Source: Inhella gelatinilytica
GTDB taxonomy: Bacteria > Pseudomonadota > Gammaproteobacteria > Burkholderiales > Burkholderiaceae_C
Reading direction: 5' to 3'
Length of the DNA: 64,000 nucleotides
Assembly: GCF_016093295.1 (NCBI RefSeq)
Contig: NZ_JAEDAL010000002.1
Span: 62,001-126,000, forward strand
Under the pieces are notes generated by a model, which was not told the DNA's origin, ran no database searches, and saw only the letters and a list, made by a program, of their open reading frames with translations. Within the stretch, counting starts at the first letter, position 1. The number at the start of each line of letters is the position of its first letter. Below, in pieces: positions 1-64,000 of the stretch. The position numbers and the translations under genes were made by a program.

Positions 1-1191
1 GTGCTGGACCCCTTGCGGTTCGCGCCCTGGGCGTACCAGCCCAAGGTCCTGGCCACCGAACTGTGGGTGGACGGCGTTGCCCGCCCCCTGAGCAGTTTGA
101 GCCCCCGCCTGCAGTTGCAACCGAACCACCGCAGCTTCCAGGTTGAATTCAGTGCCATTGACTTCAGCCTGCCGGGCCGCAACCGGTATCGCTATCGGAT
201 GCAGGGGGTTGACGCGGAGTGGCTGAAGGCCGACGCGGGGGAGCGCCGGGCGAGCTACGGCGGCTTGAGCCCCGGCCGCTATGTGCTCGAAATTCAAGGC
301 ACCAACCGCAATGGCCAATGGAGCCCGCACGCTTTGACCATCGAGGTCGAAGTCTTGCCGGCCTGGTGGCAGACCCTTTGGGCACGGCTGGCGATGGGGC
401 TGCTGGCGGTGCTGGGCATCACCGCCATCGTGCACGTGCGCACCGTGCTCTTGCGCCGGCGTCAACGGGTGCTGGAACAGAGCGTCAAGGAACGCACCGA
501 AGCCCTGGAAGCTGCCACCCGCGCCCTCGAAGAGGCGGCGATGAGTGACCCGCTCACGGGGCTGCGCAACCGCCGCTTCCTGATGGAGCGTTTGGACGAC
601 GACCTGCGTTTGGTGCTGCGCCAGCATGAAGAGGCCTTGCGCCAGGGGCGTGCGGCCGCGGACGCCGATTTGTGCTTTTTCATGATCGACATCGACCACT
701 TCAAGCAGGTCAACGACCAACACGGGCACGCCGCCGGGGACTCCGTGCTGGTTCAGATGCGTGAGCGTCTGCAGGAGGTGTTCCGCGAGTCGGATTACCT
801 GGTCCGCTGGGGCGGCGAAGAATTCTTGGTGGTGGCGCGGGCCAGCGACCGACACAGCGCGGCCGAGTTGGCTGAGCGGGCGCGCCGGGCGGTGGCGGAG
901 CGCCCCTTCGAGTTGCCGCAGGGGCGCACCCTGTTGCGCACCTGTTCCATCGGCTTTGCCTGCTATCCGCTGCTGCCCCTCCACCCACGGACTACGGGCT
1001 GGACCGTGGTGGTGGATTTGGCGGACGCCGCGCTCTATCAGGCGAAGCGAGGGGGCCGCAACCGGTGGGTTGGCGTGGTGGACGCCGGGAAGTGGACGGT
1101 TCAGGCGCTGGCGGACCTGCACCCGAGCGGTGAGGGCTTGCCGGAAGGCTTGAGCGTGGTCAGCGGTCCGTCGGCGGCGACGCCCGGCTGA
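1..1191 (+). CDS. Y_Y_Y/GGDEF diguanylate cyclase, 5'-truncated
   Basis: C-terminal part of a membrane-bound diguanylate cyclase that would make cyclic di-GMP. The frame is open at base 1, so the N-terminus, probably a two-component-type beta-propeller sensor, lies outside the window. Visible in order are a Y_Y_Y beta-sandwich domain (about residues 45-115 of this fragment), one transmembrane helix (about 122-147), a short coiled-coil linker and a GGDEF domain starting at DPLTGLRNRR. The active site reads GGEEF (271-275). RESD sits five residues before it, matching the RxxD inhibitory I-site, so product feedback is likely. The GTG at base 1 should not be taken as the start. The gene converges on the hemerythrin gene with a 3-bp gap. 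Confidence 0.88.
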   Translation: MLDPLRFAPWAYQPKVLATELWVDGVARPLSSLSPRLQLQPNHRSFQVEFSAIDFSLPGRNRYRYRMQGVDAEWLKADAGERRASYGGLSPGRYVLEIQGTNRNGQWSPHALTIEVEVLPAWWQTLWARLAMGLLAVLGITAIVHVRTVLLRRRQRVLEQSVKERTEALEAATRALEEAAMSDPLTGLRNRRFLMERLDDDLRLVLRQHEEALRQGRAAADADLCFFMIDIDHFKQVNDQHGHAAGDSVLVQMRERLQEVFRESDYLVRWGGEEFLVVARASDRHSAAELAERARRAVAERPFELPQGRTLLRTCSIGFACYPLLPLHPRTTGWTVVVDLADAALYQAKRGGRNRWVGVVDAGKWTVQALADLHPSGEGLPEGLSVVSGPSAATPG

Positions 1192-1194
1192 CCG

Positions 1195-1674
1195 TCAGTT
1201 GCAGCCCACGCTGCCGCAGCCGGCATCGGCCTCGGCCGGGGCGGGGGCCACCGGCGTGGGGTGGTCCGGGTCGAAACCCAGGTTTTTCATTGTGAACACC
1301 AGGGCGGCGTCCATCATGTCGGCGTGCTGGGGCAGCCACTCGGCCAGGGCGGGCGCCAGATGGCGCATGGGCTCCCATTCCTGACGCTCCACGGCGCAAC
1401 TGCGTACGTCGCGCATCAGGTCCAGCACCATGCGGTGCTGCTTGGTGTGGCAGTTGTCCGCAGAAAAGCCCGTGGCGGCCATGAAGCCCTCTTCGCGCGC
1501 GAAGTGAGCCTGAACGTGCGCGTGCAGCGCGTCAAAAGCGGGCAAGGCGCCCTCGCCGTCGGCCGCTGCGGCCGCGTCCGCGAGCGCGTTGAGCAGGCGC
1601 ACAAACTCTTCGTGATCGGCGTCGATGTGCGGTTGTTGCAGCACCAACTCGTCGTTCCAGGCTAGGGCAGTCAT
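1195..1674 (-). CDS. Bacteriohemerythrin-family O2/iron-binding protein
   Basis: Single-domain hemerythrin of 159 residues, predicted to bind O2 at a di-iron centre in a four-helix bundle. The expected ligand pattern is visible: a His in an IDADH segment near residue 21, an H-x3-HF-x2-E stretch at about 53-62, a CHTKQH pair near 93-98 and a late HADMMDA stretch. There is no signal peptide, so it is probably cytosolic. After the domain comes a Pro/Ala linker ending in GCGSVGCN, a Cys pair not needed for the hemerythrin fold that could bind metal or form a disulfide. Such proteins often accompany chemotaxis or c-di-GMP proteins, and a GGDEF gene converges on this one. Confidence 0.9.
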   Translation of the reverse strand: MTALAWNDELVLQQPHIDADHEEFVRLLNALADAAAAADGEGALPAFDALHAHVQAHFAREEGFMAATGFSADNCHTKQHRMVLDLMRDVRSCAVERQEWEPMRHLAPALAEWLPQHADMMDAALVFTMKNLGFDPDHPTPVAPAPAEADAGCGSVGCN

Positions 1675-1744
1675 GGGTGAATTGTCGCAGCCGGGCTGGG
1701 TTGGGCCTTGAACCGGGTCAACCGGCCGCTTTCCCCACCCTTGC

Positions 1745-1775
1745 CAAAAGAAAAGCCGGCCCAGTGGGCCGGCTT
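1745..1775 (-). terminator. Rho-independent terminator of the TonB receptor gene
   Basis: A perfect 10-bp inverted repeat, AAGCCGGCCC / GGGCCGGCTT with a 3-nt loop, lies at 1753-1775. Read on the minus strand the stem is followed by TTCTTTT, a classic intrinsic terminator just after the stop of the TonB-dependent receptor gene. Confidence 0.85.
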
Positions 1776-1795
1776 GGAGGCGGGGTGCCCCGGGC

Positions 1796-4561
1796 TTAGC
1801 GCATCGAGTAGCTGAAGCTCAGGAAGTAGCTGCGGCCGCGCGGGTCCCCGTAGGTCGGGTCCCAGGTGACCTGGAAGTACCGCGCTTGGTTGGTGAACGG
1901 TGGGGCGGTGTTGGCCACGTTCAGCACGCCAAAGCGCAGGCGCATTTGCGGGCTCACCTTGTAGCTGCCGGTCAAGTCCCACAGCGAGTAGGCCTCGACA
2001 TCGCGGTCGTTCCACTCCGGCGCGGCCAGGCCGGGCACGTTTTGGTCGCGGTAGCCCGACAGGTAGGTGTTGCTCAGCGTCAGGCCGAAGGGGCCGCGGT
2101 CCCAGTCCACGCTCACCTTGTGGCGCCAGCGTTGAACGGCCTTGTCGTCCTTGAACTTGCCCAAGCCGTCCACCAGGGGCGAGCGCGGGTCGGTGGCGAA
2201 CTTGTATTCGGTGACCAGCGTGCCGGCGGCGCTCACCGCAAAGCGGCCGATTTCGGTGGCGGTGCCGCGCCAGTTCAGCGCCACATCAATCCCCGAGGTA
2301 TTCAGCTTGCCGCGGTTCTCCTTCTTGACGTTGACGTAGTTGACGAAGCCGTCCGAGAAGCGCGCGACGATCTTGGGGTCGTTGTAGTAGACCGGGTTGG
2401 TGAAGATGGTCTCTTCGCCGATCTCGCTGATGATGTCCGTCTTGCGGATCGTCCAGTAGTCGATGGACCCGCTCCACTCCCGCGTGGGTTCGAACACCAC
2501 GCCCACGCTGGCCTGCTTGGATTTCTCGGGCTTGAGGTCAGGGTTGGAGGCGCGGTCCACCGGCATCTGCGCCACTTCGCCCGACACCGGGTCGCGCACA
2601 AAGCTGGCGGTGATGCCCGAGCGCAGCGGCAGGAACAACTCGGCCACCGAGGGCGCGCGGAAGCCGGTGCCGAACGAGGCGCGGGCCAGCAGGCTCTTGC
2701 TGGGGCGGAAGCTCAGGCCCAGCTTGGGGTTGGTGGTGGAGAGGCTTGGCGAGGTCAGCCCCGTGCGGGCATCGCTCACGCCTTGGTAGCGGTCATGGCG
2801 CAGGGCGAACTGGCCCTCCCACTGCTTGGTGAAGGGGGCGCTGATTTCCGCATAAACGCCCGCCACATTGCGCTGGTGGTCGGTGTCCGAGAGCAAGGCG
2901 CCCGAGCTGGAGCGGTCTCCCGTGATGTCATTGGCCTTCAGCACATCGGAGGCGCGGAACGCCACCTCTTCGCGGCGCAACTCGGCCCCCAGGGCCAGCA
3001 TGGCGTCGCCGCCGTCCAATTCGGCCAGCGCACGGGTCAGCTTGCCGTCCAGGCTGGTGGCGCGGCCTTCCGCACGGCGCGAACCGCCGTCCAGGCGAAT
3101 GGAATTCATGAAGGCTTGACCGGCTGTGCGGTCTGCGGGAGCCTGGAAGGGGTTGTACTGACCGGCCTTCAAGCCGGCTTCCAGTTTGGAGAACGACACC
3201 CAGCCCGACAAGTCGGTGTCGGTGACCTGATTGCGGCTGAAGTTCAGGGCCGTGTCGTAGTCCCACTCGCCAAAGTGGCCTTGGGCACCAGCCACGAGGC
3301 GGCTGCCCTCGCTCTCGACGCGGCTCACGCGCTTGCCGGCGTCCTCCAACCGGAAGCGGAAGTCCACCGGGGTGGTGATGCCGGTCGCAGCTTGCAGCGA
3401 GGCGGGCAGGGTGATGCCCGAGGCGGTGCGGAAGCGCGCCGTCGCCGGCGAGGCTGCGTAGTCGGTTTCGGCGCGGGTCAGCAGCAGCTCGGCAAACAGC
3501 TGGTGGTCGGGGGCCACCTGGAAGGTCACGCGGCCCAGGGCGCTGGCCTTGTCCGCCGCCGGGTAGATCTCCGAGCCGGCCACGTAGTCGTAGGAGCAGC
3601 CTTCGCGCCCGCCCAGGCCCAGGGCCACGACCGAATTCGGGTTGGGGGCACCCGTGCAAGCGGACTTGCCAAAGTTCACGCGGCGCGAGCCCGAGTTCGG
3701 GCCGCCCGGGTTCCAGGTGCCGTTGGCGTTGCTGCCCTTGAGCGCGGTGTTCGGGTTGGCCAGCACGAAGTTGTTCAGCGCCGTCAGCTGCGACGAGGTC
3801 AAGTCCACGTTCGCAGGGAACGAGTTGCTGGAGGTTTGCGGCGGCAGGCGGCCGGGCAGGTTGTATTCGCGAATGAAGTCGCGTTGCGTGGCATTGAGCT
3901 CGCCGAGCTTTTGCACGTCTAGGTTGAGGAAGGCGTTGAAGCCGTCCTTGCGCAGGTCGCCCACGCCGCCTGACACCGTCAGCGTGGTCTTCTTGGCCCC
4001 GCCTTCTTGCGTGTCCAGCGCATAGAGGTTCAGGTCTGCGCCTTGGTAATCCTTGCGGGTGATGAAGTTGATCACGCCGCCCATGGCGTCCGTGCCATAG
4101 ATGGCCGAGGCGCCGTCTTTGAGCACTTCCACGCGCTGGATCGCGCCGGCGGGGATGGTGTTCAGGTCCACGCCCGCGTTGTCCCCCGGGCTGGCGAAGT
4201 TGGCGAGGCGGCGGCCGTTGAGCAGCACCAGGGTCGAGGACACCCCCAGGCCGCGAAGGTTGGCGCCGTTGAAGCCGCGCTGGCCGCCCATCTGGTCACT
4301 GACGCTGGCGCCATCGGTCAGGCCGCCCACGTTGGAGGTGATTTTTTGCAGCAGCTCGGCCGCGGTGGTCACGCCGGACTTGGCGATGTCCTCGCGCTTG
4401 ATGACTTCCACCGGCAGGGCGGTTTCGCCGTCGATGCGCTTGATGCTGGAGCCCGTGACCTCGATGCGTTCGAGCTTGACGTCTTCAGCATGGGCCAGGG
4501 GTAAGGCCAGCGCCATCAGGGCGGCGCGGGCGATGGCGTGAAGGGGAACAGGTCGGTTCAT
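1796..4561 (-). CDS. TonB-dependent outer-membrane receptor
   Basis: Protein of 921 residues: a signal peptide (about 1-25, ending AHA), a plug domain beginning EDVKLERIEVTGS and containing LLNGRRL and DGASAIYGTDAMGG, then a long C-terminal beta-barrel with alternating aromatic strands. It is predicted to take up a ligand across the outer membrane using TonB/ExbBD energy. The large size and Asn/Ser/Gly-rich early barrel loops fit the class that imports polymers or peptides rather than a ferric siderophore, but the ligand cannot be read from sequence. It is transcribed divergently from the cyanophycinase operon, so cyanophycin fragments are the first candidate substrate (inference). A strong terminator follows. 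Confidence 0.92.
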   Translation of the reverse strand: MNRPVPLHAIARAALMALALPLAHAEDVKLERIEVTGSSIKRIDGETALPVEVIKREDIAKSGVTTAAELLQKITSNVGGLTDGASVSDQMGGQRGFNGANLRGLGVSSTLVLLNGRRLANFASPGDNAGVDLNTIPAGAIQRVEVLKDGASAIYGTDAMGGVINFITRKDYQGADLNLYALDTQEGGAKKTTLTVSGGVGDLRKDGFNAFLNLDVQKLGELNATQRDFIREYNLPGRLPPQTSSNSFPANVDLTSSQLTALNNFVLANPNTALKGSNANGTWNPGGPNSGSRRVNFGKSACTGAPNPNSVVALGLGGREGCSYDYVAGSEIYPAADKASALGRVTFQVAPDHQLFAELLLTRAETDYAASPATARFRTASGITLPASLQAATGITTPVDFRFRLEDAGKRVSRVESEGSRLVAGAQGHFGEWDYDTALNFSRNQVTDTDLSGWVSFSKLEAGLKAGQYNPFQAPADRTAGQAFMNSIRLDGGSRRAEGRATSLDGKLTRALAELDGGDAMLALGAELRREEVAFRASDVLKANDITGDRSSSGALLSDTDHQRNVAGVYAEISAPFTKQWEGQFALRHDRYQGVSDARTGLTSPSLSTTNPKLGLSFRPSKSLLARASFGTGFRAPSVAELFLPLRSGITASFVRDPVSGEVAQMPVDRASNPDLKPEKSKQASVGVVFEPTREWSGSIDYWTIRKTDIISEIGEETIFTNPVYYNDPKIVARFSDGFVNYVNVKKENRGKLNTSGIDVALNWRGTATEIGRFAVSAAGTLVTEYKFATDPRSPLVDGLGKFKDDKAVQRWRHKVSVDWDRGPFGLTLSNTYLSGYRDQNVPGLAAPEWNDRDVEAYSLWDLTGSYKVSPQMRLRFGVLNVANTAPPFTNQARYFQVTWDPTYGDPRGRSYFLSFSYSMR

Positions 4562-4643
4562 GGCGGGGTTCAGGGGTAAGAGGTGGAGAACGCCACGACT
4601 CTAGAAACGCGGCCGGCGCGGCCCTACAGGGTTGGCCCCCCGG

Positions 4644-4711
4644 GGTCGCTTCGCCGCAAGTGGGCGTCGCAAGCCTGCAAGTCCGGCTGGCTGACTTGCG
4701 GGATTGCGACA
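4644..4711 (+). promoter_or_regulatory. ArgR-type operator half-sites, 21-bp spacing
   Basis: The intergenic region holds two tandem half-sites on the plus strand, GGTCGC-N8-AA (4644-4659) and CGTCGC-N8-AA (4665-4680), exactly 21 bp apart. A third on the minus strand, TGTCGC-N8-AA (4711 down to 4696), matches exactly. TGTCGC-N8-AA-N5 is the half-site consensus known for Pseudomonas ArgR. Part of the same pattern is repeated GCAAGT/ACTTGC hexamers and a perfect palindrome, GCACTTGCAAGTGC, at 4713-4726. An ArgR-like regulator is encoded in the operon downstream. Binding itself is inferred. Confidence 0.6.
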
Positions 4712-4787
4712 TGCACTTGCAAGTGCCCTGTAAATGAGCGCCTTCTGCGGTGCAACCCGCTGGCCCGCGACGCGTGGGGCTGACAAC

Positions 4788-6044
4788 ATGCCGGCCATGA
4801 ACGCAATCCGAACCCTGGTCGCGCTGTTGACCTGTTGGCCGCTGTGGGGGCAAGCCCAGACCGCTGTGGTGGCAGGCGGCGCCCTGCGCTTTGACAACGA
4901 CGCGGTGTGGCAGCGCATCGTGGACGAGGCCGGAGGGCGCGGCGCGCCCATCGCCGTTTTTGCCACCGCCGCCGGCAACCCGGCGCGCAGCGGCGCGCTG
5001 ATCGTCGAGGCGCTGCAGCGCCGCGGGGCGCAGGCCCGCTTCATCCCGGTGGCCCCCAAGCTCAAGGGTGTGGACCTCCCACAGCAGCTGAACGACCCGG
5101 CGCTGATCGAGCAGGTGCGCCAATCGCGGGGCGTGTTCTTTTCGGGTGGGGCGCAGGAGTTGATCGTGGACACGCTGCAGCCCGGCGGCGAGGCGACGCC
5201 GATGCTCCAAGCCATCCGTCAGGTGTTCGACCGAGGCGGCGTGGTGGCGGGCACCAGCGCGGGCGCGGCCATCATGAGCCGCATGATGTTCCGCGACGCC
5301 CAGGACAACCACCAGATCCTCAAAGGCCGCTGGCGCGCGGGCCAGGAGTACGACCGCGGCCTCGGCTTTGTGGGGCCGGACTTGTTCATCGACCAGCACT
5401 TCTTGAAGCGCGGGCGCATCGGGCGCCTGCTGCCGGCCATGCAGGCGCTGGGCTATGGCGTGGCCCTGGGGGTCGAAGAGAACTCGGCCGTGGTGGTCAA
5501 GCAGGGCGAGGTGGAGGTCATCGGCCAACGAGGGGCCTTGCTGGTGGATTTGCGCGAGGCCGTGCGCGACGCCCGTGAGCCCCATTTCAACCTGAAGGGC
5601 GCCGTGCTCAGCTACCTGGACAGCGGCGACCGCCACCACCTGGGCACGGGCGTCACCACGCCCTCGGCCCACAAGCTGCGCGAACCCCGGCTGGACCCCG
5701 CAGCTCCCGACTTCAATCCTGGATTGCAGGGCGAGCCGTACTTCCTGGACATTCTGGGCGACCAGACCGTGGTGACCGCCATGGCCCACCTGATCGAGGG
5801 CGGCCTGCCCGAGGTGCGCGGCCTGGCCTACCGGGCCCGCCCGCGCCCGGACGATGAGGCGCCCGAGCTGGGCTTTGAGTTCCGCCTCTACACGGGCCCC
5901 GGCACGGTCGGTTGGTTCACCGGGGCCCGGGGTGGCGAGGACTACACCCTGCTCAAGGTTCGCCTCGACGTGCGCCCCGTGCGCGTGGTCCAGCCCCTGG
6001 TCCAGCCTTGGGCCCCGCCTGAGCCAGCTGCTCCCTCCCGTTGA
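4788..6044 (+). CDS. cphE: Exported cyanophycinase (peptidase family S51)
   Basis: Cyanophycinase, a serine exopeptidase releasing beta-Asp-Arg dipeptides from cyanophycin (multi-L-arginyl-poly-L-aspartate). From the ATG at 4788 it is 418 residues. A signal peptide (ending GQAQ) makes it an exported, CphE-like form acting on external polymer. The nucleophile Ser157 lies in GTSAGAA, and FFSGGAQE precedes it, both typical of S51. The ATG at 4797 is an equally good start; the upstream ATG at 4734 would bury the signal peptide. It heads an operon with a CphZ-like hydrolase, a carrier, an ArgR-like regulator and arginine succinyltransferase. The symbol rests on the signal peptide and family match. 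Confidence 0.85.
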   Translation: MPAMNAIRTLVALLTCWPLWGQAQTAVVAGGALRFDNDAVWQRIVDEAGGRGAPIAVFATAAGNPARSGALIVEALQRRGAQARFIPVAPKLKGVDLPQQLNDPALIEQVRQSRGVFFSGGAQELIVDTLQPGGEATPMLQAIRQVFDRGGVVAGTSAGAAIMSRMMFRDAQDNHQILKGRWRAGQEYDRGLGFVGPDLFIDQHFLKRGRIGRLLPAMQALGYGVALGVEENSAVVVKQGEVEVIGQRGALLVDLREAVRDAREPHFNLKGAVLSYLDSGDRHHLGTGVTTPSAHKLREPRLDPAAPDFNPGLQGEPYFLDILGDQTVVTAMAHLIEGGLPEVRGLAYRARPRPDDEAPELGFEFRLYTGPGTVGWFTGARGGEDYTLLKVRLDVRPVRVVQPLVQPWAPPEPAAPSR

Positions 6045-6086
6045 CCCTTCCGTTAAACGTTTCGCAGGCCTCGTGCCTGCCTCCCC

Positions 6087-7202
6087 ATGCACACCCAATT
6101 CCATGAACTGCCGGCCGGCAGCGTGGGCACGCAGCGCCGTCTGCGCAGCCTGCACTTCGGGGCCCAGGCCACCGGCCGCAAGGCCTACCTGCAAGCTGCC
6201 TTGCACGCGGACGAAGTCCCGCCCCTGCTGGTCGCGCAGCACCTGATCGAACGCCTCGCGGCGGCCGAGGCGGCCGGCGCCATCCCCGGCGAGATCGTGC
6301 TCGTGCCCATGGCCAACCCGATTGGTCTGAGCCAGGACTTGCAGGGCTCGGCCCTCGGGCGCTTTGACCTGGCCAGCGGGCTGAACTTCAACCGCGACTT
6401 CCGCGACCTCACAGGCGCCCTGAAGCGCGGGCTGGAGGGGCAGCTCACGGCGGACGCGGCCGAGAACACCCGGCGCATCCGTGCAGCCGCGCGGGCCGAG
6501 CTGGAGGCCTGGGAGCCGCAATCGGAAGCCGAAGCGCTGAAGAAGCTGCTGCAAGGCCTGGCACTGGACGCCGATCTGGTGCTGGACCTGCACTGCGACA
6601 ACCAAGCCGTGCTGCACGTCTATACGGGCACGGCCAACGTGCCCGCCCTGCAGCCGCTTGCGGCCTACCTGGGGGCCCAGGCCCTGCTGACCTGCGACCT
6701 GGCCGGCGGTGACCCCTTCGACGAAGCCCTGACCCGCCCGTGGTGGGAGCTGGCCACGCACTTTGCGGGTCGCCACCCTATCGCCCTGGGCTGTGTGGGC
6801 GGCACGGTGGAGTTGCGCGGCGAGACCGAGGTCTCCCACACCCTGGCGGCGCAGGACGCGAGCGCGCTGATGGACTACCTGACCCAGCAAGGTCACCTGG
6901 ACGGCCCCGTGCCGCCGCTGCCAACGGGTTGTGGGGCCACACCCCTGGAGGGGGTGGATGCCGTGGTGGCGCCCTGCGCCGGCGTGCTGGTCTTTGCCGT
7001 GCAACCGGGGGACTGGGTCGAGGCGGGGCAGCTGGTGGTGGAGGTCATCGACCCGCTGACCGACGCCCGCACCCCCTTGCACGCCCGCGCCACCGGCCGT
7101 TGTTTTGCCCGCACCGCTCGGCGTTATGCCACACGGGGCATGCGCTTGGCCAAGGTGGCCGGGCCCACTCCCATCCGTTCTGGAAAGCTCCTCTCACCAT
7201 GA
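6087..7202 (+). CDS. cphZ: M14/aspartoacylase-family hydrolase, CphZ (AotO)-like
   Basis: Zinc hydrolase of the succinylglutamate desuccinylase/aspartoacylase family, 371 residues. Zinc ligands fit His40 and Glu43 (HADE) and His169 (DLHCDN). A biotinyl/lipoyl-like beta domain forms the C-terminus (about 285-365), as in this family. CphZ, which includes Pseudomonas AotO from the aot-argR operon, belongs to this family and splits beta-Asp-Arg into Asp and Arg. Here the gene sits between a cyanophycinase and an argR-like gene, which makes CphZ the best call. Alternatives are AstE (succinylglutamate desuccinylase) or an N-acyl amino acid deacylase. It lacks a signal peptide, so dipeptide would be cleaved inside the cell. 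It overlaps the next gene by ATGA. Confidence 0.75.
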   Translation: MHTQFHELPAGSVGTQRRLRSLHFGAQATGRKAYLQAALHADEVPPLLVAQHLIERLAAAEAAGAIPGEIVLVPMANPIGLSQDLQGSALGRFDLASGLNFNRDFRDLTGALKRGLEGQLTADAAENTRRIRAAARAELEAWEPQSEAEALKKLLQGLALDADLVLDLHCDNQAVLHVYTGTANVPALQPLAAYLGAQALLTCDLAGGDPFDEALTRPWWELATHFAGRHPIALGCVGGTVELRGETEVSHTLAAQDASALMDYLTQQGHLDGPVPPLPTGCGATPLEGVDAVVAPCAGVLVFAVQPGDWVEAGQLVVEVIDPLTDARTPLHARATGRCFARTARRYATRGMRLAKVAGPTPIRSGKLLSP

Positions 7203-8584
7203 AGCTGCGCCTGCCCAATACCTACGTTTTGTTGTTCGCGCTGCTGGCGCTGATCGCCCTGATGACCTGGGTCGTCCCCGCCGGGCGCTTCGACACCCAG
7301 CTGGTCGAGGGCAAAAAGATCATCGTCGCGGGCTCCTACCACGTGGTGGAGTCCAAGCCTCAGGGCCTGGTGGCGCTGCTGACTTCGCCCATCCGGGGCT
7401 TTGTCGAGGCCGCGCAAATCATCGGCTTTGTGCTGATCGTGGGCGGGGCTTTTGCCGTGCTGCAAAAGACCGAGGCGATCGACTCGCTGATCAAGTCGGT
7501 GGCCAAGGCCCATTCGCGCTCGCCCTTGGTGCGGGCGGCGGTGATTCCGGTGTTCGTCACCCTGTTCTCGCTGGGTGGCGCGACGTTTGGCATGGCGGAG
7601 GAGGCCATCCCCTTCGTGCTGATCTTCATCCCGCTGGCGCTGGCGCTGCGGTATGACACGCTGACGGGCGTGGCCATTCCCTTCGTGGGCTCCCAGGTGG
7701 GCTTTGCCACGGCATTTCTGAACCCCTTCAACGTGGGCGTGGCGCAGGGCATCGCCGGCGTGCCCATGTTCTCGGGGATTGGCTTTCGGGCCCTCTGCTG
7801 GGCGATTGCCACGGGCCTGACCATTGGCTTTCTGGTCTGGTGGGCGCGCCGCGTGCAGCGCGCGCCGCAACTCAGCCCCACCTACGAGATGGACCAGGAG
7901 CGCCGCCGCACCCTGGACCTGGCCAGCTTTGAGCAGTTCAGCGGCATGAGCGTTCGGCACCAGGCGGTGCTGGCGCTCTTCGTGCTCACGCTCGGCGCCA
8001 TGATCGTCGGCGTGGTTCGCTATGGCTGGTACATCGACGAAATCGCGGCGCTCTTCTTTGCCATGGCGATCGGCGTGGCCCTGGTGGGGCGGCTCGCGAC
8101 GGACGAGTGGATTGGCGCCTTTGTGCAAGGGGCCAAGGACTTGGTGGGCACGGCCCTGGTGATTGCGCTGGCCAAGGGCACGGTGATCCTGATGCGCGAA
8201 GGCCAAATCATCGATACGCTGCTGAACGCGCTCGCGCCGCTGGTGGAGTCCAGCAGCCCGGTGTTCTCGGCCCACAAGATGTTTGCGATTCAGTCGGTGA
8301 TCAACTTCTTCATCCACTCCGGCACCGGTCAGGCGGCCCTGACCATGCCCATCATGGCGCCGCTGGCCGACCTGGTGGGGGTGACGCGGCAGACCGCCGT
8401 CCTGGCCTTCCAGTTCGGCGAGCTGACCACGCCCATCATCCCGACCTCAGGCATCACCGTGGGGGTGCTGGCGCTGGCCGGTGTGCCGTTCGGGCGCTGG
8501 GTGCGGTGGATGCTGCCGCTGCAAGGTCTTTACCTGGTCATGGCCCTGGTGCTGCTGGCCATTCCACACTGGATCGGCTGGTGA
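7199..8584 (+). CDS. YfcC/ArcD-like amino-acid or peptide carrier
   Basis: Polytopic membrane protein of 461 residues with about 12 hydrophobic segments, of the YfcC family (C4-dicarboxylate/arginine-ornithine carrier group). Recognisable features are the opening LPNTYVLLFAL followed by MTWVVPAGRFD, the GMAEEAIPF segment and the conserved HSGTGQAA loop near residue 375. It probably moves arginine, ornithine or beta-Asp-Arg across the inner membrane; the substrate is inferred from its place between the CphZ-like hydrolase and the ArgR-like regulator. In Pseudomonas the matching position is held by the AotJQMP ABC transporter. The start overlaps the previous stop (ATGA) and its stop overlaps the next start (TGATG). 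Confidence 0.82.
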   Translation: MKLRLPNTYVLLFALLALIALMTWVVPAGRFDTQLVEGKKIIVAGSYHVVESKPQGLVALLTSPIRGFVEAAQIIGFVLIVGGAFAVLQKTEAIDSLIKSVAKAHSRSPLVRAAVIPVFVTLFSLGGATFGMAEEAIPFVLIFIPLALALRYDTLTGVAIPFVGSQVGFATAFLNPFNVGVAQGIAGVPMFSGIGFRALCWAIATGLTIGFLVWWARRVQRAPQLSPTYEMDQERRRTLDLASFEQFSGMSVRHQAVLALFVLTLGAMIVGVVRYGWYIDEIAALFFAMAIGVALVGRLATDEWIGAFVQGAKDLVGTALVIALAKGTVILMREGQIIDTLLNALAPLVESSSPVFSAHKMFAIQSVINFFIHSGTGQAALTMPIMAPLADLVGVTRQTAVLAFQFGELTTPIIPTSGITVGVLALAGVPFGRWVRWMLPLQGLYLVMALVLLAIPHWIGW

Positions 8585-9561
8585 TGCAGACGCAGCGCGT
8601 CGCCCTCTGTTTGCTGCCGGGCTTTTCGCTCCAGGCGCTGGCGGGGGTGCACGACGCGCTGACGGCCGCCAACGAGCTGCTGGACGACTGCCAGTACGAG
8701 CTCCGCTTGTTGGGGGGCGGCTTGGTGGCGGCGACCGGCGGGGCCCGCGTGGCCACGGTGTCCCCCGATCTGGAAGCGGACGCCCCCTGGGCCGCGGCCT
8801 TTTTGCTGGGCTCACCCTCGGCGCTGGAGGAGGGGCCGGTGGTGCGCGAGTGGCAGCGCCTGTGTCGCCGCTGGGCCGCGCAAGGCGCGGTGCTGGCGGG
8901 GGTGGACGGCGGCGCCTCCGTGCTGGCCAGCCTTGGCTTGCTGGATGGGCAGCGGGCCTGCGCCTCCTGGGCGCTGTTGGACACCCTGGCGCACCGCCAC
9001 CCTGGGGTGGCCTGGGCCCAGGGTTTGTGGGAGATCAGCTTGGACGGCCGCTGGCTCACCGCTGCGGGTGGGGGCGCCGCGTTGGACCTGACGGCCGCGT
9101 GGCTGGTGCAGCGCCACGGTGAGCGCCTGGGTCCCGAGCTCGCCTGGGCGCTGGGCGTGCGCGGCTTTCGCGGGCGGGACGAGCGCCAGCGTGCGCTGGA
9201 GCCGCGCGCCAACCACCCCAAGCTGGCCGAGGCCCTGGCCCTGATGGAGGCCAACCTGGGTGAGCCCCTGCCCACCGAAGACATCGCACGGCTGGTGGGC
9301 GTTTCGCGCCGGCAGCTGGAGCGGGTCTTCAAGCAGCACCTGGGCGTGTTGCCCCTGCGCCACTACCTGGATTTACGCCTGCAACGCGCCCGCCGCCTGC
9401 TGCAGCAGTCCAGCCAGTCCATCCTGCAAATCGGGCTGTCCTGCGGTTTTTCCTCGGGCCCGCACTTCTCGAATGCCTATCGGGCCCATTTCGGCCACAC
9501 CCCGCGGGACGAACGCCGGTTGCGCGGCGCCGGCGCGGAGGAGATTCCGACTCATGAGTGA
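8584..9561 (+). CDS. argR: AraC-family regulator with DJ-1/PfpI domain, ArgR-like
   Basis: Transcription factor of 325 residues. An N-terminal DJ-1/PfpI-type sensor domain (about 1-185) is followed by a C-terminal AraC-type double helix-turn-helix (about 220-315), with a first helix region IARLVGVSRRQLERVFKQHL and the typical second-helix segment CGFSSGPHFSNAYRAHFG. This architecture is shared by GlxA, CdhR and Pseudomonas ArgR, the arginine-responsive activator of the aru and aot operons. The arginine-related neighbours and TGTCGC-N8-AA half-sites upstream of the operon favour ArgR. It is translationally coupled at both ends: TGATG with the carrier gene and an 8-bp overlap with the succinyltransferase gene. 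Confidence 0.78.
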   Translation: MQTQRVALCLLPGFSLQALAGVHDALTAANELLDDCQYELRLLGGGLVAATGGARVATVSPDLEADAPWAAAFLLGSPSALEEGPVVREWQRLCRRWAAQGAVLAGVDGGASVLASLGLLDGQRACASWALLDTLAHRHPGVAWAQGLWEISLDGRWLTAAGGGAALDLTAAWLVQRHGERLGPELAWALGVRGFRGRDERQRALEPRANHPKLAEALALMEANLGEPLPTEDIARLVGVSRRQLERVFKQHLGVLPLRHYLDLRLQRARRLLQQSSQSILQIGLSCGFSSGPHFSNAYRAHFGHTPRDERRLRGAGAEEIPTHE

Positions 9562-10585
9562 CTTCCTGTTGCGGCCGGTGGCGCCGGCCGACCTGCTCGC
9601 GCTGATGCGCATGGCCGCCGCCAGCGCGGATGGCATCAGCTCGCTGCCGCACGACGAAGCGCGGCTGGCCGCGCGCATCCAGGCCTCGCGCCACAGCTTT
9701 GCCAGCGCAGACGACGCCAGCGGGGAGGAGACCTACCTCTTCGTGCTCGAAGACCTGCAGCGGGGCGCGGTGGTGGGCTGCTCCGGCATCGCCGCCAGCG
9801 CGGGCTTTTACGACCGCTTTTACAGCTACCGCAACGAGTTCGTGGTGCACGCCAGCCAGGCCCTGGGCGTGACCCAGCGCATGCACACGCTGCACCTGTG
9901 CCACGACCTCACCGGCTGCACCTTGCTGACCTCGTTCTACCTGGCGCCGGAGTACGACCAGGGCCCGGCGGCCCAGCTGCTGTCGCGAGCCCGCCTGCTG
10001 TTCATCCACGCCCACGCGGAGCGCTTTTCAAGCCGCATTGCGGCGGAGAACCCCGGCGTCGTGGACGCCCAAGGCCAAAGCCCTTTCTGGGACGCCGTGG
10101 GCCGGCGCTTCTTCGGCATGGACTACCCGCAGGCCGAGTCCGTGGTGGGCGGGCGCAGCAAGGCCTTCATCGCCGACCTCATGCCCCCGTCCCCGCTCTA
10201 CGTGGCCCTGCTGCCCGAAGCCGCGCAGTGGGCCTTGGGGCAGTTGCACCCGGTGGGGGAGCTGCCGTTCTCCATCCTCGCCGACGAAGGCTTTGACGCC
10301 GACACCTATGTGGACATCTTCGACGGCGGCCCCACGGTGGATGCCCCCCTGGCCAGCCTGCGCACGGTGCGCCATGCGCGCTGGCACACGGTTCAGCCCC
10401 AAGGCGTCGCCCCGCCGGCGGCCGGGGTTCCCAGCCTGCTGGTGCGCCCCGAGCGCGGCCGCTTTGCCGCGCTGCTGGGCACCGTCGGCACCCACTTGAG
10501 CGCCGCGGCCGTGGCCCGGGCCGAAGGGCAAGCCGGCGAGCGCTGGCTCTGTGCGCCGCTCGATCCTGTGGAGGGCGAAGCATGA
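9554..10585 (+). CDS. astA: Arginine N-succinyltransferase
   Basis: First enzyme of the arginine succinyltransferase (AST) pathway: succinyl-CoA plus L-arginine gives N2-succinylarginine. It is 343 residues, the normal AstA/AruFG length, and starts MSDFLLRPV. Family hallmarks are FYSYRNEFVVHA, CHDLTGCTLLTSFYL, a GPAAQLLSRARLLFIHAH helix, and QGQSPFWDAVGRRFFGMDY followed by a Pro-rich LMPPSPLYVALLP segment. The other pathway genes (astB, astC, astD) are not in this window. Its stop overlaps the next gene by ATGA. It links the arginine freed from cyanophycin to carbon catabolism. Confidence 0.92.
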   Translation: MSDFLLRPVAPADLLALMRMAAASADGISSLPHDEARLAARIQASRHSFASADDASGEETYLFVLEDLQRGAVVGCSGIAASAGFYDRFYSYRNEFVVHASQALGVTQRMHTLHLCHDLTGCTLLTSFYLAPEYDQGPAAQLLSRARLLFIHAHAERFSSRIAAENPGVVDAQGQSPFWDAVGRRFFGMDYPQAESVVGGRSKAFIADLMPPSPLYVALLPEAAQWALGQLHPVGELPFSILADEGFDADTYVDIFDGGPTVDAPLASLRTVRHARWHTVQPQGVAPPAAGVPSLLVRPERGRFAALLGTVGTHLSAAAVARAEGQAGERWLCAPLDPVEGEA

Positions 10586-11187
10586 AGGACCTGACCCTTG
10601 CCCGCATCACCCCGCGCCTGGGCCTGGACCTGCCGCGCTACCACCTGCGCCTGGGGCGTGTGGTGCATGCGGCCGCGGAGCTCCAGCTCTTCCGCGTCCA
10701 GACCACGCTTTTGCTGAGCAACGACCTGACGGGCGAGACCGAGTTGCACCTCAGCCCGGACGCCCTCGACCCCGCCCCCGCGGTGGAGGCCGCGCAGCGC
10801 CAAGCGGCGGCCGCGCCGGCGCAGCATGGCAGCCAGCTGGTGGTGGAGTTGCCGGGCTGGCGCGATGCGGCCGGCCGCAGCCCGTTTTGGGAGGCCTTCG
10901 GCGCGCGCTTTTTTAAAGGCGACCCGGCCGCCGCCGAAGCCCAGCTGGGCCCCGCCTGGCGCACGCATTTGGCGGCCCTGCTGCCGCGACAACTGGTTTA
11001 CCTCTCCTTCCTGGGCGAGGCAGCCGAAGCCTGCGCGGGCCGCGTGCGGGCCGACGCCGAGCCGCTCGTCCAAGCCCTCAGCGCGCTGGGCTTTGAGCCC
11101 AGTGGGCAGCTGAGGTTGGACGATGGCGGGCCGGTGATGCGGCGGCGGCTGCAGTTGTCCGGCCCAGTTGATTCGACGATGCGATGA
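10582..11187 (+). CDS. Truncated arginine N-succinyltransferase paralogue
   Basis: A 201-residue relative of AstA covering only its middle. LRLGRVVHAAAEL..LLLSNDLTGETELHL aligns with the AstA core, followed by GWRDAAGRSPFWEAFGARFF and LAALLPRQLVYLSFLG, matching the SPFW and LP..LY segments of the full-length neighbour. Roughly the first 90 and the last 60-70 residues of AstA are absent. Pseudomonas has two full-length subunits, AruF and AruG, forming a heteromer, so this may be a shrunken second subunit or a decaying duplicate. The open frame, intact motifs and ATGA coupling to astA argue for continued expression. Last gene of the operon. Confidence 0.7.
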   Translation: MKDLTLARITPRLGLDLPRYHLRLGRVVHAAAELQLFRVQTTLLLSNDLTGETELHLSPDALDPAPAVEAAQRQAAAAPAQHGSQLVVELPGWRDAAGRSPFWEAFGARFFKGDPAAAEAQLGPAWRTHLAALLPRQLVYLSFLGEAAEACAGRVRADAEPLVQALSALGFEPSGQLRLDDGGPVMRRRLQLSGPVDSTMR

Positions 11188-11240
11188 CAAGGGGGCAGCG
11201 CGTTTAGAGTGGGCCTTTCCTTCGAGGTAGGTCCAACTCC

Positions 11241-11594
11241 ATGACTTGGCAAAAGACGGAGCGAATGGCGGGTGGGCAGGTCAGCGCAGGCTTATGGGTG
11301 GGCCTCCTGGCCCCTTTTGCTCTGGTGGCCTGCAGCACCCCGCAAAGTATGAGCGCAGCGGAACTGGCATCAATCGGCCTACAAGATGGCACGAGGTACT
11401 GGGAGGCGCAACAGAAGCTCGCCCAACGGGGCTATCGCTGTTACGTCACGGGAGCTGCCCGAGAGCACTTCGATTGCACGCTGACGACGGGATATTTCCC
11501 CTCCTGCGTGTTGCGTGTCACTTTCGCGGTTGACGAGAAAAACCGGGTGTCGAGGCTGACTGTGAGCGAACCGGCATGCATCGGAACGCCATAA
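11241..11594 (+). CDS. Small putative lipoprotein
   Basis: A 117-residue protein of unknown function. An N-terminal hydrophobic segment ends in the lipobox-like LVAC, giving a probable lipidated Cys near residue 31, followed by STPQSMSAAELASIG. The mature part contains four further Cys residues and a region YWEAQQKLAQRGYRCYVTG that looks like a short alpha/beta fold. GAGG lies about 14 nt before the ATG, which is weak spacing. It is a single gene downstream of the arginine operon, converging on fdhD. No family was recognised. Confidence 0.55.
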   Translation: MTWQKTERMAGGQVSAGLWVGLLAPFALVACSTPQSMSAAELASIGLQDGTRYWEAQQKLAQRGYRCYVTGAAREHFDCTLTTGYFPSCVLRVTFAVDEKNRVSRLTVSEPACIGTP

Positions 11595-11625
11595 GCGGGC
11601 AGACCCTTCGTATGTCTATTTCCCC

Positions 11626-12441
11626 TCACGCATACCGCGTCGCCCGCCCCTCGCGCACAAAGCCATAGAGCGCCATGCCGCAGGCCTCGGCGGCGCGCAC
11701 GGCCAGTCCCGTCGGGGCGCTGACGGCGGCCAGCAGGCCGCAGCCCACGCGGGCGGTTTTGTGGACGAGCTCGTAGCTGGCGCGGCTGGTGACCAGAAAG
11801 CCACCGTCGGCCGGGTTCAGGCCGTGGCGGGCCAGGCGGCCGATGAGTTTGTCCAGCGCGCAGTGGCGGCTGGCGTCTTCGGCCACGGTGTGGATCGTGC
11901 CTTGGGCATCGATCCACGCGGCGGCGTGGGCCCCGCCCGTGCGGGCGTTGAGCGGTTGGTGGCGCGGCAGCGCTTGCAGCGCGCGGGCCAGCGCACCTTC
12001 CGCCAGTTCGATGGGGGTGAGCCGCCCGGCCGGCAGGGTGAGTAGGCTGCGCTGGTCTTCGATGCCGCACAGGCCGCAGCCCCCCGGCGCCGCCCCCAGG
12101 CGACGCCGCTGGCGCAGGGCGTCCAGCCGGTGCTCGGGCAGCTCCACGAACACGCTCAAACCCGCGCCGGTGGGCACGGCGTGCAGCTCGCCCACCTCGC
12201 TTGCCCGCTCCACCAAGCCCTCGCTCAAACAAAAGCCGAGGGCCAACTCTTCGGCCAGCAGCGGCGTGGCCATCAGGGTCAGCGCCACGCTGTCGTTGAA
12301 CACCAGGGTGATGGGCGCCTCTTCAACCAAGGGCTCGCGCGCCGGCTGGCCCGTGCCGCCCAGCGCGCAGACGGCGCTCTGCCCGTCAGCAAAGGCGTCG
12401 AGCGGGGGCAGGGCCCAGCTTGGCGCGGAGGGTTGGCTCAT
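11626..12441 (-). CDS. fdhD: FdhD sulfurtransferase for formate dehydrogenase
   Basis: FdhD passes sulfur from the IscS persulfide to the bis-MGD cofactor, which is needed for formate dehydrogenase activity. Length (271 residues) is typical. The catalytic CxxC is seen as GGCGLCGIED near residues 113-116, and conserved FdhD segments follow: a LALGFCLSEGL region and DASRHCALDKLIGRL with a GFLVTSRASYELVHK stretch. The start overlaps the stop of the upstream molybdoenzyme gene by ATGA, so the two are translationally coupled and the molybdoenzyme is its obvious client. Confidence 0.93.
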   Translation of the reverse strand: MSQPSAPSWALPPLDAFADGQSAVCALGGTGQPAREPLVEEAPITLVFNDSVALTLMATPLLAEELALGFCLSEGLVERASEVGELHAVPTGAGLSVFVELPEHRLDALRQRRRLGAAPGGCGLCGIEDQRSLLTLPAGRLTPIELAEGALARALQALPRHQPLNARTGGAHAAAWIDAQGTIHTVAEDASRHCALDKLIGRLARHGLNPADGGFLVTSRASYELVHKTARVGCGLLAAVSAPTGLAVRAAEACGMALYGFVREGRATRYA

Positions 12442-14828
12442 GCCACCGGATGCAAGCGCACCGGCAGCGCCTTGGCCGCGGGCGTGCGGGCGCCTTCGGC
12501 GACGAGGCCCAGGGGCACCAAGGGGGTGGCCTCGGGGAAGTAGGCGGCGGCGCAGCCGGCGGCCATGTCCAAGGCCCGCAGCTCAAACCCACGCAGCCAG
12601 CGCGTGCGGCCATCGTCGATGGGCAGGCCTTCGATGTCGACTTTTTGCCCTGCGTGCAAGCCCAGGCGCTGCAATTCCGCGGGGCTCAAGAACACCACCT
12701 CGCGGGTGCCGAACACGTTGCGGTAGCGGTCGTCCTGCCCGTACACCGTGGTGTTGAACTGGTCGTGACTGCGCACCGTCATCAAGAGCAGAACGCGGGC
12801 GTGTTCGCTGGCGGGCAAACGGGCGCAGGCCCGCTCTCGGACCCCGTTCACCCGCAGCGCCTGCGGGGTGAGCTGGGCCCGGCCCGTGGGCGTCCGCCAT
12901 TGGCGGTGCGCGGCCGGGTTCGGCAGCCAAAAGCCTCCGTCGTGGCTCAGCTTGAGGTTGAAGTGCTCGAACCCATCAAAGACCCCCGTTTGACACTGTT
13001 CGATCACATCGCGCAAGCGCGCGTAATCGGCCGCCCATTCGCGCCACGGAATGCTGCCGTCGTGCAAGAGCGCATGGCCGAGTTGGGCCACCAGCGCGGG
13101 CTCGCCCAGCATGTCGGGCGACAAGGGTTCTTGCATGCCGCGCGAGGCGTGCACCATGCTCATTGAGTCTTCCACGCTGACCACTTGCACCCGGCCGTCG
13201 GGGGCCCGGTCGAGATCGGTTCGGGCCAGGCAGGGGAGCAAAAGACCGGTGCGACCGGGGTGCAGGTGGGTGCGGTTGGGTTTGGTGGCGATGTGCAGGG
13301 TGAAATCGCTGGCGGAGATGCCTGCCAGCACCCGCGGGGCATCGGCCCCGGCCACGCCGAAGTTGCCCCCGAGGCTCAGCAGGGCCCGCACCGAGCCATT
13401 CAGAAGCCCCTGCGCCACGCCCACGGCATCTAGGCCCCGAGCGCGCGTCAACCGCAGGCCGGGCAGGGCGGCTTCCTGGTTGTCCAGCCAGCGATCAGGG
13501 ACCGCGTAGGTACACCCCATGGTGCGGTCGCCCTGCACGTTGCTGTGTCCGCGCACCGGGACGACGCCGGTGCCGGGCCGCCCGATCATGCCGCGCAGCA
13601 GTTGCAGGTTCACCAAGGTCTGAATGGTCGCGACCGCGTGCTCATGGTGGGTTAGCCCCATGCACCAGGTGACGAGGGTGGCGCGTGCGGAGGCCAGTTC
13701 GTCTGCAAGTTCGGTCAGCGCGGTCCGGCTCAGGCCGCTGGCCGCCTCGAGGTCTGCCCACTGGTGGTTTCGCAGGTGGGCGAGCACCGCTTCCAGACCT
13801 TCTGTGTGCTCCCGGATGAAGGCATGGTCAAAGACGACGCGGCCCGCCTCCTCCCATTCGAGCCACTGTTTCATCACGGCGAGCAGCGCGGCCTGGTCCC
13901 CGCCCACGGCGACGGGGATGACGCGCTTGGCCACTTGATGGCCGCGATCGGTCAGCATTTCGCGGATCGACTTCGGGTCGGCGAAATTGACGAAGCCGCG
14001 CTCCACCAGCGGGTTCAGCGCCAAAACGGTGGCGCCCCGCTTGCTGGCTGCATGCAGGGTGCCCATGAAGCGGGGGTGGTTGGTGGCGGGGTTTTGGCCG
14101 ATGACCAAGATGCAGTCCGCCACCTCAAAGTCGCTGAGCTGGGCCGTGCCCTTGCCCACGCCGATCTGGGCCTTCAACGCCACGCCCGAGGGCTCGTGGC
14201 ACAGATTGCTCGAGTCGGGCAGATTCGCCGATCCGTATGCCCGCGCGAGCAACTGCCACAAGAACGCCGCCTCATTGCTGGCCCGCCCTGAGGCGTAGAA
14301 GGCCACGCGGGTGGGTTCCAGCAGGCGCAATTCCGTTGCGGCCAGTCGCAGGGCTTCGGGCCAGGGAAGGGGTTCGAATCGATCCGTTTCGGCGTTGTAG
14401 CGCAGGGGTTCGGTCAGGCGCCCGGCCGCTTCAATATCCCGATCACGCCATCGGCGCAACTCGGTCAAGGTGTGCTGCGCAAAAAATGCCGCATCCGCCC
14501 GCTTGGGGGTCATCTCCCAGGCGATGGCCTTCTGGCCTTGTTCGCAACTGTCGGGCCCGAAGCTACCGGGACGGTCCGGAAAGGCACAGCCCGGGCAATC
14601 AAAGCCATTGGGCTTGTTGGCCTTCAAAAAGCTCCGCACCACCTTCAGCGGAATCCCCTGCTGCTGAAAGGCGTCGAAGGCCGCCTTCACGGCGCCCCGG
14701 CCGCCGGCGGGGGCGTCGTAAACGCCTTGGGCCGTGAGCGCGCCCTGGCCGCCGGCGGGGGCATCTTTCACGCCGTGGTGGGGGGCGACCGCGTCGCTGC
14801 TCTCAGGCTTGTCGACGGGGGAGTTCAC
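12438..14828 (-). CDS. YdeP/FdhF-family molybdopterin oxidoreductase alpha subunit
   Basis: Bis-MGD oxidoreductase of 796 residues from a GTG start, of the formate-dehydrogenase-alpha-like family that includes E. coli YdeP. It has a CxxC plus downstream Cys ([DCPGCAFPD], then SCEQG) near the N-terminus, the family NLCHEPSG motif at the molybdenum site (Cys in place of Sec), [13 protein letters not shown], and a C-terminal dinucleotide-binding domain with [12 protein letters not shown] formate or other small-molecule oxidation role is inferred from the coupled fdhD. The N-terminal 40 residues contain a 16-residue direct repeat not seen in the family core. It overlaps cysK by GTGA. Confidence 0.85.
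14692..14774 (-). repeat. 48-bp-period direct repeat in molybdoenzyme N-terminus
   Basis: Two near-identical 35-bp units (14692-14726 and 14740-14774) are spaced 48 bp apart. They encode [16 protein letters not shown] followed by [16 protein letters not shown], a 16-residue tandem duplication in the N-terminal extension. It is in frame and tolerated, so it looks like a recent slippage or recombination duplication in a disordered region. Confidence 0.8.
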
Positions 14829-15742
14829 GCCGGCAGGAACCCTTCAACCGACAGGTAGCGCTCGCCGGTGTCGTAATTGAAGCCCAGCACGCGGGCGCCG
14901 GGTTTGAGTTTGGGCAGTTGCTGTTCGATGGCGCGCAGCGTGGCGCCGCTGCTGATGCCCACCAGCATGCCTTCCTCGCGGGCGCAGCGGCGCGCCATCT
15001 CGCGGGCGGGCTCGGCTTCGACTTGAATCACGCCATCCAGCACGCTGGTGTCCAGATTCACGGGAATGAAGCCGGCGCCGATGCCCTGGATGGGGTGGGG
15101 CGAGGGCTGCCCGCCGCTGATGACGGGGCTTTGCGCCGGCTCCACCGCGAAAACTTGCAACTGCGGCCAATGCTGCTTGAGCACGCGCGCGCAACCGGTC
15201 AAGTGGCCGCCCGTGCCCACGCCCGTGATGAGCGCATCCAGACCGTCCGGGAAGTCCCGCAGGATCTCTTGCGCGGTGGTGCGAACGTGCATCTCAATAT
15301 TGGCGGGGTTCTCGAACTGCTGGGGCATCCACGAGCCGGGGATGCTCTCCAGCAGCTCTTGCGCCTTGGCGATGGCGCCCTTCATGCCCTTCTCGCGCGG
15401 GGTCAGCTCAAAGCTCGCGCCGTAGGCCAGCATCAGGCGGCGGCGCTCGACGCTCATGCTGTCGGGCATCACCAAGATCAGCTTGTAGCCCTTGACGGCG
15501 GCCACCATGGCCAGACCGACGCCGGTGTTGCCGGATGTGGGTTCCACGATGGTGCTGCCCGGGCGGAGCAGGCCCGCGGCTTCCGCGGCTTCGACCATGC
15601 CCAGGGCAATCCGATCCTTGATTGACCCCCCGGGGTTGGCGCGCTCGGCCTTGATCCACACCTCCGCTTGGGCGCCAAAGAGCCGGTTGATGCGCACATG
15701 GGGCGTGTTGCCAATGGTGTCGAGGATGGAACGGGCTTTCAT
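14825..15742 (-). CDS. cysK: Cysteine synthase A (O-acetylserine sulfhydrylase)
   Basis: PLP enzyme making L-cysteine from O-acetylserine and sulfide. The start at 15742 ([16 protein letters not shown]) gives 305 residues, near the usual length, and has GGAG upstream. The PLP Lys lies in [11 protein letters not shown], the substrate-binding loop is [12 protein letters not shown], the phosphate loop is [11 protein letters not shown], and the C-terminal segment is VGISSGA. An upstream ATG in the same frame at 15778 would add 12 residues unlike the family start. Its stop overlaps the molybdoenzyme start (GTGA), an unusual operon partner. It is divergent from nasT. Confidence 0.93.
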
Positions 15743-15817
15743 GAAGGCTCCAAGAAGGGGGCTGGGACCAGCCGCCACTTTAGCGACTCAGGCTGACGGT
15801 GGCCACGAAGGTTTGGC

Positions 15818-16441
15818 ATGGAACCTGCAAGACCGCAGGGGGTGAACCAACCGACGTTTTCTTCTTTGCGGGTGCTCGTGGTCGACGACGGGGCCCACCG
15901 GGTGCGTTTGATTGCTGAAACGCTGATTCAGCAGGGCCACGAGGTGGTTGCGGTGCTGGACGAAGCCACGCGCATCTTCGAGGCCGTCCAGCGACAACGG
16001 CCTGACATCGTCATCGTCGATGCCGAGGCGCCCGGCCGCGACACCCTGGAGCACCTGGCGACGCTGCATGACTCCCTGCCGCGGCCGGTGCTCATGTTTT
16101 CAGAGGACGCGCGGGCCGTGACCGTTCGGGACGCCTTGAAGGCCGGGGTCAGCGCCTATGTGGTGGCGGGCTTGCGGCCGGAGCGCTTGGAGGCCGTGAT
16201 GGCAGTGGCCTGCGCACGGTTTGACCAAGACCGCGCCCTGCGCGAGGAATTGCAAAGCGCCCAGCTTCAACTGGCGGCTCGCAAGCAAATTGAGCGCGCC
16301 AAGGGGCTGCTCATGCAAGAGCAAGGATTGAGCGAAGAGCAAGCCTACGCCCGTTTGCGGCGATTGGCCATGGACCGCTGTGAAACGCTGGCGCAGGTGG
16401 CGGAGCGTGTGGTGGAGGCGGCGAAGTTGCTGCGCTCTTGA
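15818..16441 (+). CDS. nasT: NasT-like ANTAR antitermination regulator
   Basis: RNA-binding regulator of nitrate assimilation, 207 residues: a receiver-like domain (about 18-135, VVDDG and Asp68 in IVDAEAP) followed by an ANTAR domain (about 150-205) with ERAKGLLMQEQGLSEEQAY, the ANTAR signature. The usual conserved receiver Lys is replaced (SAYVVAGL), as in NasT proteins, which are controlled by the nitrate sensor NasS rather than by phosphorylation. No NasS is encoded beside it. GAAGG sits 6 nt before the ATG. The terminator-bearing leader directly downstream is its likely target. Confidence 0.88.
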   Translation: MEPARPQGVNQPTFSSLRVLVVDDGAHRVRLIAETLIQQGHEVVAVLDEATRIFEAVQRQRPDIVIVDAEAPGRDTLEHLATLHDSLPRPVLMFSEDARAVTVRDALKAGVSAYVVAGLRPERLEAVMAVACARFDQDRALREELQSAQLQLAARKQIERAKGLLMQEQGLSEEQAYARLRRLAMDRCETLAQVAERVVEAAKLLRS

Positions 16442-16473
16442 ACCGTGCACCTGCCCCAACCTGTGTCGCGAAA

Positions 16474-16490
16474 TGCACCAGCTTGGAGCA
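16474..16490 (+). promoter_or_regulatory. Putative NtrC binding site
   Basis: TGCACC-N5-GGAGCA matches the NtrC dyad TGCACC-N5-GGTGCA with one mismatch. It lies about 62 bp upstream of the -24 element, a usual enhancer distance. A further TGCACC half-site starts at 16445. It suggests nitrogen-limitation control of the nitrate operon. Confidence 0.6.
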
Positions 16491-16542
16491 AAGCGCCCTG
16501 CGAACGGCCGCAACGAGGCCCGAGGTTGGCCTTGAAACGGGT

Positions 16543-16557
16543 TGGCACAAGGCTTGC
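16543..16557 (+). promoter_or_regulatory. Sigma54 (-24/-12) promoter of the nitrate operon
   Basis: TGGCAC-N5-TTGC at 16543-16557 matches the sigma54 consensus exactly, with GG (16544-16545) and GC (16556-16557) at the required 10-bp separation. Transcription would start near 16568, giving a leader of about 130 nt before the nrtA start. Confidence 0.85.
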
Positions 16558-16567
16558 AATGACGAAG

Positions 16568-16698
16568 GAGACCTCGGCACTGTGGGCGGGGGTCTTGGGC
16601 AAAGGCGTCCAGCAACTGTTGAGGGCAATCGGCAAAAACCGAGCGCTCGTCGACGGTCTGCTGAGACGCCTTTTTTTGTTTGTTTCTGGAGACTACGC
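16568..16698 (+). ncRNA. NasT-controlled attenuator leader RNA
   Basis: 5' leader of the nitrate operon. It contains an intrinsic terminator before the first gene: GGCGTC-CAGCA (16604-16614) pairs with TGCTG-A-GACGCC (16659-16670), followed by seven T (16671-16677). The loop region between the arms can form smaller hairpins, for example TCGG-CAAAAA-CCGA at 16630-16643. ANTAR proteins such as NasT and NasR release such terminators by binding paired hexaloop hairpins. I could not assign the two canonical hexaloops with certainty. A nasT gene directly upstream supports the function. Confidence 0.72.
16604..16677 (+). terminator. Leader attenuator terminator
   Basis: Stem GGCGTCCAGCA / TGCTGAGACGCC with one bulged A, followed by a T7 run, positioned 22 bp before the nrtA ATG. 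It would stop transcription unless opened by the ANTAR regulator. Confidence 0.8.
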
Positions 16699-17940
16699 AT
16701 GACCCCCACCTTTCCCCCTGCTGATCGCAGTCGTCGCCACTGGCTGGGCACCGGTGCCCTGGCCGCCGCCACCCAGGTCATGCCGCAGGCGTGGGCGCAG
16801 GGCAGCGATCGCCCGGAGAAAGAAGAAGTCCGATTGGGCTTCATCCCGCTCACGGACTGCGCGTCGGTGGTGATGGCCTCGGTGCTGGGCTTCGATCGCA
16901 AGCACGGCATCAAGTTTGTGCTCAGCAAAGAAGCCAGTTGGGCGGCCGTCCGAGACAAGCTGGTGAACGGCGATCTGGACATGGCGCATGTGCTGTATGG
17001 CTTGGTCTATGGCCTTCATCTGGGGGTCGGTGGCCCCAAGAAAGACATGGCGGTGCTGATGACTCTGAACCGCAACGGCCAGGCCATTACCCTGTCCAAG
17101 GCTTTGGCGGACAAGGGCGCGGTCGACGGGGCTTCGCTGGCCAAACTCATGGCGCGGGAGAAGCGCGAGTACACCTTTGCGCACACCTTCCCGACGGGAA
17201 CCCACGCGATGTGGCTGTATCACTGGTTGGCCACCCATGGCGTGAATCCGCTTCAGGACGCCAAGGTCATCACCGTCCCGCCGCCCCAAATGGTCGCCAA
17301 CATGCGGGTGGGCAACATGGATGGGTATTGCGTGGGGGAGCCTTGGAACCACCGCGCCATCTTGGATGGCATCGGTGTCACCGCAGCCACGACCCAAGAC
17401 ATTTGGCCGGACCATCCTGAGAAGGTTTTGGGCGCGTCACTCGACTTTGTGCGCCGGCACCCGAACACGGCGCGGGCCGCCATCCTGGCGGTGTTGGAGG
17501 CCGGGCGGTGGATTGATGCGAGCTTGAAGAACAAGCAGCAAATGGCCGAAACCATTGCGGAGAAGAGCTACGTCAACACCGCGGTGGATGCGATCAATCA
17601 GCGCATCCTGGGGCGTTATCAGAACGGGCTGGGCAAGACCTGGGACGACCCGCGTCACATGAAGTTCTTTGATGACGGCGAGGTGAACTACCCCTACCTT
17701 TCCGACGGGATGTGGTTCCTCACGCAGCACAAGCGCTGGGGCCTCCTCAAGAGCCACCCGGATTACCTGGGGGTGGCCAAGACCATCAACCAGACCGAGC
17801 TCTATACCCAAGCGGCAGCCCAACTCAAAGTCAGCGTCCCCAAGAGTGGCCTGCGCAGCAGCAAGCTCATCGACGGCACGGTGTGGGATGGCAAGGCGCC
17901 CGCCCAGTACGCGGACTCTTTCAAGATCAAAGCGGCCTGA
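16699..17940 (+). CDS. nrtA: Nitrate ABC transporter substrate-binding protein
   Basis: Periplasmic nitrate/nitrite-binding protein of the NrtA/CmpA family, 413 residues. A Tat-like signal is visible (SRRHWLG followed by a hydrophobic stretch ending AWAQ), consistent with an exported lipid-free protein. The mature start VRLGFIPLTDCASVVMA is the family signature, and HTFPTGTHAMWLYHWLA and GYCVGEPWNHRA follow. The start at 16699 has TGGAG 7 nt upstream; earlier in-frame codons would place the start inside the terminator leader. It is the first structural gene of the nitrate operon. NasS is a homologue, but the export signal argues for a transport role. Confidence 0.9.
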   Translation: MTPTFPPADRSRRHWLGTGALAAATQVMPQAWAQGSDRPEKEEVRLGFIPLTDCASVVMASVLGFDRKHGIKFVLSKEASWAAVRDKLVNGDLDMAHVLYGLVYGLHLGVGGPKKDMAVLMTLNRNGQAITLSKALADKGAVDGASLAKLMAREKREYTFAHTFPTGTHAMWLYHWLATHGVNPLQDAKVITVPPPQMVANMRVGNMDGYCVGEPWNHRAILDGIGVTAATTQDIWPDHPEKVLGASLDFVRRHPNTARAAILAVLEAGRWIDASLKNKQQMAETIAEKSYVNTAVDAINQRILGRYQNGLGKTWDDPRHMKFFDDGEVNYPYLSDGMWFLTQHKRWGLLKSHPDYLGVAKTINQTELYTQAAAQLKVSVPKSGLRSSKLIDGTVWDGKAPAQYADSFKIKAA

Positions 17941-17961
17941 AGCCGAGAAAGCGAGTTGGCC

Positions 17962-18840
17962 ATGGTGGCAGCTGTGTTTCATGCGCCCGAAGCGTCGGGC
18001 GCCGTGCGGGAGGCGCGCCACGTGCCGGCCGCGACCTCGGAATCTCCACTCGAGCGCCGCCGGCCCGCGCCGCCGCGGTGGGTTTTGCGCTGGATCGCCC
18101 CCGTACTCGGGCTGGCCTTGTTGGTGGGCGTGTGGGCGCTCCTGACGCAAAAGGGCGGGGCGTTTCCCACCCCACGGGCGACGTTCGACGCTGCCCTGCA
18201 CCTGTTCTCTGACCCGTTCTATCGCAAGGGCCCCAACGATGTGGGCATTGGCTGGAACATTCTCAACAGCTTGCAGCGCGTGGCCTTGGGTTTTGGTCTG
18301 GCGGCGCTGGTGGGCATTCCCCTGGGATTTGCCATCGGGCGCTTCCGCTTCCTGGCTCAGATGCTGGGGCCGCTGATCAGTTTGTTGCGTCCCGTGAGTC
18401 CGTTGGCTTGGTTGCCCATCGGCCTGTTGGTGTTCAAAAGCGCTGACCCAGCGGCGATCTGGACGCTTTTTATCTGCTCCATCTGGCCCATGATCCTCAA
18501 CACGGCCCAGGGCGTGCAGCGCGTGCCGCAGGACTACCTGAATGTGGCCCGGGTGCTGAATCTTTCCGAGTGGCGCGTCATCACGCGCATCTTGTTCCCG
18601 GCGGTTCTGCCCTACTTGCTGACTGGGGTTCGTTTGTCGGTGAGCACGGCCTGGTTGGTCATCGTCGCCGCGGAAATGCTGACCGGTGGCGTCGGGATCG
18701 GGTTCTGGGTTTGGGACGAATGGAACAACCTCAATGTGCAGCACATCCTGATTGCCATCTTTGTGATCGGCTTTGTGGGGTTGCTGCTTGAACAACTGCT
18801 GATGGCGCTGGCCAAAAGGGTGTCCCATGATGAATGTTGA
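17962..18840 (+). CDS. nrtB: Nitrate ABC transporter permease
   Basis: Inner-membrane permease of the NrtB family, 292 residues, with about six membrane helices. The EAA-type loop that contacts the ATPase is seen as NVARVLNLSEWRVITRILFP, and AAEMLTGGVGIGFWVWDEWN is typical of nitrate/cyanate/bicarbonate permeases. An in-frame TTG at 17956 is an alternative start two codons earlier. The N-terminal 45 residues are Ala/Pro/Arg-rich before the first helix. The stop overlaps the ATPase start by 14 bp, so translation is coupled. Confidence 0.9.
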   Translation: MVAAVFHAPEASGAVREARHVPAATSESPLERRRPAPPRWVLRWIAPVLGLALLVGVWALLTQKGGAFPTPRATFDAALHLFSDPFYRKGPNDVGIGWNILNSLQRVALGFGLAALVGIPLGFAIGRFRFLAQMLGPLISLLRPVSPLAWLPIGLLVFKSADPAAIWTLFICSIWPMILNTAQGVQRVPQDYLNVARVLNLSEWRVITRILFPAVLPYLLTGVRLSVSTAWLVIVAAEMLTGGVGIGFWVWDEWNNLNVQHILIAIFVIGFVGLLLEQLLMALAKRVSHDEC

Positions 18841-19612
18841 GAACGTGGAAATGGTCTTTTCCACCCCGCGCGGTCCCTTTCACGCGCTGCGTGACATCAA
18901 CCTTCGGATTGAAGCGGGCGAGTTGGTGGCGCTGATTGGTCACAGCGGCTGTGGCAAGAGCACCTTGCTCAATCTGATGGCCGGCCTGGTTCAGCCCACC
19001 CGTGGCGTGCTGATTGGGTATGGGCGGGAGATTGCCCGGCCGGGTCCGGATCGCGCCATGGTGTTTCAGAACCACTCGCTACTGCCTTGGCTCTCTTGTT
19101 TCGACAACGTTCTGCTGGCGGTGGAGAGCGTGTTTGGTCGCCGGGAAAGCCGTTCGCAACTGAAAGCGCGGGCCCAAGCGGCGCTGGAGCTGGTGGGCAT
19201 GGCTCCCGCGGCGACCAAGCGCCCTGGGGAGATCAGCGGCGGCATGAAGCAGCGCGTGGGCATTGCCCGCGCCTTGGCCATGGAGCCCAAGGTACTGCTG
19301 ATGGACGAGCCCTTCGGGGCTTTGGATGCCCTGACCCGCGCCAAGCTGCAGGATGAGCTCTTGGCGATACAGGGCGCCACCGGCTGCACGGTGGTGATGG
19401 TGACGCACGACGTGGATGAAGCGGTGCTGCTGTCGGACCGCGTGGTGATGATGACCAATGGCCCCGCCGCCACGATCGGGGAGGTTCTGCGTGTGGACTT
19501 GCCGCGACCGCGCGACCGCGTGCATCTGGCTACCGATCCCACCTACATGGCGGCGCGCCGCGCGGTCTTGGACTTTCTGTACACCCGTCACAGCCATCCG
19601 GAGGCCGCATGA
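18827..19612 (+). CDS. nrtD: Nitrate ABC transporter ATPase
   Basis: ATP-binding subunit of 261 residues. Walker A is GHSGCGKST (38-46), Q-loop FQNHSLLPW, signature ISGGMKQR, Walker B VLLMDEP with a D-loop GALDALT, and the switch His in THDVDEA. The short NrtD form lacks the nitrate-binding C-terminal domain found in cyanobacterial NrtC. It powers uptake through the preceding permease. Two adjacent ATG codons (18827 and 18830) could serve as start. Its stop overlaps the nirB ATG by four bases. Confidence 0.92.
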   Translation: MMNVENVEMVFSTPRGPFHALRDINLRIEAGELVALIGHSGCGKSTLLNLMAGLVQPTRGVLIGYGREIARPGPDRAMVFQNHSLLPWLSCFDNVLLAVESVFGRRESRSQLKARAQAALELVGMAPAATKRPGEISGGMKQRVGIARALAMEPKVLLMDEPFGALDALTRAKLQDELLAIQGATGCTVVMVTHDVDEAVLLSDRVVMMTNGPAATIGEVLRVDLPRPRDRVHLATDPTYMAARRAVLDFLYTRHSHPEAA

Positions 19613-22053
19613 AAAAGCCGCATCTGGTGCTGGTGGGCAATGGCATGGCGGGCGTGCGCACGCTGGAAGAGTTGCTCAAGCTGGCGCCCGACCTGTACGA
19701 CATCACCGTGTTCGGCGCGGAGCCGCACCCGAACTACAACCGCATCTTGCTCAGCCCCGTTCTGGCGGGCGAGCAGACGCTGGACGAGATCGTTCTGAAC
19801 CCCGTCTCTTGGTACCAAGAGCACGGCATTCGTTTGCATCTGGGTAAAAAGGTCGCCCACATTGACCGGGTGCGCCGTCGGGTGGTCGCCGAGGATGGCA
19901 CCTCGGCGGACTACGACCGCTTGCTCTTGGCCACGGGCTCGCTGCCGTTCATCCCGCCGGTGCCGGGCCATACGCTGGACGGCGTTGTGGCCTACCGGGA
20001 CATCGCCGACACGCAGGCCATGATCGATGCGGCGGCCAAGTACCGCCATGCGGTGGTGATCGGCGGTGGCCTGTTGGGACTCGAAGCGGCGAATGGCTTG
20101 ATGTTGCGGGGGATGCAAGTCACCGTCGTGCACCTGGGCGACTGGCTGATGGAGCGGCAACTCGACGCCACCGCCGCGCAGTTGCTGCAGCGCTCGCTCG
20201 AGGCGCGCGGGCTGCGCTTCCGTACCGGAACGCAGACCCAAGCCCTCATCGGTGACAAGTTCAACGGGTCTGGCGGGCGGGTGATGGCCGTGCAGTTCAA
20301 GGGGGGGGAAGAGATCCCCGCAGATTTGGTGGTGATGGCCGCCGGGATTCGCCCCAACACGGAACTGGCCGAGCAAGCGGGCTTGCACTGCCAACGCGGT
20401 ATCGTCGTCACCGACACCCTGCAGACGGTGACCGATCCGCGCATCTATGCGCTGGGCGAGTGTGCGTCCCACCGCGGCGTGGCCTATGGCTTGGTGGCGC
20501 CGCTGTTTGAGCAAGGCAAGGTCTGCGCCACGCACTTGGCGCAGTTCGGCATCGGTCGCTACACCGGGTCCCAGACCAGCACCAAACTCAAGGTTACCGG
20601 CATCGACCTCTACAGCGCGGGCGACTTCCTGGGGGGTGAGGGCACCGAAACCATCGTCATGAGCGACCCCTTCGCCGGGGTCTATAAGAAGCTCGTGGTC
20701 AAGGGCGACAAGCTGGTGGGCGCCTGTCTGTACGGGGATACCGTGGACGGCAGCTGGTACTTCAAGCTGCTGCGCGAGGGCCGAACGATTGCAGACATTC
20801 GCGATCGCTTGATGTTCGGGGAATCCAACCTGGGCGATGCGGGGCACCAAGGGCAGAGCAAGGCCGCCACGCTTCAGGACAGCGACGAAGTCTGTGGCTG
20901 CAATGGCGTCACCAAGGGCAGCATCTGCAAGGCCATCAAGGAAAAAGGCCTTTTCACGCTGGACGAGGTGCGCAAACACACCAAGGCCAGCGCCTCGTGT
21001 GGGTCGTGCACCGGCCTCGTGGAGCAGCTCATCATGGCGACGGCGGGCGGCGACTACTCCGCCGCCCCCCGGAAAAAAGCGCTGTGCGGCTGTACGGACG
21101 CCAGTCATCAAGACGTGCGGGAGGCCATCGTCAAGGGGCACTTGCTGACGCGGGCCGAGGTGTTTCGGGCGCTGGACTGGAAAACGCCCAGCGGGTGCCC
21201 CACTTGCCGACCGGCCCTCAACTACTACCTGATCAGCACCTGGCCCAAAGAGGCCCAGGACGACCCGCAAAGCCGCGCCATCAACGAGCGCAGCCACGCC
21301 AACATCCAAAAGGATGGGACCTACAGCGTGATCCCGCGCATGTGGGGCGGCGAAACCAACAGCAGCGAGTTGCGGCGCATCGCGGACGTGGTGGACAAGT
21401 TCCAAATCCCCACCGTCAAGGTCACGGGGGGCCAGCGCATTGACTTGCTCGGTATCAAAAAGGAAGACCTGCCGGCCGTCTGGAAGGATCTGGACATGGT
21501 GAGCGGGCACGCCTACGCCAAAGCCCTGCGAACCGTCAAAACTTGCGTGGGTTCGGAGTGGTGCCGGTTTGGAACACAAGACAGCACCCAGATGGGCAAG
21601 GACTTGGAGCGCCAGTTGTGGCGCATGTACGCCCCTCACAAAGTCAAGCTGGCGGTCAGCGGGTGCCCGCGCAACTGTGCGGAGGCGGGCATCAAGGACG
21701 TGGGGGTGATCGGCGTCGACTCCGGCTGGGAGATTCACATCGCCGGCAATGGGGGCATCAAGACCGAGGTCGCGCAGTTCCTCTGCAAGGTCAAGACGGC
21801 GGACGAGGTGCTCGAGTTCAGCGGCGCCTTCTTGCAGCTGTATCGCTTGGAGGGCTGGTACCTCGAACGCACCGTGCATTACGTGAACCGCGTGGGGTTG
21901 GACTACGTGAAACGGCGCATCCTGGACGACACCGCAGGCCGCCAAGCGCTGTGGGCGCAATTGCAGTTTGCCCTGGATGGGGAGCCCGACCCTTGGGTGG
22001 AATTTGACAAAGCTCGGGTGGACTTGCGGCAATTTGAAAAGGTGGCGGTATGA
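19609..22053 (+). CDS. nirB: Assimilatory nitrite reductase large subunit
   Basis: NAD(P)H-nitrite reductase large subunit, reducing nitrite to ammonium in the cytoplasm, 814 residues, normal length. In order: FAD/NAD-binding oxidoreductase domain (about 1-400, LVLVGNGMAG and VVIGGGLLGLEAA), BFD-like [2Fe-2S] Cys segments (CGCNGVTKG ... CGSCTG at about 425-475 and a second CGC...CPTC pair), and the siroheme/[4Fe-4S] domain with Cys646, Cys652 (TCVGSEWC) and Cys686, Cys690 (SGCPRNC). It overlaps nrtD and nirD by ATGA at each end. The product of the cobA gene downstream supplies the siroheme precursor. Confidence 0.96.
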   Translation: MKKPHLVLVGNGMAGVRTLEELLKLAPDLYDITVFGAEPHPNYNRILLSPVLAGEQTLDEIVLNPVSWYQEHGIRLHLGKKVAHIDRVRRRVVAEDGTSADYDRLLLATGSLPFIPPVPGHTLDGVVAYRDIADTQAMIDAAAKYRHAVVIGGGLLGLEAANGLMLRGMQVTVVHLGDWLMERQLDATAAQLLQRSLEARGLRFRTGTQTQALIGDKFNGSGGRVMAVQFKGGEEIPADLVVMAAGIRPNTELAEQAGLHCQRGIVVTDTLQTVTDPRIYALGECASHRGVAYGLVAPLFEQGKVCATHLAQFGIGRYTGSQTSTKLKVTGIDLYSAGDFLGGEGTETIVMSDPFAGVYKKLVVKGDKLVGACLYGDTVDGSWYFKLLREGRTIADIRDRLMFGESNLGDAGHQGQSKAATLQDSDEVCGCNGVTKGSICKAIKEKGLFTLDEVRKHTKASASCGSCTGLVEQLIMATAGGDYSAAPRKKALCGCTDASHQDVREAIVKGHLLTRAEVFRALDWKTPSGCPTCRPALNYYLISTWPKEAQDDPQSRAINERSHANIQKDGTYSVIPRMWGGETNSSELRRIADVVDKFQIPTVKVTGGQRIDLLGIKKEDLPAVWKDLDMVSGHAYAKALRTVKTCVGSEWCRFGTQDSTQMGKDLERQLWRMYAPHKVKLAVSGCPRNCAEAGIKDVGVIGVDSGWEIHIAGNGGIKTEVAQFLCKVKTADEVLEFSGAFLQLYRLEGWYLERTVHYVNRVGLDYVKRRILDDTAGRQALWAQLQFALDGEPDPWVEFDKARVDLRQFEKVAV

Positions 22054-22442
22054 GCTGGGTCACGGTTTGCGACGTTCGGGACATCCCCGTGCTGGGGGCC
22101 CGCCGTGTGGCCCGTCCCCGCGGCATGGATGTGGCCCTCTTCCGCAATGAAGCGGACGAAGTGTTTGCCCTGTTGGACCGCTGTCCGCACAGGGGTGGGC
22201 CCCTGAGTCAGGGCATCGTCTTTGGTCGGGGCGTGGCCTGCCCGCTGCACAACTGGACCATTGGACTGGACACGGGCCGGGCCCAGGCCCCCGATGAGGG
22301 CACAACGCCCGCCTTTCAAGTGCGCGTGGTCGAGGGGGCCGTGCAATTGCTGAGCGAGGAGTTGGCAACCCTGGCCCTGGACCTGCAGCCGCCCGTGGCC
22401 GGGCCTTGTGCGGCGGCCCGCATTCCCCTCGGGGTGGCCTGA
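22050..22442 (+). CDS. nirD: Nitrite reductase small subunit (Rieske type)
   Basis: NirD small subunit, 130 residues, with a Rieske fold. Ligand pairs are intact: Cys45-x-His47 (RCPHRGG) and Cys64-x2-His67 (ACPLHNW). Many NirD proteins have lost these residues, so this copy probably binds a [2Fe-2S] cluster. The last 20 residues are Pro/Ala-rich. It follows nirB with an ATGA overlap and is separated from nasA by 4 bp. Confidence 0.92.
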   Translation: MSWVTVCDVRDIPVLGARRVARPRGMDVALFRNEADEVFALLDRCPHRGGPLSQGIVFGRGVACPLHNWTIGLDTGRAQAPDEGTTPAFQVRVVEGAVQLLSEELATLALDLQPPVAGPCAAARIPLGVA

Positions 22443-22446
22443 GCCC

Positions 22447-25194
22447 ATGGCCCCACCCACCCAGACCCGAAGCACGTGCCCGTACTGCGGTGTGGGCTGT
22501 GGCGTGCTCATCGAGCACGACGGCGCCCAGATCACGGGCGTGCGGGGCGACCCTGACCACCCGGCCAACTTCGGGCGGCTGTGCACCAAGGGGCAAACCT
22601 TGCACCTCACCGCAACACCGCAGGTCCGGGCGCACAGCCGCTTGCGGGTCCCTGTGTTGCAGGACCGGGGCGGCGGCCCGCCCAAGCCGGTGGGCTGGGC
22701 GGCGGCGCTGGACCGGGTGTGCGGTGAGTTGCTGCGCATTCATGGCCAGCACGGGCCGGAGGCGATTGGTTTTTATGTTTCGGGGCAGTTGTTGACGGAG
22801 GACTATTGCGCCTTCAACAAACTGGCACGGGGTGTGCTCAAAACGCCCCACATTGACTCCAACTCCCGCCTGTGCATGAGTTCGGCGGTGGTGGGCTACA
22901 AGCAAAGCCTCGGGGCCGATGCGCCGCCTTGCAGTTATGAAGATGTGGAGCAGGCCGCGTGCTTGCTGATTGCCGGCGCCAACCCGGCCTGGGCACACCC
23001 CGTTCTCTTTCGCCGCATCGAAGCGGCTCGGGCTCGCCAGCCGGGCCACCGACTGATCGTCGTCGACCCCCGCCGGACCGAAACCGCTGAGTTGGCCGAC
23101 TTGCACCTGGCCCTCCAGCCGGGCACCGACGTGGCCTTGTTCCATGGCTTGCTGCACGCTTGCATTTGGCAGGGGTGGGTGGATGCAGGCTTTGTGTCCC
23201 ACCACACCGAAGGATGGGCGCCACTCAAAGACCTGGTGCGCGACTGGACGCCGGCCCGTGCGGCCCAGACCTGTGGTGTGCCGGAAGCCCACATTTGGCA
23301 GGCGGCCGAGTGGTTTGCTCAGTCGCCTCGCAGCCTGAGCCTCTATTGCCAAGGGCTGAATCAAAGCGCCAGCGGCACGGCCAACAACACCGCACTCATC
23401 AACCTGCACTTGGCCACCGGCCAGATTGGCAAGCCCGGCGCGGGCCCCTTTTCGCTGACTGGGCAGCCCAATGCCATGGGGGGGCGGGAGGCCGGGGGGA
23501 TGGCAACGCTGCTGCCGGGGCACCGTGACCCGGCCAACCCCGCGCACCGGGTGGACGTGGCCAAGCTGTGGGGCTTGAGCGGGTTGGAGCGGCTCCCCGG
23601 GCCGGGGCACGATGCCGTGTCGCTGTTTGAGGCTGCCGCGCGGGGCGAGATCAAGGCCCTTTGGATTGTTTGCACCAACCCGGCACAGAGCCTGCCCGAT
23701 CAGGCCTTGGTTCGCCAAGCCCTGACGCGTTGCGAACTCGTCATCGTGCAGGAGGCCTTTGGCGACACCGCCACGGCCCCCTTTGCGGATGTCCTGCTGC
23801 CTGCCAGTACGTGGGGGGAGAAAGAGGGCACTGTGACCAACAGCGAGCGCCGCATCAGCCGCGTGCGGGCGGCGGTGCCGCCGCCCGGTGAGGCGCGCGC
23901 GGATTGGGCCATTGCCCGGGAGGTGGGTTTGAGGCTGGATGCGGTCCTCAACCCCCACCGCCCGTCGCTGTTTGCCCGTACGGACAGCCCCGAAGCGCTG
24001 TGGAATGAACACCGAGAAAGCACCCGCGGCCGGGACTTGGACATCACCGGCTTGAGCTACGCCCTGTTGGACGAACGGGGGCCCAAGACTTGGCCCTTCG
24101 TGCAGGGGCCACAAGCCCGGCTCTACACGGATCGGTGGTTCCCAACCCCCAGCGGGCGGGCGCGGTTTCAATGCGTACCCTTCCGACCCCTGGCCGAAAG
24201 GGCGGATGCCCAGTTCCCCCTTCAGCTCACCACCACCCGTTTGCGGGACCACTGGCATGGGCTCAGCCGCTCCGGGCGTGTGCCGCGACTCTTTGGACTG
24301 GAGGGTGCGCCGTTCGTGCGCTTGCACCCACAGGACGCCCAGCGGCGCCGGCTGGCCGAGGGCCAGTTGGTGCAACTGCGCACTCGCCATGGGGAAACGG
24401 TGCTCCCCCTGCGCTGTGACGACCGGCTGGGCTTGAGCCAAGCCGACGTGGCCATGCATTGGGGGTCTGAGGTGCTCAGCGGGTTGGGCGTCAACGGGCT
24501 GACCCAGCGGCGCCGCTGCCCCGATAGCGGGCAGCCGGCACTGAAGCAGGCTGCACTGTCCATCAGTCCGGCGAACCTGCCTTGGCGGGTGACCGCCTGT
24601 GCCTGGGTGTCGGCGGACGAGGGGCCCGCGCTGCACGCGCGCTTGCGCGCCAGCTTAGGGGGCTGGGCCTATGCCCACTGCGTGCCCGTGCCCAGCGAGA
24701 CGGACGGCGAGGTGGGCTGGGCCTTTGAGGCGGCGGCCGCCACCCTGCCGGATGACGCCTGGGTGGCCCGCTTGGCCTTGGCCCTGGGCTTTGACGGGCC
24801 CGGGGGGCACCAGTACGCCGACCCCAGCCGGGGGCGTTTGCGGCGCTTGCGTCTGCGCGGCGAGGGCGCCAACTGCCAGATCGCCGCATTTCTTCGCGTG
24901 GGTGAAGGGGACGAAGCCGCCTGGCTTGAGCCCCTGTGGCGGGCACGCCAGCCCGTTGCGGGCTTGGAGCGCTGGCTGCTCAGCCCCGGTCAACCACCGC
25001 TGCACCGGCTCGACACCCCGCGCGCGCCGCAGGTCTGTCAATGCTTTGACGTTCGTGAGGACGCCATCCGCGCCTGCCTGGCGCGCACCGACGGCCGATT
25101 GAGCACGCTGCAACATGAGCTTCGGTGCGGTACCCAGTGCGGGTCATGTCTGCCCACTTTGCGTCGTCTGATCCAAGAAGGAGTCCCCGCATGA
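22447..25194 (+). CDS. nasA: Assimilatory nitrate reductase catalytic subunit
   Basis: Cytoplasmic molybdo-bis-MGD nitrate reductase, 915 residues. [4Fe-4S] ligands are Cys11, Cys14, Cys18 and Cys46. The Mo-site Cys is in NSRLCMSSAV, NQSASGTANN lies in the cofactor domain, and TTTRLRDHWHGLSRSGR is typical of NasA/NarB. A C-terminal BFD-like [2Fe-2S] domain (Cys864, Cys866, Cys898, Cys901) marks the longer NasA/NasC form that receives electrons from a flavoprotein. No separate NasB or NasC reductase gene is present in the operon. I chose ATG 22447; upstream in-frame codons lie within nirD. It overlaps cobA by ATGA. Confidence 0.95.
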   Translation: MAPPTQTRSTCPYCGVGCGVLIEHDGAQITGVRGDPDHPANFGRLCTKGQTLHLTATPQVRAHSRLRVPVLQDRGGGPPKPVGWAAALDRVCGELLRIHGQHGPEAIGFYVSGQLLTEDYCAFNKLARGVLKTPHIDSNSRLCMSSAVVGYKQSLGADAPPCSYEDVEQAACLLIAGANPAWAHPVLFRRIEAARARQPGHRLIVVDPRRTETAELADLHLALQPGTDVALFHGLLHACIWQGWVDAGFVSHHTEGWAPLKDLVRDWTPARAAQTCGVPEAHIWQAAEWFAQSPRSLSLYCQGLNQSASGTANNTALINLHLATGQIGKPGAGPFSLTGQPNAMGGREAGGMATLLPGHRDPANPAHRVDVAKLWGLSGLERLPGPGHDAVSLFEAAARGEIKALWIVCTNPAQSLPDQALVRQALTRCELVIVQEAFGDTATAPFADVLLPASTWGEKEGTVTNSERRISRVRAAVPPPGEARADWAIAREVGLRLDAVLNPHRPSLFARTDSPEALWNEHRESTRGRDLDITGLSYALLDERGPKTWPFVQGPQARLYTDRWFPTPSGRARFQCVPFRPLAERADAQFPLQLTTTRLRDHWHGLSRSGRVPRLFGLEGAPFVRLHPQDAQRRRLAEGQLVQLRTRHGETVLPLRCDDRLGLSQADVAMHWGSEVLSGLGVNGLTQRRRCPDSGQPALKQAALSISPANLPWRVTACAWVSADEGPALHARLRASLGGWAYAHCVPVPSETDGEVGWAFEAAAATLPDDAWVARLALALGFDGPGGHQYADPSRGRLRRLRLRGEGANCQIAAFLRVGEGDEAAWLEPLWRARQPVAGLERWLLSPGQPPLHRLDTPRAPQVCQCFDVREDAIRACLARTDGRLSTLQHELRCGTQCGSCLPTLRRLIQEGVPA

Positions 25195-26024
25195 ACACGC
25201 CGTCTGCCGTCCACCCGGTGGCCCTGGTGGGGGCCGGGCCCGGAGATCCCGAGTTGCTGACGGTGCGGGCGCTGCAGCGCCTGCAAGCCGCAGATGTGGT
25301 GCTGGCCGACGACTTGGTGGATGCGCGGGTGCTGGCCCTGGTGCGCGGCCGCTTGGTGCGTGTGGGCAAGCGCGGCGGGCAGCCCTCGACCGACCAGGCC
25401 TTTATCCATGGGCTCCTGGTGCGAGAAGCCCGTTCGGGCCGCCGCGTGGTACGACTCAAGGGCGGCGACCCGTTTGTGTTTGGCCGGGGCGCAGAGGAAG
25501 TGGAGGCCTTGCAAGCGGCCGGAATCCCGGTGGAAGTGGTCAGCGGCCTGACCAGTGGGTTGGCTGGCCCCACCGCCGCGGGGGTCTCGGTTACGGACCG
25601 CCGCTGCAGCCCCGGCGTGGTGCTGGTCACCGGGCACTCCGGACCCGGCTGCGAGGCCCCCAATTGGGCCGCCTTGGCCCAAAGTGGGCTTACCTTGGTC
25701 GTCTACATGGGCAAGGCGCAATGCGCGGGTTGGACAACGGCCCTGCTCGCCGGCGGCCTGGGCCCCGGCACGCCGGCCGCCGTCGTGGTGGCCGCCCACA
25801 CGCCGCGTCAGCGCAGCATCAGCACCACACTGGGCGAGTTGCCCGCCACCGTGGCGGCCTTTGGTGCGGACGAGCCCACTTTGTGTGTGGTCGGTACCGC
25901 CGCGTCTCGCGCGCTGGCGCTGGTGAACTCAGCGCCCCGGGCTCAGGGCCATCGTGATGGCCTCGCGGCGCGCCAAATCGACAGCGCGTCCGAGCGTCGG
26001 GCCACTCGCGCCAGCGGCCAGTAG
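25191..26024 (+). CDS. cobA: Uroporphyrinogen-III C-methyltransferase
   Basis: SAM-dependent methyltransferase converting uroporphyrinogen III to precorrin-2, the branch point to siroheme for NirB and to cobalamin. From ATG 25191 it is 277 residues. SUMT motifs: VGAGPGDPELLTVRA, VRLKGGDPFVFGRG, GLTSGLAGPTAAGVSVT and YMGK. The core ends at about residue 250; the last 25-30 residues are a hydrophilic Arg/Ala tail encoded entirely within the overlap with the opposite-strand cca gene. Last gene of the nitrate operon, where its siroheme role fits. It lacks the CysG precorrin-2 dehydrogenase/ferrochelatase domain. Confidence 0.93.
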   Translation: MNTPSAVHPVALVGAGPGDPELLTVRALQRLQAADVVLADDLVDARVLALVRGRLVRVGKRGGQPSTDQAFIHGLLVREARSGRRVVRLKGGDPFVFGRGAEEVEALQAAGIPVEVVSGLTSGLAGPTAAGVSVTDRRCSPGVVLVTGHSGPGCEAPNWAALAQSGLTLVVYMGKAQCAGWTTALLAGGLGPGTPAAVVVAAHTPRQRSISTTLGELPATVAAFGADEPTLCVVGTAASRALALVNSAPRAQGHRDGLAARQIDSASERRATRASGQ

Positions 26025-27161
26025 TGGGGCGGTCACGGCGGCTGTGTCGACCGCCAATGCCGCGTCCAGGGCCAGCAGCAGGCGTTCGGCCTGGGGGTAG
26101 GGGCGGTCCTGCAGGCCCAGCCGCCCGCGCGCGTCGGCCTCGCACACCTGCATGAGCTCAGCAAAGCGCCCTGGGCGGCGCAGCGCATCGCAGCGCTGCA
26201 GCAGGCGCTGGACGGCCTCGGCCCCAAACCCCAGGCTTTGGTGAACATGGATGTGTTCGGCGCACGCCAGTCGGGCCAACTCTTTGCAATCGGTGGGAAC
26301 TTTCCAGCGTTCGCACAGCGCCGCCAGCGGTTGGAGCCCCGCCCGGTCATGGCCCATGTGCCGGGGCAACACATGGGGCGGAGTGAGGGCCTTGCCCAGG
26401 TCGTGCACCAAGGCCGCAAAGCGGACGGTGAGCGGCAAGCGGTGGGTCGCCGTGTGGGTGAGCACGAGTTCCAGGTGCGCACCCGTGTCGCCCTCGGGGT
26501 GGTGCTCCAGGGGCTGGGGCACGCCCCAGCAGGCGTCGAGCTCCGGGGCCAGGCGTTTGAGCGCCCCGCAGTCCCGAAGTACGGTGAGCATGCGCGCGGG
26601 GGCGGCCTCCATCAGCCCAGTAGCGAGCTCTTGCCACACGCGCTCGGCCACCAGGTGGTCGACTTCGCCCTCTTGCACCATGGTTTGGCACAGCGACAGG
26701 GTTTCTGGAGCCACCGAAAAATCGGTGAAACGCGCCGCAAACCGCGCCAGCCGCAGGATGCGCACCGGGTCTTCGGCAAAGGCGGGGCTGACGTGGCGCA
26801 GCACCTTGTTGTGCAAATCCGCCTGTCCACCGAACGGGTCAATGGCGCGCTCCTGCGCATCGAGGGCGATCGCATTGATGGTCAGGTCGCGTCGCGCCAG
26901 GTCTTCTTCCAACGTGACCTCGGGCGCCGCGTAGACCGCGAACCCTTTGTATCCGCGCCCGTTCTTGCGTTCGGTGCGCGCCAGCGCGTATTCCTCGTGG
27001 GTTGCGGGGTGCAAAAAGACGGGGAAGTCCTTGCCCACCGGCCGAAACCCGCGCGCCACCATCTGCTCTGGCGTGGCCCCCACGACCACCCAATCGTGAT
27101 CGTTCACGGGGCGGCCGAGCAGACGGTCTCGAACGGCGCCGCCGACTTGAAAAATTTGCAT
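25929..27161 (-). CDS. cca: Multifunctional CCA-adding tRNA nucleotidyltransferase
   Basis: Adds or repairs the 3' CCA of tRNAs, 410 residues, the size of the long HD-containing bacterial form. N-terminal nucleotidyltransferase motif VGGAVRDRLLG with the catalytic NDHDWVVVG, the ARRDLTINAIA motif, DPVRILRLARFAARF, and a C-terminal HD phosphohydrolase domain (VHDLGKAL). Its C-terminus lies antisense to the cobA 3' end for 96 bp. The start MQIFQVGG is typical. Most likely monocistronic. Confidence 0.96.
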   Translation of the reverse strand: MQIFQVGGAVRDRLLGRPVNDHDWVVVGATPEQMVARGFRPVGKDFPVFLHPATHEEYALARTERKNGRGYKGFAVYAAPEVTLEEDLARRDLTINAIALDAQERAIDPFGGQADLHNKVLRHVSPAFAEDPVRILRLARFAARFTDFSVAPETLSLCQTMVQEGEVDHLVAERVWQELATGLMEAAPARMLTVLRDCGALKRLAPELDACWGVPQPLEHHPEGDTGAHLELVLTHTATHRLPLTVRFAALVHDLGKALTPPHVLPRHMGHDRAGLQPLAALCERWKVPTDCKELARLACAEHIHVHQSLGFGAEAVQRLLQRCDALRRPGRFAELMQVCEADARGRLGLQDRPYPQAERLLLALDAALAVDTAAVTAPLLAAGASGPTLGRAVDLARREAITMALSPGR

Positions 27162-27340
27162 CTACGCACCCAGTACTTCGAAAGGATTTGATTCCACACA
27201 AAGGAGTAGGTGGAACTTCTGCAAAGTGTGCCTTGCATTGTCGATAGCATGCAGCCCGCTCTGGGCGCCGGTTTCACCGCAGTAGTGCCCAGAACCAATG
27301 TTTCGTGGGCAGGTCACCAGTTCTAAACAGAGAGGGTTAT

Positions 27341-28126
27341 ATGAGGGTAATTGCGGGGGGGATACTTTTAGTTGCACTCGGCGCAGCAAATGCGCAGAGC
27401 TTGCCTGAGTATACGGATCCAGATTTCTATTCGGTTTGCTTGAACGAAGGCGGCAACACAGAAAGTTGCGTGCGTCAAGCAAATATGCGCTACGGAAAGC
27501 ATTTCCGTGAATTGGGCCTGAATTCAGAATCACAATTCCAATTAAAGTCGCTCGTTCAATCTTGCTCCCGGAATGAGCAATGTGAATTGCGCGTTTACAA
27601 GAACGCTGCTGCAGCACTAAAGGCGCGAGTCGATGCGGCGCGCGCCGCTGCCGCCGAGCACCAGGCCAAAGTTGCTGCTGAACGTGCGGCCCTGGCAGAG
27701 CAACAGGCTAAAAGCGTATCGCAGCAGCCGGTCACCACTGTTGCTCCTGTAGCTCAAGCTTCCGAAGCTGCAAGCTCCTCCGCATCAGTACATCCAATTG
27801 GCGATGCGCCACATGCACCGTCGCCGGCAGGCGAGACTTCCAACTCCGCCGGGCCAGCGGCCGTGGCGAGCCAAGCAATAGAAGCGAACCCTGCTTCGAG
27901 TACCACCACCTCTCCTATGGTGGCGCAAGGTGTTGATGTGCAATCCGCACCTACGAGCGACAACGCCTCTGAGAGTGCTGGGGCTGAGGATGAGGCTGGC
28001 CAGCTTTCAGCGAAATTGGGACTGTGGCTGGGTAAGCTATTGATCTATGGGGGCCTTTTGGCTGGGATTGCGCTTCCGTTTTTGATGCCGCGAAGAGCCA
28101 AGCAAGTCGATGAAGTAATTTCCTGA
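27341..28126 (+). CDS. Exported protein with coiled coil and C-terminal TM
   Basis: Unknown protein of 261 residues from ATG 27341. Signal peptide 1-18 (ending AANA-QS), a small Cys-containing domain (about 20-90; CLNEGGNTESC and SCSRNEQC), an Ala/Glu/Gln-rich coiled coil (about 90-135), a long Ser/Ala/Pro-rich linker (135-225), then a transmembrane helix (about 235-255) and a basic tail PRRAKQ. It would be anchored in the inner membrane with the bulk in the periplasm. An upstream in-frame GTG/TTG would spoil the signal peptide. Fourteen bases separate it from the next membrane protein gene, so the two are probably co-transcribed. Confidence 0.7.
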   Translation: MRVIAGGILLVALGAANAQSLPEYTDPDFYSVCLNEGGNTESCVRQANMRYGKHFRELGLNSESQFQLKSLVQSCSRNEQCELRVYKNAAAALKARVDAARAAAAEHQAKVAAERAALAEQQAKSVSQQPVTTVAPVAQASEAASSSASVHPIGDAPHAPSPAGETSNSAGPAAVASQAIEANPASSTTTSPMVAQGVDVQSAPTSDNASESAGAEDEAGQLSAKLGLWLGKLLIYGGLLAGIALPFLMPRRAKQVDEVIS

Positions 28127-28139
28127 GTGGAGGTGTTAA

Positions 28140-28721
28140 ATGGATGCTCTAAAAGGCAAAAATAATGCGGAACAAGGTGGATTTGCTGTCACTGATCCGC
28201 AGGGTGTTTTGATATTTGGTGTTTCGCTAATTGTTGCACTTTTGTTCGAGCTTTTTTTGGCGGGAATTATCGATAAGCCAAAGGATGGTTTTCTTGAAAG
28301 ACTAATTGCGGGCCTTGTCTGTGGCGGTTTGGCTCTTGTAATAAATTCTCTGTTGATGTACCGGATACGTGCACTTTTGCCCGGTGTTCGATTGGATCTA
28401 GAACTGGGGGAGATCTCCTTCCCAGGGGGCGGCTTGGCTGCGAATGGCGTGTTTGATTACGTTCGACCGAAGTTCTGGATGCAATACTTGGATCGGATCG
28501 TCATCAAGACAGACCAAGTGACGCAAATCGGGTTGGATGCACGATGGAAAAAAGTTCCTTTTCTGGGTGACAAGGATGGCGAGCGTAGGGTTTGGACGCT
28601 GAGGCTGGATGGTGATTTCGGCTCAACGGGTATTGATTTTTCGAACAAGAAAAAGGCTGAGCAGGCCTATGGGCAGTTGGCGGCCTACTTGGAAGCAGGA
28701 TCACCGGTCGTTGTTCGTTGA
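28140..28721 (+). CDS. Two-helix membrane protein of unknown function
   Basis: Protein of 193 residues. A cytoplasmic N-terminus is followed by two membrane helices (about 24-43 and 55-75) and a C-terminal soluble domain of about 110 residues with beta-rich PH-like character (FWMQYLDRIVIKTDQVTQIGLD, split here by my reading, then RRVWTLRLDGDFGSTGIDF). The layout resembles small bPH/YdbS-type membrane proteins, but no family can be asserted. GGAGG lies upstream of the ATG. It follows the exported coiled-coil protein gene and is itself followed by a terminator, closing a two-gene unit. Confidence 0.7.
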   Translation: MDALKGKNNAEQGGFAVTDPQGVLIFGVSLIVALLFELFLAGIIDKPKDGFLERLIAGLVCGGLALVINSLLMYRIRALLPGVRLDLELGEISFPGGGLAANGVFDYVRPKFWMQYLDRIVIKTDQVTQIGLDARWKKVPFLGDKDGERRVWTLRLDGDFGSTGIDFSNKKKAEQAYGQLAAYLEAGSPVVVR

Positions 28722-28732
28722 TAGGGGGTTGC

Positions 28733-28774
28733 AGGCCGCCGAACCCAGGGCAGTCATCGGGTTCGCGGCCTTTT
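28733..28774 (+). terminator. Rho-independent terminator
   Basis: Stem AGGCCG(C)CGAACCC / GGGTTCGCGGCCT with one bulged C and a loop of 12 nt, followed by TTTA. It sits 12 bp after the stop of the two-helix membrane protein gene. Confidence 0.75.
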
Positions 28775-28810
28775 ATTTAATCGGTATGGTTTGGTTGAGG
28801 TTGAGTGGGA

Positions 28811-29503
28811 ATGAATCTGATCGATGTGATTGATCGGCAAAGTCCTGAAAATATGAGGAGTGTTTTGAAGGCGATGCTGTCGACTTTGATAACCCCCGCA
28901 TTTGGTGTGCATTCAAAGAGCGAGATTGAATTGGCCGTGTTTCGTGCCTTTATACAGATTGGCGCACTCCCGGACAATCCGCAAATTTATGAGTTGGTTT
29001 CTGGCTTGAGGATTTCACGAACAAAAGCCAGGAGGCTGATATATGACCATGAGTTGCGCACCAAATCGGAGGCGGATCTACATGAGGAGGCCCTAGCTAT
29101 TTTGAGGCGGCCCGTGCTGCAGAAGCGGGGTGACTCTCTTGCATTGGCAGTGGAGAGACCCTTGGTTTCGGACTACATCCGTGCGAAAGTCCAGGAGCGA
29201 GGCAGGCTGACCGATGGATCGTTCTCGCCGAATATAATTATCCTTGGCGTAGACGCTTATGCGGATTTGGTAGATTTCTTAATTCCGGATGCCAACAAAA
29301 AAGAAGCGATTGCATCAATGATCGCTGCGGGTGTGCCGGAAAATTCCGTCAAGGGCTTTATTGTCGCTGTTTGTAAAAAGCTGGCGTCAACCGTTGCGGA
29401 TGACGTGGGAAGGGCTGCGGTTGAGGAATACGTGTCGCCGATGATTGACGGTGGCTTTGAAAAATTTAGCGAACTGATGGTGTCAATTTTTAACAAATCT
29501 TAA
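28811..29503 (+). CDS. Cytosolic protein of unknown function
   Basis: Protein of 230 residues from ATG 28811 (an in-frame GTG at 28805 is possible). No signal peptide or membrane helix. Mostly helical; the segment GLRISRTKARRLIYDHELR looks like a helix-turn-helix-type unit, and the C-terminal half (SPNIIILGVDAYADLVDFL onward) is helical. It follows the terminator of the preceding pair, so it has its own transcript. Codon use is AT-rich like its two neighbours. I do not recognise the family; DNA binding is only a guess. Confidence 0.65.
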   Translation: MNLIDVIDRQSPENMRSVLKAMLSTLITPAFGVHSKSEIELAVFRAFIQIGALPDNPQIYELVSGLRISRTKARRLIYDHELRTKSEADLHEEALAILRRPVLQKRGDSLALAVERPLVSDYIRAKVQERGRLTDGSFSPNIIILGVDAYADLVDFLIPDANKKEAIASMIAAGVPENSVKGFIVAVCKKLASTVADDVGRAAVEEYVSPMIDGGFEKFSELMVSIFNKS

Positions 29504-29554
29504 AAGCTGACGACTGGCCCGGCGATTTTTGGGTGCTAGGGCAGACCTGCTTAT

Positions 29555-30256
29555 TTATCGAGCCGGCTCGTCCGCGCTCGCCCGATAAGGCTCGTCGTCC
29601 GGCACAAAGCGCTTTTCAGCGAGCGCATCGGCCACCCAGGCTTGAACGGCCGGGGTGGTCTCCAGGGTCTGAACATAAGCAGCGCACGCCCCACTCAGCG
29701 GCAGGCCGTAGCGTGTGAGGCGCATGGCCACGGGCGCGAAGTAGGCATCGACGGCGCCAAATGCACTGCCCATCAAGTAAGGGCCACCGTGGGCTTGCAG
29801 TTCGGGCGTCCACAGGGCTTCCAGGCGGGCCAGGTCGGCGCGCAAGCCGGGTTCGGTGGCCAGCAGGCGCTGGCCCACGGCGCGCAGGTCGCAGTCGATG
29901 TTCATGGGGCACAGGCGGCGCAGGTCCCCAAAGCCGCTGTGCATGGTGGCGGCCAGGCTGCGGGCCCGCGCCCGCGCTTTGGACTCGCGCGGCCACACGG
30001 CGTGCTCTGGGTGCAGGTCGGCTACGCGCTCGGCGATGGCCAGGCTGTCCCAGGTGGTGAAGCCGTCGTCTTCCACCAGTACCGGTACGCGGGCCGTGGG
30101 GCTGATCTGCCCGGCTTGGGCGCTGAACTGGGAGCCCGGCTGGAAGTGATCGAACAAGATCACCTCCTCCTCAAACGCGATGCCGTAATGCTTCAGCAGC
30201 ACCCAGGGGCGCATGGACCACGACGAGTAGTTCTTGTTGGCAATGACGAGTTTCAT
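29555..30256 (-). CDS. Glutathione S-transferase
   Basis: Cytosolic GST of 233 residues from the ATG at 30256. N-terminal thioredoxin-like domain starting MKLVIANKNYSSWSMRPWVLLKHYG, with the catalytic Ser in SSWS, and the cis-Pro segment ARVPVLVEDDGFTTWDSLAIAE. The C-terminal all-alpha domain includes a GSAFGAVDAYFAPV segment. The family conjugates or reduces electrophiles with glutathione; the substrate is unknown. It overlaps the stop of the upstream epimerase-like gene by ATGA. Confidence 0.9.
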   Translation of the reverse strand: MKLVIANKNYSSWSMRPWVLLKHYGIAFEEEVILFDHFQPGSQFSAQAGQISPTARVPVLVEDDGFTTWDSLAIAERVADLHPEHAVWPRESKARARARSLAATMHSGFGDLRRLCPMNIDCDLRAVGQRLLATEPGLRADLARLEALWTPELQAHGGPYLMGSAFGAVDAYFAPVAMRLTRYGLPLSGACAAYVQTLETTPAVQAWVADALAEKRFVPDDEPYRASADEPAR

Positions 30257-31164
30257 GCGAGAGCGCGGGGTTTGAGGTAAGTGGGCGCCAGGGCCTTGAG
30301 GCTGTGGGCGGGGAGCCCGAGTTCGGACAGGCCCGGCAAGTGGCCGGTGGCGACATTGGGAACACGCAGCGAGCGCAGGTTGTCGCGGCTGAGCAAGGGC
30401 CCGGGCAGGTGTTCGAACACCCAAGCTTGTAACCAAGCGAGCGCGGGGGGCAAGGCCAGAACCGGTCGCGGGCAGTGGGCCCAGCGCCCTGCCAACTGCA
30501 CCAACTCCCGCAACGTGAACACCTCGGGGCCGGCCAGCTCGTAGGTTTGACCGATGGTCTCCGGGTGCGTGAGCCCGTGGACCAAGGCACGCACCACATC
30601 GCCGACCCACACGGGCTGCAGGCGTGCCGTGGCACCCCCCAGCGCCATCACCGGCAGCCCGCGCTGTAGGCCGGCGAAGAGGTTCATGAATTGGTCTTCT
30701 GCGCCAAAAATGACCGAGGGGCGGTAAATCGTCCACTGCAGGCCGCTTTGGGCGCGCAGCGTGGTTTCCCCCCGGGCTTTGGCCATCAGGTAATGCGAAC
30801 CCGAGGCTTCTGCACCCTCCACACCCAAGGCGCTGAGGTGCAGCAGGCGCGGCACCTGGGCTTTCAGGCACGCGCGGGCCAAGCGGTGCGGCCACTGCAC
30901 CTGAATGCGCTCGAAGTCGGCCGCGCTGCCGTGCAGGATGGCAATCAAATTGATCACGGCATCCTGCCCCGCCAGCAGTTGCGCCAAGAAGGCTTCATCG
31001 CGCAGCACATCGCCGCGATGCACGGTGACGGCGGGCAAAGTCAACAAGGGGCGGGCTTGGCGGTCGCGCCGCGTGGGGACGGTGACGCGGTGCCCCGCAC
31101 GCTGCAACTGTTCACACAGGGCGCGCCCGACGAACCCACTGCCTCCGAGAACGAGGACGTTCAT
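30253..31164 (-). CDS. NDUFA9-like NAD(P)-binding SDR protein
   Basis: Atypical short-chain dehydrogenase of 303 residues, of the complex-I NDUFA9-like group. The Rossmann motif is GGSGFVGRAL at residues 7-16, followed by TRRDRQ at the end of beta2 and YLMAKARGE in place of the usual YxxxK. YRPSVIFGAEDQFMN is typical of this group. The C-terminal part is hydrophobic. Members have been linked to quinone or complex I biogenesis, but function here is unproven. Start ATG 31164 overlaps the transglycosylase stop by ATGA, and its stop overlaps the GST start. Confidence 0.85.
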   Translation of the reverse strand: MNVLVLGGSGFVGRALCEQLQRAGHRVTVPTRRDRQARPLLTLPAVTVHRGDVLRDEAFLAQLLAGQDAVINLIAILHGSAADFERIQVQWPHRLARACLKAQVPRLLHLSALGVEGAEASGSHYLMAKARGETTLRAQSGLQWTIYRPSVIFGAEDQFMNLFAGLQRGLPVMALGGATARLQPVWVGDVVRALVHGLTHPETIGQTYELAGPEVFTLRELVQLAGRWAHCPRPVLALPPALAWLQAWVFEHLPGPLLSRDNLRSLRVPNVATGHLPGLSELGLPAHSLKALAPTYLKPRALA

Positions 31165-33173
31165 GGCAACTCTCCATTGGCCGGCGGGGCTGACGCGGGT
31201 CGCGGTCCAATGCGCTGGCCCAGCCGCTCGCGAAGCAGCGCCTGGGGTTGACCCATCAGGCGGGCGTAGAGCGTGGCGTTGGCCAGCACCTTCTTGACGT
31301 AGTCCCGCGTCTCGGTAAACGGAATGGTCTCGGCCCACGCGGCAGCGTCCATTTCCGGGCCTTCGCGCCAGCGGCGGGAGCGGCTGGGCCCTGCGTTGTA
31401 GGCCGCCGCAGCCAAGGGCAAGGCGCCGCCAAAGTCGTCGAGCACCAGGCGCAAATAAGCCATTCCCAAGCGCAGATTGGTGTCCATGTCGGCGATCTGT
31501 CCACCCTGATACGGCAGCCCAATTTTCTTGGCCGTCCACTTGGCCGTCGCCGGCATGAGTTGCATCAGACCAGACGCGCCCACGCCGGAGCGCGCGTCCA
31601 AGATGAAGCGCGACTCTTGGCGGATCAGGCCATAGGGATCGGCCGGGTTGAGTCCGGCGGCCTGCGCGCGCTCTTGGACCTGGGTGCGGAAGGGCGTGGG
31701 AAAGCGTTGCCCCAGGTGCACCTCGTGCTTGGTTTTTTCGCTGGTGTTGATGCAACGATCCCAAACCTGCGCGTCACAGGCGCGCTGGGCTGCTGCGAGC
31801 AACTCCCGATCACCCAGGCCGCGCAGGCTGAAATTCCATTCGCGCACCCCTTCACTGCGCAGGCCGCTTTGGATCAGCAGCAGGGCGCGGCTCAGACCGG
31901 CGTGTTGGGTGGCGGCTTGGCGCTCGGCCTCGGTCAAGGGGGCGGGCACGGCGGGCAGGGCGAGGTTGGCGCCCACGTCTTCTGCCGCCAGTTGTCCGTA
32001 AAAGTGCAGGGGCGACGCCAACTGCAACAAGGCCCCGCGGGCCTCCCGACGGGCGGGTTCACCGCGTTCGCCTTCCGGCGCGCTGCGGTAACGGGCTTGG
32101 GCATGCCAGTACTGCCACGTGGGATCGCTGCGCAGGCTCTCGGGCATGCCACTCACCAGCGTTCGCAGCAGGTCCCAGTCGCCACTGCCGCTGTTCGTCC
32201 GCAGGGCCGCCCGGGCGCCAGCGCTCAGTGTTTCGTCGCTCCAATCGCCCACTTGGCTGCGCACGGCCAGGGCTTTGCGGTAATAACTGGCGGCGTCTTC
32301 GTGCAGGCGCGATGCCGCTTGCCGTCCGAATTGCGACCACACCCACTGCTTGAGCGCCGGGGGCAGGACTTCGGCCCAGCGGTTTTCCAGTTGCTCGGCG
32401 GGCCCTTCGGTGCTCTGCGCCGCTTGGCGCACCAGCGCGACGGCGATCTCCTCTTGGTGCCAGCGCCCTTTGGGCCGGGCCTTGCGCTGCAGGTACAGCG
32501 CCGGTTTGTCGTAGGCGAGTTCCAGCGACTGCTCATCGTGCTTCTTGAGCAGCCCCAGCGTCTGTCGAAACGCCTTGGTGCGACCCGCTTCGACCGTGCT
32601 GTTGATCTTGCGCCGAATGTCGTCGGTCCCGAAGACCTTGGTCTCCACCAGGGCTTCGGCCAGTGACTGGCACCCTTCGTCGGCTTCGCGCTGCGCCAAC
32701 CAAGCGGTCAGCGCGCGGTCTTTGAACGGACGCTTGTCGGCGTCTTTGACGGGGCGACCCAGACGATGTTCGGCATGCAGGGCGTGGCAATGCACTTCGC
32801 GGTCGTCGTCCATGCGAAAGCGCGGGTAGTCCGCGGCGAAGGCGGCCCAGTCCTTGCGGCGCCCGAGTTCCAGCAACCAGTCGTTGCGCAGGCGATCTTC
32901 CACATAGCTGCCCGGCCAGCGTTGGTAGAAGGCCTCGACATCGGCCACCGTGGTGGCCGGCAGTCGGCTGAACGTACGCCAGTAGTCCACCCAGGGGGCC
33001 AAGGGGTGCTGGGCTTGCTGGGCTTGGTCCGCCAGCCGGCTCAGGGCCGGCACATCGCGTTTGCGCCAAGCCTCGCGGGCAGCGTCCAACAGGGCATCCG
33101 CGGGCTGGGCATGGATCTGAAAGGGGAAGGCGGCCAGGGCGGCCCAGAGCAACTTCTTCAACATGGGTGTCAT
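31161..33173 (-). CDS. slt: Soluble lytic murein transglycosylase (Slt70-like)
   Basis: Periplasmic peptidoglycan lytic transglycosylase, 670 residues. Signal peptide ends QIHAQ; the ATG at 33164 (MLKKLL) is an alternative start three codons in. A long alpha-helical superhelix (U and L domains) precedes a C-terminal goose-type lysozyme domain: catalytic Glu in IRQESRF, then GASGLMQLMPATA and AAAYNAGPSRSRRW. It cleaves glycan strands to 1,6-anhydromuropeptides. First gene of a coupled three-gene unit with the NDUFA9-like and GST genes, divergent from the folate gene. Confidence 0.93.
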   Translation of the reverse strand: MTPMLKKLLWAALAAFPFQIHAQPADALLDAAREAWRKRDVPALSRLADQAQQAQHPLAPWVDYWRTFSRLPATTVADVEAFYQRWPGSYVEDRLRNDWLLELGRRKDWAAFAADYPRFRMDDDREVHCHALHAEHRLGRPVKDADKRPFKDRALTAWLAQREADEGCQSLAEALVETKVFGTDDIRRKINSTVEAGRTKAFRQTLGLLKKHDEQSLELAYDKPALYLQRKARPKGRWHQEEIAVALVRQAAQSTEGPAEQLENRWAEVLPPALKQWVWSQFGRQAASRLHEDAASYYRKALAVRSQVGDWSDETLSAGARAALRTNSGSGDWDLLRTLVSGMPESLRSDPTWQYWHAQARYRSAPEGERGEPARREARGALLQLASPLHFYGQLAAEDVGANLALPAVPAPLTEAERQAATQHAGLSRALLLIQSGLRSEGVREWNFSLRGLGDRELLAAAQRACDAQVWDRCINTSEKTKHEVHLGQRFPTPFRTQVQERAQAAGLNPADPYGLIRQESRFILDARSGVGASGLMQLMPATAKWTAKKIGLPYQGGQIADMDTNLRLGMAYLRLVLDDFGGALPLAAAAYNAGPSRSRRWREGPEMDAAAWAETIPFTETRDYVKKVLANATLYARLMGQPQALLRERLGQRIGPRPASAPPANGELP

Positions 33174-33228
33174 TGAACACCAGAAACCGAGGCCCTGCGG
33201 CGAGAACGGGCAGGCTCAAAATGGTGAT

Positions 33229-33783
33229 ATGAACCTGACCACTATGGATCGCGCCGCGCTGCGTCGCCACCTCAAAGCCGCGCGTGAACTGTGGCTGACG
33301 GATCACCCCGAAGCGCCGGCTGCGTTGGCGGGGCACTTGGCTTCGGTGTTGGCGCAGTTGGAGCCGCTGTGTCTGGGCCTGTATTGGCCCCTGCCAGGCG
33401 AATTCGATGCCCCGGCGTTTTGGCGGCAGCATGCCCTGACGGGGGTGACGGTGGCGCTTCCCTTTGCGTTTCGTGAGGGGCGGCGCATGGAATTCCGGCG
33501 GTGGGACGGGCAGGCCCCCTCGCAGACCGATGAAATGGGCATTCCTGCCCCGGTGGGGGCGGGTGTCGAACCCGACGTGGTCCTGGTGCCCTGTGTGGGT
33601 TACCGGACGGATGGCTATCGCCTGGGCTACGGAGGAGGGTACTTTGACCGCTGGCTGGCGGCCCGGCCCGGCGTGACGGCGGTGGGCGTGGCCTGGCAGA
33701 GCGCGCAGGTGGACTTCGCGGTGGCGCCGCATGACCAGGCCTTGCCCATCGTGGTGACCGACGCTGGGGTGTTGGCCCCCTGA
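33229..33783 (+). CDS. 5-formyltetrahydrofolate cyclo-ligase
   Basis: Converts 5-formyl-THF to 5,10-methenyl-THF using ATP. 184 residues from ATG 33229; ATG 33244 (MDRAALRRHL) is an alternative. The conserved ATP-binding GYGGGYFDRWL is near residue 130, and LYWPLPGEFD and VLVPCVGY match the family. It is divergent from the transglycosylase gene with a 55-bp gap. An upstream in-frame ATG at 33163 would overlap that gene's start and add a non-conserved extension. Confidence 0.92.
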   Translation: MNLTTMDRAALRRHLKAARELWLTDHPEAPAALAGHLASVLAQLEPLCLGLYWPLPGEFDAPAFWRQHALTGVTVALPFAFREGRRMEFRRWDGQAPSQTDEMGIPAPVGAGVEPDVVLVPCVGYRTDGYRLGYGGGYFDRWLAARPGVTAVGVAWQSAQVDFAVAPHDQALPIVVTDAGVLAP

Positions 33784-33903
33784 GTGAAGGGGGTCGGCGG
33801 GGCGTTTTGACCCCCTGAAATCGGTGGATTTCCTCCTTTTGGGGGGGTGCCGCAATGGGGGTGGGAGTGACAGAGTCGGGCCATCCGAGCCGGGGAGGTC
33901 GTC

Positions 33904-34290
33904 ATGGACGGACAAGCACTCGGGGGCCGTGCCCCCATCGCATCCACACTACGGGCCCGCTACGTGGCCGAACGCAAGGGCGCCCATGTGGTGCGGGTCT
34001 CCACCCGCGCCCGCGCCTTCAGCAGCGGCGGGGCCGAGTTGTGGTTGGAACTGTTGGTCAATGGGCAGCGTGCCGTGTTTGGCGAGCCCATCCTGTGGCA
34101 GGGGGGGACCCAAGACATCGAACTGGAATACGAGTTGATGCTGAACCCGGGCCAGACGGTGGACCTGCTGGCCATGAGCGGCTGTGCGCAAGCCCTGCCT
34201 TGCGGAATCGAACTGGAGTTGGAGCCGGCCGGGTGGATGGCTCCGTTGCTGCCGGCCCGCCGCCGCGTGGGTGACTTCTTGCCGGCTTGA
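33904..34290 (+). CDS. Hypothetical beta-rich protein
   Basis: Protein of 128 residues without signal peptide or membrane helix, predicted mostly beta-strand (AHVVRVSTRARAF, ELWLELLVNGQR, DIELEYELMLNPG). GGGGAGG lies 7 nt before the ATG, supporting the start. It has two Cys (GCAQALPCG). No family was recognised. It sits between the folate gene and the copper module, separate from both by about 100 bp. Confidence 0.6.
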   Translation: MDGQALGGRAPIASTLRARYVAERKGAHVVRVSTRARAFSSGGAELWLELLVNGQRAVFGEPILWQGGTQDIELEYELMLNPGQTVDLLAMSGCAQALPCGIELELEPAGWMAPLLPARRRVGDFLPA

Positions 34291-34389
34291 CCTGCATTAA
34301 CCCTCGAGCCTTGCCAAAGGGGGGCTTGGTGGTGAAATCTCCGCCGTGTCGGTGGCGCCGGGGCGCACCGTGGAACAAGGACACGACGG

Positions 34390-34845
34390 ATGAAACGACG
34401 AACCGCATGGATGGCGCTGGCGAGCGCTGGAATGGCCCCGGCCCTGTGGGCACAAGGGGCCTTGCCCAAGGTGGTGGTCTGGAAGGGCCCGCAATGCGGG
34501 TGCTGCAAGGACTGGATTGAGCACCTGCGTCAGCAGGGCTTCTCCGACATCCAAGTGCATGAGGACGGCAACGATGAAGCGCGTCAGCGCCTCAAAATGC
34601 CGCTTGCTTTGGGGTCTTGCCACACGGCCCAAATTGGGCGCTATGTGATCGAAGGGCATGTGCCCGCGGCGGACATCAAGCGCTTGCTCAAAAACCAAAC
34701 CGACGCGCTGGGGCTGGCAGTTCCCGGCATGCCCGTCGGGTCGCCCGGAATGGACGGCCCGGCCTATGGCGGTCGGCACGACCCCTATGAAGTGCTGTTG
34801 GTGCGCCGCGACGGCAGCACACGCGTGTTTCAAACCTACCGCTGA
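34390..34845 (+). CDS. DUF411 metal-binding protein
   Basis: Exported protein of 151 residues: signal peptide (about 1-21, ending LWAQ), then VVVWKGPQCGCCKDW with a CxCC metal site and a second GSCHTA Cys-His site. This is the DUF411 (CcoS/CopG-like) fold, thioredoxin-like, repeatedly found in copper-resistance loci. A role in periplasmic copper binding or transfer is inferred. The stop is 10 bp before the CusF-like gene, a likely two-gene copper operon. Confidence 0.85.
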   Translation: MKRRTAWMALASAGMAPALWAQGALPKVVVWKGPQCGCCKDWIEHLRQQGFSDIQVHEDGNDEARQRLKMPLALGSCHTAQIGRYVIEGHVPAADIKRLLKNQTDALGLAVPGMPVGSPGMDGPAYGGRHDPYEVLLVRRDGSTRVFQTYR

Positions 34846-34855
34846 TGAGGATCGT

Positions 34856-35188
34856 ATGAAGTGGGTATTTGCTTTCTTGCTGTGCGGGGTGTCCATGGGC
34901 ACCGTTCAGGCGCATAACCACGCCCATTCGCATGGCGCAGGGCACGAGGCCGCAGCGCCTGCCGCGACGGACGAATGGGTGGACGGCGAAGTGCGCAAGC
35001 TTGAGCTGGCTGCGGGCAAAGTTCAGTTGAAGCACGGCCCCATCAAGCACATGGACATGCCGCCCATGACCATGGTGTTCCACGTCAAAGAGCCGGCCCT
35101 GCTGAATGGTCTCCAGGTGGGCGACAAGCTGAAATTCCGTGTTGTCCGGGAGGGTGGCAAGTTCATGGTGACGGAGATTCAGCGCTGA
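34856..35188 (+). CDS. CusF-like periplasmic copper-binding protein
   Basis: 110-residue protein: signal peptide ending VQAH, a His-rich mature N-terminus (HNHAHSHGAGH), then a CusF/CopK-type OB-fold domain. The Cu(I)/Ag(I) site is seen as KHMDMPPMTMVFHV, with the Met pair and His of CusF; GQ-type VGDKLKFRVVREGGKFMVTEI closes the barrel. It probably carries periplasmic Cu(I) and is paired with the DUF411 gene. No CusABC exporter is encoded next to it. Confidence 0.88.
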   Translation: MKWVFAFLLCGVSMGTVQAHNHAHSHGAGHEAAAPAATDEWVDGEVRKLELAAGKVQLKHGPIKHMDMPPMTMVFHVKEPALLNGLQVGDKLKFRVVREGGKFMVTEIQR

Positions 35189-35220
35189 GCCCTGCGCAAC
35201 GCGCCTGAGCGAATCACCCG

Positions 35221-35799
35221 GTGCTGAACAGTTCCCTTGAAACCCGCTTGCTGCAAGCCTTGTTGCGGCAGGCGGATGCCCCGCGCTTCCCGCTGACCGT
35301 GGCCGGGGTGGCGCTGGCGGCAACGTTGTCCATGTCTGTGCCCTTTGCCTCCCTCTTGGTGGCGGCGGTGTTGATGGCGCCGCGCCGCTGGTGGGCCATC
35401 GCGGGGGGCGCCAGCCTGGGGGCTGCCCTGGGGGCGGCCCTGCTGTACTGGGCCTTCCATCACATGGGCTGGGACGCGCTGGCGCAACGCTATCCCGACC
35501 TGATGCGCTCCGCGGCCTGGGTGGATGCCACGCGCTGGCTCAGTGACTGGGGGGTTTGGGCCCTGTTGGCGATTGCGGCCTTGCCTTTGCCGCTCACGCC
35601 CGCTCTGGCGTTCGCGGCCTTGACCAATTTGCCCATGGCCGCGGTGGTAGCAGCTCTATGGCTGGGCAAGCTCGTTAAGTACAGCGTCTACGCGGGCGCG
35701 GCAGCGCACTTTCCGCAGCGCTGGTTGACGCGCGCTTTGCGCCGCCTGCACATCCTGGACGCGGCCTCGCAGCGGGCCCACGGCAGCCGCCTCCGCTAA
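35221..35799 (+). CDS. VTT/DedA-like small membrane protein
   Basis: Membrane protein of 192 residues from a GTG start. Several hydrophobic helices, an LPLPLTP segment after a membrane-spanning stretch (AIAALPLPLTPALAFAAL) and a late GKLVKYSVYAGAA match the short YqaA-like branch of the VTT (SNARE-associated/DedA) superfamily, which affects membrane lipid or ion homeostasis. Family assignment is moderate. It lies between the copper pair and the B12 riboswitch. Confidence 0.6.
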   Translation: MLNSSLETRLLQALLRQADAPRFPLTVAGVALAATLSMSVPFASLLVAAVLMAPRRWWAIAGGASLGAALGAALLYWAFHHMGWDALAQRYPDLMRSAAWVDATRWLSDWGVWALLAIAALPLPLTPALAFAALTNLPMAAVVAALWLGKLVKYSVYAGAAAHFPQRWLTRALRRLHILDAASQRAHGSRLR

Positions 35800-35810
35800 A
35801 CTGACCCCAT

Positions 35811-36017
35811 TGTTGGTGCGCGCGGCCTCAAGCCTGGGGTCGCCGTTCAACGGGAATCAGCAGGGCTCCCACCACCCGGTGAGCCGCCCCAAACTGAGCT
35901 GCCCCCGCAACGGTAAGCGGACGAAGGCCTCGCGCCTTCCGCTCCTGTCGAAGCCACTGGATCGCACGATCTGGGAAGGACACAGGGGTTGTTCCGTCAG
36001 CCCGGATACCGGCCAAC
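35811..36017 (+). promoter_or_regulatory. Cobalamin (B12) riboswitch
   Basis: Adenosyl/methylcobalamin riboswitch in the btuB leader. Diagnostic blocks are in order: ACGGGAA-CAG-AGGGCTCCCACC (35849-35873), the core GCTGCCCCCGCAACGGTAAG (35899-35918), GAAGCCACTG (35950-35959), TCTGGGAAGGACACAGGG (35970-35987) and the B12 box AGCCCGGATACCGGCC (35999-36014). Outer stem TTGG (35813-35816) can pair with CCAA (36013-36016). A GC-rich stem downstream (about 36022-36060) is the probable expression platform. It represses btuB and probably the following transport genes when B12 is plentiful. Confidence 0.93.
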
Positions 36018-36104
36018 TGGGGGGTGCGCCGCGCGAGCGGTGGCGCCATGAGGTGCGCGGCTGCGGGGAAGCAGCGGTGCACGATGTCTGCTGGTTCTTT
36101 CTTC

Positions 36105-37967
36105 ATGTCTTCTCTTGTCTCGGGCCTGCGCGCCCAACCCTCTGCCGTGGCCCTCGCCGCTGCGGCTGCCCTCGCTTTGGCCACGCCGCTGGCCAACGCC
36201 CAAACCTCCACCTTGGACCCCGTCAGCGTCACCGCCACCCGCGGGGCGGCGCAACGCGTGGACCAAGCCCTGGCCGAAGTCACCGTGCTCGATCGGGCGG
36301 ACCTGGAGGCGCAAGCCGGCCGCAGCCTGGCCGAGGTGCTGGCCGCCCAACCAGGCGTGCAGTTTTGGTCCAACGGCGGTTTGGGCAAAACGGCCTCGGT
36401 TTCGCTGCGCGGCCTGGAGGCCCGCCACACCCTGCTGCTGATCGACGGTGTGCGCTACGGCTCGGCCACGCTCGGCCTGCCTATTTGGGACAACCTGCCG
36501 CTGGATGCCATCGAGCGCATCGAGATCGTGCGCGGTCCCTTGTCAGCGCTCTACGGCAGCGACGCCGTGGGCGGTGTGGTGCAGGTGTTCACGCGCAAGG
36601 CGCGCGGTGCGGGCCTCAAAGCCCATGGCCGTGTGGCGGTGGGCAGCCACGGCTTGCGCCAAGGCAGTGCAGGCCTGAATTGGGCCGAAGGCGCGGTGGA
36701 CGCCAGCCTGGGCCTGCAAACCTTGCGCGACGAGGGCTTCTCAGCCACCAACCCGCGTGAGCGCTTTGGCAGCCACAACCCCGACCGCGACGGCCTGCGC
36801 CAGCGTGGTTTGACCGGCCGCCTGGGCGTCAAGCTGGGCGGGGATTGGCGGGCGGAACTGCTGGGCCAAGACCAGCGCGGCAAGAGTCAGTACGACGATG
36901 GCCCGGGGGCCGATTCGCGCACGCAGATGAACAGCCGCGTGCTGGCCTTGCAAGTGGGCGGCACCGTGAGCGGGCGCTGGCACAGCCAGGTGCGGGTGTC
37001 GCGGTCGGTGGACGAGTCCGACGTGCAGGTCTCCGCTTCGCCGTGGATGGACCTGGGCGTCACCGGCACCACGCAACAGCAAATTGCCTGGGAGAACCAG
37101 CTGCAAACCGACTTGGGCCGTGTGTTGCTGCTGGCCGAGCGCCTGGAGCAAGACGTCACCCGGCCGGGCCAAGCCTATGAGGTCAGCCACCGCAGCATCG
37201 ACGCCTACGCGGCCGGCCTCACCGGCGCCGCGGGCGCCCACCACTGGCAACTGGCCGCACGCCACGACCGCAATTCGCAGTTCGGGCACCAAAACACCGG
37301 CTCGGCGGCCTACGGCTACGCCTTGAGCGAGGCTTGGCGCTTGGGCGCCTCGCTGGGCACCAGCTTTGTGGCGCCGAGCTTCAACCAGCTCTATTACCCC
37401 AGCTTTGGCAACCCCAATCTGCAACCCGAAGAAGGCCGCCACCAAGAGCTGTTTGCACAGTGGGCCCAAGGCGCCCACCAACTGCGCGTGGCCGCCTTTG
37501 ACAACCGCATCCGGGGCTACATCAGCAGCGGCCCGGCCCCGACCAACATCCCGCGCGCCCGGATCAAAGGCCTGAGCCTGAGCTATGACCTGAGCTGGGC
37601 GGGCTGGACGCTCAACGCCTCAGCCGACCACCTGGATCCGCGCAACGCGAGCCAAGGGACGGCCCAACTGGACAAGTTGCTGCCGCGCCGGGCCAAGACG
37701 CACCTGCGTCTGGGGCTCGAGCACAGCTGGGGTGATTGGACGCTGGGGGGGCAACTGCGTCACGCGGGCAAGCGGTACGAGAACGCTACCAACACCCTGG
37801 AAGTGGCGGGCCACACCGTGCTGGACTTGCGGGCCGATTGGCGCCTGAATGCCGACTGGGCGCTGGGCCTCAAGCTCAACAACGTGGCCGACAAAGCCTA
37901 CGAAACCGCAACCGGCTACAACCAGCCGGGGCGGGAGTGGCAAGTCGTGCTGCGCTGGGGCCGCTAA
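36105..37967 (+). CDS. btuB: TonB-dependent vitamin B12 receptor
   Basis: Outer-membrane cobalamin receptor of 620 residues. Signal peptide (MSSLVSGLRAQ... ending ANAQ), TonB box-like LDPVSVTATR, plug domain with GLEARHTLLLIDGVRYG and YGSDAVGGVVQVFTRK, then a 22-strand-type barrel ending in WQVVLRWGR. It is smaller than the 921-residue receptor earlier, as is normal for BtuB. ATG 36084 would add seven residues. Identity is set by the riboswitch upstream and btuFCD downstream. Confidence 0.92.
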   Translation: MSSLVSGLRAQPSAVALAAAAALALATPLANAQTSTLDPVSVTATRGAAQRVDQALAEVTVLDRADLEAQAGRSLAEVLAAQPGVQFWSNGGLGKTASVSLRGLEARHTLLLIDGVRYGSATLGLPIWDNLPLDAIERIEIVRGPLSALYGSDAVGGVVQVFTRKARGAGLKAHGRVAVGSHGLRQGSAGLNWAEGAVDASLGLQTLRDEGFSATNPRERFGSHNPDRDGLRQRGLTGRLGVKLGGDWRAELLGQDQRGKSQYDDGPGADSRTQMNSRVLALQVGGTVSGRWHSQVRVSRSVDESDVQVSASPWMDLGVTGTTQQQIAWENQLQTDLGRVLLLAERLEQDVTRPGQAYEVSHRSIDAYAAGLTGAAGAHHWQLAARHDRNSQFGHQNTGSAAYGYALSEAWRLGASLGTSFVAPSFNQLYYPSFGNPNLQPEEGRHQELFAQWAQGAHQLRVAAFDNRIRGYISSGPAPTNIPRARIKGLSLSYDLSWAGWTLNASADHLDPRNASQGTAQLDKLLPRRAKTHLRLGLEHSWGDWTLGGQLRHAGKRYENATNTLEVAGHTVLDLRADWRLNADWALGLKLNNVADKAYETATGYNQPGREWQVVLRWGR

Positions 37968-37987
37968 GGCAAGCAGGGAGTCGAACG

Positions 37988-38872
37988 ATGCGACGCGCAC
38001 AAAGTTTGAGCTGGTTGCGACTGCTGAGCCTGGCTGGGGTCTTGCTGCTGGCCAAGCTGGCCACGGCGGCACCGCTGGAACTGCACGACGACAGCGGGCG
38101 CACGCTGCGCCTCAAGCAGCCCGCGCAGCGCATCGTCAGCCTCCTGCCCTCGTTGACTGAGGCGGTCGGCGCCCTTGGGGCCACCGACCGCCTCGTGGGC
38201 GTGGACCGTTACTCCAACTGGCCGGCGGCGGTGACCCGACTGCCGCAATTGGGCGGCTTGGACGACGTGCAGATCGAGACGCTCGTGGCCCTGAAGCCGG
38301 ACGTGGTGCTGGCCTCGGTCGCCGCGCGCTCGCTGGATCGGCTGGAGGCGCTCGGCATCCCGGTGCTGCGCCTGCGCTCGGAAAGCCATGCCGATGTGCG
38401 TCGCTCCTTGGGCCTGGTGGCCCAGCTTGTCGGTCAACCCGAGGGCGCGGAGCGCCTGTGGGCGCGCGTGCAGCAGCAGGTGGCGGCGGCGCGCGCCCGC
38501 GTGCCGGCCCACTTGCGCGGCCAATCGGTTTACTTTGAAATCGGCGGGGGCCCCTATGCCGCTGGCGCCAGTTCGTTCATCGGCGAGACGCTGGCGCAGC
38601 TCGGGCTGCCCAATGCCGTGCCCACACACCTGGGGCCCTTTCCCAAGCTCAATCCGGAATTCATCGTGCAGGCGCGGCCGGCGCTCATCCTGGGGACGGC
38701 CAAGGAGCAAGCGGCGCTGAAGAAGCGGCCCGGTTGGGCGGCCATCCCGGCGGTCAAGAACGGGCGCCTGTGCGGTTTTGAGTCGGTGCCCTACGAGATC
38801 CTGGTGCGGCCCAGCCCGCGCCTGGGTGACGCGGCCGGCTTGCTGGCCGATTGCTTGGCCAAACTGCCATGA
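37988..38872 (+). CDS. btuF: Cobalamin ABC transporter substrate-binding protein
   Basis: Periplasmic B12-binding protein of 294 residues. Signal peptide ends KLATAAP; the mature protein starts LELHDDSGRTLRL and has the BtuF segments RIVSLLPSLTEAVGALG and VGVDRYSNWPA, with KPDVVLAS and a helical backbone as in class III binding proteins. AGGGAG lies 8 nt before the ATG. It overlaps btuC by ATGA. Hemin/ferrisiderophore binding proteins share the fold, but the riboswitch and cobyric acid synthase favour cobalamin or cobinamide. Confidence 0.9.
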   Translation: MRRAQSLSWLRLLSLAGVLLLAKLATAAPLELHDDSGRTLRLKQPAQRIVSLLPSLTEAVGALGATDRLVGVDRYSNWPAAVTRLPQLGGLDDVQIETLVALKPDVVLASVAARSLDRLEALGIPVLRLRSESHADVRRSLGLVAQLVGQPEGAERLWARVQQQVAAARARVPAHLRGQSVYFEIGGGPYAAGASSFIGETLAQLGLPNAVPTHLGPFPKLNPEFIVQARPALILGTAKEQAALKKRPGWAAIPAVKNGRLCGFESVPYEILVRPSPRLGDAAGLLADCLAKLP

Positions 38873-39900
38873 ACCTGCCTGGGCTCAGCCCCTCAGCCCA
38901 CCAACGCCAGCGGCTGGCGCTGGGTCTGGCGCTGCTGCTCGGTTTTGGCATCCTGGCGGGCTTGCTGACCGGCCAGCACGGCTTTTCGCCCACCGATTTC
39001 TGGCGGCAACTGCAAGGCGACCAAGGCGCGCTGATCCTTGGCCAGATCCGCGCCCCCCGCACCCTGGGCGCGGCCCTGGTGGGCGGGCTGTTGGGGCTGG
39101 CCGGCGCGCTGGCGCAGGGCCTCTTTCGCAACCCCTTGGCCGATCCGTATTTGCTCGGCTCCGCCGCCGGGGCGGGCCTGGCCGTGGTGCTGGTGATGGC
39201 CGGCGCCACGTTGGGTGGCTTGTCGCTCAGCTTGGCCACCTTGGCGTGGATCGAGCGCGTGGGCCTCGTCGGCGCCGCGTTTGGCGGTGCGCTGGCCGGG
39301 GTGCTGCTCACCCTCAGCTTGGCGGCCGGTGCGCTGCACACGCTGCGCTTGTTGCTGGCTGGTGTGGTGGTGGCCGTGGTGTTGGGCGCGGTGAGCGACT
39401 TCATCACCGTGCTCTCGCCCGACGCGCTGCGTGGCAAGCAAGCCTTCATGCTGGGCAGCACCAGCTTCATCGGCTGGGACGCTGTGCTCTTGCTGGCCGC
39501 AGGGCTGGCGGGCTTGCTCTGGGCCGTTCGGGGCCGCGCCCGTGTGCTGGATGCCCTGACCCTGGGGGAGGACAGCGCGGCCAGCCTCGGGCTGGATTTG
39601 GGCCGCTTGCGCCTGCATTTGGTGGCCTTGCTCGCCGCGTGCACGGCATTGGCCGTGTCCCAGGTCGGTTTGGTGGGCTTTGTGGGCTTGGTGTCCCCCC
39701 ACTTGGTGCGCCGCCACGCCAGTGGCCTGCACGCGTGGCTGCTGGTGGCCAGCAGCGCCATGGGTGCCGTGCTGTTGCTGTGGGCCGACGTGCTCAGCCG
39801 TGCCCTCATCGCGCCACAGGAGCTGCCCGTGGGGGTGGTGACCTCGGTGCTGGGTGGGGGCTATCTTTTTGTGCTGCTGCGCCGTTGGGGGTTGGGATGA
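38869..39900 (+). CDS. btuC: Cobalamin ABC transporter permease (FecCD family)
   Basis: Permease of 343 residues with about ten membrane helices. FecCD-family signatures: [40 protein letters not shown], and the late VGFVGLVSPHLVRR with the ATPase-contact region, ending LPVGVVTSVLGGGYLFVLL. It works with the preceding binding protein and the ATPase downstream. The start codon overlaps the btuF stop. A 63-bp gap separates it from the ATPase gene. Confidence 0.92.
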   Translation: MNLPGLSPSAHQRQRLALGLALLLGFGILAGLLTGQHGFSPTDFWRQLQGDQGALILGQIRAPRTLGAALVGGLLGLAGALAQGLFRNPLADPYLLGSAAGAGLAVVLVMAGATLGGLSLSLATLAWIERVGLVGAAFGGALAGVLLTLSLAAGALHTLRLLLAGVVVAVVLGAVSDFITVLSPDALRGKQAFMLGSTSFIGWDAVLLLAAGLAGLLWAVRGRARVLDALTLGEDSAASLGLDLGRLRLHLVALLAACTALAVSQVGLVGFVGLVSPHLVRRHASGLHAWLLVASSAMGAVLLLWADVLSRALIAPQELPVGVVTSVLGGGYLFVLLRRWGLG

Positions 39901-39963
39901 GGCACCCCCGAAGCACCCAGGGGCGCCTGCTCCTGATCTTGATGGTCTGCATCGAATCTCGCC

Positions 39964-40749
39964 ATGCTCGACGCTAAGGCTTTACGCATTGAACTGGGCG
40001 GGCGCGAAGTGTTGCGCGGCGTCGATTTGCAGATCGGCCCCGGCTGGACCGCCATCGTCGGGCCCAACGGCGCAGGCAAGTCCACCTTGCTGCGTGCGCT
40101 GGCAGGCTTGCTGCAGCCCCAGCACGGGCGCGTGCAGTTGACCGGGCAGGCCTTGACGCAGTGGAGCGCGCCGGAGCGCGCCCAGCGCTTGGCGTGGATG
40201 GCCCAGCAGGGCGAGACCAGCGGCGAGCTCAGCGTGCGCGAGACCGTGGAGCTGGGGCGCATCGCCCATTTGGGCTTGGCCGGTGTGCCCGGCGTGCGTG
40301 ACCGCGAGGCAGTGGAGCGCGCCTTGGCGCGCTGCGAGGCCCAGGCCTGGACCGAGCGCCGCCTGCACGAGCTCAGTGGCGGCGAACGCCAGCGCGTGTT
40401 GCTGGCGCGGGCGCTCGCCACCGAGGCGCCGCTGCTGCTGCTGGATGAGCCCACCACCCACCTCGACGCACCGCACCAAGTTGCGCTCGCACGGCTTTTT
40501 CGCGAGCTGGCGCAGGAGGGGCGTGGCGTGGTCAGCGTGCTGCACGACCTGGCTTTGGCCCTGCAAGCTGACCGCGTGGTCGTGCTCAGCGCCGGCGCGG
40601 TGGTGGCCGATGGCGGCCCGCAAGACCCCGCCCTGCAACGGGCGCTGGAGGCGGTCTTCGGGCACGCCGTGCGCGTCGAAACCGGCGGCTGCGGCCGACC
40701 GCAAATCCACCTCAACCTGGAGGCTCCCCCGTGCCCGCCCGCACCTTGA
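39964..40749 (+). CDS. btuD: Cobalamin ABC transporter ATPase
   Basis: ATPase of 261 residues. Walker A GPNGAGKST near residues 36-44, signature LSGGERQR, Walker B LLLLDEPTTHLD, switch His VLHDLALAL. Typical of iron-siderophore/cobalamin importers. It is preceded by a 63-bp gap after btuC and its 3' end overlaps the cobyric acid synthase start by 19 bp, so it is translationally linked to it. Confidence 0.92.
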   Translation: MLDAKALRIELGGREVLRGVDLQIGPGWTAIVGPNGAGKSTLLRALAGLLQPQHGRVQLTGQALTQWSAPERAQRLAWMAQQGETSGELSVRETVELGRIAHLGLAGVPGVRDREAVERALARCEAQAWTERRLHELSGGERQRVLLARALATEAPLLLLDEPTTHLDAPHQVALARLFRELAQEGRGVVSVLHDLALALQADRVVVLSAGAVVADGGPQDPALQRALEAVFGHAVRVETGGCGRPQIHLNLEAPPCPPAP

Positions 40750-42227
40750 TCGTCTGGGGCTGCAGCAGTGGTGCGGGCAAGAGCCTGCTCGCCACGGCGC
40801 TGTGCCGCTGGGCGGCCAACGCCGGCTACGAGGTCGCGCCCTACAAAGCGCAGAACATGAGCAACAACGCCCGCGTCGTGCCCCTGCCGAACGACGGTTC
40901 TGACGGGGGTGAGGGCTTTGGCGAGATCGGCTCCGCCCAGTACTTCCAGGCCCTGGCCGCGCGCGTGCGGCCCACGGTGGACATGAACCCGGTGCTGCTC
41001 AAGCCCGAGGCCGACACCCGCAGCCAAGTGGTGCTCAACGGCCGCGTGGCCCGCGAGCTGGCGGAGGTGCCCTGGCGCGAGCGCAGCCACCACCTGGCAC
41101 AGGCCGCTCGCGCGGGCTTTGAGCGGCTGCACGCCGCGCACGAGCTGCTGATCGTGGAGGGCGCCGGCTCCCCTGCCGAGATCAACCTGGCTGACCACGA
41201 CTTCGTCAACCTCGGCGTGGCGCGCTGGGCCCAGGCGTGCGGGCCCACGCAGGCCCTGTTGGTGTCGGACATCGACCGGGGCGGTGCCTTCGCCCACCTA
41301 CACGGCACCTGGGCCTTGATGCCCGACGACCTGCGCCCGCTCTTGAGCGGTTGGGTGCTGAACAAGTTCCGCGGCGACGCCACGCTGTTGGCGCCGGGGC
41401 CGGCTCTCTTGCAGGCGCGCACGGGCGTGCCCTTGCTGGGCGTGCTGCCCCTGCTACGCCACCATGGCTTGCCGGAGGAGGATGGGCTCTACGGCGTTGA
41501 GCCCGCTCGCGGTGGCGCCTCAGACGCCCTGCGCATCGCCATCCTCGCCGGGCCGCACATCAGCAACTTGGACGAGTTCTTGCCCCTCAGCCAACTGCCC
41601 GGCGTGCGCCTGGTGTGGGCACGCGAGCGGGCGCACGCAGAGGACGCCGATTGGTTGATCCTGCCCGGTAGCAAGCAAGCCAGTGGCGATGGGGCGTGGC
41701 TGCGTGCCCAAGGGCTGGACACGCTGGTGCAGGCGCATGCCGCCGCGGGCAAGCCGGTGCTGGGCATCTGCGGCGGTTTGCAGCTCTTGGGTCAGACCCT
41801 GGCCGACCCCGAGGGCCTGGATGGCGTGCCCCATGCGGGCCAGGCGGGCTTGGGCCTTTTGCCCCTCCACACCCACTACCAAGCCCCCAAACGCCTGCGC
41901 ACGGGCCGCCTCACCCTCGCAGGCCTGCACGGCCCGTGGGCGGGGCTGAACGGGGTCGCCACCGAAGGCTATGAGATCCGCTGCGGCCGCACCGAGGGCC
42001 TGCCGCAGGCCACCCCCGTGGCCTGGGCCGACGATGGCCACCCCATCGGCTGGCAGCAGGGCTCGGCGTTGGGCTTGTACGCCCACGGTCTCTTGGAACA
42101 ACCCGCCTTCTTGCGCGCCTTGTTTGGTGCACAAGTGCCGCTGCTCGACACCGCGCTGGACCGCTTGGCCGATGCGCTTGAGGCAGCGGTGGGGCGCCCG
42201 GGGCTGATTCGCCTGATGGGGTGCTGA
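40731..42227 (+). CDS. cobQ: Adenosylcobyric acid synthase, glutamine-hydrolysing
   Basis: CobQ/CbiP amidates four carboxylates of adenosyl-cobyrinic a,c-diamide with glutamine-derived ammonia. 498 residues from GTG 40731. N-terminal dethiobiotin-synthetase-like ATPase domain (GCSSGAGKSLLATALCR, KAQNMSNNA, VVEGAGSPAEINL variant) and C-terminal class I glutamine amidotransferase with catalytic Cys in VLGICGGLQLLG and the family GYEIRCG and GLYAHGLLE. Its presence beside the uptake system suggests salvage or late-pathway synthesis; other cob genes are outside the window. Confidence 0.94.
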   Translation: MPARTLIVWGCSSGAGKSLLATALCRWAANAGYEVAPYKAQNMSNNARVVPLPNDGSDGGEGFGEIGSAQYFQALAARVRPTVDMNPVLLKPEADTRSQVVLNGRVARELAEVPWRERSHHLAQAARAGFERLHAAHELLIVEGAGSPAEINLADHDFVNLGVARWAQACGPTQALLVSDIDRGGAFAHLHGTWALMPDDLRPLLSGWVLNKFRGDATLLAPGPALLQARTGVPLLGVLPLLRHHGLPEEDGLYGVEPARGGASDALRIAILAGPHISNLDEFLPLSQLPGVRLVWARERAHAEDADWLILPGSKQASGDGAWLRAQGLDTLVQAHAAAGKPVLGICGGLQLLGQTLADPEGLDGVPHAGQAGLGLLPLHTHYQAPKRLRTGRLTLAGLHGPWAGLNGVATEGYEIRCGRTEGLPQATPVAWADDGHPIGWQQGSALGLYAHGLLEQPAFLRALFGAQVPLLDTALDRLADALEAAVGRPGLIRLMGC

Positions 42228-42273
42228 GAGCGACGGCCCCAACCGCGAGCACGGCGGGTGGCCCTCGCCCCGG

Positions 42274-42563
42274 CTAAAAATGCCGCTCGGCGTCCTGTCG
42301 CTGGTGCAGGACGCGGATCACATCCAGATGGGCGGGGCCGTTCAGAAAATAGATGACGTGCGACCCGCACAGGTACTTCATGAAATCCGGCAACACATCT
42401 GCGGGCCGCCGCTGCTTGGTGCCTGCGGCGAGTCCTTCAAAGGCGGCTACAAGCTCGTGCAGGTAGGTGTCAGCTTGTGCTCGTGACCAGTGTTTCAGCG
42501 TGTAGAGCCAGATGCCTCCAGGTCACCCTCGGCCGCCGGAGAGAGCCGGTACGTCTTACCCAT
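42274..42563 (-). pseudogene. parE: ParE-family toxin, frameshifted
   Basis: RelE/ParE-type toxin broken by a one-base loss. From ATG 42563 the frame reads MGKTYRLSPAAEGDLEA, then goes out of phase near 42513-42516. The next frame continues IWLYTLKHWSRAQADTYLHEL and runs to TAG at 42274, with family segments such as YLCGSHVIYFLNG and VLHQRQDAERHF. The total span is 290 bp; restoring one base gives 97 codons. The start overlaps the antitoxin stop as in intact parDE operons. It could be a decayed toxin or an assembly error at one base. Confidence 0.8.
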
Positions 42564-42798
42564 GCCGTGCGTGCATGCGGTCCAGGAAGGCTGCGCTATC
42601 GAACGCGCGGGGCTCGCCCGATTGCAGGCCGGCGCTCAGTGCCTCTTGCAGCGCCTTGACCCTGGCCTCGTGCTCATCCAGCAGCCTCAGCCCCGCCCTG
42701 GCCACATCACTGGCGGAACCATAGCAACCGCCTTGGACCTGGGCATCAATGAAGCTCACGAAATGCGGCCCAAGGGTGACGGAGGTATTTCGGCTCAT
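42556..42798 (-). CDS. parD: ParD-family antitoxin
   Basis: Antitoxin of 80 residues from ATG 42798. The N-terminal ribbon-helix-helix DNA-binding part (MSRNTSVTLGPHFVSFIDAQV, then SASDVARAGLRLLDEHE) and a C-terminal toxin-binding tail (AFDSAAFLDRMHARHG) match ParD. It would neutralise ParE and autoregulate. The stop overlaps the start of the frameshifted toxin gene. A longer in-frame extension to 42942 has no family match. Confidence 0.88.
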   Translation of the reverse strand: MSRNTSVTLGPHFVSFIDAQVQGGCYGSASDVARAGLRLLDEHEARVKALQEALSAGLQSGEPRAFDSAAFLDRMHARHG

Positions 42799-42913
42799 CA
42801 GCGCACTCCTATTTGGTGGCAAAAATGTGCCAAAAATTGGTACTTTTCTGCGTGACCTGGGGTGGCGATCGAAACGATGGCGGCGCCGACACGGAGTGCA
42901 AGCGGTTGGGCGT

Positions 42914-43345
42914 CTATAGATCGCGCCACGATGTCCATACACCCACCAGATGCGTGGTGCCGATCAGCAAGCAAATGCCGGACGAAATCACCCAGAACGT
43001 GGTGCTGTTGCCGGGGAACAGGGGTTGGATGACCGGGTAGGCGAAACCGCGCGCCAGATAGATGCCCGTGATCAGCACCAGCCCCCACTTGGCCAGCGGC
43101 AGCCTGGGCCCCCAACCCGCACCACTGAACGCAAACAGCGCCCACACGCCCAAGCAGGCGGCAATGCCCAGCGTGACCACCGTGGGCTGCCACTGCCCCA
43201 ATTCCGCCGCCCGCGCCATGCGCTCACCCGCCCCCATCACCCGGTACGCTGGCGCCCCGATGGCAATGCAAGCCAAGTGCGCGAGCGCCGCCAACGCGCT
43301 GAACGTGCCGGCAAGGGTGAGGGCGAGGGAGCCGAGGTGTTGCAT
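42914..43345 (-). CDS. Four-helix membrane protein, unknown function
   Basis: Membrane protein of 143 residues with four predicted helices (about 8-30, 55-75, 85-105 and 115-135). Short loops contain GAPAYRVMGAGERMARA and QPLFPGNSTTFW. It has the look of a small DoxX- or DUF-type inner membrane protein, but I cannot name the family. It lies upstream of the antitoxin gene on the same strand with an intervening gap of 115 bp. Confidence 0.65.
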   Translation of the reverse strand: MQHLGSLALTLAGTFSALAALAHLACIAIGAPAYRVMGAGERMARAAELGQWQPTVVTLGIAACLGVWALFAFSGAGWGPRLPLAKWGLVLITGIYLARGFAYPVIQPLFPGNSTTFWVISSGICLLIGTTHLVGVWTSWRDL

Positions 43346-43371
43346 GTGCGGATGGGTGAGTCGATGAAGGG

Positions 43372-43791
43372 CTACTTGAGATCCGCGCCGGGTTCACCCC
43401 GCGCCGCCCGCCGCAGCGCCTGCCCCGCGGCCACACCGCCACCCACGAGTGCGGCCAGCAGCGCGGGGATCAACTCGCTCCCGGCCTGCCACACAAACAG
43501 GGCCGCGAACACCCCACCGGCCAGCAGGGCGATCCAGGCCACCTCAACCGGGTAGTCCGGCGCGGTGCGGGCTGGCAGCCCCACAAAGGCAAACGAGCCG
43601 AGGCCCGCCGCCAGCGCGTAGGCGGCTTGTTCCGCCGCCGGGTACCAAGCCGCCGTGCAGACGCCCGACACCAGCAGGTCCGGCGGGCAGAGGCGGGTGA
43701 GGGCGTGGGTGAACAGCACGGCGCCCACAAAGGCCACGATGAGGCCCAGCGCGGGGCCCAACAGGGCGAGAAGCCAACGGAGGGATTTCAT
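43372..43791 (-). CDS. Small membrane protein, unknown function
   Basis: 139 residues from ATG 43791: about three to four hydrophobic segments (10-32, 55-80, 85-105 and 108-125) with a basic tail ending GEPGADLK. Upstream in-frame residues to 44034 are Arg/Ser/Pro-rich and out of keeping with a start. No family recognised. Sixteen bases follow the stop of the upstream unknown gene, so the two may be co-transcribed. Confidence 0.6.
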   Translation of the reverse strand: MKSLRWLLALLGPALGLIVAFVGAVLFTHALTRLCPPDLLVSGVCTAAWYPAAEQAAYALAAGLGSFAFVGLPARTAPDYPVEVAWIALLAGGVFAALFVWQAGSELIPALLAALVGGGVAAGQALRRAARGEPGADLK

Positions 43792-43807
43792 GGGTTCAGT
43801 CAGCGGG

Positions 43808-44266
43808 TCAGGGCTCATCGGGGTACAGGCTCGCGGTGGCATCCGAGGACTCGACGATGCGCTGCATCTGGGCACCGAAGCGGTGCAAGTCTTCGTAGCA
43901 GGCCGGCAGCTCAAAGCTGGCCCAGCCGCGGCTCTCTGGCCGCTGCTGTTCATGCGTGCCATCGCCCAGCCGCACCTGGATGCCGATCTGGCCGGTACGA
44001 CCAATCGGATACACCCGCAGCCCGACCAACACATCCCGCAAGCGGGGCGGTGAGCTACCTGATTCCCAGTAGCCCCCTTCGAGTCGCCATTCCGTGCCCG
44101 GCGTGAGTGTCAAGCCCGACTGCAACTTCTCACCAAAGGCGCGGACCTCGTCCTGCGCGAACCAGGCCGATCCGGCGCCGGCAAAGCGCTCGCAACTGGC
44201 GGTGACGAAGAGCTCGCCTGCGCCATCCGAATCCGGTTCAAAACGAAGCACAAGCTGGGATTTCAT
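43808..44266 (-). CDS. Hypothetical cytosolic protein (WapI-like size)
   Basis: 152-residue soluble protein with an N-terminal beta-strand MKSQLVLRFEPDSDG, a central DVLVGLRVYPIGRTGQIGIQV strand region cut here only as a description, and a C-terminal helix with CYEDLHRFGAQMQRIVE. The plan resembles the immunity-like families that copy a strand-sheet-helix layout (for example WapI-type proteins), but evidence is weak. No toxin gene is adjacent. It has four Cys-poor domains of normal composition. Confidence 0.5.
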   Translation of the reverse strand: MKSQLVLRFEPDSDGAGELFVTASCERFAGAGSAWFAQDEVRAFGEKLQSGLTLTPGTEWRLEGGYWESGSSPPRLRDVLVGLRVYPIGRTGQIGIQVRLGDGTHEQQRPESRGWASFELPACYEDLHRFGAQMQRIVESSDATASLYPDEP

Positions 44267-44378
44267 GCGGGGGAGATGTCAGGAAAGTGGCTCAGAACGG
44301 CTCGGCTGGCGGGCGCTCTCGCGCTCGAAACGAAATCAAGGGCAGCATCGCACTTGACGCCGCGGGGGCATAGTGGGT

Positions 44379-44576
44379 TCAAGTTAAACCGGTGGGCTCT
44401 TTGGGCTTTCGGAGGAACAGGACGTACTGCACAACGAACCAGTCGTAGGTGACATCCACCAGTTCCCATCCATCGTTTCCAAGGCCCTCGCACACGGCTT
44501 GCAGCTCTCTCAGCTTTCGATTCCTGGACTTGAAAAGTCCTTTGACGGTTTCGATCCTGTAGTCCCAGAGGGGCAT
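44379..44576 (-). CDS. DUF4177-like small protein
   Basis: 65 residues from ATG 44576 (MPLWDYRIETVKG); an upstream ATG at 44591 adds five residues. The pattern WDYRIE ... LQAVCEGLGNDGWELVDV ... FLRKPK is that of DUF4177, small proteins with a helix and LGxxGWELV strand. Function unknown. It is a single gene with AT-richer surroundings than the adjacent transporter. Confidence 0.7.
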   Translation of the reverse strand: MPLWDYRIETVKGLFKSRNRKLRELQAVCEGLGNDGWELVDVTYDWFVVQYVLFLRKPKEPTGLT

Positions 44577-44591
44577 GGTGCAGCTTCGCAT

Positions 44592-44924
44592 CGTATAAGT
44601 TCATCGGGTTAGCCAGCGCAGCTTGAGCAGGTCAACTGCGAAGACCAAACAGGGGCTTTCTGTGATCCCGCCCAGAGCGGCGGGGCGAAAATCGAAGTTT
44701 TGAAATCCATTGTGCTTTGGAAGGCACAAGCCCACGTTGCGGGTTACCGAGATCCGGCTCGACTTGGGTAGTCTGATGAAGTAGGTGCCTGTCCGTCGTG
44801 GCCAAGTGGCTTGGCCAGCGCACGAGGTGCCGGGAAAACACAAGGGTTTTCTACACTCCACGCCTTTTCCAGCCCGCAGGGCCGGGCGGGCCGTGGGCCT
44901 GGGCCGGGCCTTGCTTCAACCACC
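44592..44924. other. Gap without a supported gene
   Basis: 333 bp between the DUF4177-like gene and the POT transporter. A minus-strand frame at 44601-44861 encodes 86 residues with no recognisable domain and a Cys/Arg/Pro-rich composition; I do not support it as a gene. The transporter promoter should be here, but no convincing -35/-10 pair or dyad was identified. Confidence 0.5.
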
Positions 44925-46463
44925 ATGGCCGACATCCAGCAACCCACGCCGCGCATGCCGCGGCAGATCCCCTTCATCATTGGCAACGAAGGGTGTGAGC
45001 GCTTCAGCTTCTATGGCATGCGCAACATCTTGACGGTGTTCTTGATGTCCAGCCTGCTGCTCTCGGTGCCGGAGGAGCTGCGCAAGGCCGAGGCCAAGGA
45101 GGTGTTCCACACCTTCGTGATTGGTGTGTACTTCTTCCCGCTGCTGGGCGGCTGGATTGCGGACCGCTTCTTCGGCAAATACAACACCATCTTCTGGCTC
45201 AGCCTGGTGTACTGCGCGGGCCATGCCTGCCTGGCGCTGTTTGAGAACAACCTGCGCGGCTTTTACTTCGGGCTCTTTTTGATCTCGCTGGGCTCGGGCG
45301 GCATCAAGCCGCTGGTCAGCTCCTTCGTGGGGGACCAGTTCGACCAGAGCAACCGCTCGCTGGCGCGCAAGGTGTTTGATGCCTTCTACTGGATCATCAA
45401 CTTCGGCTCCTTCTTTGCCTCGCTGCTGATGCCGGTGGTGCTCAAGACCTGGGGCGCGAGCGTGGCGTTTGGCATTCCGGGCCTGCTGATGGGCCTGGCC
45501 ACGCTGATCTTCTGGCTGGGCCGCAAGCGCTATGTGCACACGCCGGTGCAGCGAGACGGCAACCCGCATGGCTTTTTGAAGGTGGTGCTGAGCGCACTGC
45601 GCGCGGGGGGCGCCGGCACGGCGGTGGCGCTCTTGGGCGTGGGCGGCGCGGTGTGGAGCCTGACTGCCATCCCCCAACTGGGCCTGGTGGCCGCGGTGTG
45701 CCTGGCCTTGGTGTTGGTGATGGGTTTTGGCGGCGTGGGTGCCGCGCTGCAGTTGCACAAAGTGGGCACACAGCACCCGGCCGAGGCGGTCGATGGCGCG
45801 CGGGCGGTGCTGCGGCTCTTGGTGCTGTTTGCGCTGGTGACGCCGTTTTGGTCGCTGTTCGATCAAAAGGCCTCGACCTGGGTGCTGCAAGCGGACCAGA
45901 TGGGCAAACCCGAGTGGTTCCAGAGTTCCATGATGCAGGCGCTGAACCCGCTCTTGGTGATGATCCTGATCCCCTTCAACAACCTGGTGCTCTACCCGCT
46001 GGTGGAGCGCCTCGGGGTGGCGGTCACACCCCTGCGCCGCATGGGCCTGGGGATCGCCCTGTCCGGTGTGGCCTGGATCGTCGTGGGCGGGATGCAGCTG
46101 TGGCTGGATGGCGGCCAAAGCGTGAGCATCGTCTGGCAGGTGCTGCCCTATGCCATCTTGACGATGGGCGAGGTGCTGGTCTCCGCCACGGGTTTGGAGT
46201 TCGCGTACAGCCAAGCGCCGCTGGCCATGAAGGGCGTGATCACGAGCTTCTGGAACCTGTCGGTGACGGTCGGCAACCTGTGGGTGCTGCTGGCCAACAG
46301 CAGCGTCAAGAGCCCGGCGGTCACGGCGGCCATCCAAGGCGCGGGCTTTGGCGTCACGGCCTTCCAGATGTTCTTCTTCGCCGGTTTTGCGCTGCTGGCC
46401 GCCCTGCTTTTTGCGCTCTACGCCCGCGGCTACACCATGCAGAACAACTACCGGGCGGCGTGA
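44925..46463 (+). CDS. POT-family proton-coupled peptide transporter
   Basis: Proton-dependent di-/tripeptide importer (PTR2/POT family), 512 residues, about 14 membrane helices. Family motifs: EGCERFSFYGM in TM1 (ExxERFxYY-type), GGWIADRFFGKYNT in the TM2-TM3 loop, and FDAFYWIINFGSF in TM5. The start MADIQQPTPRMPRQIPFI follows a long non-conserved upstream frame that I excluded. It stands alone; its substrates could include peptides or beta-Asp-Arg, but there is no direct evidence. Confidence 0.92.
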   Translation: MADIQQPTPRMPRQIPFIIGNEGCERFSFYGMRNILTVFLMSSLLLSVPEELRKAEAKEVFHTFVIGVYFFPLLGGWIADRFFGKYNTIFWLSLVYCAGHACLALFENNLRGFYFGLFLISLGSGGIKPLVSSFVGDQFDQSNRSLARKVFDAFYWIINFGSFFASLLMPVVLKTWGASVAFGIPGLLMGLATLIFWLGRKRYVHTPVQRDGNPHGFLKVVLSALRAGGAGTAVALLGVGGAVWSLTAIPQLGLVAAVCLALVLVMGFGGVGAALQLHKVGTQHPAEAVDGARAVLRLLVLFALVTPFWSLFDQKASTWVLQADQMGKPEWFQSSMMQALNPLLVMILIPFNNLVLYPLVERLGVAVTPLRRMGLGIALSGVAWIVVGGMQLWLDGGQSVSIVWQVLPYAILTMGEVLVSATGLEFAYSQAPLAMKGVITSFWNLSVTVGNLWVLLANSSVKSPAVTAAIQGAGFGVTAFQMFFFAGFALLAALLFALYARGYTMQNNYRAA

Positions 46464-46563
46464 GGCGATCCGGGCGCCCAGTCGGGCCTTTGTTGCGGCG
46501 CGGTCTTGGGATACAAAGCGCACTGCACAGTGCCGTCCCTTGTTGCAGTGAAAGGGCCCCCAG

Positions 46564-47304
46564 TTGAAGCTCTTAGCTTGTGTTGCCGCCGTGGCCGTTG
46601 GGTGTCTGGGTGTCGACGCGCACGCCGCCGACGTGCGGATGGCCTTTGGCGAAAAGATCCCGCCCTTTAGCTTTCCGGCGACCAATTCCGGCATTGAAAT
46701 CGAGACCTACCGTGAGGCCTTGGCGCTGAAAGGACACCGGCTGATTCCGATGTACTTCCCGTTTGTGCGCGTGCCCTTGGCCTTCAAGGCCGGGCGGGTC
46801 GATGCAGCGATGACGGATTTGGGCGAGGACTTGCGTGCGGAAGGCGGGCATTACGGCGACAGCGCCGTGCTCTATGACAACGTGCTGTTCACGTTGAAGG
46901 AGCGCGGGCTGAGCCTTCAGTCCCCCGCGGACTTGTTGCCCTTGCGGGTGGTGTCGTTCCAGGGGGCGGCGAAGCGCTACCCGGAGTGGTTGGGGCCGCT
47001 GGAAAAGGTGGGCGGCCTCTCGGAGGTTAACGATCAGGCGACCCAGGTTCGTTTGCTCATGGTGGGCCGGGTGGACGTGGTCCTCAGCGACCGCCTGATC
47101 TTTCAGTACTTCACGCAGGAAGTGCGCAAGCAGGGGATCAAGATCCTGCCGGTGACCGCCCATCGCTTCACGGTGGCCCGCCCCGAGGACTACCGCCCGG
47201 TGTTCCGCGACGCGCAGATCCGCGATGACTTCAATGCGGGGCTGAAGCAGCTGCGCGCCAGCGGCCGTTTGGCGCAGATATACAAGCAATACATCGAGGA
47301 CTGA
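46564..47304 (+). CDS. Periplasmic solute-binding-like protein
   Basis: 246 residues from a TTG start. Signal peptide ends DAHAA; the rest is a type 3 (PBPb) amino-acid-binding fold: VRMAFGEKIPPFSF, a hinge segment with FKAGRVDAAMTDLG, QVRLLMVGRVDVVLSDRLI, and a C-terminal LKQLRASGRLAQIYKQYI. Stand-alone members often act as sensors or enzymes' partners rather than with a transporter; no permease is adjacent. TTG is preceded by GAAAGG 11 nt upstream. The stop TGA overlaps the next ATG (TGATG). Confidence 0.8.
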   Translation: MKLLACVAAVAVGCLGVDAHAADVRMAFGEKIPPFSFPATNSGIEIETYREALALKGHRLIPMYFPFVRVPLAFKAGRVDAAMTDLGEDLRAEGGHYGDSAVLYDNVLFTLKERGLSLQSPADLLPLRVVSFQGAAKRYPEWLGPLEKVGGLSEVNDQATQVRLLMVGRVDVVLSDRLIFQYFTQEVRKQGIKILPVTAHRFTVARPEDYRPVFRDAQIRDDFNAGLKQLRASGRLAQIYKQYIED

Positions 47305-49076
47305 TGGGGCCAGTGCGGATGCGCACAATCGCCCCTGTGTTGCTCAAGCGCCTGCATGCCCCCACCCGCCCCAAGGGCGTCGTCTTCGGACGACAGCCCA
47401 GCCTGCTGGCGCGGGCGCTCTGGTTGTCGGCCCTGTTGCACGTGTGGCTGGCGCTGAGCGTGGGGTTGCGTACGGGCCCCGCCGACCCCGCGCGCAGCGG
47501 CCGGGGCGGGCCCCTGGTGATGGTGTTGGAAGGCTGGGGCACAGCGCCCCGGGGGCGGGCCGAGACGGAGGTGCCCGAGGTGCTTCCCGATGGCCCGACG
47601 GGAACAGCGGCCACCCCGCGGCACGGCGGTGTGGTGCGACCGGCGGTCGAGGTCGCGGCTGATACGCCTGGCGCTCGGCGCCAAGGCCGCTGGAGGCCGC
47701 AGGAAGTTCGGCCGGACCCCGACCGCGCGGAGGGCGACGGCGGCGGGCGTGGCGAGGGGCCGGCCCCCCGGCCCGCACCGGCCCTTTCGGCGCAGCCTCC
47801 AGCCCCCCCGGTACCGCCCCCTGAAGCGCCGGGACCGGAACCCCGCCGCTTGGGTGGGCCGGTGACGCCCCAGCGAACCGCGCCGCCAGAGACTGCGCCT
47901 GCAGTGCCGCGCTTGGCGGTCCCTGAGCCATCTGCCCAGGTCGAGCCGCAGTCGGCGAAGCCGGAAGTGCCCCCGCCGGTGCCGGCCCCGGAACCTGAGG
48001 CTGTGCCGGCCGTGGAGCCGGTGCTGCGGGTGTTAACGCCCGATGCCCCCCAGGTGCGCGAGCGCCCGCTTGGCGTGGAGCGGGCGGGAGGGGGGGTGGC
48101 GCCGACCTTGCTGGATGCTCAGGCTCTGGCCGAGCAGCTGGCGCACATGCGGCAACGCCTGGCGGTGACCGAAGCCCAAACCGCGCAGCGCGAGGCTGCC
48201 GCTCAGGCCGCGGCGTCTGCCGCAGCGGCTGCTTCGGCCACACCAGCGGCCTCGGCGCCCACGCCCGCGGTGCCGCGCTGGCTGGAGGCGCCGGCCGAGC
48301 CGCGGCCGCGCAGCGCGGTGGAACGCCTGCGTGCGCTGAGTCTGCCGCCTGCGCGTGCCACGGCCCTTTCGCCCCCGCCCACCCTGCCGCCGGAACCCAA
48401 CGAAGCCGTGTCCGAACCCGAGCCCGTGCTGCGCACCTTGAACGATCCGGCCGTGACGCCCCTGCGCCCCGTGCTGGAAACCCTGCGCCAACCCCGACTG
48501 GAGGCGCTGCCCACGGCGCGCCCCAGCCCCGCTTTGTCGCCAGCCGTTCCGCGTTTGGAGACCCCGCCGGAGGTGGCACCGGCACCGGTGCTTGCCTCGC
48601 CGGTCCCGAGTGCGGCGCCCCCCGCGGTCGCGGCGCCCAGCCCGGCGGGGGTGCCGCCAGCGCCCGTGGGCGGTCCCGTCCCCCAGACGCCGGCAGCGCT
48701 GGCCCCGGGCGGAGCGGCGCTGAGCCGTGGCGACCCACAGCCCAGTCAGGACCCGGGGCCTCGGGCCACCGCGGGTGGGCCCGACGCCGGGCCCCGGGTG
48801 GGACATGATGTGGCCACGGCGCCGTCGGCGGCCGCCAGTGCGCCCCCACCGCCGTTGAACCTCAGCTTGCCGCGCAGCAGCGCCGCCGGTCCGCGTCGCA
48901 GCCCGGGTCTTCTGGAGCTGCTGCCGGCCCTGCCGCCGGAGCGCAAGAACAAGATGGAAAAGGCCGTGGAGGACGCGCAGCGGGAGGACTGCCGCAAAGC
49001 CCATCAAGAAAAAGGCCTGCTGGCCTTGGGGCCGATGGCGTTGGAGGCCCTGCGCAACAAGGGTTGCAAGTGGTGA
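47304..49076 (+). CDS. Membrane-anchored Pro/Ala-rich protein
   Basis: 590 residues. N-terminal basic region and one transmembrane helix (about 34-57), followed by some 480 residues of Pro/Ala/Glu/Arg-rich low-complexity sequence with short coiled-coil stretches (LAEQLAHMRQRLAVTEAQTAQRE), ending in a small conserved-looking domain with two Cys (ERKNKMEKAVEDAQREDCRK ... LRNKGCKW). The layout, an inner-membrane anchor, a periplasm-spanning Pro-rich rod and a terminal domain, recalls TonB, but the TonB fold is not recognised. TGATG coupling to the preceding gene and a 43-bp gap before the protease gene suggest one operon. Confidence 0.7.
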   Translation: MGPVRMRTIAPVLLKRLHAPTRPKGVVFGRQPSLLARALWLSALLHVWLALSVGLRTGPADPARSGRGGPLVMVLEGWGTAPRGRAETEVPEVLPDGPTGTAATPRHGGVVRPAVEVAADTPGARRQGRWRPQEVRPDPDRAEGDGGGRGEGPAPRPAPALSAQPPAPPVPPPEAPGPEPRRLGGPVTPQRTAPPETAPAVPRLAVPEPSAQVEPQSAKPEVPPPVPAPEPEAVPAVEPVLRVLTPDAPQVRERPLGVERAGGGVAPTLLDAQALAEQLAHMRQRLAVTEAQTAQREAAAQAAASAAAAASATPAASAPTPAVPRWLEAPAEPRPRSAVERLRALSLPPARATALSPPPTLPPEPNEAVSEPEPVLRTLNDPAVTPLRPVLETLRQPRLEALPTARPSPALSPAVPRLETPPEVAPAPVLASPVPSAAPPAVAAPSPAGVPPAPVGGPVPQTPAALAPGGAALSRGDPQPSQDPGPRATAGGPDAGPRVGHDVATAPSAAASAPPPPLNLSLPRSSAAGPRRSPGLLELLPALPPERKNKMEKAVEDAQREDCRKAHQEKGLLALGPMALEALRNKGCKW

Positions 49077-49119
49077 GCCCCCGCGCACGGGGCGGTTGAA
49101 CGACATTCTGGGAGGACCT

Positions 49120-51159
49120 GTGCCCAAAAAACAAATGACGATCGCCGGCCGCCGGCTGGCCTTGGACGTGCGGCCGGACCGCCTGGACCTGCGCGACCGG
49201 CCCTACCGCCCGCCCCTGGGCAACCTGCCTCCGTGTTTTCCGAGCGATGCCGAGCTGGCCGCCTTTTTGCCGCGCTACGCCCAGGCGGGCCATGTGCTGA
49301 ACCAGGGGGAGGACGGTGCCTGCACCGGGTTTGGCCTGGCGGCCGTCATCAACACCCTGCGGTTTCGTGCCCACGAGGCGGACGCTGCCGAGCCCCCGCC
49401 GCGCGTCAGCCCAGCCATGCTCTACCGCGTGGCCCAGCTCTACGACGAGTGGCCGGGAGAGGACTACGAGGGCTCCAGCTGCCGCGGCGCCCTGAAAGGC
49501 TGGCACCGGCACGGGGTGTGCCGCGAGTCGCTTTGGCCTTACCTCGCGCCGGGGCACAAGCCGGGGGCTGCGCCGCCGCTCGAAGACCCGACGGCCCCAC
49601 TCGACCCGCGCCGCAACTGGGATGTGGATGCGCTCGCCTGCGTGCTGGGGGTGTACTACCGGGTGGACCAGCGCGCCATCGTGGATGTGCAGGCGGCGAT
49701 CCGCGAGTGCGGCGCCCTGCTGGCCTCGGCCGTGGTGCACGACGGCTGGGGCGTGGACGCGCAAACCCAGCTGAGCGGACACGCGGACTTGCCGACCATC
49801 AGCAGCTCGCCGACGCCCGGCAAGGGCGGCACCCATGCTTTTGCGCTGGTGGGCTACAACGCCCGCGGTTTTGTGGTGCAGAACTCCTGGGGCCCCGACT
49901 GGGGCGCGCACGGTTGCGCGCTGCTGCCCTATGAAGACTGGCTGCTGCACGGGGTGGATGCCTGGGCCTTCACCCTGGGCGTGCCGCGCCACAGCGTGGG
50001 CCTGCTCGGGGCCGGCGCGCGCGCCGCACGGTTTTTGCTGCCGTCGCCCAGCAGCCCGACCGCGGTGTCAGCCGGCGCTGGGGAGCTGGCACCCGATCAA
50101 GCCTTGCGGCACACGGTGCTGATGAATCGCGGCCTGCCGCTGCGCAACGACATCACCGCGGCGGACGCGCGCCAAGCCGTGCGCGCCACGGCCTATGCCC
50201 ACCCGCTGGTGTGGCTGCGCTCGCAGCGCCGCAAGAAAGTCCTGGTCTATGCGATGGGCGGCCCGGTGACCGAGGCCGAGGCGCTGGCGCGGGTGCGGGC
50301 GCTCGCCCCCAAGGCGCTGGCCCGCGGTGTCTACCCGCTGTTCGTGGTGGGACGGGCCACGGGGCTGGAGGGCGCGCCGGTCTACGCCGATGCCGTCGCT
50401 GCCCGCGCCGGTTTGAAGGAGCCCTCGGAGCGGGGGGACCGCCTGCTGGAGGCTGAGCTGCGAGCCCCCGGAGGGGCGCTGTGGGCCCAGACCCAGGCCG
50501 ATGCCGCACGGGCTTGCGAAGACCCCGAGGGCGCCGGCCGGCAAGTGGCGGCAGCCCTCAAGGCCTTGGCCGCCGCCGTGCCCGGCTTGGAGATCCACCT
50601 GGTCGGGCACTCCGACGGCGCCCTGTTGCTGGGCCACCTGCTGCGCCGCTTCAAGCCCCTGGGCCTGGCGGCTGCCAGCCTGCACCTCTTTGCGCCGGCC
50701 TGCACGCCGGCCTTTGCGCTGGAGACCTTCAAGCCCGCGGTCGAGGCCGGCACGCTCCGGCCCGCGCGCTGGTGGATCCACGCCCTCTCCGAGGCCAACG
50801 AGCGCGCCGACCGCGTGGGCGCCTACGGTCGCTCCTGGCTGTACCTGGTCAGCCGCGCGCTGGAGACCGCCCACAAGACGCCGCTGATTGGCTTGGCCCG
50901 CTGCCTCGACCCCAAGACCGTGGCGCCCGGGATGGCGGACGGCCTGTGGGCCACCGCTGCCCTGGACACCGTGCGCGCCTGGCAAGGCTTTTGGGGGGCT
51001 CACCCCAAGGCCGCCCAGCGCTTTCAGGTCTGGGCCGAACGCCGTTTTGACGATGGCGCGGACGGCGTGCCCGCCGCACACACGGCGTTTGACCGCTCCT
51101 CAGCCCTGTGGAGTCTGACCTTGGATCGCATTCAGAAACCCCGGCCCGCCCAAGGGTAG
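49120..51159 (+). CDS. Papain-like protease fused to alpha/beta-hydrolase-like domain
   Basis: Two-enzyme fusion of 679 residues. The N-terminal half (about 45-290) is a C1-type papain fold: NQGEDGACTGF puts the oxyanion Gln and catalytic Cys68 in place, catalytic His239 is in GGTHAFALVGY, and Asn255 is in VVQNSWGPDWG. The C-terminal half (about 365-640) carries GHSDGA, a serine-hydrolase nucleophile elbow with Ser498, in a lipase/esterase-like setting. No signal peptide or pro-domain. I chose GTG 49120, four bases after GGGAGG; the in-frame TTG at 49096 would overlap the Shine-Dalgarno. Substrate unknown. The preceding genes encode a secreted binding protein and a Pro-rich anchor. Confidence 0.78.
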   Translation: MPKKQMTIAGRRLALDVRPDRLDLRDRPYRPPLGNLPPCFPSDAELAAFLPRYAQAGHVLNQGEDGACTGFGLAAVINTLRFRAHEADAAEPPPRVSPAMLYRVAQLYDEWPGEDYEGSSCRGALKGWHRHGVCRESLWPYLAPGHKPGAAPPLEDPTAPLDPRRNWDVDALACVLGVYYRVDQRAIVDVQAAIRECGALLASAVVHDGWGVDAQTQLSGHADLPTISSSPTPGKGGTHAFALVGYNARGFVVQNSWGPDWGAHGCALLPYEDWLLHGVDAWAFTLGVPRHSVGLLGAGARAARFLLPSPSSPTAVSAGAGELAPDQALRHTVLMNRGLPLRNDITAADARQAVRATAYAHPLVWLRSQRRKKVLVYAMGGPVTEAEALARVRALAPKALARGVYPLFVVGRATGLEGAPVYADAVAARAGLKEPSERGDRLLEAELRAPGGALWAQTQADAARACEDPEGAGRQVAAALKALAAAVPGLEIHLVGHSDGALLLGHLLRRFKPLGLAAASLHLFAPACTPAFALETFKPAVEAGTLRPARWWIHALSEANERADRVGAYGRSWLYLVSRALETAHKTPLIGLARCLDPKTVAPGMADGLWATAALDTVRAWQGFWGAHPKAAQRFQVWAERRFDDGADGVPAAHTAFDRSSALWSLTLDRIQKPRPAQG

Positions 51160-51269
51160 CGAGCTGCTGGCCGGGCGCTCGGGCGCGCCTTCGAACCACA
51201 ATGCCCCCGTTGGCCCGCACGGGATCGCCTGTTGCGTGGCCCGCTTTCCTTTCAGCCCAGGAGTAACCC

Positions 51270-51671
51270 ATGTTCAGCCACATCATGGTCGGCACCCAAG
51301 ACATCGACCGCTCGCAACGCTTTTACGACGCGGTCCTGAGCGTGCTCGGAGCCGGCGCCGCGGTGCAAAACACGGCCAGCAGCGGCCACAAGCGGCTTTT
51401 TTACCGGCACGACGGCGCCAGCTTTTGCGTGACCGAACCCATCAATGGCGAGCCGGCCACGGTGGCCAATGGCGGCACCATCGGCTTTAAGTGCGACTCT
51501 CCCGAGCAGGTGCAGGCCTTCCACGATGCAGCGGTGGCCCACGGTGGCACGTCCATCGAGTCGCCGCCGGGGCTGCGCGGTGAAGGGCCGGGCGCGATGT
51601 ACCTGGCTTATGTGCGCGACCCGGACGGCCACAAACTGTGCGCCCTGCACCGGCCCAAGCCGGCGCGTTGA
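51270..51671 (+). CDS. VOC-family (glyoxalase-like) protein
   Basis: 133-residue vicinal-oxygen-chelate protein starting MFSHIMVGTQDIDRSQRFYDAVL, with His4, the YDAV segment, FYRHDGASF, and the late YVRDPDGHKLCALH that supplies the second metal ligands. Family members include glyoxalase I, dioxygenases and fosfomycin-resistance enzymes; which is not resolvable here. It converges on dgkA with a 13-bp gap. Confidence 0.88.
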   Translation: MFSHIMVGTQDIDRSQRFYDAVLSVLGAGAAVQNTASSGHKRLFYRHDGASFCVTEPINGEPATVANGGTIGFKCDSPEQVQAFHDAAVAHGGTSIESPPGLRGEGPGAMYLAYVRDPDGHKLCALHRPKPAR

Positions 51672-51684
51672 GCCAGACCGGGCC

Positions 51685-52071
51685 TTAAGCCCAGCGCTCG
51701 ACGATCACCCAACCCCACACGCCCGTGCACAGGAGCAGCGCCATCAGCACGGCGGCGCTGCCAAAGTCCTTGGCTCGGCCCAGGAGGGCGTGGTGTTCCA
51801 CACTGATGGCATCGGCCAGGGCTTCGAGCGCGGAGTTGAGCAACTCCACCATCCACACCAGCACCACGGCGCCGATCAGCGCCAGCACCTCCCCGAGGCT
51901 GCGCCCCAGCCAGGGCGCAGCGGCGATCAGCGGGATGCCGATCACCAGCTCCTGCCGGAAAGCGGCTTCGTGCTGCACCGCAGCCCGCAGGCCTTGCAGG
52001 GAGTAGCCGAACGCGCGCCACACGCGGATCAGACCGCCGTGGCTTTTCAGGGGGTGTTGGGAGGGGGTCAT
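51685..52071 (-). CDS. dgkA: Diacylglycerol kinase
   Basis: Integral membrane kinase of 128 residues phosphorylating diacylglycerol to phosphatidate, recycling lipid from membrane-derived oligosaccharide or phosphoethanolamine transfer. Three helices, with the DgkA segment AAVQHEAAFRQELV near the first helix and VELLNSALEALADAISVEHHALLGRAKDFGSAAV cut by my description to its key part, VELLNSALEALAD. The ATG at 52071 is chosen; the upstream frame is non-conserved. A phosphoethanolamine transferase encoded 2.5 kb away would produce its substrate. Confidence 0.92.
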   Translation of the reverse strand: MTPSQHPLKSHGGLIRVWRAFGYSLQGLRAAVQHEAAFRQELVIGIPLIAAAPWLGRSLGEVLALIGAVVLVWMVELLNSALEALADAISVEHHALLGRAKDFGSAAVLMALLLCTGVWGWVIVERWA

Positions 52072-52217
52072 GGTGCTGTGAAGGGGCCGCAGCCCGAATG
52101 ATCGCCGATGGGGCGCCGAACCCCCGGAATCCGGGTGGTCCGAGGCCCCACAACGCGGGCGGCAGGCTCCGCGATCAGCGTAAGCTCCTCCCCACAAGAA
52201 GGGGAGCTGGGGAGTCC

Positions 52218-53876
52218 ATGCGTCTGAACCATCCTTATGCCGAGCTCGATGCCTTGGTCATCGACGACATGGCCACGCAGCAGACGACCTTGCGCACCCA
52301 ACTGCACATGGTGGGGATTGATCGGGTGGATGCCGTCAGCTCGGCCGACGACGCCCTGCGCCACATTCGCGGCAAGCGCTACCACCTCATCCTGTGTGAC
52401 TACAACCTCAACGCCAAGACAGACGGCCAGCAACTGTTCGAGCACCTGCGTGAGAACCGTCTGCTGCCCCCGGATTGTTTGTTCTTCATGGTGACGGCGG
52501 AGAGCCACTACAGCGCGGTGGCGTCGGCCAGCGAGCAGGTGCCCGACGCCTACCTGCTCAAGCCCATCACGGCGGGCGACATCGAGGAGCGGCTGCGCAC
52601 GCAACTCGAGAAGCGACAGGCCCTGCTGCCCATCACGAAGGCGCTGGGCAAACAAGATTGGCTCGCCGCCGTTCAGGCTGCGGACGAGGTTCTGGCGCGC
52701 AAGGACCGCTGGTTCATGCATGCCTTGCAGCACAAGGCGCAATTGCAGTTGCAACTGGGCGCGGTGGACGAGGCCCGCGGCGTGTATGAACAGGCGCTAC
52801 AGCTGCGGCCTGGGTTGCTCTGGGCTCAGGTGGGGCTGATGCGCGCTCACAAAGCCGCGGGCGCCTTTCAGCAGTGTCGCGAGCTCGCCCTGGCGGTGCT
52901 CCAGACGCCGGATGGCAGTCGGTGCTTGCCCGCGTTTGATTTGTTGGCCGATGCTCAGGAGCGGCTGGGCGACACCGCCGCGGCCGTCGAGACGCTCAAG
53001 CAGGCGGTGCAGGCGGTCCCGTCGGCGCGGCGTCAGCGGCTGCTGGGGGAGGCGGCCTACCGCGAGGGCGACTTGGCCGTGGCCAGGCAAGCCTACGCCA
53101 AGGCCTACAAGGGTGGGCAGGGCTCGGTGATGGCCCAGCCCCAAGATGCGCTGGTGTTGGCCCAGGCCCTGGTGGAGCAAGGGGAGGGCAAAGAGGCGCT
53201 GACGCTGCTCACCGAGGCCCATGCGCGGGGCACCCGCGGCGCCGCCTTTGACCAGGTGGCATTGGCGATCAAAGCACAGGCCTGGGTGCAGACCGGCGAG
53301 GCCGCGCGAGGTCTGGCGGCCGCCAATCAGGCCTTGGAAATGGGGGGCACGCGCAAGGGCGATTTTGCGACGCTGGCCCTTGCACGGGCCGCCTTGGCCA
53401 CCGGCCAAGACGCGCGGGCGCTGGGCCTGATGCAGCGCGCCCTGTGCGCCGACCATGAAGACTTGCGCACGCAGCGCTTGGTGACGCGGGCGCTGACGGA
53501 CCATGGAAAAGGCGAGGAGGCCCAGGCCTTGATCGCCAGTGCCAGCCAGAGCCTGAAAACGCGCCTCTTTGAAGCCAAGCGCCTGTTGCGCAGTGGACAG
53601 CTGGATGAGGCGCTGGTGGCCATCGAGGCCGAATTGGCGGATTACCCCGAGAACACGACGGTGCTGCTGGAATGCACGCAGATGAACTGCATGTGGCTGC
53701 GCCTCAACAAGTGCCTGGAGGCCTCGCGCGTGGACCGGGTGCGTGACTACCTGGCCCGGCTGGAGAAGCTGTTGCCGGGCCATGAGCGCGTGGCGCAGAT
53801 GCGCCGCTATCTGCGCGAGACCTTGGCCACGCTCAGCCGTGAGGGCGGCTTTTCCATCAGCAAGGAATTGGCGTGA
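52218..53876 (+). CDS. Receiver-TPR response regulator
   Basis: 552 residues. N-terminal CheY-like receiver (about 10-135): acidic pair DD at 16-17, phospho-acceptor Asp61 in LILCDYNLNA, Thr in TAES, and Lys in YLLKPI. The remainder is a chain of about ten tetratricopeptide repeats (for example QAADEVLARKDRW and GAVDEARGVYEQALQLRPGL). REC-TPR proteins act through protein contacts rather than DNA. GGGGAG lies 7 nt before the ATG. The stop overlaps the histidine kinase start by GTGA, so the two form a coupled pair. Confidence 0.85.
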   Translation: MRLNHPYAELDALVIDDMATQQTTLRTQLHMVGIDRVDAVSSADDALRHIRGKRYHLILCDYNLNAKTDGQQLFEHLRENRLLPPDCLFFMVTAESHYSAVASASEQVPDAYLLKPITAGDIEERLRTQLEKRQALLPITKALGKQDWLAAVQAADEVLARKDRWFMHALQHKAQLQLQLGAVDEARGVYEQALQLRPGLLWAQVGLMRAHKAAGAFQQCRELALAVLQTPDGSRCLPAFDLLADAQERLGDTAAAVETLKQAVQAVPSARRQRLLGEAAYREGDLAVARQAYAKAYKGGQGSVMAQPQDALVLAQALVEQGEGKEALTLLTEAHARGTRGAAFDQVALAIKAQAWVQTGEAARGLAAANQALEMGGTRKGDFATLALARAALATGQDARALGLMQRALCADHEDLRTQRLVTRALTDHGKGEEAQALIASASQSLKTRLFEAKRLLRSGQLDEALVAIEAELADYPENTTVLLECTQMNCMWLRLNKCLEASRVDRVRDYLARLEKLLPGHERVAQMRRYLRETLATLSREGGFSISKELA

Positions 53877-54484
53877 ACCGCGAGCTGATGGCGCTACTGG
53901 TCCACGACCTGAAAAACCAGCTTGGCAATTTGGAAGCGGAATTGGCCTGTTTGGCGGAGGCGCCCGACACGGCGCGCGCCCAGCGCGCTCACCACCACTG
54001 CGCGCAGCTGCGGCAGCGGCTGGTGGCCTATCTCACGCTCTACGGCGGCGGCCACGAAGCCTTGCAGGCGCAATTGGAGGACGAATCGCCGTCCGGCTTT
54101 CTGCGCACGCTGGAGCACATGCCATCCCGCCCCGAAGGCGCGCCGCTGCTACTGGTGACCGATGGCGCGCTGCCGCCGTTTTGGTATTTCGATGCCCGCT
54201 TGGTGCGCCTCGCCCTGGAGGCTGCCCTGCACAACGCGTGGCGCTTTGCGCGGGACGAGGTGGTGCTGTCGGTCGGCGCGGACGCCGGGGGGGTGCTCTT
54301 CGCCGTGGAAGACGATGGGCCGGGCTTGGGCAGCCCGGACCCGAGCGCCCAGAGCTCGACGGGGCTGGGCATGGAGCTGTGCGCCGCGGTGGCGCGCGCC
54401 CACCGGCGCGAAGAGCAGCGGGGTTGGGTGGCGTTGAGGCCGCGCCCGGGTGGCGGAACGCGCTTTCACCTCTGGCTTCCCTAA
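53873..54484 (+). CDS. Minimal histidine kinase without sensor domain
   Basis: 203-residue kinase from GTG 53873. His11 lies in LVHDLKNQLG (H-box). The catalytic domain has an N-box EAALHNAWRFA, G1 EDDGPGLG and G2 STGLGMELCAAVARAHRR with a terminal GGGTRFHLWLP. There is no signal peptide, TM or sensory domain, so input must come from elsewhere or from its partner. It is coupled to the receiver-TPR gene, its probable substrate. Its length is below that of sensor kinases. Confidence 0.85.
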   Translation: MNRELMALLVHDLKNQLGNLEAELACLAEAPDTARAQRAHHHCAQLRQRLVAYLTLYGGGHEALQAQLEDESPSGFLRTLEHMPSRPEGAPLLLVTDGALPPFWYFDARLVRLALEAALHNAWRFARDEVVLSVGADAGGVLFAVEDDGPGLGSPDPSAQSSTGLGMELCAAVARAHRREEQRGWVALRPRPGGGTRFHLWLP

Positions 54485-54549
54485 GCGAGGCCGGCTCGCA
54501 CCGGCCCTCTTAAGACTCCGGCAAGCGCGCTGAGATCTAATCGTCGCCC

Positions 54550-56187
54550 ATGTTTGATCGGCTCCTCTCGTTCCGTCGCTGGGCGCGCCCTACGCTCTCG
54601 CCCGAAGCCCTTTTGCTGGTGGTCGCGCTGGCTTGGGCCCTGTTGTTCAACCGCCCAGTGCTGGCGGCCCTGCGGCAGGAGTTGGAGGCGGGCTGGGGCC
54701 TGCAGGCCGCCGTGGTGGCCCTGCTGGCGGCCATCCACTACCTGCTCGTGGCCCCGCTGTTGGGGGTGCGCTGGACCCAAGCGCTGCTGGCGCTGCTGAC
54801 CGTCGTGGCGGCCTGCAGCAGCCACTACACGCACAACCTCGGCGTGGTGCTGGACCCGGCCATGATGCGCAACGTGCTGCAGACCGAGTGGCAGGAGGCG
54901 CGCGAGTTGATTGGCTGGGGCCTGTTGCGCCAGCTCTTGTGGGCCTTGCCCATCCTGCTGGTGCTGGCCTGGGTGCGGGTTGAGGGCCCCGCTCACGCCT
55001 CCTTCTGGCGTCTGGCTTGGCGCCGCATGGCCTTGTGGGGCGTGGCCCTGGGCGTGGCCGTGGCCTTGCTGCTGGCGATGTTCCAACCGCTCTCGTCCCT
55101 GATGCGCAACCAAAAAGGCTTGCGCTACCAGATGCTGCCGGTGGCGCCGCTGTACTCCATGCCGCGCAGCGTCTGGAAAGGCCTGCAGGAAGCCCGCAAG
55201 CCCCGCGAGCCGATCGGGGAGGACGCGCAGGCGGGCCCGGCGCCCGCGCGGCCGCGCCTCTTGGTCTGGGTGGTCGGTGAAACCGTGCGCGCCGCCAACT
55301 GGGGCCGGTACCTGCTGCCCGAGGGCGGCGAGCGGGTGACTGCGCCCCAAACCCAGGCGCAGGCGGAGTGGGTGTACTTCCCGGTCATGAAGACCTGCGG
55401 CACGGACACCGAAACCTCGCTGCCCTGCATGTTTGCCCCCGTGGGCCGCAGCGACTACGACGAGGACCGCATCCGCACGCAGCAGTCGCTGCTGCACGTG
55501 CTGGCCCGCGCGGGCGTGCAAGTGGACTGGTGGGATGCGCAATCGGGTTGCAAGGGCGTGTGCGAAGGCCTGCCCGAGCGCCGCATCGAGTGCAAAAAGG
55601 GTGGCTGCGATGCCCAGCTCTTTGCCGGCTTGCCCGAGAAGATCGCCGCTGTGCGCCAGGCCGGGTCTGGTACGCACCTGCTGGTGCTGCACATGCTGGG
55701 CAACCACGGCCCGTCCTACTACCGGCGCTATGGGCCGGAGCACGCTGTTTTCCAGCCCGAGTGCCGCAGCGACGACCTGGGGCGCTGCAGCCGCGAGGCC
55801 ATCCGCAATGCCTACGACAACGCGCTGCACGCCACCGATGCGCTGCTGGCGCAGGCCTTGAAGCAATTGCAAGTGGCGCAGACCGACATGGACGTGGCCC
55901 TGTGGTTCACGCCGGACCACGGGGAATCGCTGGGGGAGAAAGGCCTGTATCTGCATGGCCTGCCCTACGCTTTTGCGCCCGCCGAACAGACCGATGTGCC
56001 CTGGCTGATGTGGGTGGGCGAGGGGTGGCGTCGGTCGCGCGGCTGGGCGGAGCTCTGTCTTCAAACGCTGCCCAGCCGCTTGCGGCCCGATCATGAACAC
56101 CTGTTCCATACGGCGCTAACGCTGTTGGATGTGAGGACCCGTCTTTATCAGCCGCGCTGGGACGCCCTGGCAGCCTGCGCACCATGA
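54550..56187 (+). CDS. Phosphoethanolamine transferase (EptA/MCR family)
   Basis: 545 residues: five N-terminal membrane helices (to about residue 185) and a periplasmic sulfatase-fold domain. Zinc-site and nucleophile features: VVGETVRAANWG (Glu), CGTDTETSLPCMF with nucleophile Thr287, LHMLGNHGPSYYRRY and TPDHGESLGE. It transfers phosphoethanolamine from phosphatidylethanolamine to lipid A or core, reducing charge and sensitivity to cationic peptides, and releases diacylglycerol. The gene overlaps the PAP2 gene by ATGA. EptB/EptC-type targets cannot be excluded. Confidence 0.9.
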   Translation: MFDRLLSFRRWARPTLSPEALLLVVALAWALLFNRPVLAALRQELEAGWGLQAAVVALLAAIHYLLVAPLLGVRWTQALLALLTVVAACSSHYTHNLGVVLDPAMMRNVLQTEWQEARELIGWGLLRQLLWALPILLVLAWVRVEGPAHASFWRLAWRRMALWGVALGVAVALLLAMFQPLSSLMRNQKGLRYQMLPVAPLYSMPRSVWKGLQEARKPREPIGEDAQAGPAPARPRLLVWVVGETVRAANWGRYLLPEGGERVTAPQTQAQAEWVYFPVMKTCGTDTETSLPCMFAPVGRSDYDEDRIRTQQSLLHVLARAGVQVDWWDAQSGCKGVCEGLPERRIECKKGGCDAQLFAGLPEKIAAVRQAGSGTHLLVLHMLGNHGPSYYRRYGPEHAVFQPECRSDDLGRCSREAIRNAYDNALHATDALLAQALKQLQVAQTDMDVALWFTPDHGESLGEKGLYLHGLPYAFAPAEQTDVPWLMWVGEGWRRSRGWAELCLQTLPSRLRPDHEHLFHTALTLLDVRTRLYQPRWDALAACAP

Positions 56188-56885
56188 AGTCGGTTGCGCG
56201 CACCCGGGTGGCGTGGGCCTTGCTGCTGGCGTTGCCCCTGATCGGCCTGTGGGATGCCTTGCGGTTGGACGCGCTGACCACCCCTTGGTGGGCCGACGCG
56301 AACGGCTTTGCCGCGCGACATGCGTTTTGGGCTGAAGGCTTGCTGCACAACGGCATTCGTGGCGTGATGGGGTTGGCGGTGGTCGCGATCCTGGTGCTGG
56401 TGGTTCGTCCGCATCGTGCTGGCCCGACGCGCAGCGAACTGTTGGTGGGGTTGGGCGCAGCGCTGGCCGTTTCCGCTTTGGTGAATTTCATGAAGGCCCA
56501 CAGCCTGACCAGTTGCCCTTGGGACCTGGCGGAATTCGGGGGGCAGGCTGAATGGGTCTCTCATTGGGCCTGGGGCCGGGCCGATGGCGGGCCGGGTCAT
56601 TGCTTTCCCAGCGGACACGCGGGCGGTGCCTTTGCGCTGTGGGGGCTGTGTTGGCCGTGGTGGCGCCACCAGCGCCGCTGGGCCCTGGTGGCATTTGGGG
56701 TGGTTGCCGGGCTGGGCGTGATGGGGTCACTGGGTCAGTGGGCCCGCGGAGCCCACCATCTCAGCCACAGTTTTTGGGCGGCCTGGATTAGTGCGGCGGG
56801 TCTGTGGGGCTTGTCCCTTGCACGAGCCTTTTGGCTGTGGCACCAACGCCCCAACACAGCCACCGACACCTGGTCGGCGGCTTGA
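56184..56885 (+). CDS. PAP2-family membrane phosphatase
   Basis: 233 residues, about five to six membrane helices. PAP2 motifs are partial: C2 PSGHAGGAF with the catalytic His, C3 SLGQWARGAHHLSHSFWA with Arg and His; C1 is degenerate (NFMKAHSLTSCPWDLAEFGG). Such proteins remove phosphate from lipids (PgpB, LpxE, LpxT-type). Coupled translation with the phosphoethanolamine transferase suggests joint action on lipid A phosphate. It converges on a small membrane gene with a 15-bp gap. Confidence 0.85.
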   Translation: MKSVARTRVAWALLLALPLIGLWDALRLDALTTPWWADANGFAARHAFWAEGLLHNGIRGVMGLAVVAILVLVVRPHRAGPTRSELLVGLGAALAVSALVNFMKAHSLTSCPWDLAEFGGQAEWVSHWAWGRADGGPGHCFPSGHAGGAFALWGLCWPWWRHQRRWALVAFGVVAGLGVMGSLGQWARGAHHLSHSFWAAWISAAGLWGLSLARAFWLWHQRPNTATDTWSAA

Positions 56886-56900
56886 GCTGCAGTCGGGCGT

Positions 56901-57098
56901 TCAGCGCTGAATCGTGACCGGCGGCAGTTTGGGGGTTGGATCTTTTTGTGCCTGAACTTGAACGGGGGCAAGCTGCACGGGGACTTCAGGCTCCGGCGCA
57001 ACCGCCGGCTCGAAGGTCAAAACCATGAACAGGCTGATCAAGGTCAGTGCAATCATGGTGCCCATGGTCAGGGCGTCGGAAATGCGGGGCAGGTTCAT
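56901..57098 (-). CDS. Small single-TM protein with Pro-rich tail
   Basis: 65 residues from ATG 57098: one transmembrane helix (about 8-30, LTMGTMIALTLISLFMVLTF) and a Pro/Gln-rich soluble tail ending LPPVTIQR. GGAGG lies 6 nt upstream of the start. No family recognised; it may stabilise a membrane complex. It lies between the lipid A pair and the propeller-like gene. Confidence 0.65.
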   Translation of the reverse strand: MNLPRISDALTMGTMIALTLISLFMVLTFEPAVAPEPEVPVQLAPVQVQAQKDPTPKLPPVTIQR

Positions 57099-57179
57099 GG
57101 CAGCCTCCTCATTGATGCCCGAAAACCACCGGGCCTGGGGCAATAGTGCGCCAAGGCAGGTGGAAATGCCAGCGGTTTT

Positions 57180-58352
57180 TTAGAGCCCAGGGTCCACGCC
57201 GAGACCTTGAAATTCGTCCCCGTGGAGGAACGGCGGACCGGCGGGCAGCGTCCAGGGGGTTTCGGCCAGCGCCGGCCCGCCACTCGCGCTGTGGCAGGTC
57301 AACCAGGCCTGTTCGGCCTGGCGCCAGAGCACCAGCACCAGGTCTCCGACGGCCCGCGCCGTGACGAGCTGTGCGCCCGCCCGCGCAATGGGCGCCCGGC
57401 CGGCACGTTCGGGCCAGGCCTGCAAGCGGTCCTCGTCGGCCCGCCACAGCAATTCACGGTCGGCTTGGCCCACCAGGCCCCGGGCAGGCCGCGGGCATTG
57501 CACCCAGGTTGCCGCGTCGTCCAGCCCCACGACCTCAAATCCCGTTGGGGTGAGGTGGGCCCAGGCGGCCTGACCTTGCCAGGTGCACCAAGTGCTGAGG
57601 CCCCAGGCGTGAACCGCCCGGCGCGGCCGCAAGGGGCGGCGGGCATCCAGGTTGACGATCAGGGCTTCGCCCGCACGGGTTCGGGCCAGCACATGAAAGT
57701 GCTGGGGATGGACGGCCAAGGCCGTTAGCCCCGTGGGCATGGGCATGGGGCGCAAGCCCAGGTGGCCCCGGGTGGGCACGCCCTCGCCAAACTGAAAGTC
57801 GTGCACCGTGCCGGTGTAGAAGTCTTCGGCCTGGGGGTCCAGGTAGATTTCCCACAAGGCCTCGACCCCTTGCGGTGCCAGCACAAAACTGCGCCGCACG
57901 GGGTGGGCCGCCGCCACCACACCCTGGGCGGGGCAAGGGTAGTGGGCGACCCATCGCTGCGCCGTTGTGGACCACAGGTGGAGGCGCAGGCCGTCGCTCG
58001 TCAAAACCTGCTCGCCGGTGGCACTGACGCACACGAGGGACAGCGGGCGATCCCCCGGCGCGGCGGGAACGCGCTGGGCTTCGGTGCCGGCGAGGCCCCA
58101 TTGGGTTAACCGACCGGCGTCGATGCCCCACAAGCCCGTGGGGCTGGCGCGCCACGGGCCCGCCATCGCCAGGCGCCGGACTGGCGTCAGGTCGGGCAGG
58201 CTCAGTTCGACTGCGCCCTGGCGGTCGCGCCACCACACCGAGGGTCGTGGCACCGGGGCTGGCGGGGCGGGGCGGGCGAGGCCGGGTACGGCGAGGGGCA
58301 GGCTGCCCAAGCCCCCTGCGGCCTGACAGAACTGGCGACGGTTCAGTGACAT
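57180..58352 (-). CDS. Exported beta-propeller-like protein, NirF-like
   Basis: 390 residues from ATG 58352, with a Tat signal (NRRQFCQAAGG ... LARPA). The mature part is a repeating beta-strand protein lacking a clear WD motif, with stretches such as HLWSTTAQRWVAHYP, VHDFQFGEGVPTRG and ALAVHPQHFHVL. The segment VHDFQFGEGV plus MPMPTGL resembles the heme d1-type propeller proteins NirF/NirN, which prompts the call, but no heme ligand can be proved. It is divergent from the nap operon, so a role linked to nitrate or nitrite respiration is possible. Confidence 0.55.
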   Translation of the reverse strand: MSLNRRQFCQAAGGLGSLPLAVPGLARPAPPAPVPRPSVWWRDRQGAVELSLPDLTPVRRLAMAGPWRASPTGLWGIDAGRLTQWGLAGTEAQRVPAAPGDRPLSLVCVSATGEQVLTSDGLRLHLWSTTAQRWVAHYPCPAQGVVAAAHPVRRSFVLAPQGVEALWEIYLDPQAEDFYTGTVHDFQFGEGVPTRGHLGLRPMPMPTGLTALAVHPQHFHVLARTRAGEALIVNLDARRPLRPRRAVHAWGLSTWCTWQGQAAWAHLTPTGFEVVGLDDAATWVQCPRPARGLVGQADRELLWRADEDRLQAWPERAGRAPIARAGAQLVTARAVGDLVLVLWRQAEQAWLTCHSASGGPALAETPWTLPAGPPFLHGDEFQGLGVDPGL

Positions 58353-58441
58353 GCTGCCAGTGTGCGGGGTGGGCAAGGCCGGCTCCTTGAAGTCCATCAA
58401 GCCGCGGGCTTGTTGCCCGATGGCGACGGGCGCTCTCGAAC

Positions 58442-58455
58442 CTGACGCAAGTCAA
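58442..58455 (+). promoter_or_regulatory. Putative FNR/ANR-like site upstream of napD
   Basis: CTGAC-GCAA-GTCAA at 58442-58455 resembles the FNR/ANR box TTGAT-N4-ATCAA with dyad symmetry. It lies in the 172-bp divergent intergenic region, 70 bp before the napD ATG. Spacing would allow activation of nap under low oxygen. Core promoter elements were not identified. Confidence 0.5.
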
Positions 58456-58524
58456 GGAAATGAAATAGCCCTAAGCGCCAAATGGGATTGCTGCGTTGCA
58501 GCAGATGGTTTCAAGGGATCGCCC

Positions 58525-58803
58525 ATGCAAATTGCCAGCCTGATCGTGGAGGCGCTGCCGGCCGAGTTGGCCGCAGTACAGGCCCGATTGATCGAAATCC
58601 CGGGCGTGGAGGTTCATGCCACCGCCCCTGAAGGGCGCCTGATCGTGACCGTGGAGTCCGATGACGGCGCCGGAGCCGAAACCCACGACCGCGTGCGCAC
58701 CCTGCCTGGGGTGCTGAACGTGGCGTTGGTCTTTAACCAATTTGAAGCTGAACCTGACGAGGAGGTCGTCCATGTCCAAGACCTTGGCGCTGTCGCGCCG
58801 TGA
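58525..58803 (+). CDS. napD: NapD, Tat signal-binding chaperone of NapA
   Basis: 92-residue cytosolic chaperone that binds the Tat signal of NapA during cofactor loading. Opens [22 protein letters not shown] and carries a ferredoxin-like fold with [14 protein letters not shown] lies 7 nt before the ATG. It overlaps napA by 32 bp. Confidence 0.88.
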
Positions 58804-61321
58804 AGTGATCAAGATCCACGCGGCGGCCTCGGCCGCCTCGGTGGCCGGAATGACGCTGCCGCACGCGGCAACGGCTGCGACCACGCCCGATGGCCTGCGC
58901 TGGGACAAGGCGGTGTGCCGCTACTGCGGCACTGGCTGCGGAGTGCTGGTGGGCGTGAAGGACGGCAAGGTCGTGGCGACGCAGGGCGACCCGGATGCGC
59001 CGGTCAACAAGGGCCTGAATTGCGTCAAGGGCTACTTCCTGGCCAAGATCCCCTACGGCCAAGACCGCTTGACCACGCCCTTGCTGCGCATGAAGGACGG
59101 CCGCTATGACAAGAACGGTGAGTTCCAGCCCATCAGCTGGAAACAGGCCTTCGACATCATGGAAGAGAAGTGCAAGGCCGCCCTCAAGGCCAAGGGCCCG
59201 ACGGCGGTGGGCATGTTCGGCTCGGGCCAGTGGACCATCTGGGAAGGCTATGCCGCCAACAAGCTGATGAAGGCGGGCCTGCGCTCCAACAACATCGACC
59301 CCAATGCGCGCCACTGCATGGCCTCTGCGGTGTTTGGTTTCATTCGCAGCTTCGGCGCCGATGAACCCATGGGCGTGTACGACGACGCCGAGCATGCCGA
59401 TGCCTTCGTGCTCTGGGGCAGCAACATGGCCGAGATGCACCCCATCTTGTGGAGCCGCATCACCAACCGCCGCCTGACGGCACCGCATGTGAAGGTGCAT
59501 GTGCTGTCCACGTTCACGCACCGCTCCTGCGAGGTGGCGGATGCCGAGCTGATCTTCAAACCCCACACCGACCTGGCCATCCTCAACTACATCTGCAACC
59601 ACATCATCCAGTCGGGCGCGGTGAACGAGGACTTCGTCAAGAAGCACGTCAACTTCCACAAGGGTGTGACGGACATTGGTTTTGGCCTGCGCCCGAACCA
59701 CCCGCTGGAGCAAGTGGCCGGGAACAACGGCTACGCGGGCGCCGATGGCAAGCCCAAGGGCAACCCGATGGCCAGCAGCCCGATCAGCTTTGACGAGTTC
59801 AAGCAGTTTGTATCGACCTACACGCTGGAGTACACGGCGCAACTCAGTGGTGTGCCCAAGGACAAGCTCGAAGCCCTGGCCCAGCTCTACGCCGACCCCA
59901 AGACCAAGGTCACGAGCTACTGGACCATGGGTTTCAACCAGCACACGCGGGGCACCTGGGTCAACAACATGATCTACAACGTCCACCTGCTGGTGGGCAA
60001 GATCAGCGAGCCGGGCAACAGCCCCTTCAGCCTGACCGGCCAGCCCAGCGCCTGCGGCACCGCGCGCGAGGTGGGCACCTTCGCCCACCGCCTGCCGGCG
60101 GACATGCTGATTGCCAACCCGCAGCACCGCGAGGTGGCCGAGAAGATTTGGAACGTGCCGGCCGGCACGCTGCGTGGCGAGGTGGGCTTCCACGCCGTGC
60201 AGCAAGACCGCATGCTCAAGGACGGGGTGCTGAACTTCTACTGGACCACCACCACCAACAACATGCAGGCCGGCCCCAACATCAATGGGGAACGCTACCC
60301 GGGCTTCCGCGACCCGCGCAATTTCATCGTCGTCTCGGACGCCTACCCGACGGTGACCGCCATGGCGGGCGACTTGATCCTGCCCTCGGCCATGTGGGTG
60401 GAGAAGGAAGGGGCCTTCGGCAACGCCGAGCGGCGCGGCCAGTTCTGGCGCCAGCAGATCAAGGCGCCGGGCGAGGCCAAGAGCGACCTCTGGCAATACC
60501 TGGAGTTCGCCAAGCGCTTCACGACCGATGAGGTCTGGCCGGCCGAGTTGCTGACCAAGTCTCCCCAATACAAGGGCAAAACCCTGTACGACGTGCTGTT
60601 TGCCAACGGCGAGGTCAACAAGTACCCGAAGGCCGACGCGGCCAAGGTCAACGCTCACGCCTGGAGCGGGTACAGCAACGACGAGACCGATTTCTACGGC
60701 TACTACGTGCAAAAGGGCCTGTTCGAGGAGTACCGCAAGTTCGGTTTGGGCAAAGGCAAGGACCTGGGCGAGTTCGACGCCTATCACAAGGTGCGTGGCC
60801 TGCGCTGGCCCGTGGTGGGCGGCAAGGAAACCCTGTGGCGCTACCGCGAGGGCTATGACCCCTATGTGAAGGCCGGAGAGGGCCTGCGTTTTTACGGCAA
60901 GCCCGATGGCAAGGCGGTGATCTTCGCGCTGCCTTACCAGGACCCGCCCGAGAAGCCCGACGCCGAGTACGACCTGTGGCTGTGCACCGGCCGCGTGCTG
61001 GAGCATTGGCACACCGGCACCATGACGCGCCGCGTGCCCGAGCTGTACCGGGCCTTCCCCGACGCGGTGGTCTGGATGCACCCCAAGGACGCCGAGAAGC
61101 GCGGGCTCAAGCACGGCGATGCGGTCAAGGTCGCTTCGCGCCGCGGGGAAATTCAGCTGCGCGTGCACACCCGCGGCCGCAACAAGGTGCCCGAGGGCCT
61201 GATCTTCGTGCCCTTCTTTGACGAGCACCGCCTGGTCAACAAGCTCACGTTGGACGCCACCTGCCCGATCTCGAAAGAGACGGACTTCAAGAAGTGCGCG
61301 GCCAAGGTGGTCAAGGCTTGA
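58772..61321 (+). CDS. napA: Periplasmic nitrate reductase catalytic subunit
   Basis: Mo-bis-MGD nitrate reductase of 849 residues. The Tat signal is [13 protein letters not shown]. [4Fe-4S] ligands Cys49, Cys52, Cys56 (CRYCGTGC) and one in GLNCVKG; the Mo-ligand Cys182 is in [16 protein letters not shown] lies about 10 nt before the ATG at 58772. It reduces nitrate to nitrite in the periplasm, with electrons from NapB. It overlaps napD and is followed by the NapGH quinol dehydrogenase genes. Length and order fit respiratory/redox-balancing Nap. Confidence 0.97.
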
Positions 61322-61334
61322 TCGGGAAAAAACC

Positions 61335-62150
61335 GTGACCGAACCCCGCAGCCCCGAGCAACTGGCGCGTCGCCGCTGGATGCAAGACACCGCCCGCCTG
61401 GCTTGTGGCGCGGGTTTGGTGGGCGGGCTGCTGGGCTTGCAGGCCAAGCAGGCGCGGGCCCTGCCGCCGCAGGCCTTGCGCCCGCCGGGCGCTTTGCCCG
61501 AGGCGGAGTTTCAATCGGCTTGCGTGCGCTGCGGCCTGTGCGTGCGCGCCTGCCCCTACAAGACCTTGCGGCTGGCCACGCTGGATGAGAGCGTGCCCGT
61601 GGGCACGCCGGTGTTCACGGCGCGCGAGATCCCCTGCGAAATGTGTGAGGACGTGCCCTGCGCACGCGCCTGCCCCACGGGCGCACTCAATCGCGACATC
61701 GAGCGCATTCAGGACGCCCGCATGGGCTTGGCGGTATTGATCGACGGCGAGCATTGCCTCAATCACTTGGGTCTGCGCTGTGACATTTGCTACCGCGTCT
61801 GCCCGCTGATCGACCAGGCCATCACGCTGGAGGAGCACAGCAACCGCCGCACGGGCAAACACGCGGTGTTCACGCCCACCGTGCATGCCGAGGCCTGCAC
61901 CGGTTGCGGCAAGTGCGAGCAGGCCTGTCCGCTGCCCGTGCCCACCATCAAAGTGCTGCCCATTGCCTTGGCCCAAGGGGCGGCTTCGCCCCACTACCGC
62001 CTGGGCTGGGAAGAGAAGAAGAAGGCGGGCGGCAGCTTGGCCGCCCCCGAACCCGAACACCAGTACCACCTGCCCGACGGGGCGTCGCAGCCGGGTTCGC
62101 CTGCCGCCAGCGCGCCGGTGCTGAAGGCGTTCAAGGGGGATCGGCTATGA
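61335..62150 (+). CDS. napG: NapG ferredoxin-type quinol dehydrogenase component
   Basis: 271-residue iron-sulfur protein from GTG 61335, with a Tat-like signal [17 protein letters not shown]. Four [4Fe-4S] motifs: [35 protein letters not shown] and [12 protein letters not shown]. It works with NapH to move electrons from the quinol pool to the periplasm. The stop overlaps the napH start by ATGA. Upstream in-frame codons reach into napA and were rejected. Confidence 0.93.
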
Positions 62151-62986
62151 CCTCACGCGTCCTGACCACGGGCTGGCGCGGACAGCGCTTCTTGTTGGCG
62201 CGTCGGGCGGTCCAGATCAGCGTGCTGCTGCTCTTTCTGGCCGGTCCTTGGTGGGGCATCACTTGGCTGCAAGGCAATTTGAGCGCCAGCCAGGTACTGC
62301 ACACCGTGCCGCTGACCGACCCCTTTGTGTGGCTGCAAACGCTGATGGCGGGCCACGCCCCGCAGGCGCAAGCCGCGCTGGGCGCCGCCATCGTGCTGGT
62401 GTTTTATGCGGTGGTGGGCGGACGCAGCTACTGCGCGTGGGTGTGCCCCGTCAACGCCGTCACCGACAGCGCCGCCTGGTTGCGTGAGCGCTGGGGCTGG
62501 CGCACCGGCGTGCGGTTGCCGCGTCGGGCGCGCTGGGCTTTGCTCGCGCTGGCCCTGGGGTTGCCTGTGCTGCTGGGCACGGTGGTGTGGGAACTGGTGA
62601 ACCCGGTTTCGATGCTGCAGCGCGGCTTGCTCTTTGGCCTGGGCCTGGGTTGGGCCGTGGTGGTGGCGGTGTTCTTGGCGGACCTGCTTCTGGTGCCTCG
62701 CGCTTGGTGCGGCCACCTGTGTCCGCACGGGGCGTTCTACAGCCTGCTGGGGCGCCGCAGCCTGCTGCGCGTGCGCGCCCAGCGGCGCGAGGACTGCGAC
62801 GACTGCGGGGACTGCTACCGCGTGTGTCCGGAACCTCAAATTTTGAAACCGGTGCTCAAGGGCGAGGGCTCGCGCTTGATCGACACCGGGCAGTGCAGCA
62901 ACTGTGGGCGGTGCATCGACCGCTGTCCGCAGGATGTGTTTGAAATGGGCTGGCGCGGCACGGGCCGTGTGGGCCCCAACCCTTGA
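62147..62986 (+). CDS. napH: NapH membrane ferredoxin-type quinol dehydrogenase
   Basis: 279-residue membrane protein with about four helices. CAWVCPVNA and [12 protein letters not shown] are the conserved CxxxCP pairs facing the membrane, and two [4Fe-4S] motifs, [12 protein letters not shown] and [12 protein letters not shown], lie at the C-terminus. With NapG it oxidises ubiquinol or menaquinol for NapAB. No napC follows, so NapGH may be the main electron donor. It is coupled to napG by ATGA. Confidence 0.93.
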
Positions 62987-63005
62987 AGACACGAAAGGAC
63001 GAATC

Positions 63006-63446
63006 ATGAAGAACCTGCCCATGCGCTGGATGCTGGTGGCGGCTGCGGTGGCGGCGGTCTATGGATGCGCGCAGTTCGCCGGAGTCTCCACCCTGCGCGG
63101 CAGCAACGCCGACACCGTGGACGTGGCCCCCAACGACAAGACCTATGTCGGCAAACGCCCCGGCGGCGGCCAGGAGCGGATCGCGCGCAGCTACAAAGAG
63201 CAGCCGCCGCTGATCCCCCATGCCATCGACAACTTCGACGAGATCACGGTCAGCGACAACCAATGCATGGACTGCCACAGCCCCAGCAGCGCGGCCGCCA
63301 AGAAAGCGCCGGCGGTACCGCAAAGCCACGTGGACGCCACCGGCAACAAGGGCCTGAACATGGCGCGCTACCAGTGCAACTCGTGTCACGTGCCGCAGGT
63401 GGACGCCAAGCCGCTGGTGGAGAACCGCTTCGAAGGCCGGAAGTAA
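63006..63446 (+). CDS. napB: NapB di-heme cytochrome c subunit
   Basis: 146-residue electron-transfer subunit of NapAB with two c-type heme motifs, CMDCH and CNSCH, and further distal His residues (SHVDA and PPLIPHAID). GAAAGGA lies upstream of the ATG at 63006. The signal ends VYGCAQ, so a lipidated N-terminus is possible, which is unusual for NapB. It is the last gene of the nap operon and is followed by a hairpin terminator. Confidence 0.92.
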   Translation: MKNLPMRWMLVAAAVAAVYGCAQFAGVSTLRGSNADTVDVAPNDKTYVGKRPGGGQERIARSYKEQPPLIPHAIDNFDEITVSDNQCMDCHSPSSAAAKKAPAVPQSHVDATGNKGLNMARYQCNSCHVPQVDAKPLVENRFEGRK

Positions 63447-63452
63447 AGAAGA

Positions 63453-63480
63453 GGGCCCGCGCCGCGCGGGCCTTCCCTTC
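63453..63480. terminator. Bidirectional terminator between napB and nosL-like gene
   Basis: Perfect 8-bp stem GGCCCGCG / CGCGGGCC (63454-63472) with a 3-nt loop. A T/C-rich tract follows on the plus strand and TCTTCTTTACTT on the minus strand. It separates the convergent genes. Confidence 0.7.
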
Positions 63481-63496
63481 CGTCTGCAGGCCGGTT

Positions 63497-64000
63497 TTAC
63501 ATCCGGCTGTCGTGCAGCGCACCGCCGCTGAGATCGGCCAGGTCGGCGGTCAGTTGGCTGAAGGGCAAGATCTTGCCGCCCCACGCTTTGACGAAGCCTT
63601 CGGCGGCGGCCGCCTCCGCAAAAGTGGCCAGTGTGGGCCCCATGCTGCCGTGGCGCTTGCTGCCATGGACAAAGAAGGCCGTCTTGGCGTCGATCCAGTG
63701 GCCCACGGGTCGATCCCAATCGGCTTTCCCCATGTCTTGCACATAGGCGGCCTTGAGGGGGCGAACCTGCTCGGGCTTGAGCAAGAGGCTCACCATTTCC
63801 ACCGTGTCGCACAGGAAGACGGGTTTGGGGTCGTCAGCGTAATGGAGCTGGGCCTTGGGGCCCGCGTAGTCGGCCAGCAGCATGCCGTCCAGATCGCAAG
63901 CGGTGGCGGGATTGACCTCTTGCGGGCCCTGGCGGCCTTTGTCGCTCTCGCGGGTGCAGGCGGTCAGCCAGGGTAGGGCGGCGCAGGCCAAGCAGTGGCG
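63497..64000 (-). CDS. NosL-like copper lipoprotein, truncated by window edge
   Basis: Frame is open at the window end; the last in-frame codons (R, H, C, L, A, C ...) read into a lipoprotein signal ending LTAC, so a start lies just outside. The mature part has CDLDGM (the NosL CxxxGM-type Cu(I) site), then LHYADDPKPVFLCDTVEM and HWIDAKTAFFVHGSKRHGSMGPTLATF, matching NosL, which helps deliver copper to nitrous oxide reductase. No nosZ is visible. It converges on napB. Confidence 0.82.
   Translation of the reverse strand, partial: RHCLACAALPWLTACTRESDKGRQGPQEVNPATACDLDGMLLADYAGPKAQLHYADDPKPVFLCDTVEMVSLLLKPEQVRPLKAAYVQDMGKADWDRPVGHWIDAKTAFFVHGSKRHGSMGPTLATFAEAAAAEGFVKAWGGKILPFSQLTADLADLSGGALHDSRM

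Follow-up and report, generated by a model that had tools for sequence, protein, structure and literature searches.

Cyanophycin is a nitrogen store of cyanobacteria. In Pseudomonas the aot-argR operon adjoins the aru operon for the arginine succinyltransferase (AST) pathway, and the Pseudomonas AotO corresponds to CphZ. Cyanophycin utilisation loci, for example that of strain L21-Spi-D4, cluster a cyanophycinase, a dipeptidase and a transporter for scavenging, as described in the available text of PMC10206079, and the P. aeruginosa-type ARG box is given in the available text of PMC10963909 as TGTCGCN6GNAA, with tandem copies 5 bp apart. We examined a locus within a 64-kb stretch of the Inhella gelatinilytica genome (the window). 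With a probability of roughly 0.7, we read it from its sequence as a locus for scavenging cyanophycin under ArgR control, which would descend from an aot-argR-aru supercluster of the Pseudomonas type and whose AstA pair would not feed the canonical AST pathway.

Results

Gene content and recurrence of the locus

The locus occupied positions 1796-11187 and comprised a divergent TonB receptor gene and a six-gene forward operon (Table 1). All genes named by the first-pass annotation, a TonB receptor divergent from an S51/M14/carrier/AraC/AstA operon, were present; its count of six genes with one succinyltransferase needed correction, there being seven, the last a second AstA. The M14, carrier, AraC, AstA1 and AstA2 genes overlapped successively by 1 to 8 bases, and a gap of 42 bases separated the S51 and M14 genes. 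A promoter/terminator scan of 4500-11700 found no sigma-70-like promoter, nothing scoring above shuffles.

Table 1. Coordinates of genes and predicted operator sites of the locus within the window.
Feature	Position	Strand	Evidence
TonB-dependent outer-membrane receptor, 921 aa	1796..4561	-	Pfam Plug and beta-barrel above cut-off
Predicted tandem ARG boxes, 16-mers 4644-4659 and 4665-4680, 21-bp period	4644..4680	+	Motif match, conserved
Predicted inverted ARG box TGTCGC-N8-AA	4696..4711	-	Motif match
CphE-like S51 cyanophycinase, predicted exported, 415 aa	4797..6044	+	PF03575 above cut-off
CphZ-type M14 hydrolase, putative beta-Asp-Arg dipeptide hydrolase, 371 aa	6087..7202	+	8ein/8eip nearest
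DcuC/YfcC-family secondary carrier, proposed beta-Asp-Arg importer, 461 aa	7199..8584	+	PF03606
ArgR-type regulator (putative GATase1/DJ-1 domain and AraC HTH), 325 aa	8584..9561	+	HTH_18 above cut-off
AstA1, full-length AruF-like acyltransferase, 343 aa	9554..10585	+	TIGR03243
AstA2, AruG-like partner, short and degenerate, 201 aa	10582..11187	+	PF04958

Recurrence of the gene order in related genomes, which the first-pass annotation had put forward as a check, was assessed in the 15 named-genome loci returned for the S51 protein. All seven genes stood in the same order in 10 of these loci, two more (L019, L023) were intact up to the point where the contig ended, and the S51 gene was the sole member of the seven in the remaining three (L025-L027). 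Since the order was shared by 10 loci and unbroken to the contig end in two others, the arrangement is not due to chance. Another S51-like ORF lay downstream of AstA2 in the loci of six named relatives.

The S51 protein scored 124.5 bits against the cyanophycinase model TIGR02069, 2.1 short of the cut-off of 126.6, and 30.3 against PF03575 (cut-off 23.9); its phmmer matches were the cyanophycinases 7uqv (E 5.6e-18), 3en0 and 7uqw. The N-terminus is hydrophobic and ends in AQA, a putative signal peptide recognised by eye only. Each of the 12 named loci having both CphE and CphZ also had the divergent TonB receptor.

The M14 hydrolase

The structures nearest in sequence to the M14 protein were 8ein (1.1e-75) and 8eip (7.4e-75), both over residues 8-364, followed by 3fmc (5.7e-23), and its AlphaFold model aligned to CphZ with a TM score of 0.88 versus 0.45 for the canonical AstE 1yw4. 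Residues H40, E43, H169 and E242, which we take to be the zinc ligands and catalytic Glu of CphZ, were invariant across 10 aligned sequences; E242 aligned with the Glu that differs between the deposited 8ein and 8eip sequences, the latter entry being titled as an E251A CphZ complex. Assignment to the CphZ/AotO family, as proposed at first pass, is thus supported in both sequence and fold, and beta-Asp-Arg activity is predicted. Were the protein instead a succinylglutamate desuccinylase or an acyl-amino-acid hydrolase, it might complete an AST-type route, and it did exceed the cut-off of the Pfam family PF24827 (AstE_AspA_cat). We regard this as highly improbable, however, and reject the protein as an AstE, because it matched no NCBIfam model and the CphZ structures are its nearest; moreover, CphE and CphZ were both present in 14 of 16 AstA loci.

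The carrier and the proposed exchange of importers

The carrier fell within PF03606 (332.7 bits) and, at 379.2 bits, below the cut-off of 500 for the YfcC equivalog NF008611. Among the 16 AstA loci, YfcC was found in 6 and Aot genes in 8, never together in one locus; in two (L059, L069) no importer gene was recognised among the genes of the tblastn query list, and L069 was also without CphZ. The earlier suggestion that the carrier replaces the ABC importer therefore holds at this locus, where sister loci carry AotJQM/AotP, but not genome-wide, since a second locus, cphE-cphZ-aotP, lies elsewhere in the same genome. It is also conceivable, although rather unlikely, that YfcC is an Arg/Orn or Asp exchanger, which would export an end product and leave entry of the dipeptide to another system. 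The AotP-like ATPase at the second locus could serve such uptake, and the ArcE of S. pneumoniae (TC 2.A.118, IT superfamily) swaps Arg and Orn according to the available text of PMC5300872; the alternation of YfcC with Aot genes, with no co-occurrence, speaks for import by the carrier instead.

The ArgR-type regulator and ARG boxes

The AraC protein scored 20.7 against DJ-1_PfpI (cut-off 26.6), and its best NCBIfam model was GbdR, at 191.3 versus a cut-off of 480. Seven AST-bearing loci encode an AraC protein between aotP and AruF-type genes, and the window protein was 38-51% identical to these (over 220 residues only for one of them); synteny with the sister loci and with genome G260 places its gene in the argR slot, between aotP and the aru genes.

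The tandem boxes differ from the published consensus at the first base only, and the inverted box fits it fully. The pattern GTCGC-N8-AAGT matched three times in the 64 kb, each time within the 235-bp tonB-cphE gap; shuffled sequences gave a mean of 0.45, and a count of 3 was reached in 1 of 100. Half-sites numbered 77 across 27 gaps totalling 11,540 bp (L019 left out), versus 80 in the remaining 531,033 bp of these loci. In the final count, which took in all 29 gaps (28 distinct, from the window and from relatives that are not independent of one another), the strict tandem was present in 26 of the 28 distinct gaps; genome G062 (L064) had none in the 695 bp covered upstream of CphE. The 25 distinct gaps with both elements had inverted-to-tandem distances of 52-53, 63-65, 74-75 or 97 bp, setting aside a second inverted match in L067 (at -15); a Rayleigh analysis of the spacings used 24 of them from 26 gaps, without L060, L064 and L019.

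Across 14 genomes the exact tandem matched 15 times, 13 of these between tonB and cphE. At one mismatch or fewer, the I. gelatinilytica genome held a single tandem, which was exact and located in the tonB-cphE gap, and no other that would point to a wider ArgR regulon. Because a reversed control pattern outnumbered the real one at this stringency in 14 of 14 genomes, and the tandem pattern at two mismatches or fewer is expected 0.73 times per window, only exact tandem matches carry weight. ArgR-type control of the locus, which the first-pass annotation had also proposed, is strongly predicted by the AraC gene in the argR slot together with the ARG boxes between tonB and cphE.

The AstA pair and the AST pathway

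AstA1 scored 354.8 bits against the subfamily model TIGR03243 (cut-off 284.35) and stayed below the cut-offs of the equivalogs TIGR03244 and TIGR03245, so that AstA is present at the subfamily level; a set of 20 canonical sequences defines 42 conserved columns, of which AstA1 keeps 40. AstA2 matched positions 75-265 of 337 in PF04958 (105.3 bits) and positions 72-260 of 335 in TIGR03243, and matched 1yle by both sequence and structure model. Lacking both ends, it still covers 34 of the 42 conserved columns, of which it keeps 21 and differs at 13.

AstB had no match in the I. gelatinilytica genome. Eight matches to the AstD model were all below its cut-off (best 240.4 versus 579.3 bits), and none of four PF24827 proteins reached the TIGR03242 cut-off for AstE. 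L009 and L012, examined as AstE candidates, were rejected. AstC was absent from the operon, and in 8 named loci no AST gene was recognised after AstA2 among ORFs of at least 120 aa, each judged by eye from its first 110 residues. AstA occurred in 14 of 150 family genomes and AstB in none of the 14, whereas in the control, AstA-bearing genomes elsewhere in the order, AstB was present in 37 of 40. The first-pass view of a unit joined to the arginine succinyltransferase catabolic pathway, in the form given, thus failed for want of AstB, an over-cut-off AstD and an NCBIfam AstE in the genome, and the lack of AstB and of a recognisable AstD would place AstA1/AstA2 outside the canonical pathway.

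The locus might still feed an AST-like pathway in which unlinked non-orthologous enzymes carry out the later steps, with AstA1/AstA2 perhaps taking ornithine (from arginase or arginine deiminase) and so bypassing AstB. The near-complete set of conserved columns in AstA1 and the sub-threshold AstD matches are compatible with this; the lack of AstB, of an over-cut-off AstD, of an AstE among the four PF24827 candidates and of recognised AST genes downstream of AstA2 in the 8 named loci argues against it, and we consider it possible while leaning the other way. That the two proteins are decaying remnants of a lost AST operon would agree with the truncated, altered AstA2 and the loss of partner genes, but seems improbable: the full and short forms were kept together in all 14 AstA-bearing family genomes, and dN/dS in four pairs of relatives was 0.10-0.22 for AstA1 and 0.19-0.28 for AstA2. 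By this measure the pair is under purifying selection.

Relation to aot-argR-aru superclusters

The G260 genome has the order cphE-aotJQM-cphZ-aotP-argR-aruC-aruF-aruG-aruD-aruB, and in the AstA tree its AruF adjoined the 25 AstA1 sequences from AST-less loci. Four genomes at the order level (G216, G162, G267, G364), in which AstB is present, have aotJQM-cphZ-aotP-AraC, a gap, and two AstA genes. Synteny and the AstA tree together suggest that the locus is a remodelled aot-argR-aru supercluster, in which cphE was gained, aruC, aruD and aruB were lost, aruG was shortened and the ABC importer was replaced by YfcC.

Discussion

In the working that we propose, exported CphE would cut cyanophycin to beta-Asp-Arg, the TonB receptor would bind or import polymer fragments, the YfcC carrier rather than an ABC importer would take in the dipeptide, and CphZ would split it into Asp and Arg. 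A rise in arginine would then act through ArgR at the three boxes of the tonB-cphE gap; we infer activation rather than repression, with both directions switched on. The AstA1/AstA2 pair may retain the acylation of a basic amino acid, with arginine, ornithine and perhaps the dipeptide as candidates. Tentatively, and with somewhat less than even confidence, we suggest that it is a repurposed acyltransferase dedicated to cyanophycin-derived arginine. Such an enzyme would act independently of any AST pathway, on arginine, ornithine or beta-Asp-Arg, and AstA2 would be its pseudo-subunit; a single helically phased ArgR operator of three boxes would serve both divergent genes and keep the pair together with cphE, cphZ and the receptor.

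The locus illustrates concretely how a supercluster for the uptake and catabolism of amino acids could become a polymer-scavenging locus; intermediates of the remodelling are visible in living relatives, and the conserved operator predicts the inducer. The puzzle is why AstA, which opens the AST pathway, was retained alongside a degenerate partner although the pathway's second enzyme and a recognisable fourth are missing. An explanation would identify a new fate for arginine drawn from the nitrogen stores of cyanobacteria; such genomes should meanwhile not be annotated as having an AST pathway.

Among known systems, S. pneumoniae ArcE (TC 2.A.118, IT superfamily) appears in the available text of PMC5300872 as a secondary transporter of basic amino acids, its kinship with the window carrier being our assumption. 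P. aeruginosa AruF (1YLE) is resembled by AstA1 as a full-length family member and by AstA2 in sequence and model; unlike in that system, AstA2 is shortened with conserved columns changed, and the genome is without AstB or an over-cut-off AstD. The cyanophycin utilisation loci, as far as the available text of PMC10206079 describes them, combine a cyanophycinase and transporter with iadA/iaaA, whereas the dipeptidase here is of the CphZ type, and the ARG boxes and AstA pair are additions. Acinetobacter baylyi CphZ (8EIN, 8EIP) is matched by residues 8-364 of the M14 protein at TM 0.88 and 40% identity in the structural alignment. Compared with the Pseudomonas aot-argR and adjoining aru operons, the locus adds cphE and tonB, has YfcC for AotJQM/AotP, is without aruC, aruD and aruB and has a short aruG, but CphZ, the ArgR-type regulator and the AruF/AruG homologues keep their relative order in both, and the ARG boxes are shared.

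The operon and its M14 protein

The window spans C16:62001-126000 in an assembly (3.52 Mb) that is rated 99.97% complete. The six plus-strand genes matched PF03575, PF24827/PF00246, PF03606, an AraC HTH and, twice, PF04958; the gene set named by the first-pass annotation was present, except that it had left the second PF04958 gene (201 aa) unnamed. This gene encodes AstA2, a short AruG-like member of the arginine succinyltransferase (AstA) family, and follows the full-length, AruF-like AstA1. From M14 through the YfcC-type carrier, AraC and AstA1 to AstA2, neighbouring genes overlap by 1-8 bases, an arrangement that would likely place them on a single transcript.

By sequence, the solved structures closest to the M14 protein were 8ein (E 1.1e-75) and 8eip (7.4e-75), both entered under the molecule name succinylglutamate desuccinylase. 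In a fold search with the AlphaFold model as query (pLDDT 74.5), these two entries bear the titles of Acinetobacter baylyi CphZ, as the wild type and as an E251A variant bound to a ligand whose name begins 'beta-'; the position at which the aligned parts of 8ein and 8eip differ corresponds to E242 of the window protein. Canonical AstE (1yw4) was a much more distant fold match than CphZ, at TM 0.45. AotO of Pseudomonas is a CphZ.

Features located in the window and elsewhere in its source genome
Feature	Position	Strand or orientation	Description
ARG box 1	4644	tandem	GGTCGC-N8-AA, between tonB and cphE
ARG box 2	21 bp on from 4644	tandem	CGTCGC-N8-AA
ARG box 3	4696	inverted	TGTCGC-N8-AA
Second cphE-cphZ pair	C17, about 36.8-39.2 kb		sequence matches
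Second cyanophycin locus	L003:7573-11975 (C17, about 35.6-40.0 kb)		Cds1-like PLP enzyme, exported S51, CphZ paralogue, AotP-like ATPase
Two large consecutive proteins	L004:1849-8191, into window 1-1191		1048 and 1041 aa; sensor-like by eye, GGDEF-type domains at end
Low-G+C step	window 28001-30000		G+C 0.54, GC skew 0.18 (adjoining 2-kb steps 0.63-0.67 G+C); no Rfam match within it
Cobalamin riboswitch	window 35797-36031	+	72.6 bits

Recurrence in relatives and absence of AstB

The survey of gene order in related genomes that had been proposed bore out its recurrence: all seven genes stood in order in 10 of 15 named loci, two others ran off a contig end, and three held the S51 gene only. Two of the loci (L025, L026) carry a CphE-like gene (56%) but contain no relatives of CphZ, AraC or AstA. 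One contig labelled as a Methylotenera MAG (L019) holds a Roseateles-like locus close to L018 and is perhaps mis-binned. In L014, L016, L017, L018, L020 and L022, AstA2 is followed by an additional, divergent S51-like ORF of about 450-510 aa, at 26-32% against the S51 protein of the source genome's second locus. The AraC protein at L070, about 9907-10764, aligns with that of the window over residues 210-314 only (75%), and its N-terminal domain looks different.

Among 150 genomes drawn from the family, the M14 protein was matched in 46 (two weakly, E above 1e-4) and AstA in 14, always as one full and one short gene (16 pairs in all); 30 other genomes had a strong CphZ match but no AstA. CphZ lay within about 4 kb of 15/16 pairs and CphE in the locus of 15/16, with both at 14/16; the importer in the operon was YfcC at six, AotP with or without AotJQM at eight, and none was recognised at two. 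The locus that lacks CphE is that of G011, where a CphE, accompanied by a TonB and tandem boxes of its own, lies on a different contig. The tonB-cphE gaps of G028 and named locus L022 are identical, so the named and family sets overlap.

AstB was found in none of 15 family genomes searched (the 14 with AstA plus G149), nor was AstD above cut-off, with weaker matches in every one. In a control sample of 250 genomes drawn from the order, AstA occurred in 41 and AstB in 37 of those, the exceptions being the source genome, G281, G350 and G306 (where AstA is a 105-position fragment). The comparison of AstB among AstA-bearing genomes, 0/14 in the family versus 37/40 elsewhere in the order (Fisher p 2e-10), involves 14 genomes that share ancestry, and their AST-less state may reflect one single loss. 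G350 and G281 are a separate AST-less case, with no CphZ near AstA in the 20 kb fetched. At these loci (L107, L108) both AstA genes of the pair are full length.

The AstA1/AstA2 pair

Twenty canonical AstA sequences define 42 columns with conservation of 95% or more; AstA1 of the window retained 40 of these, the exceptions being D at 208 for E and A at 323 for L, and AstA2 had 21 the same, 13 different and 8 beyond its reach. D at 208 was present in 14/16 YfcC-type rows (13/15 without a duplicate) versus 2/10 others. For four pairs, dN/dS was 0.10-0.22 (AstA1), 0.19-0.28 (AstA2) and 0.18-0.41 (CphZ), and the AstA2 model (pLDDT 68.4) had a single structural match at E below 0.001, 1yle. Together these substitution rates, column changes and the model match argue that the pair is maintained, with AstA2 probably a non-catalytic partner.

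Second locus and origin

A query with either the M14 protein or the cyanophycinase model matched the source genome twice; the two M14 copies are 44% identical. At the second locus the gene ahead of the cphE-cphZ pair encodes a PLP enzyme akin to cysteine desulfhydrase Cds1 (529.9 of 600 bits), and the gene behind the pair an AotP/HisP-like ATPase; neither AraC, AstA or AotJQM relatives nor an ARG half-site were found in the 20 kb fetched around it. Within the genus, G149 (without AstA) has this arrangement, and G021 has tonB and cphE-cphZ-aotP-AraC-AstA1-AstA2 beside its PLP gene. AstA1 of the window is most like that of L018, Roseateles puraquae (78%), which makes lateral acquisition of the YfcC-type locus plausible.

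Outside the family, 20 stretches around AstA genes were fetched, and the order aotJQM-cphZ-aotP-AraC-gap-AstA-AstA was present in five of them (G216, G162, G267, G364, G260). G260 has in addition cphE in front and an AstC-type transaminase gene in the gap; behind its AstA genes come AstD (806 bits against a cut-off of 579) and AstB (746 against 538). In a 41-row AstA tree (midpoint root for drawing only), 16 canonical rows formed one side of a branch (support 99/86), and G260 grouped with 25 AST-less AstA1 (26 rows, 100/99). The 15 YfcC-type rows and three of Aot type together made up a set of 18 (100/99). Forks within this set are only partly resolved and YfcC requires two changes on the tree, so one importer swap from Aot to YfcC is no more than possible.

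A predicted ArgR operator before cphE

GTCGC-N8-AAGT occurred three times in the window, all in the tonB-cphE gap; shuffled windows averaged 0.45, and three were reached in 1/100. The 28 distinct gaps compared lie upstream of cphE, except that of L060, which is upstream of AraC; GTCGC-N16-GTCGC was present in 26, a relaxed tandem in 27 and an inverted half-site in 26; no tandem was found in the gap of L064 (G062). Half-site density in 27 gaps was 44-fold above the rest of the same loci. In the 25 gaps with both elements, tandem-inverted distances were 52-53 (5), 63-65 (11), 74-75 (8) and 97 (1) bp, close to whole helical turns; R, on 24 of them, was 0.93 at 10.5 bp, 0.85 at 10 and 0.95 at 11, values that are inflated by shared ancestry of the loci and too similar to fix the exact period.

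The source genome had one tandem hit at up to one mismatch, an exact one in the tonB-cphE gap, and 14 genomes gave 15 exact hits, 13 between tonB and cphE and the others on G062:C1 and G011:C1. Inexact hits carry little meaning, because at up to one mismatch a reversed control pattern outnumbered the real one in 14/14 genomes.

Among the papers listed by searches of an open-licence library, no title or abstract opening describes an AstA pair in cyanophycin loci or ARG boxes before cphE, and the novelty of both is provisional. In some AST-bearing loci, ARG half-sites precede aotJ or lie between the AraC and AstA genes. The published P. aeruginosa ARG box is TGTCGCN6GNAA, arranged as tandem copies 5 bp apart (PMC10963909); the form TGTCGCN8AAN5 has also been given (PMC4997734).
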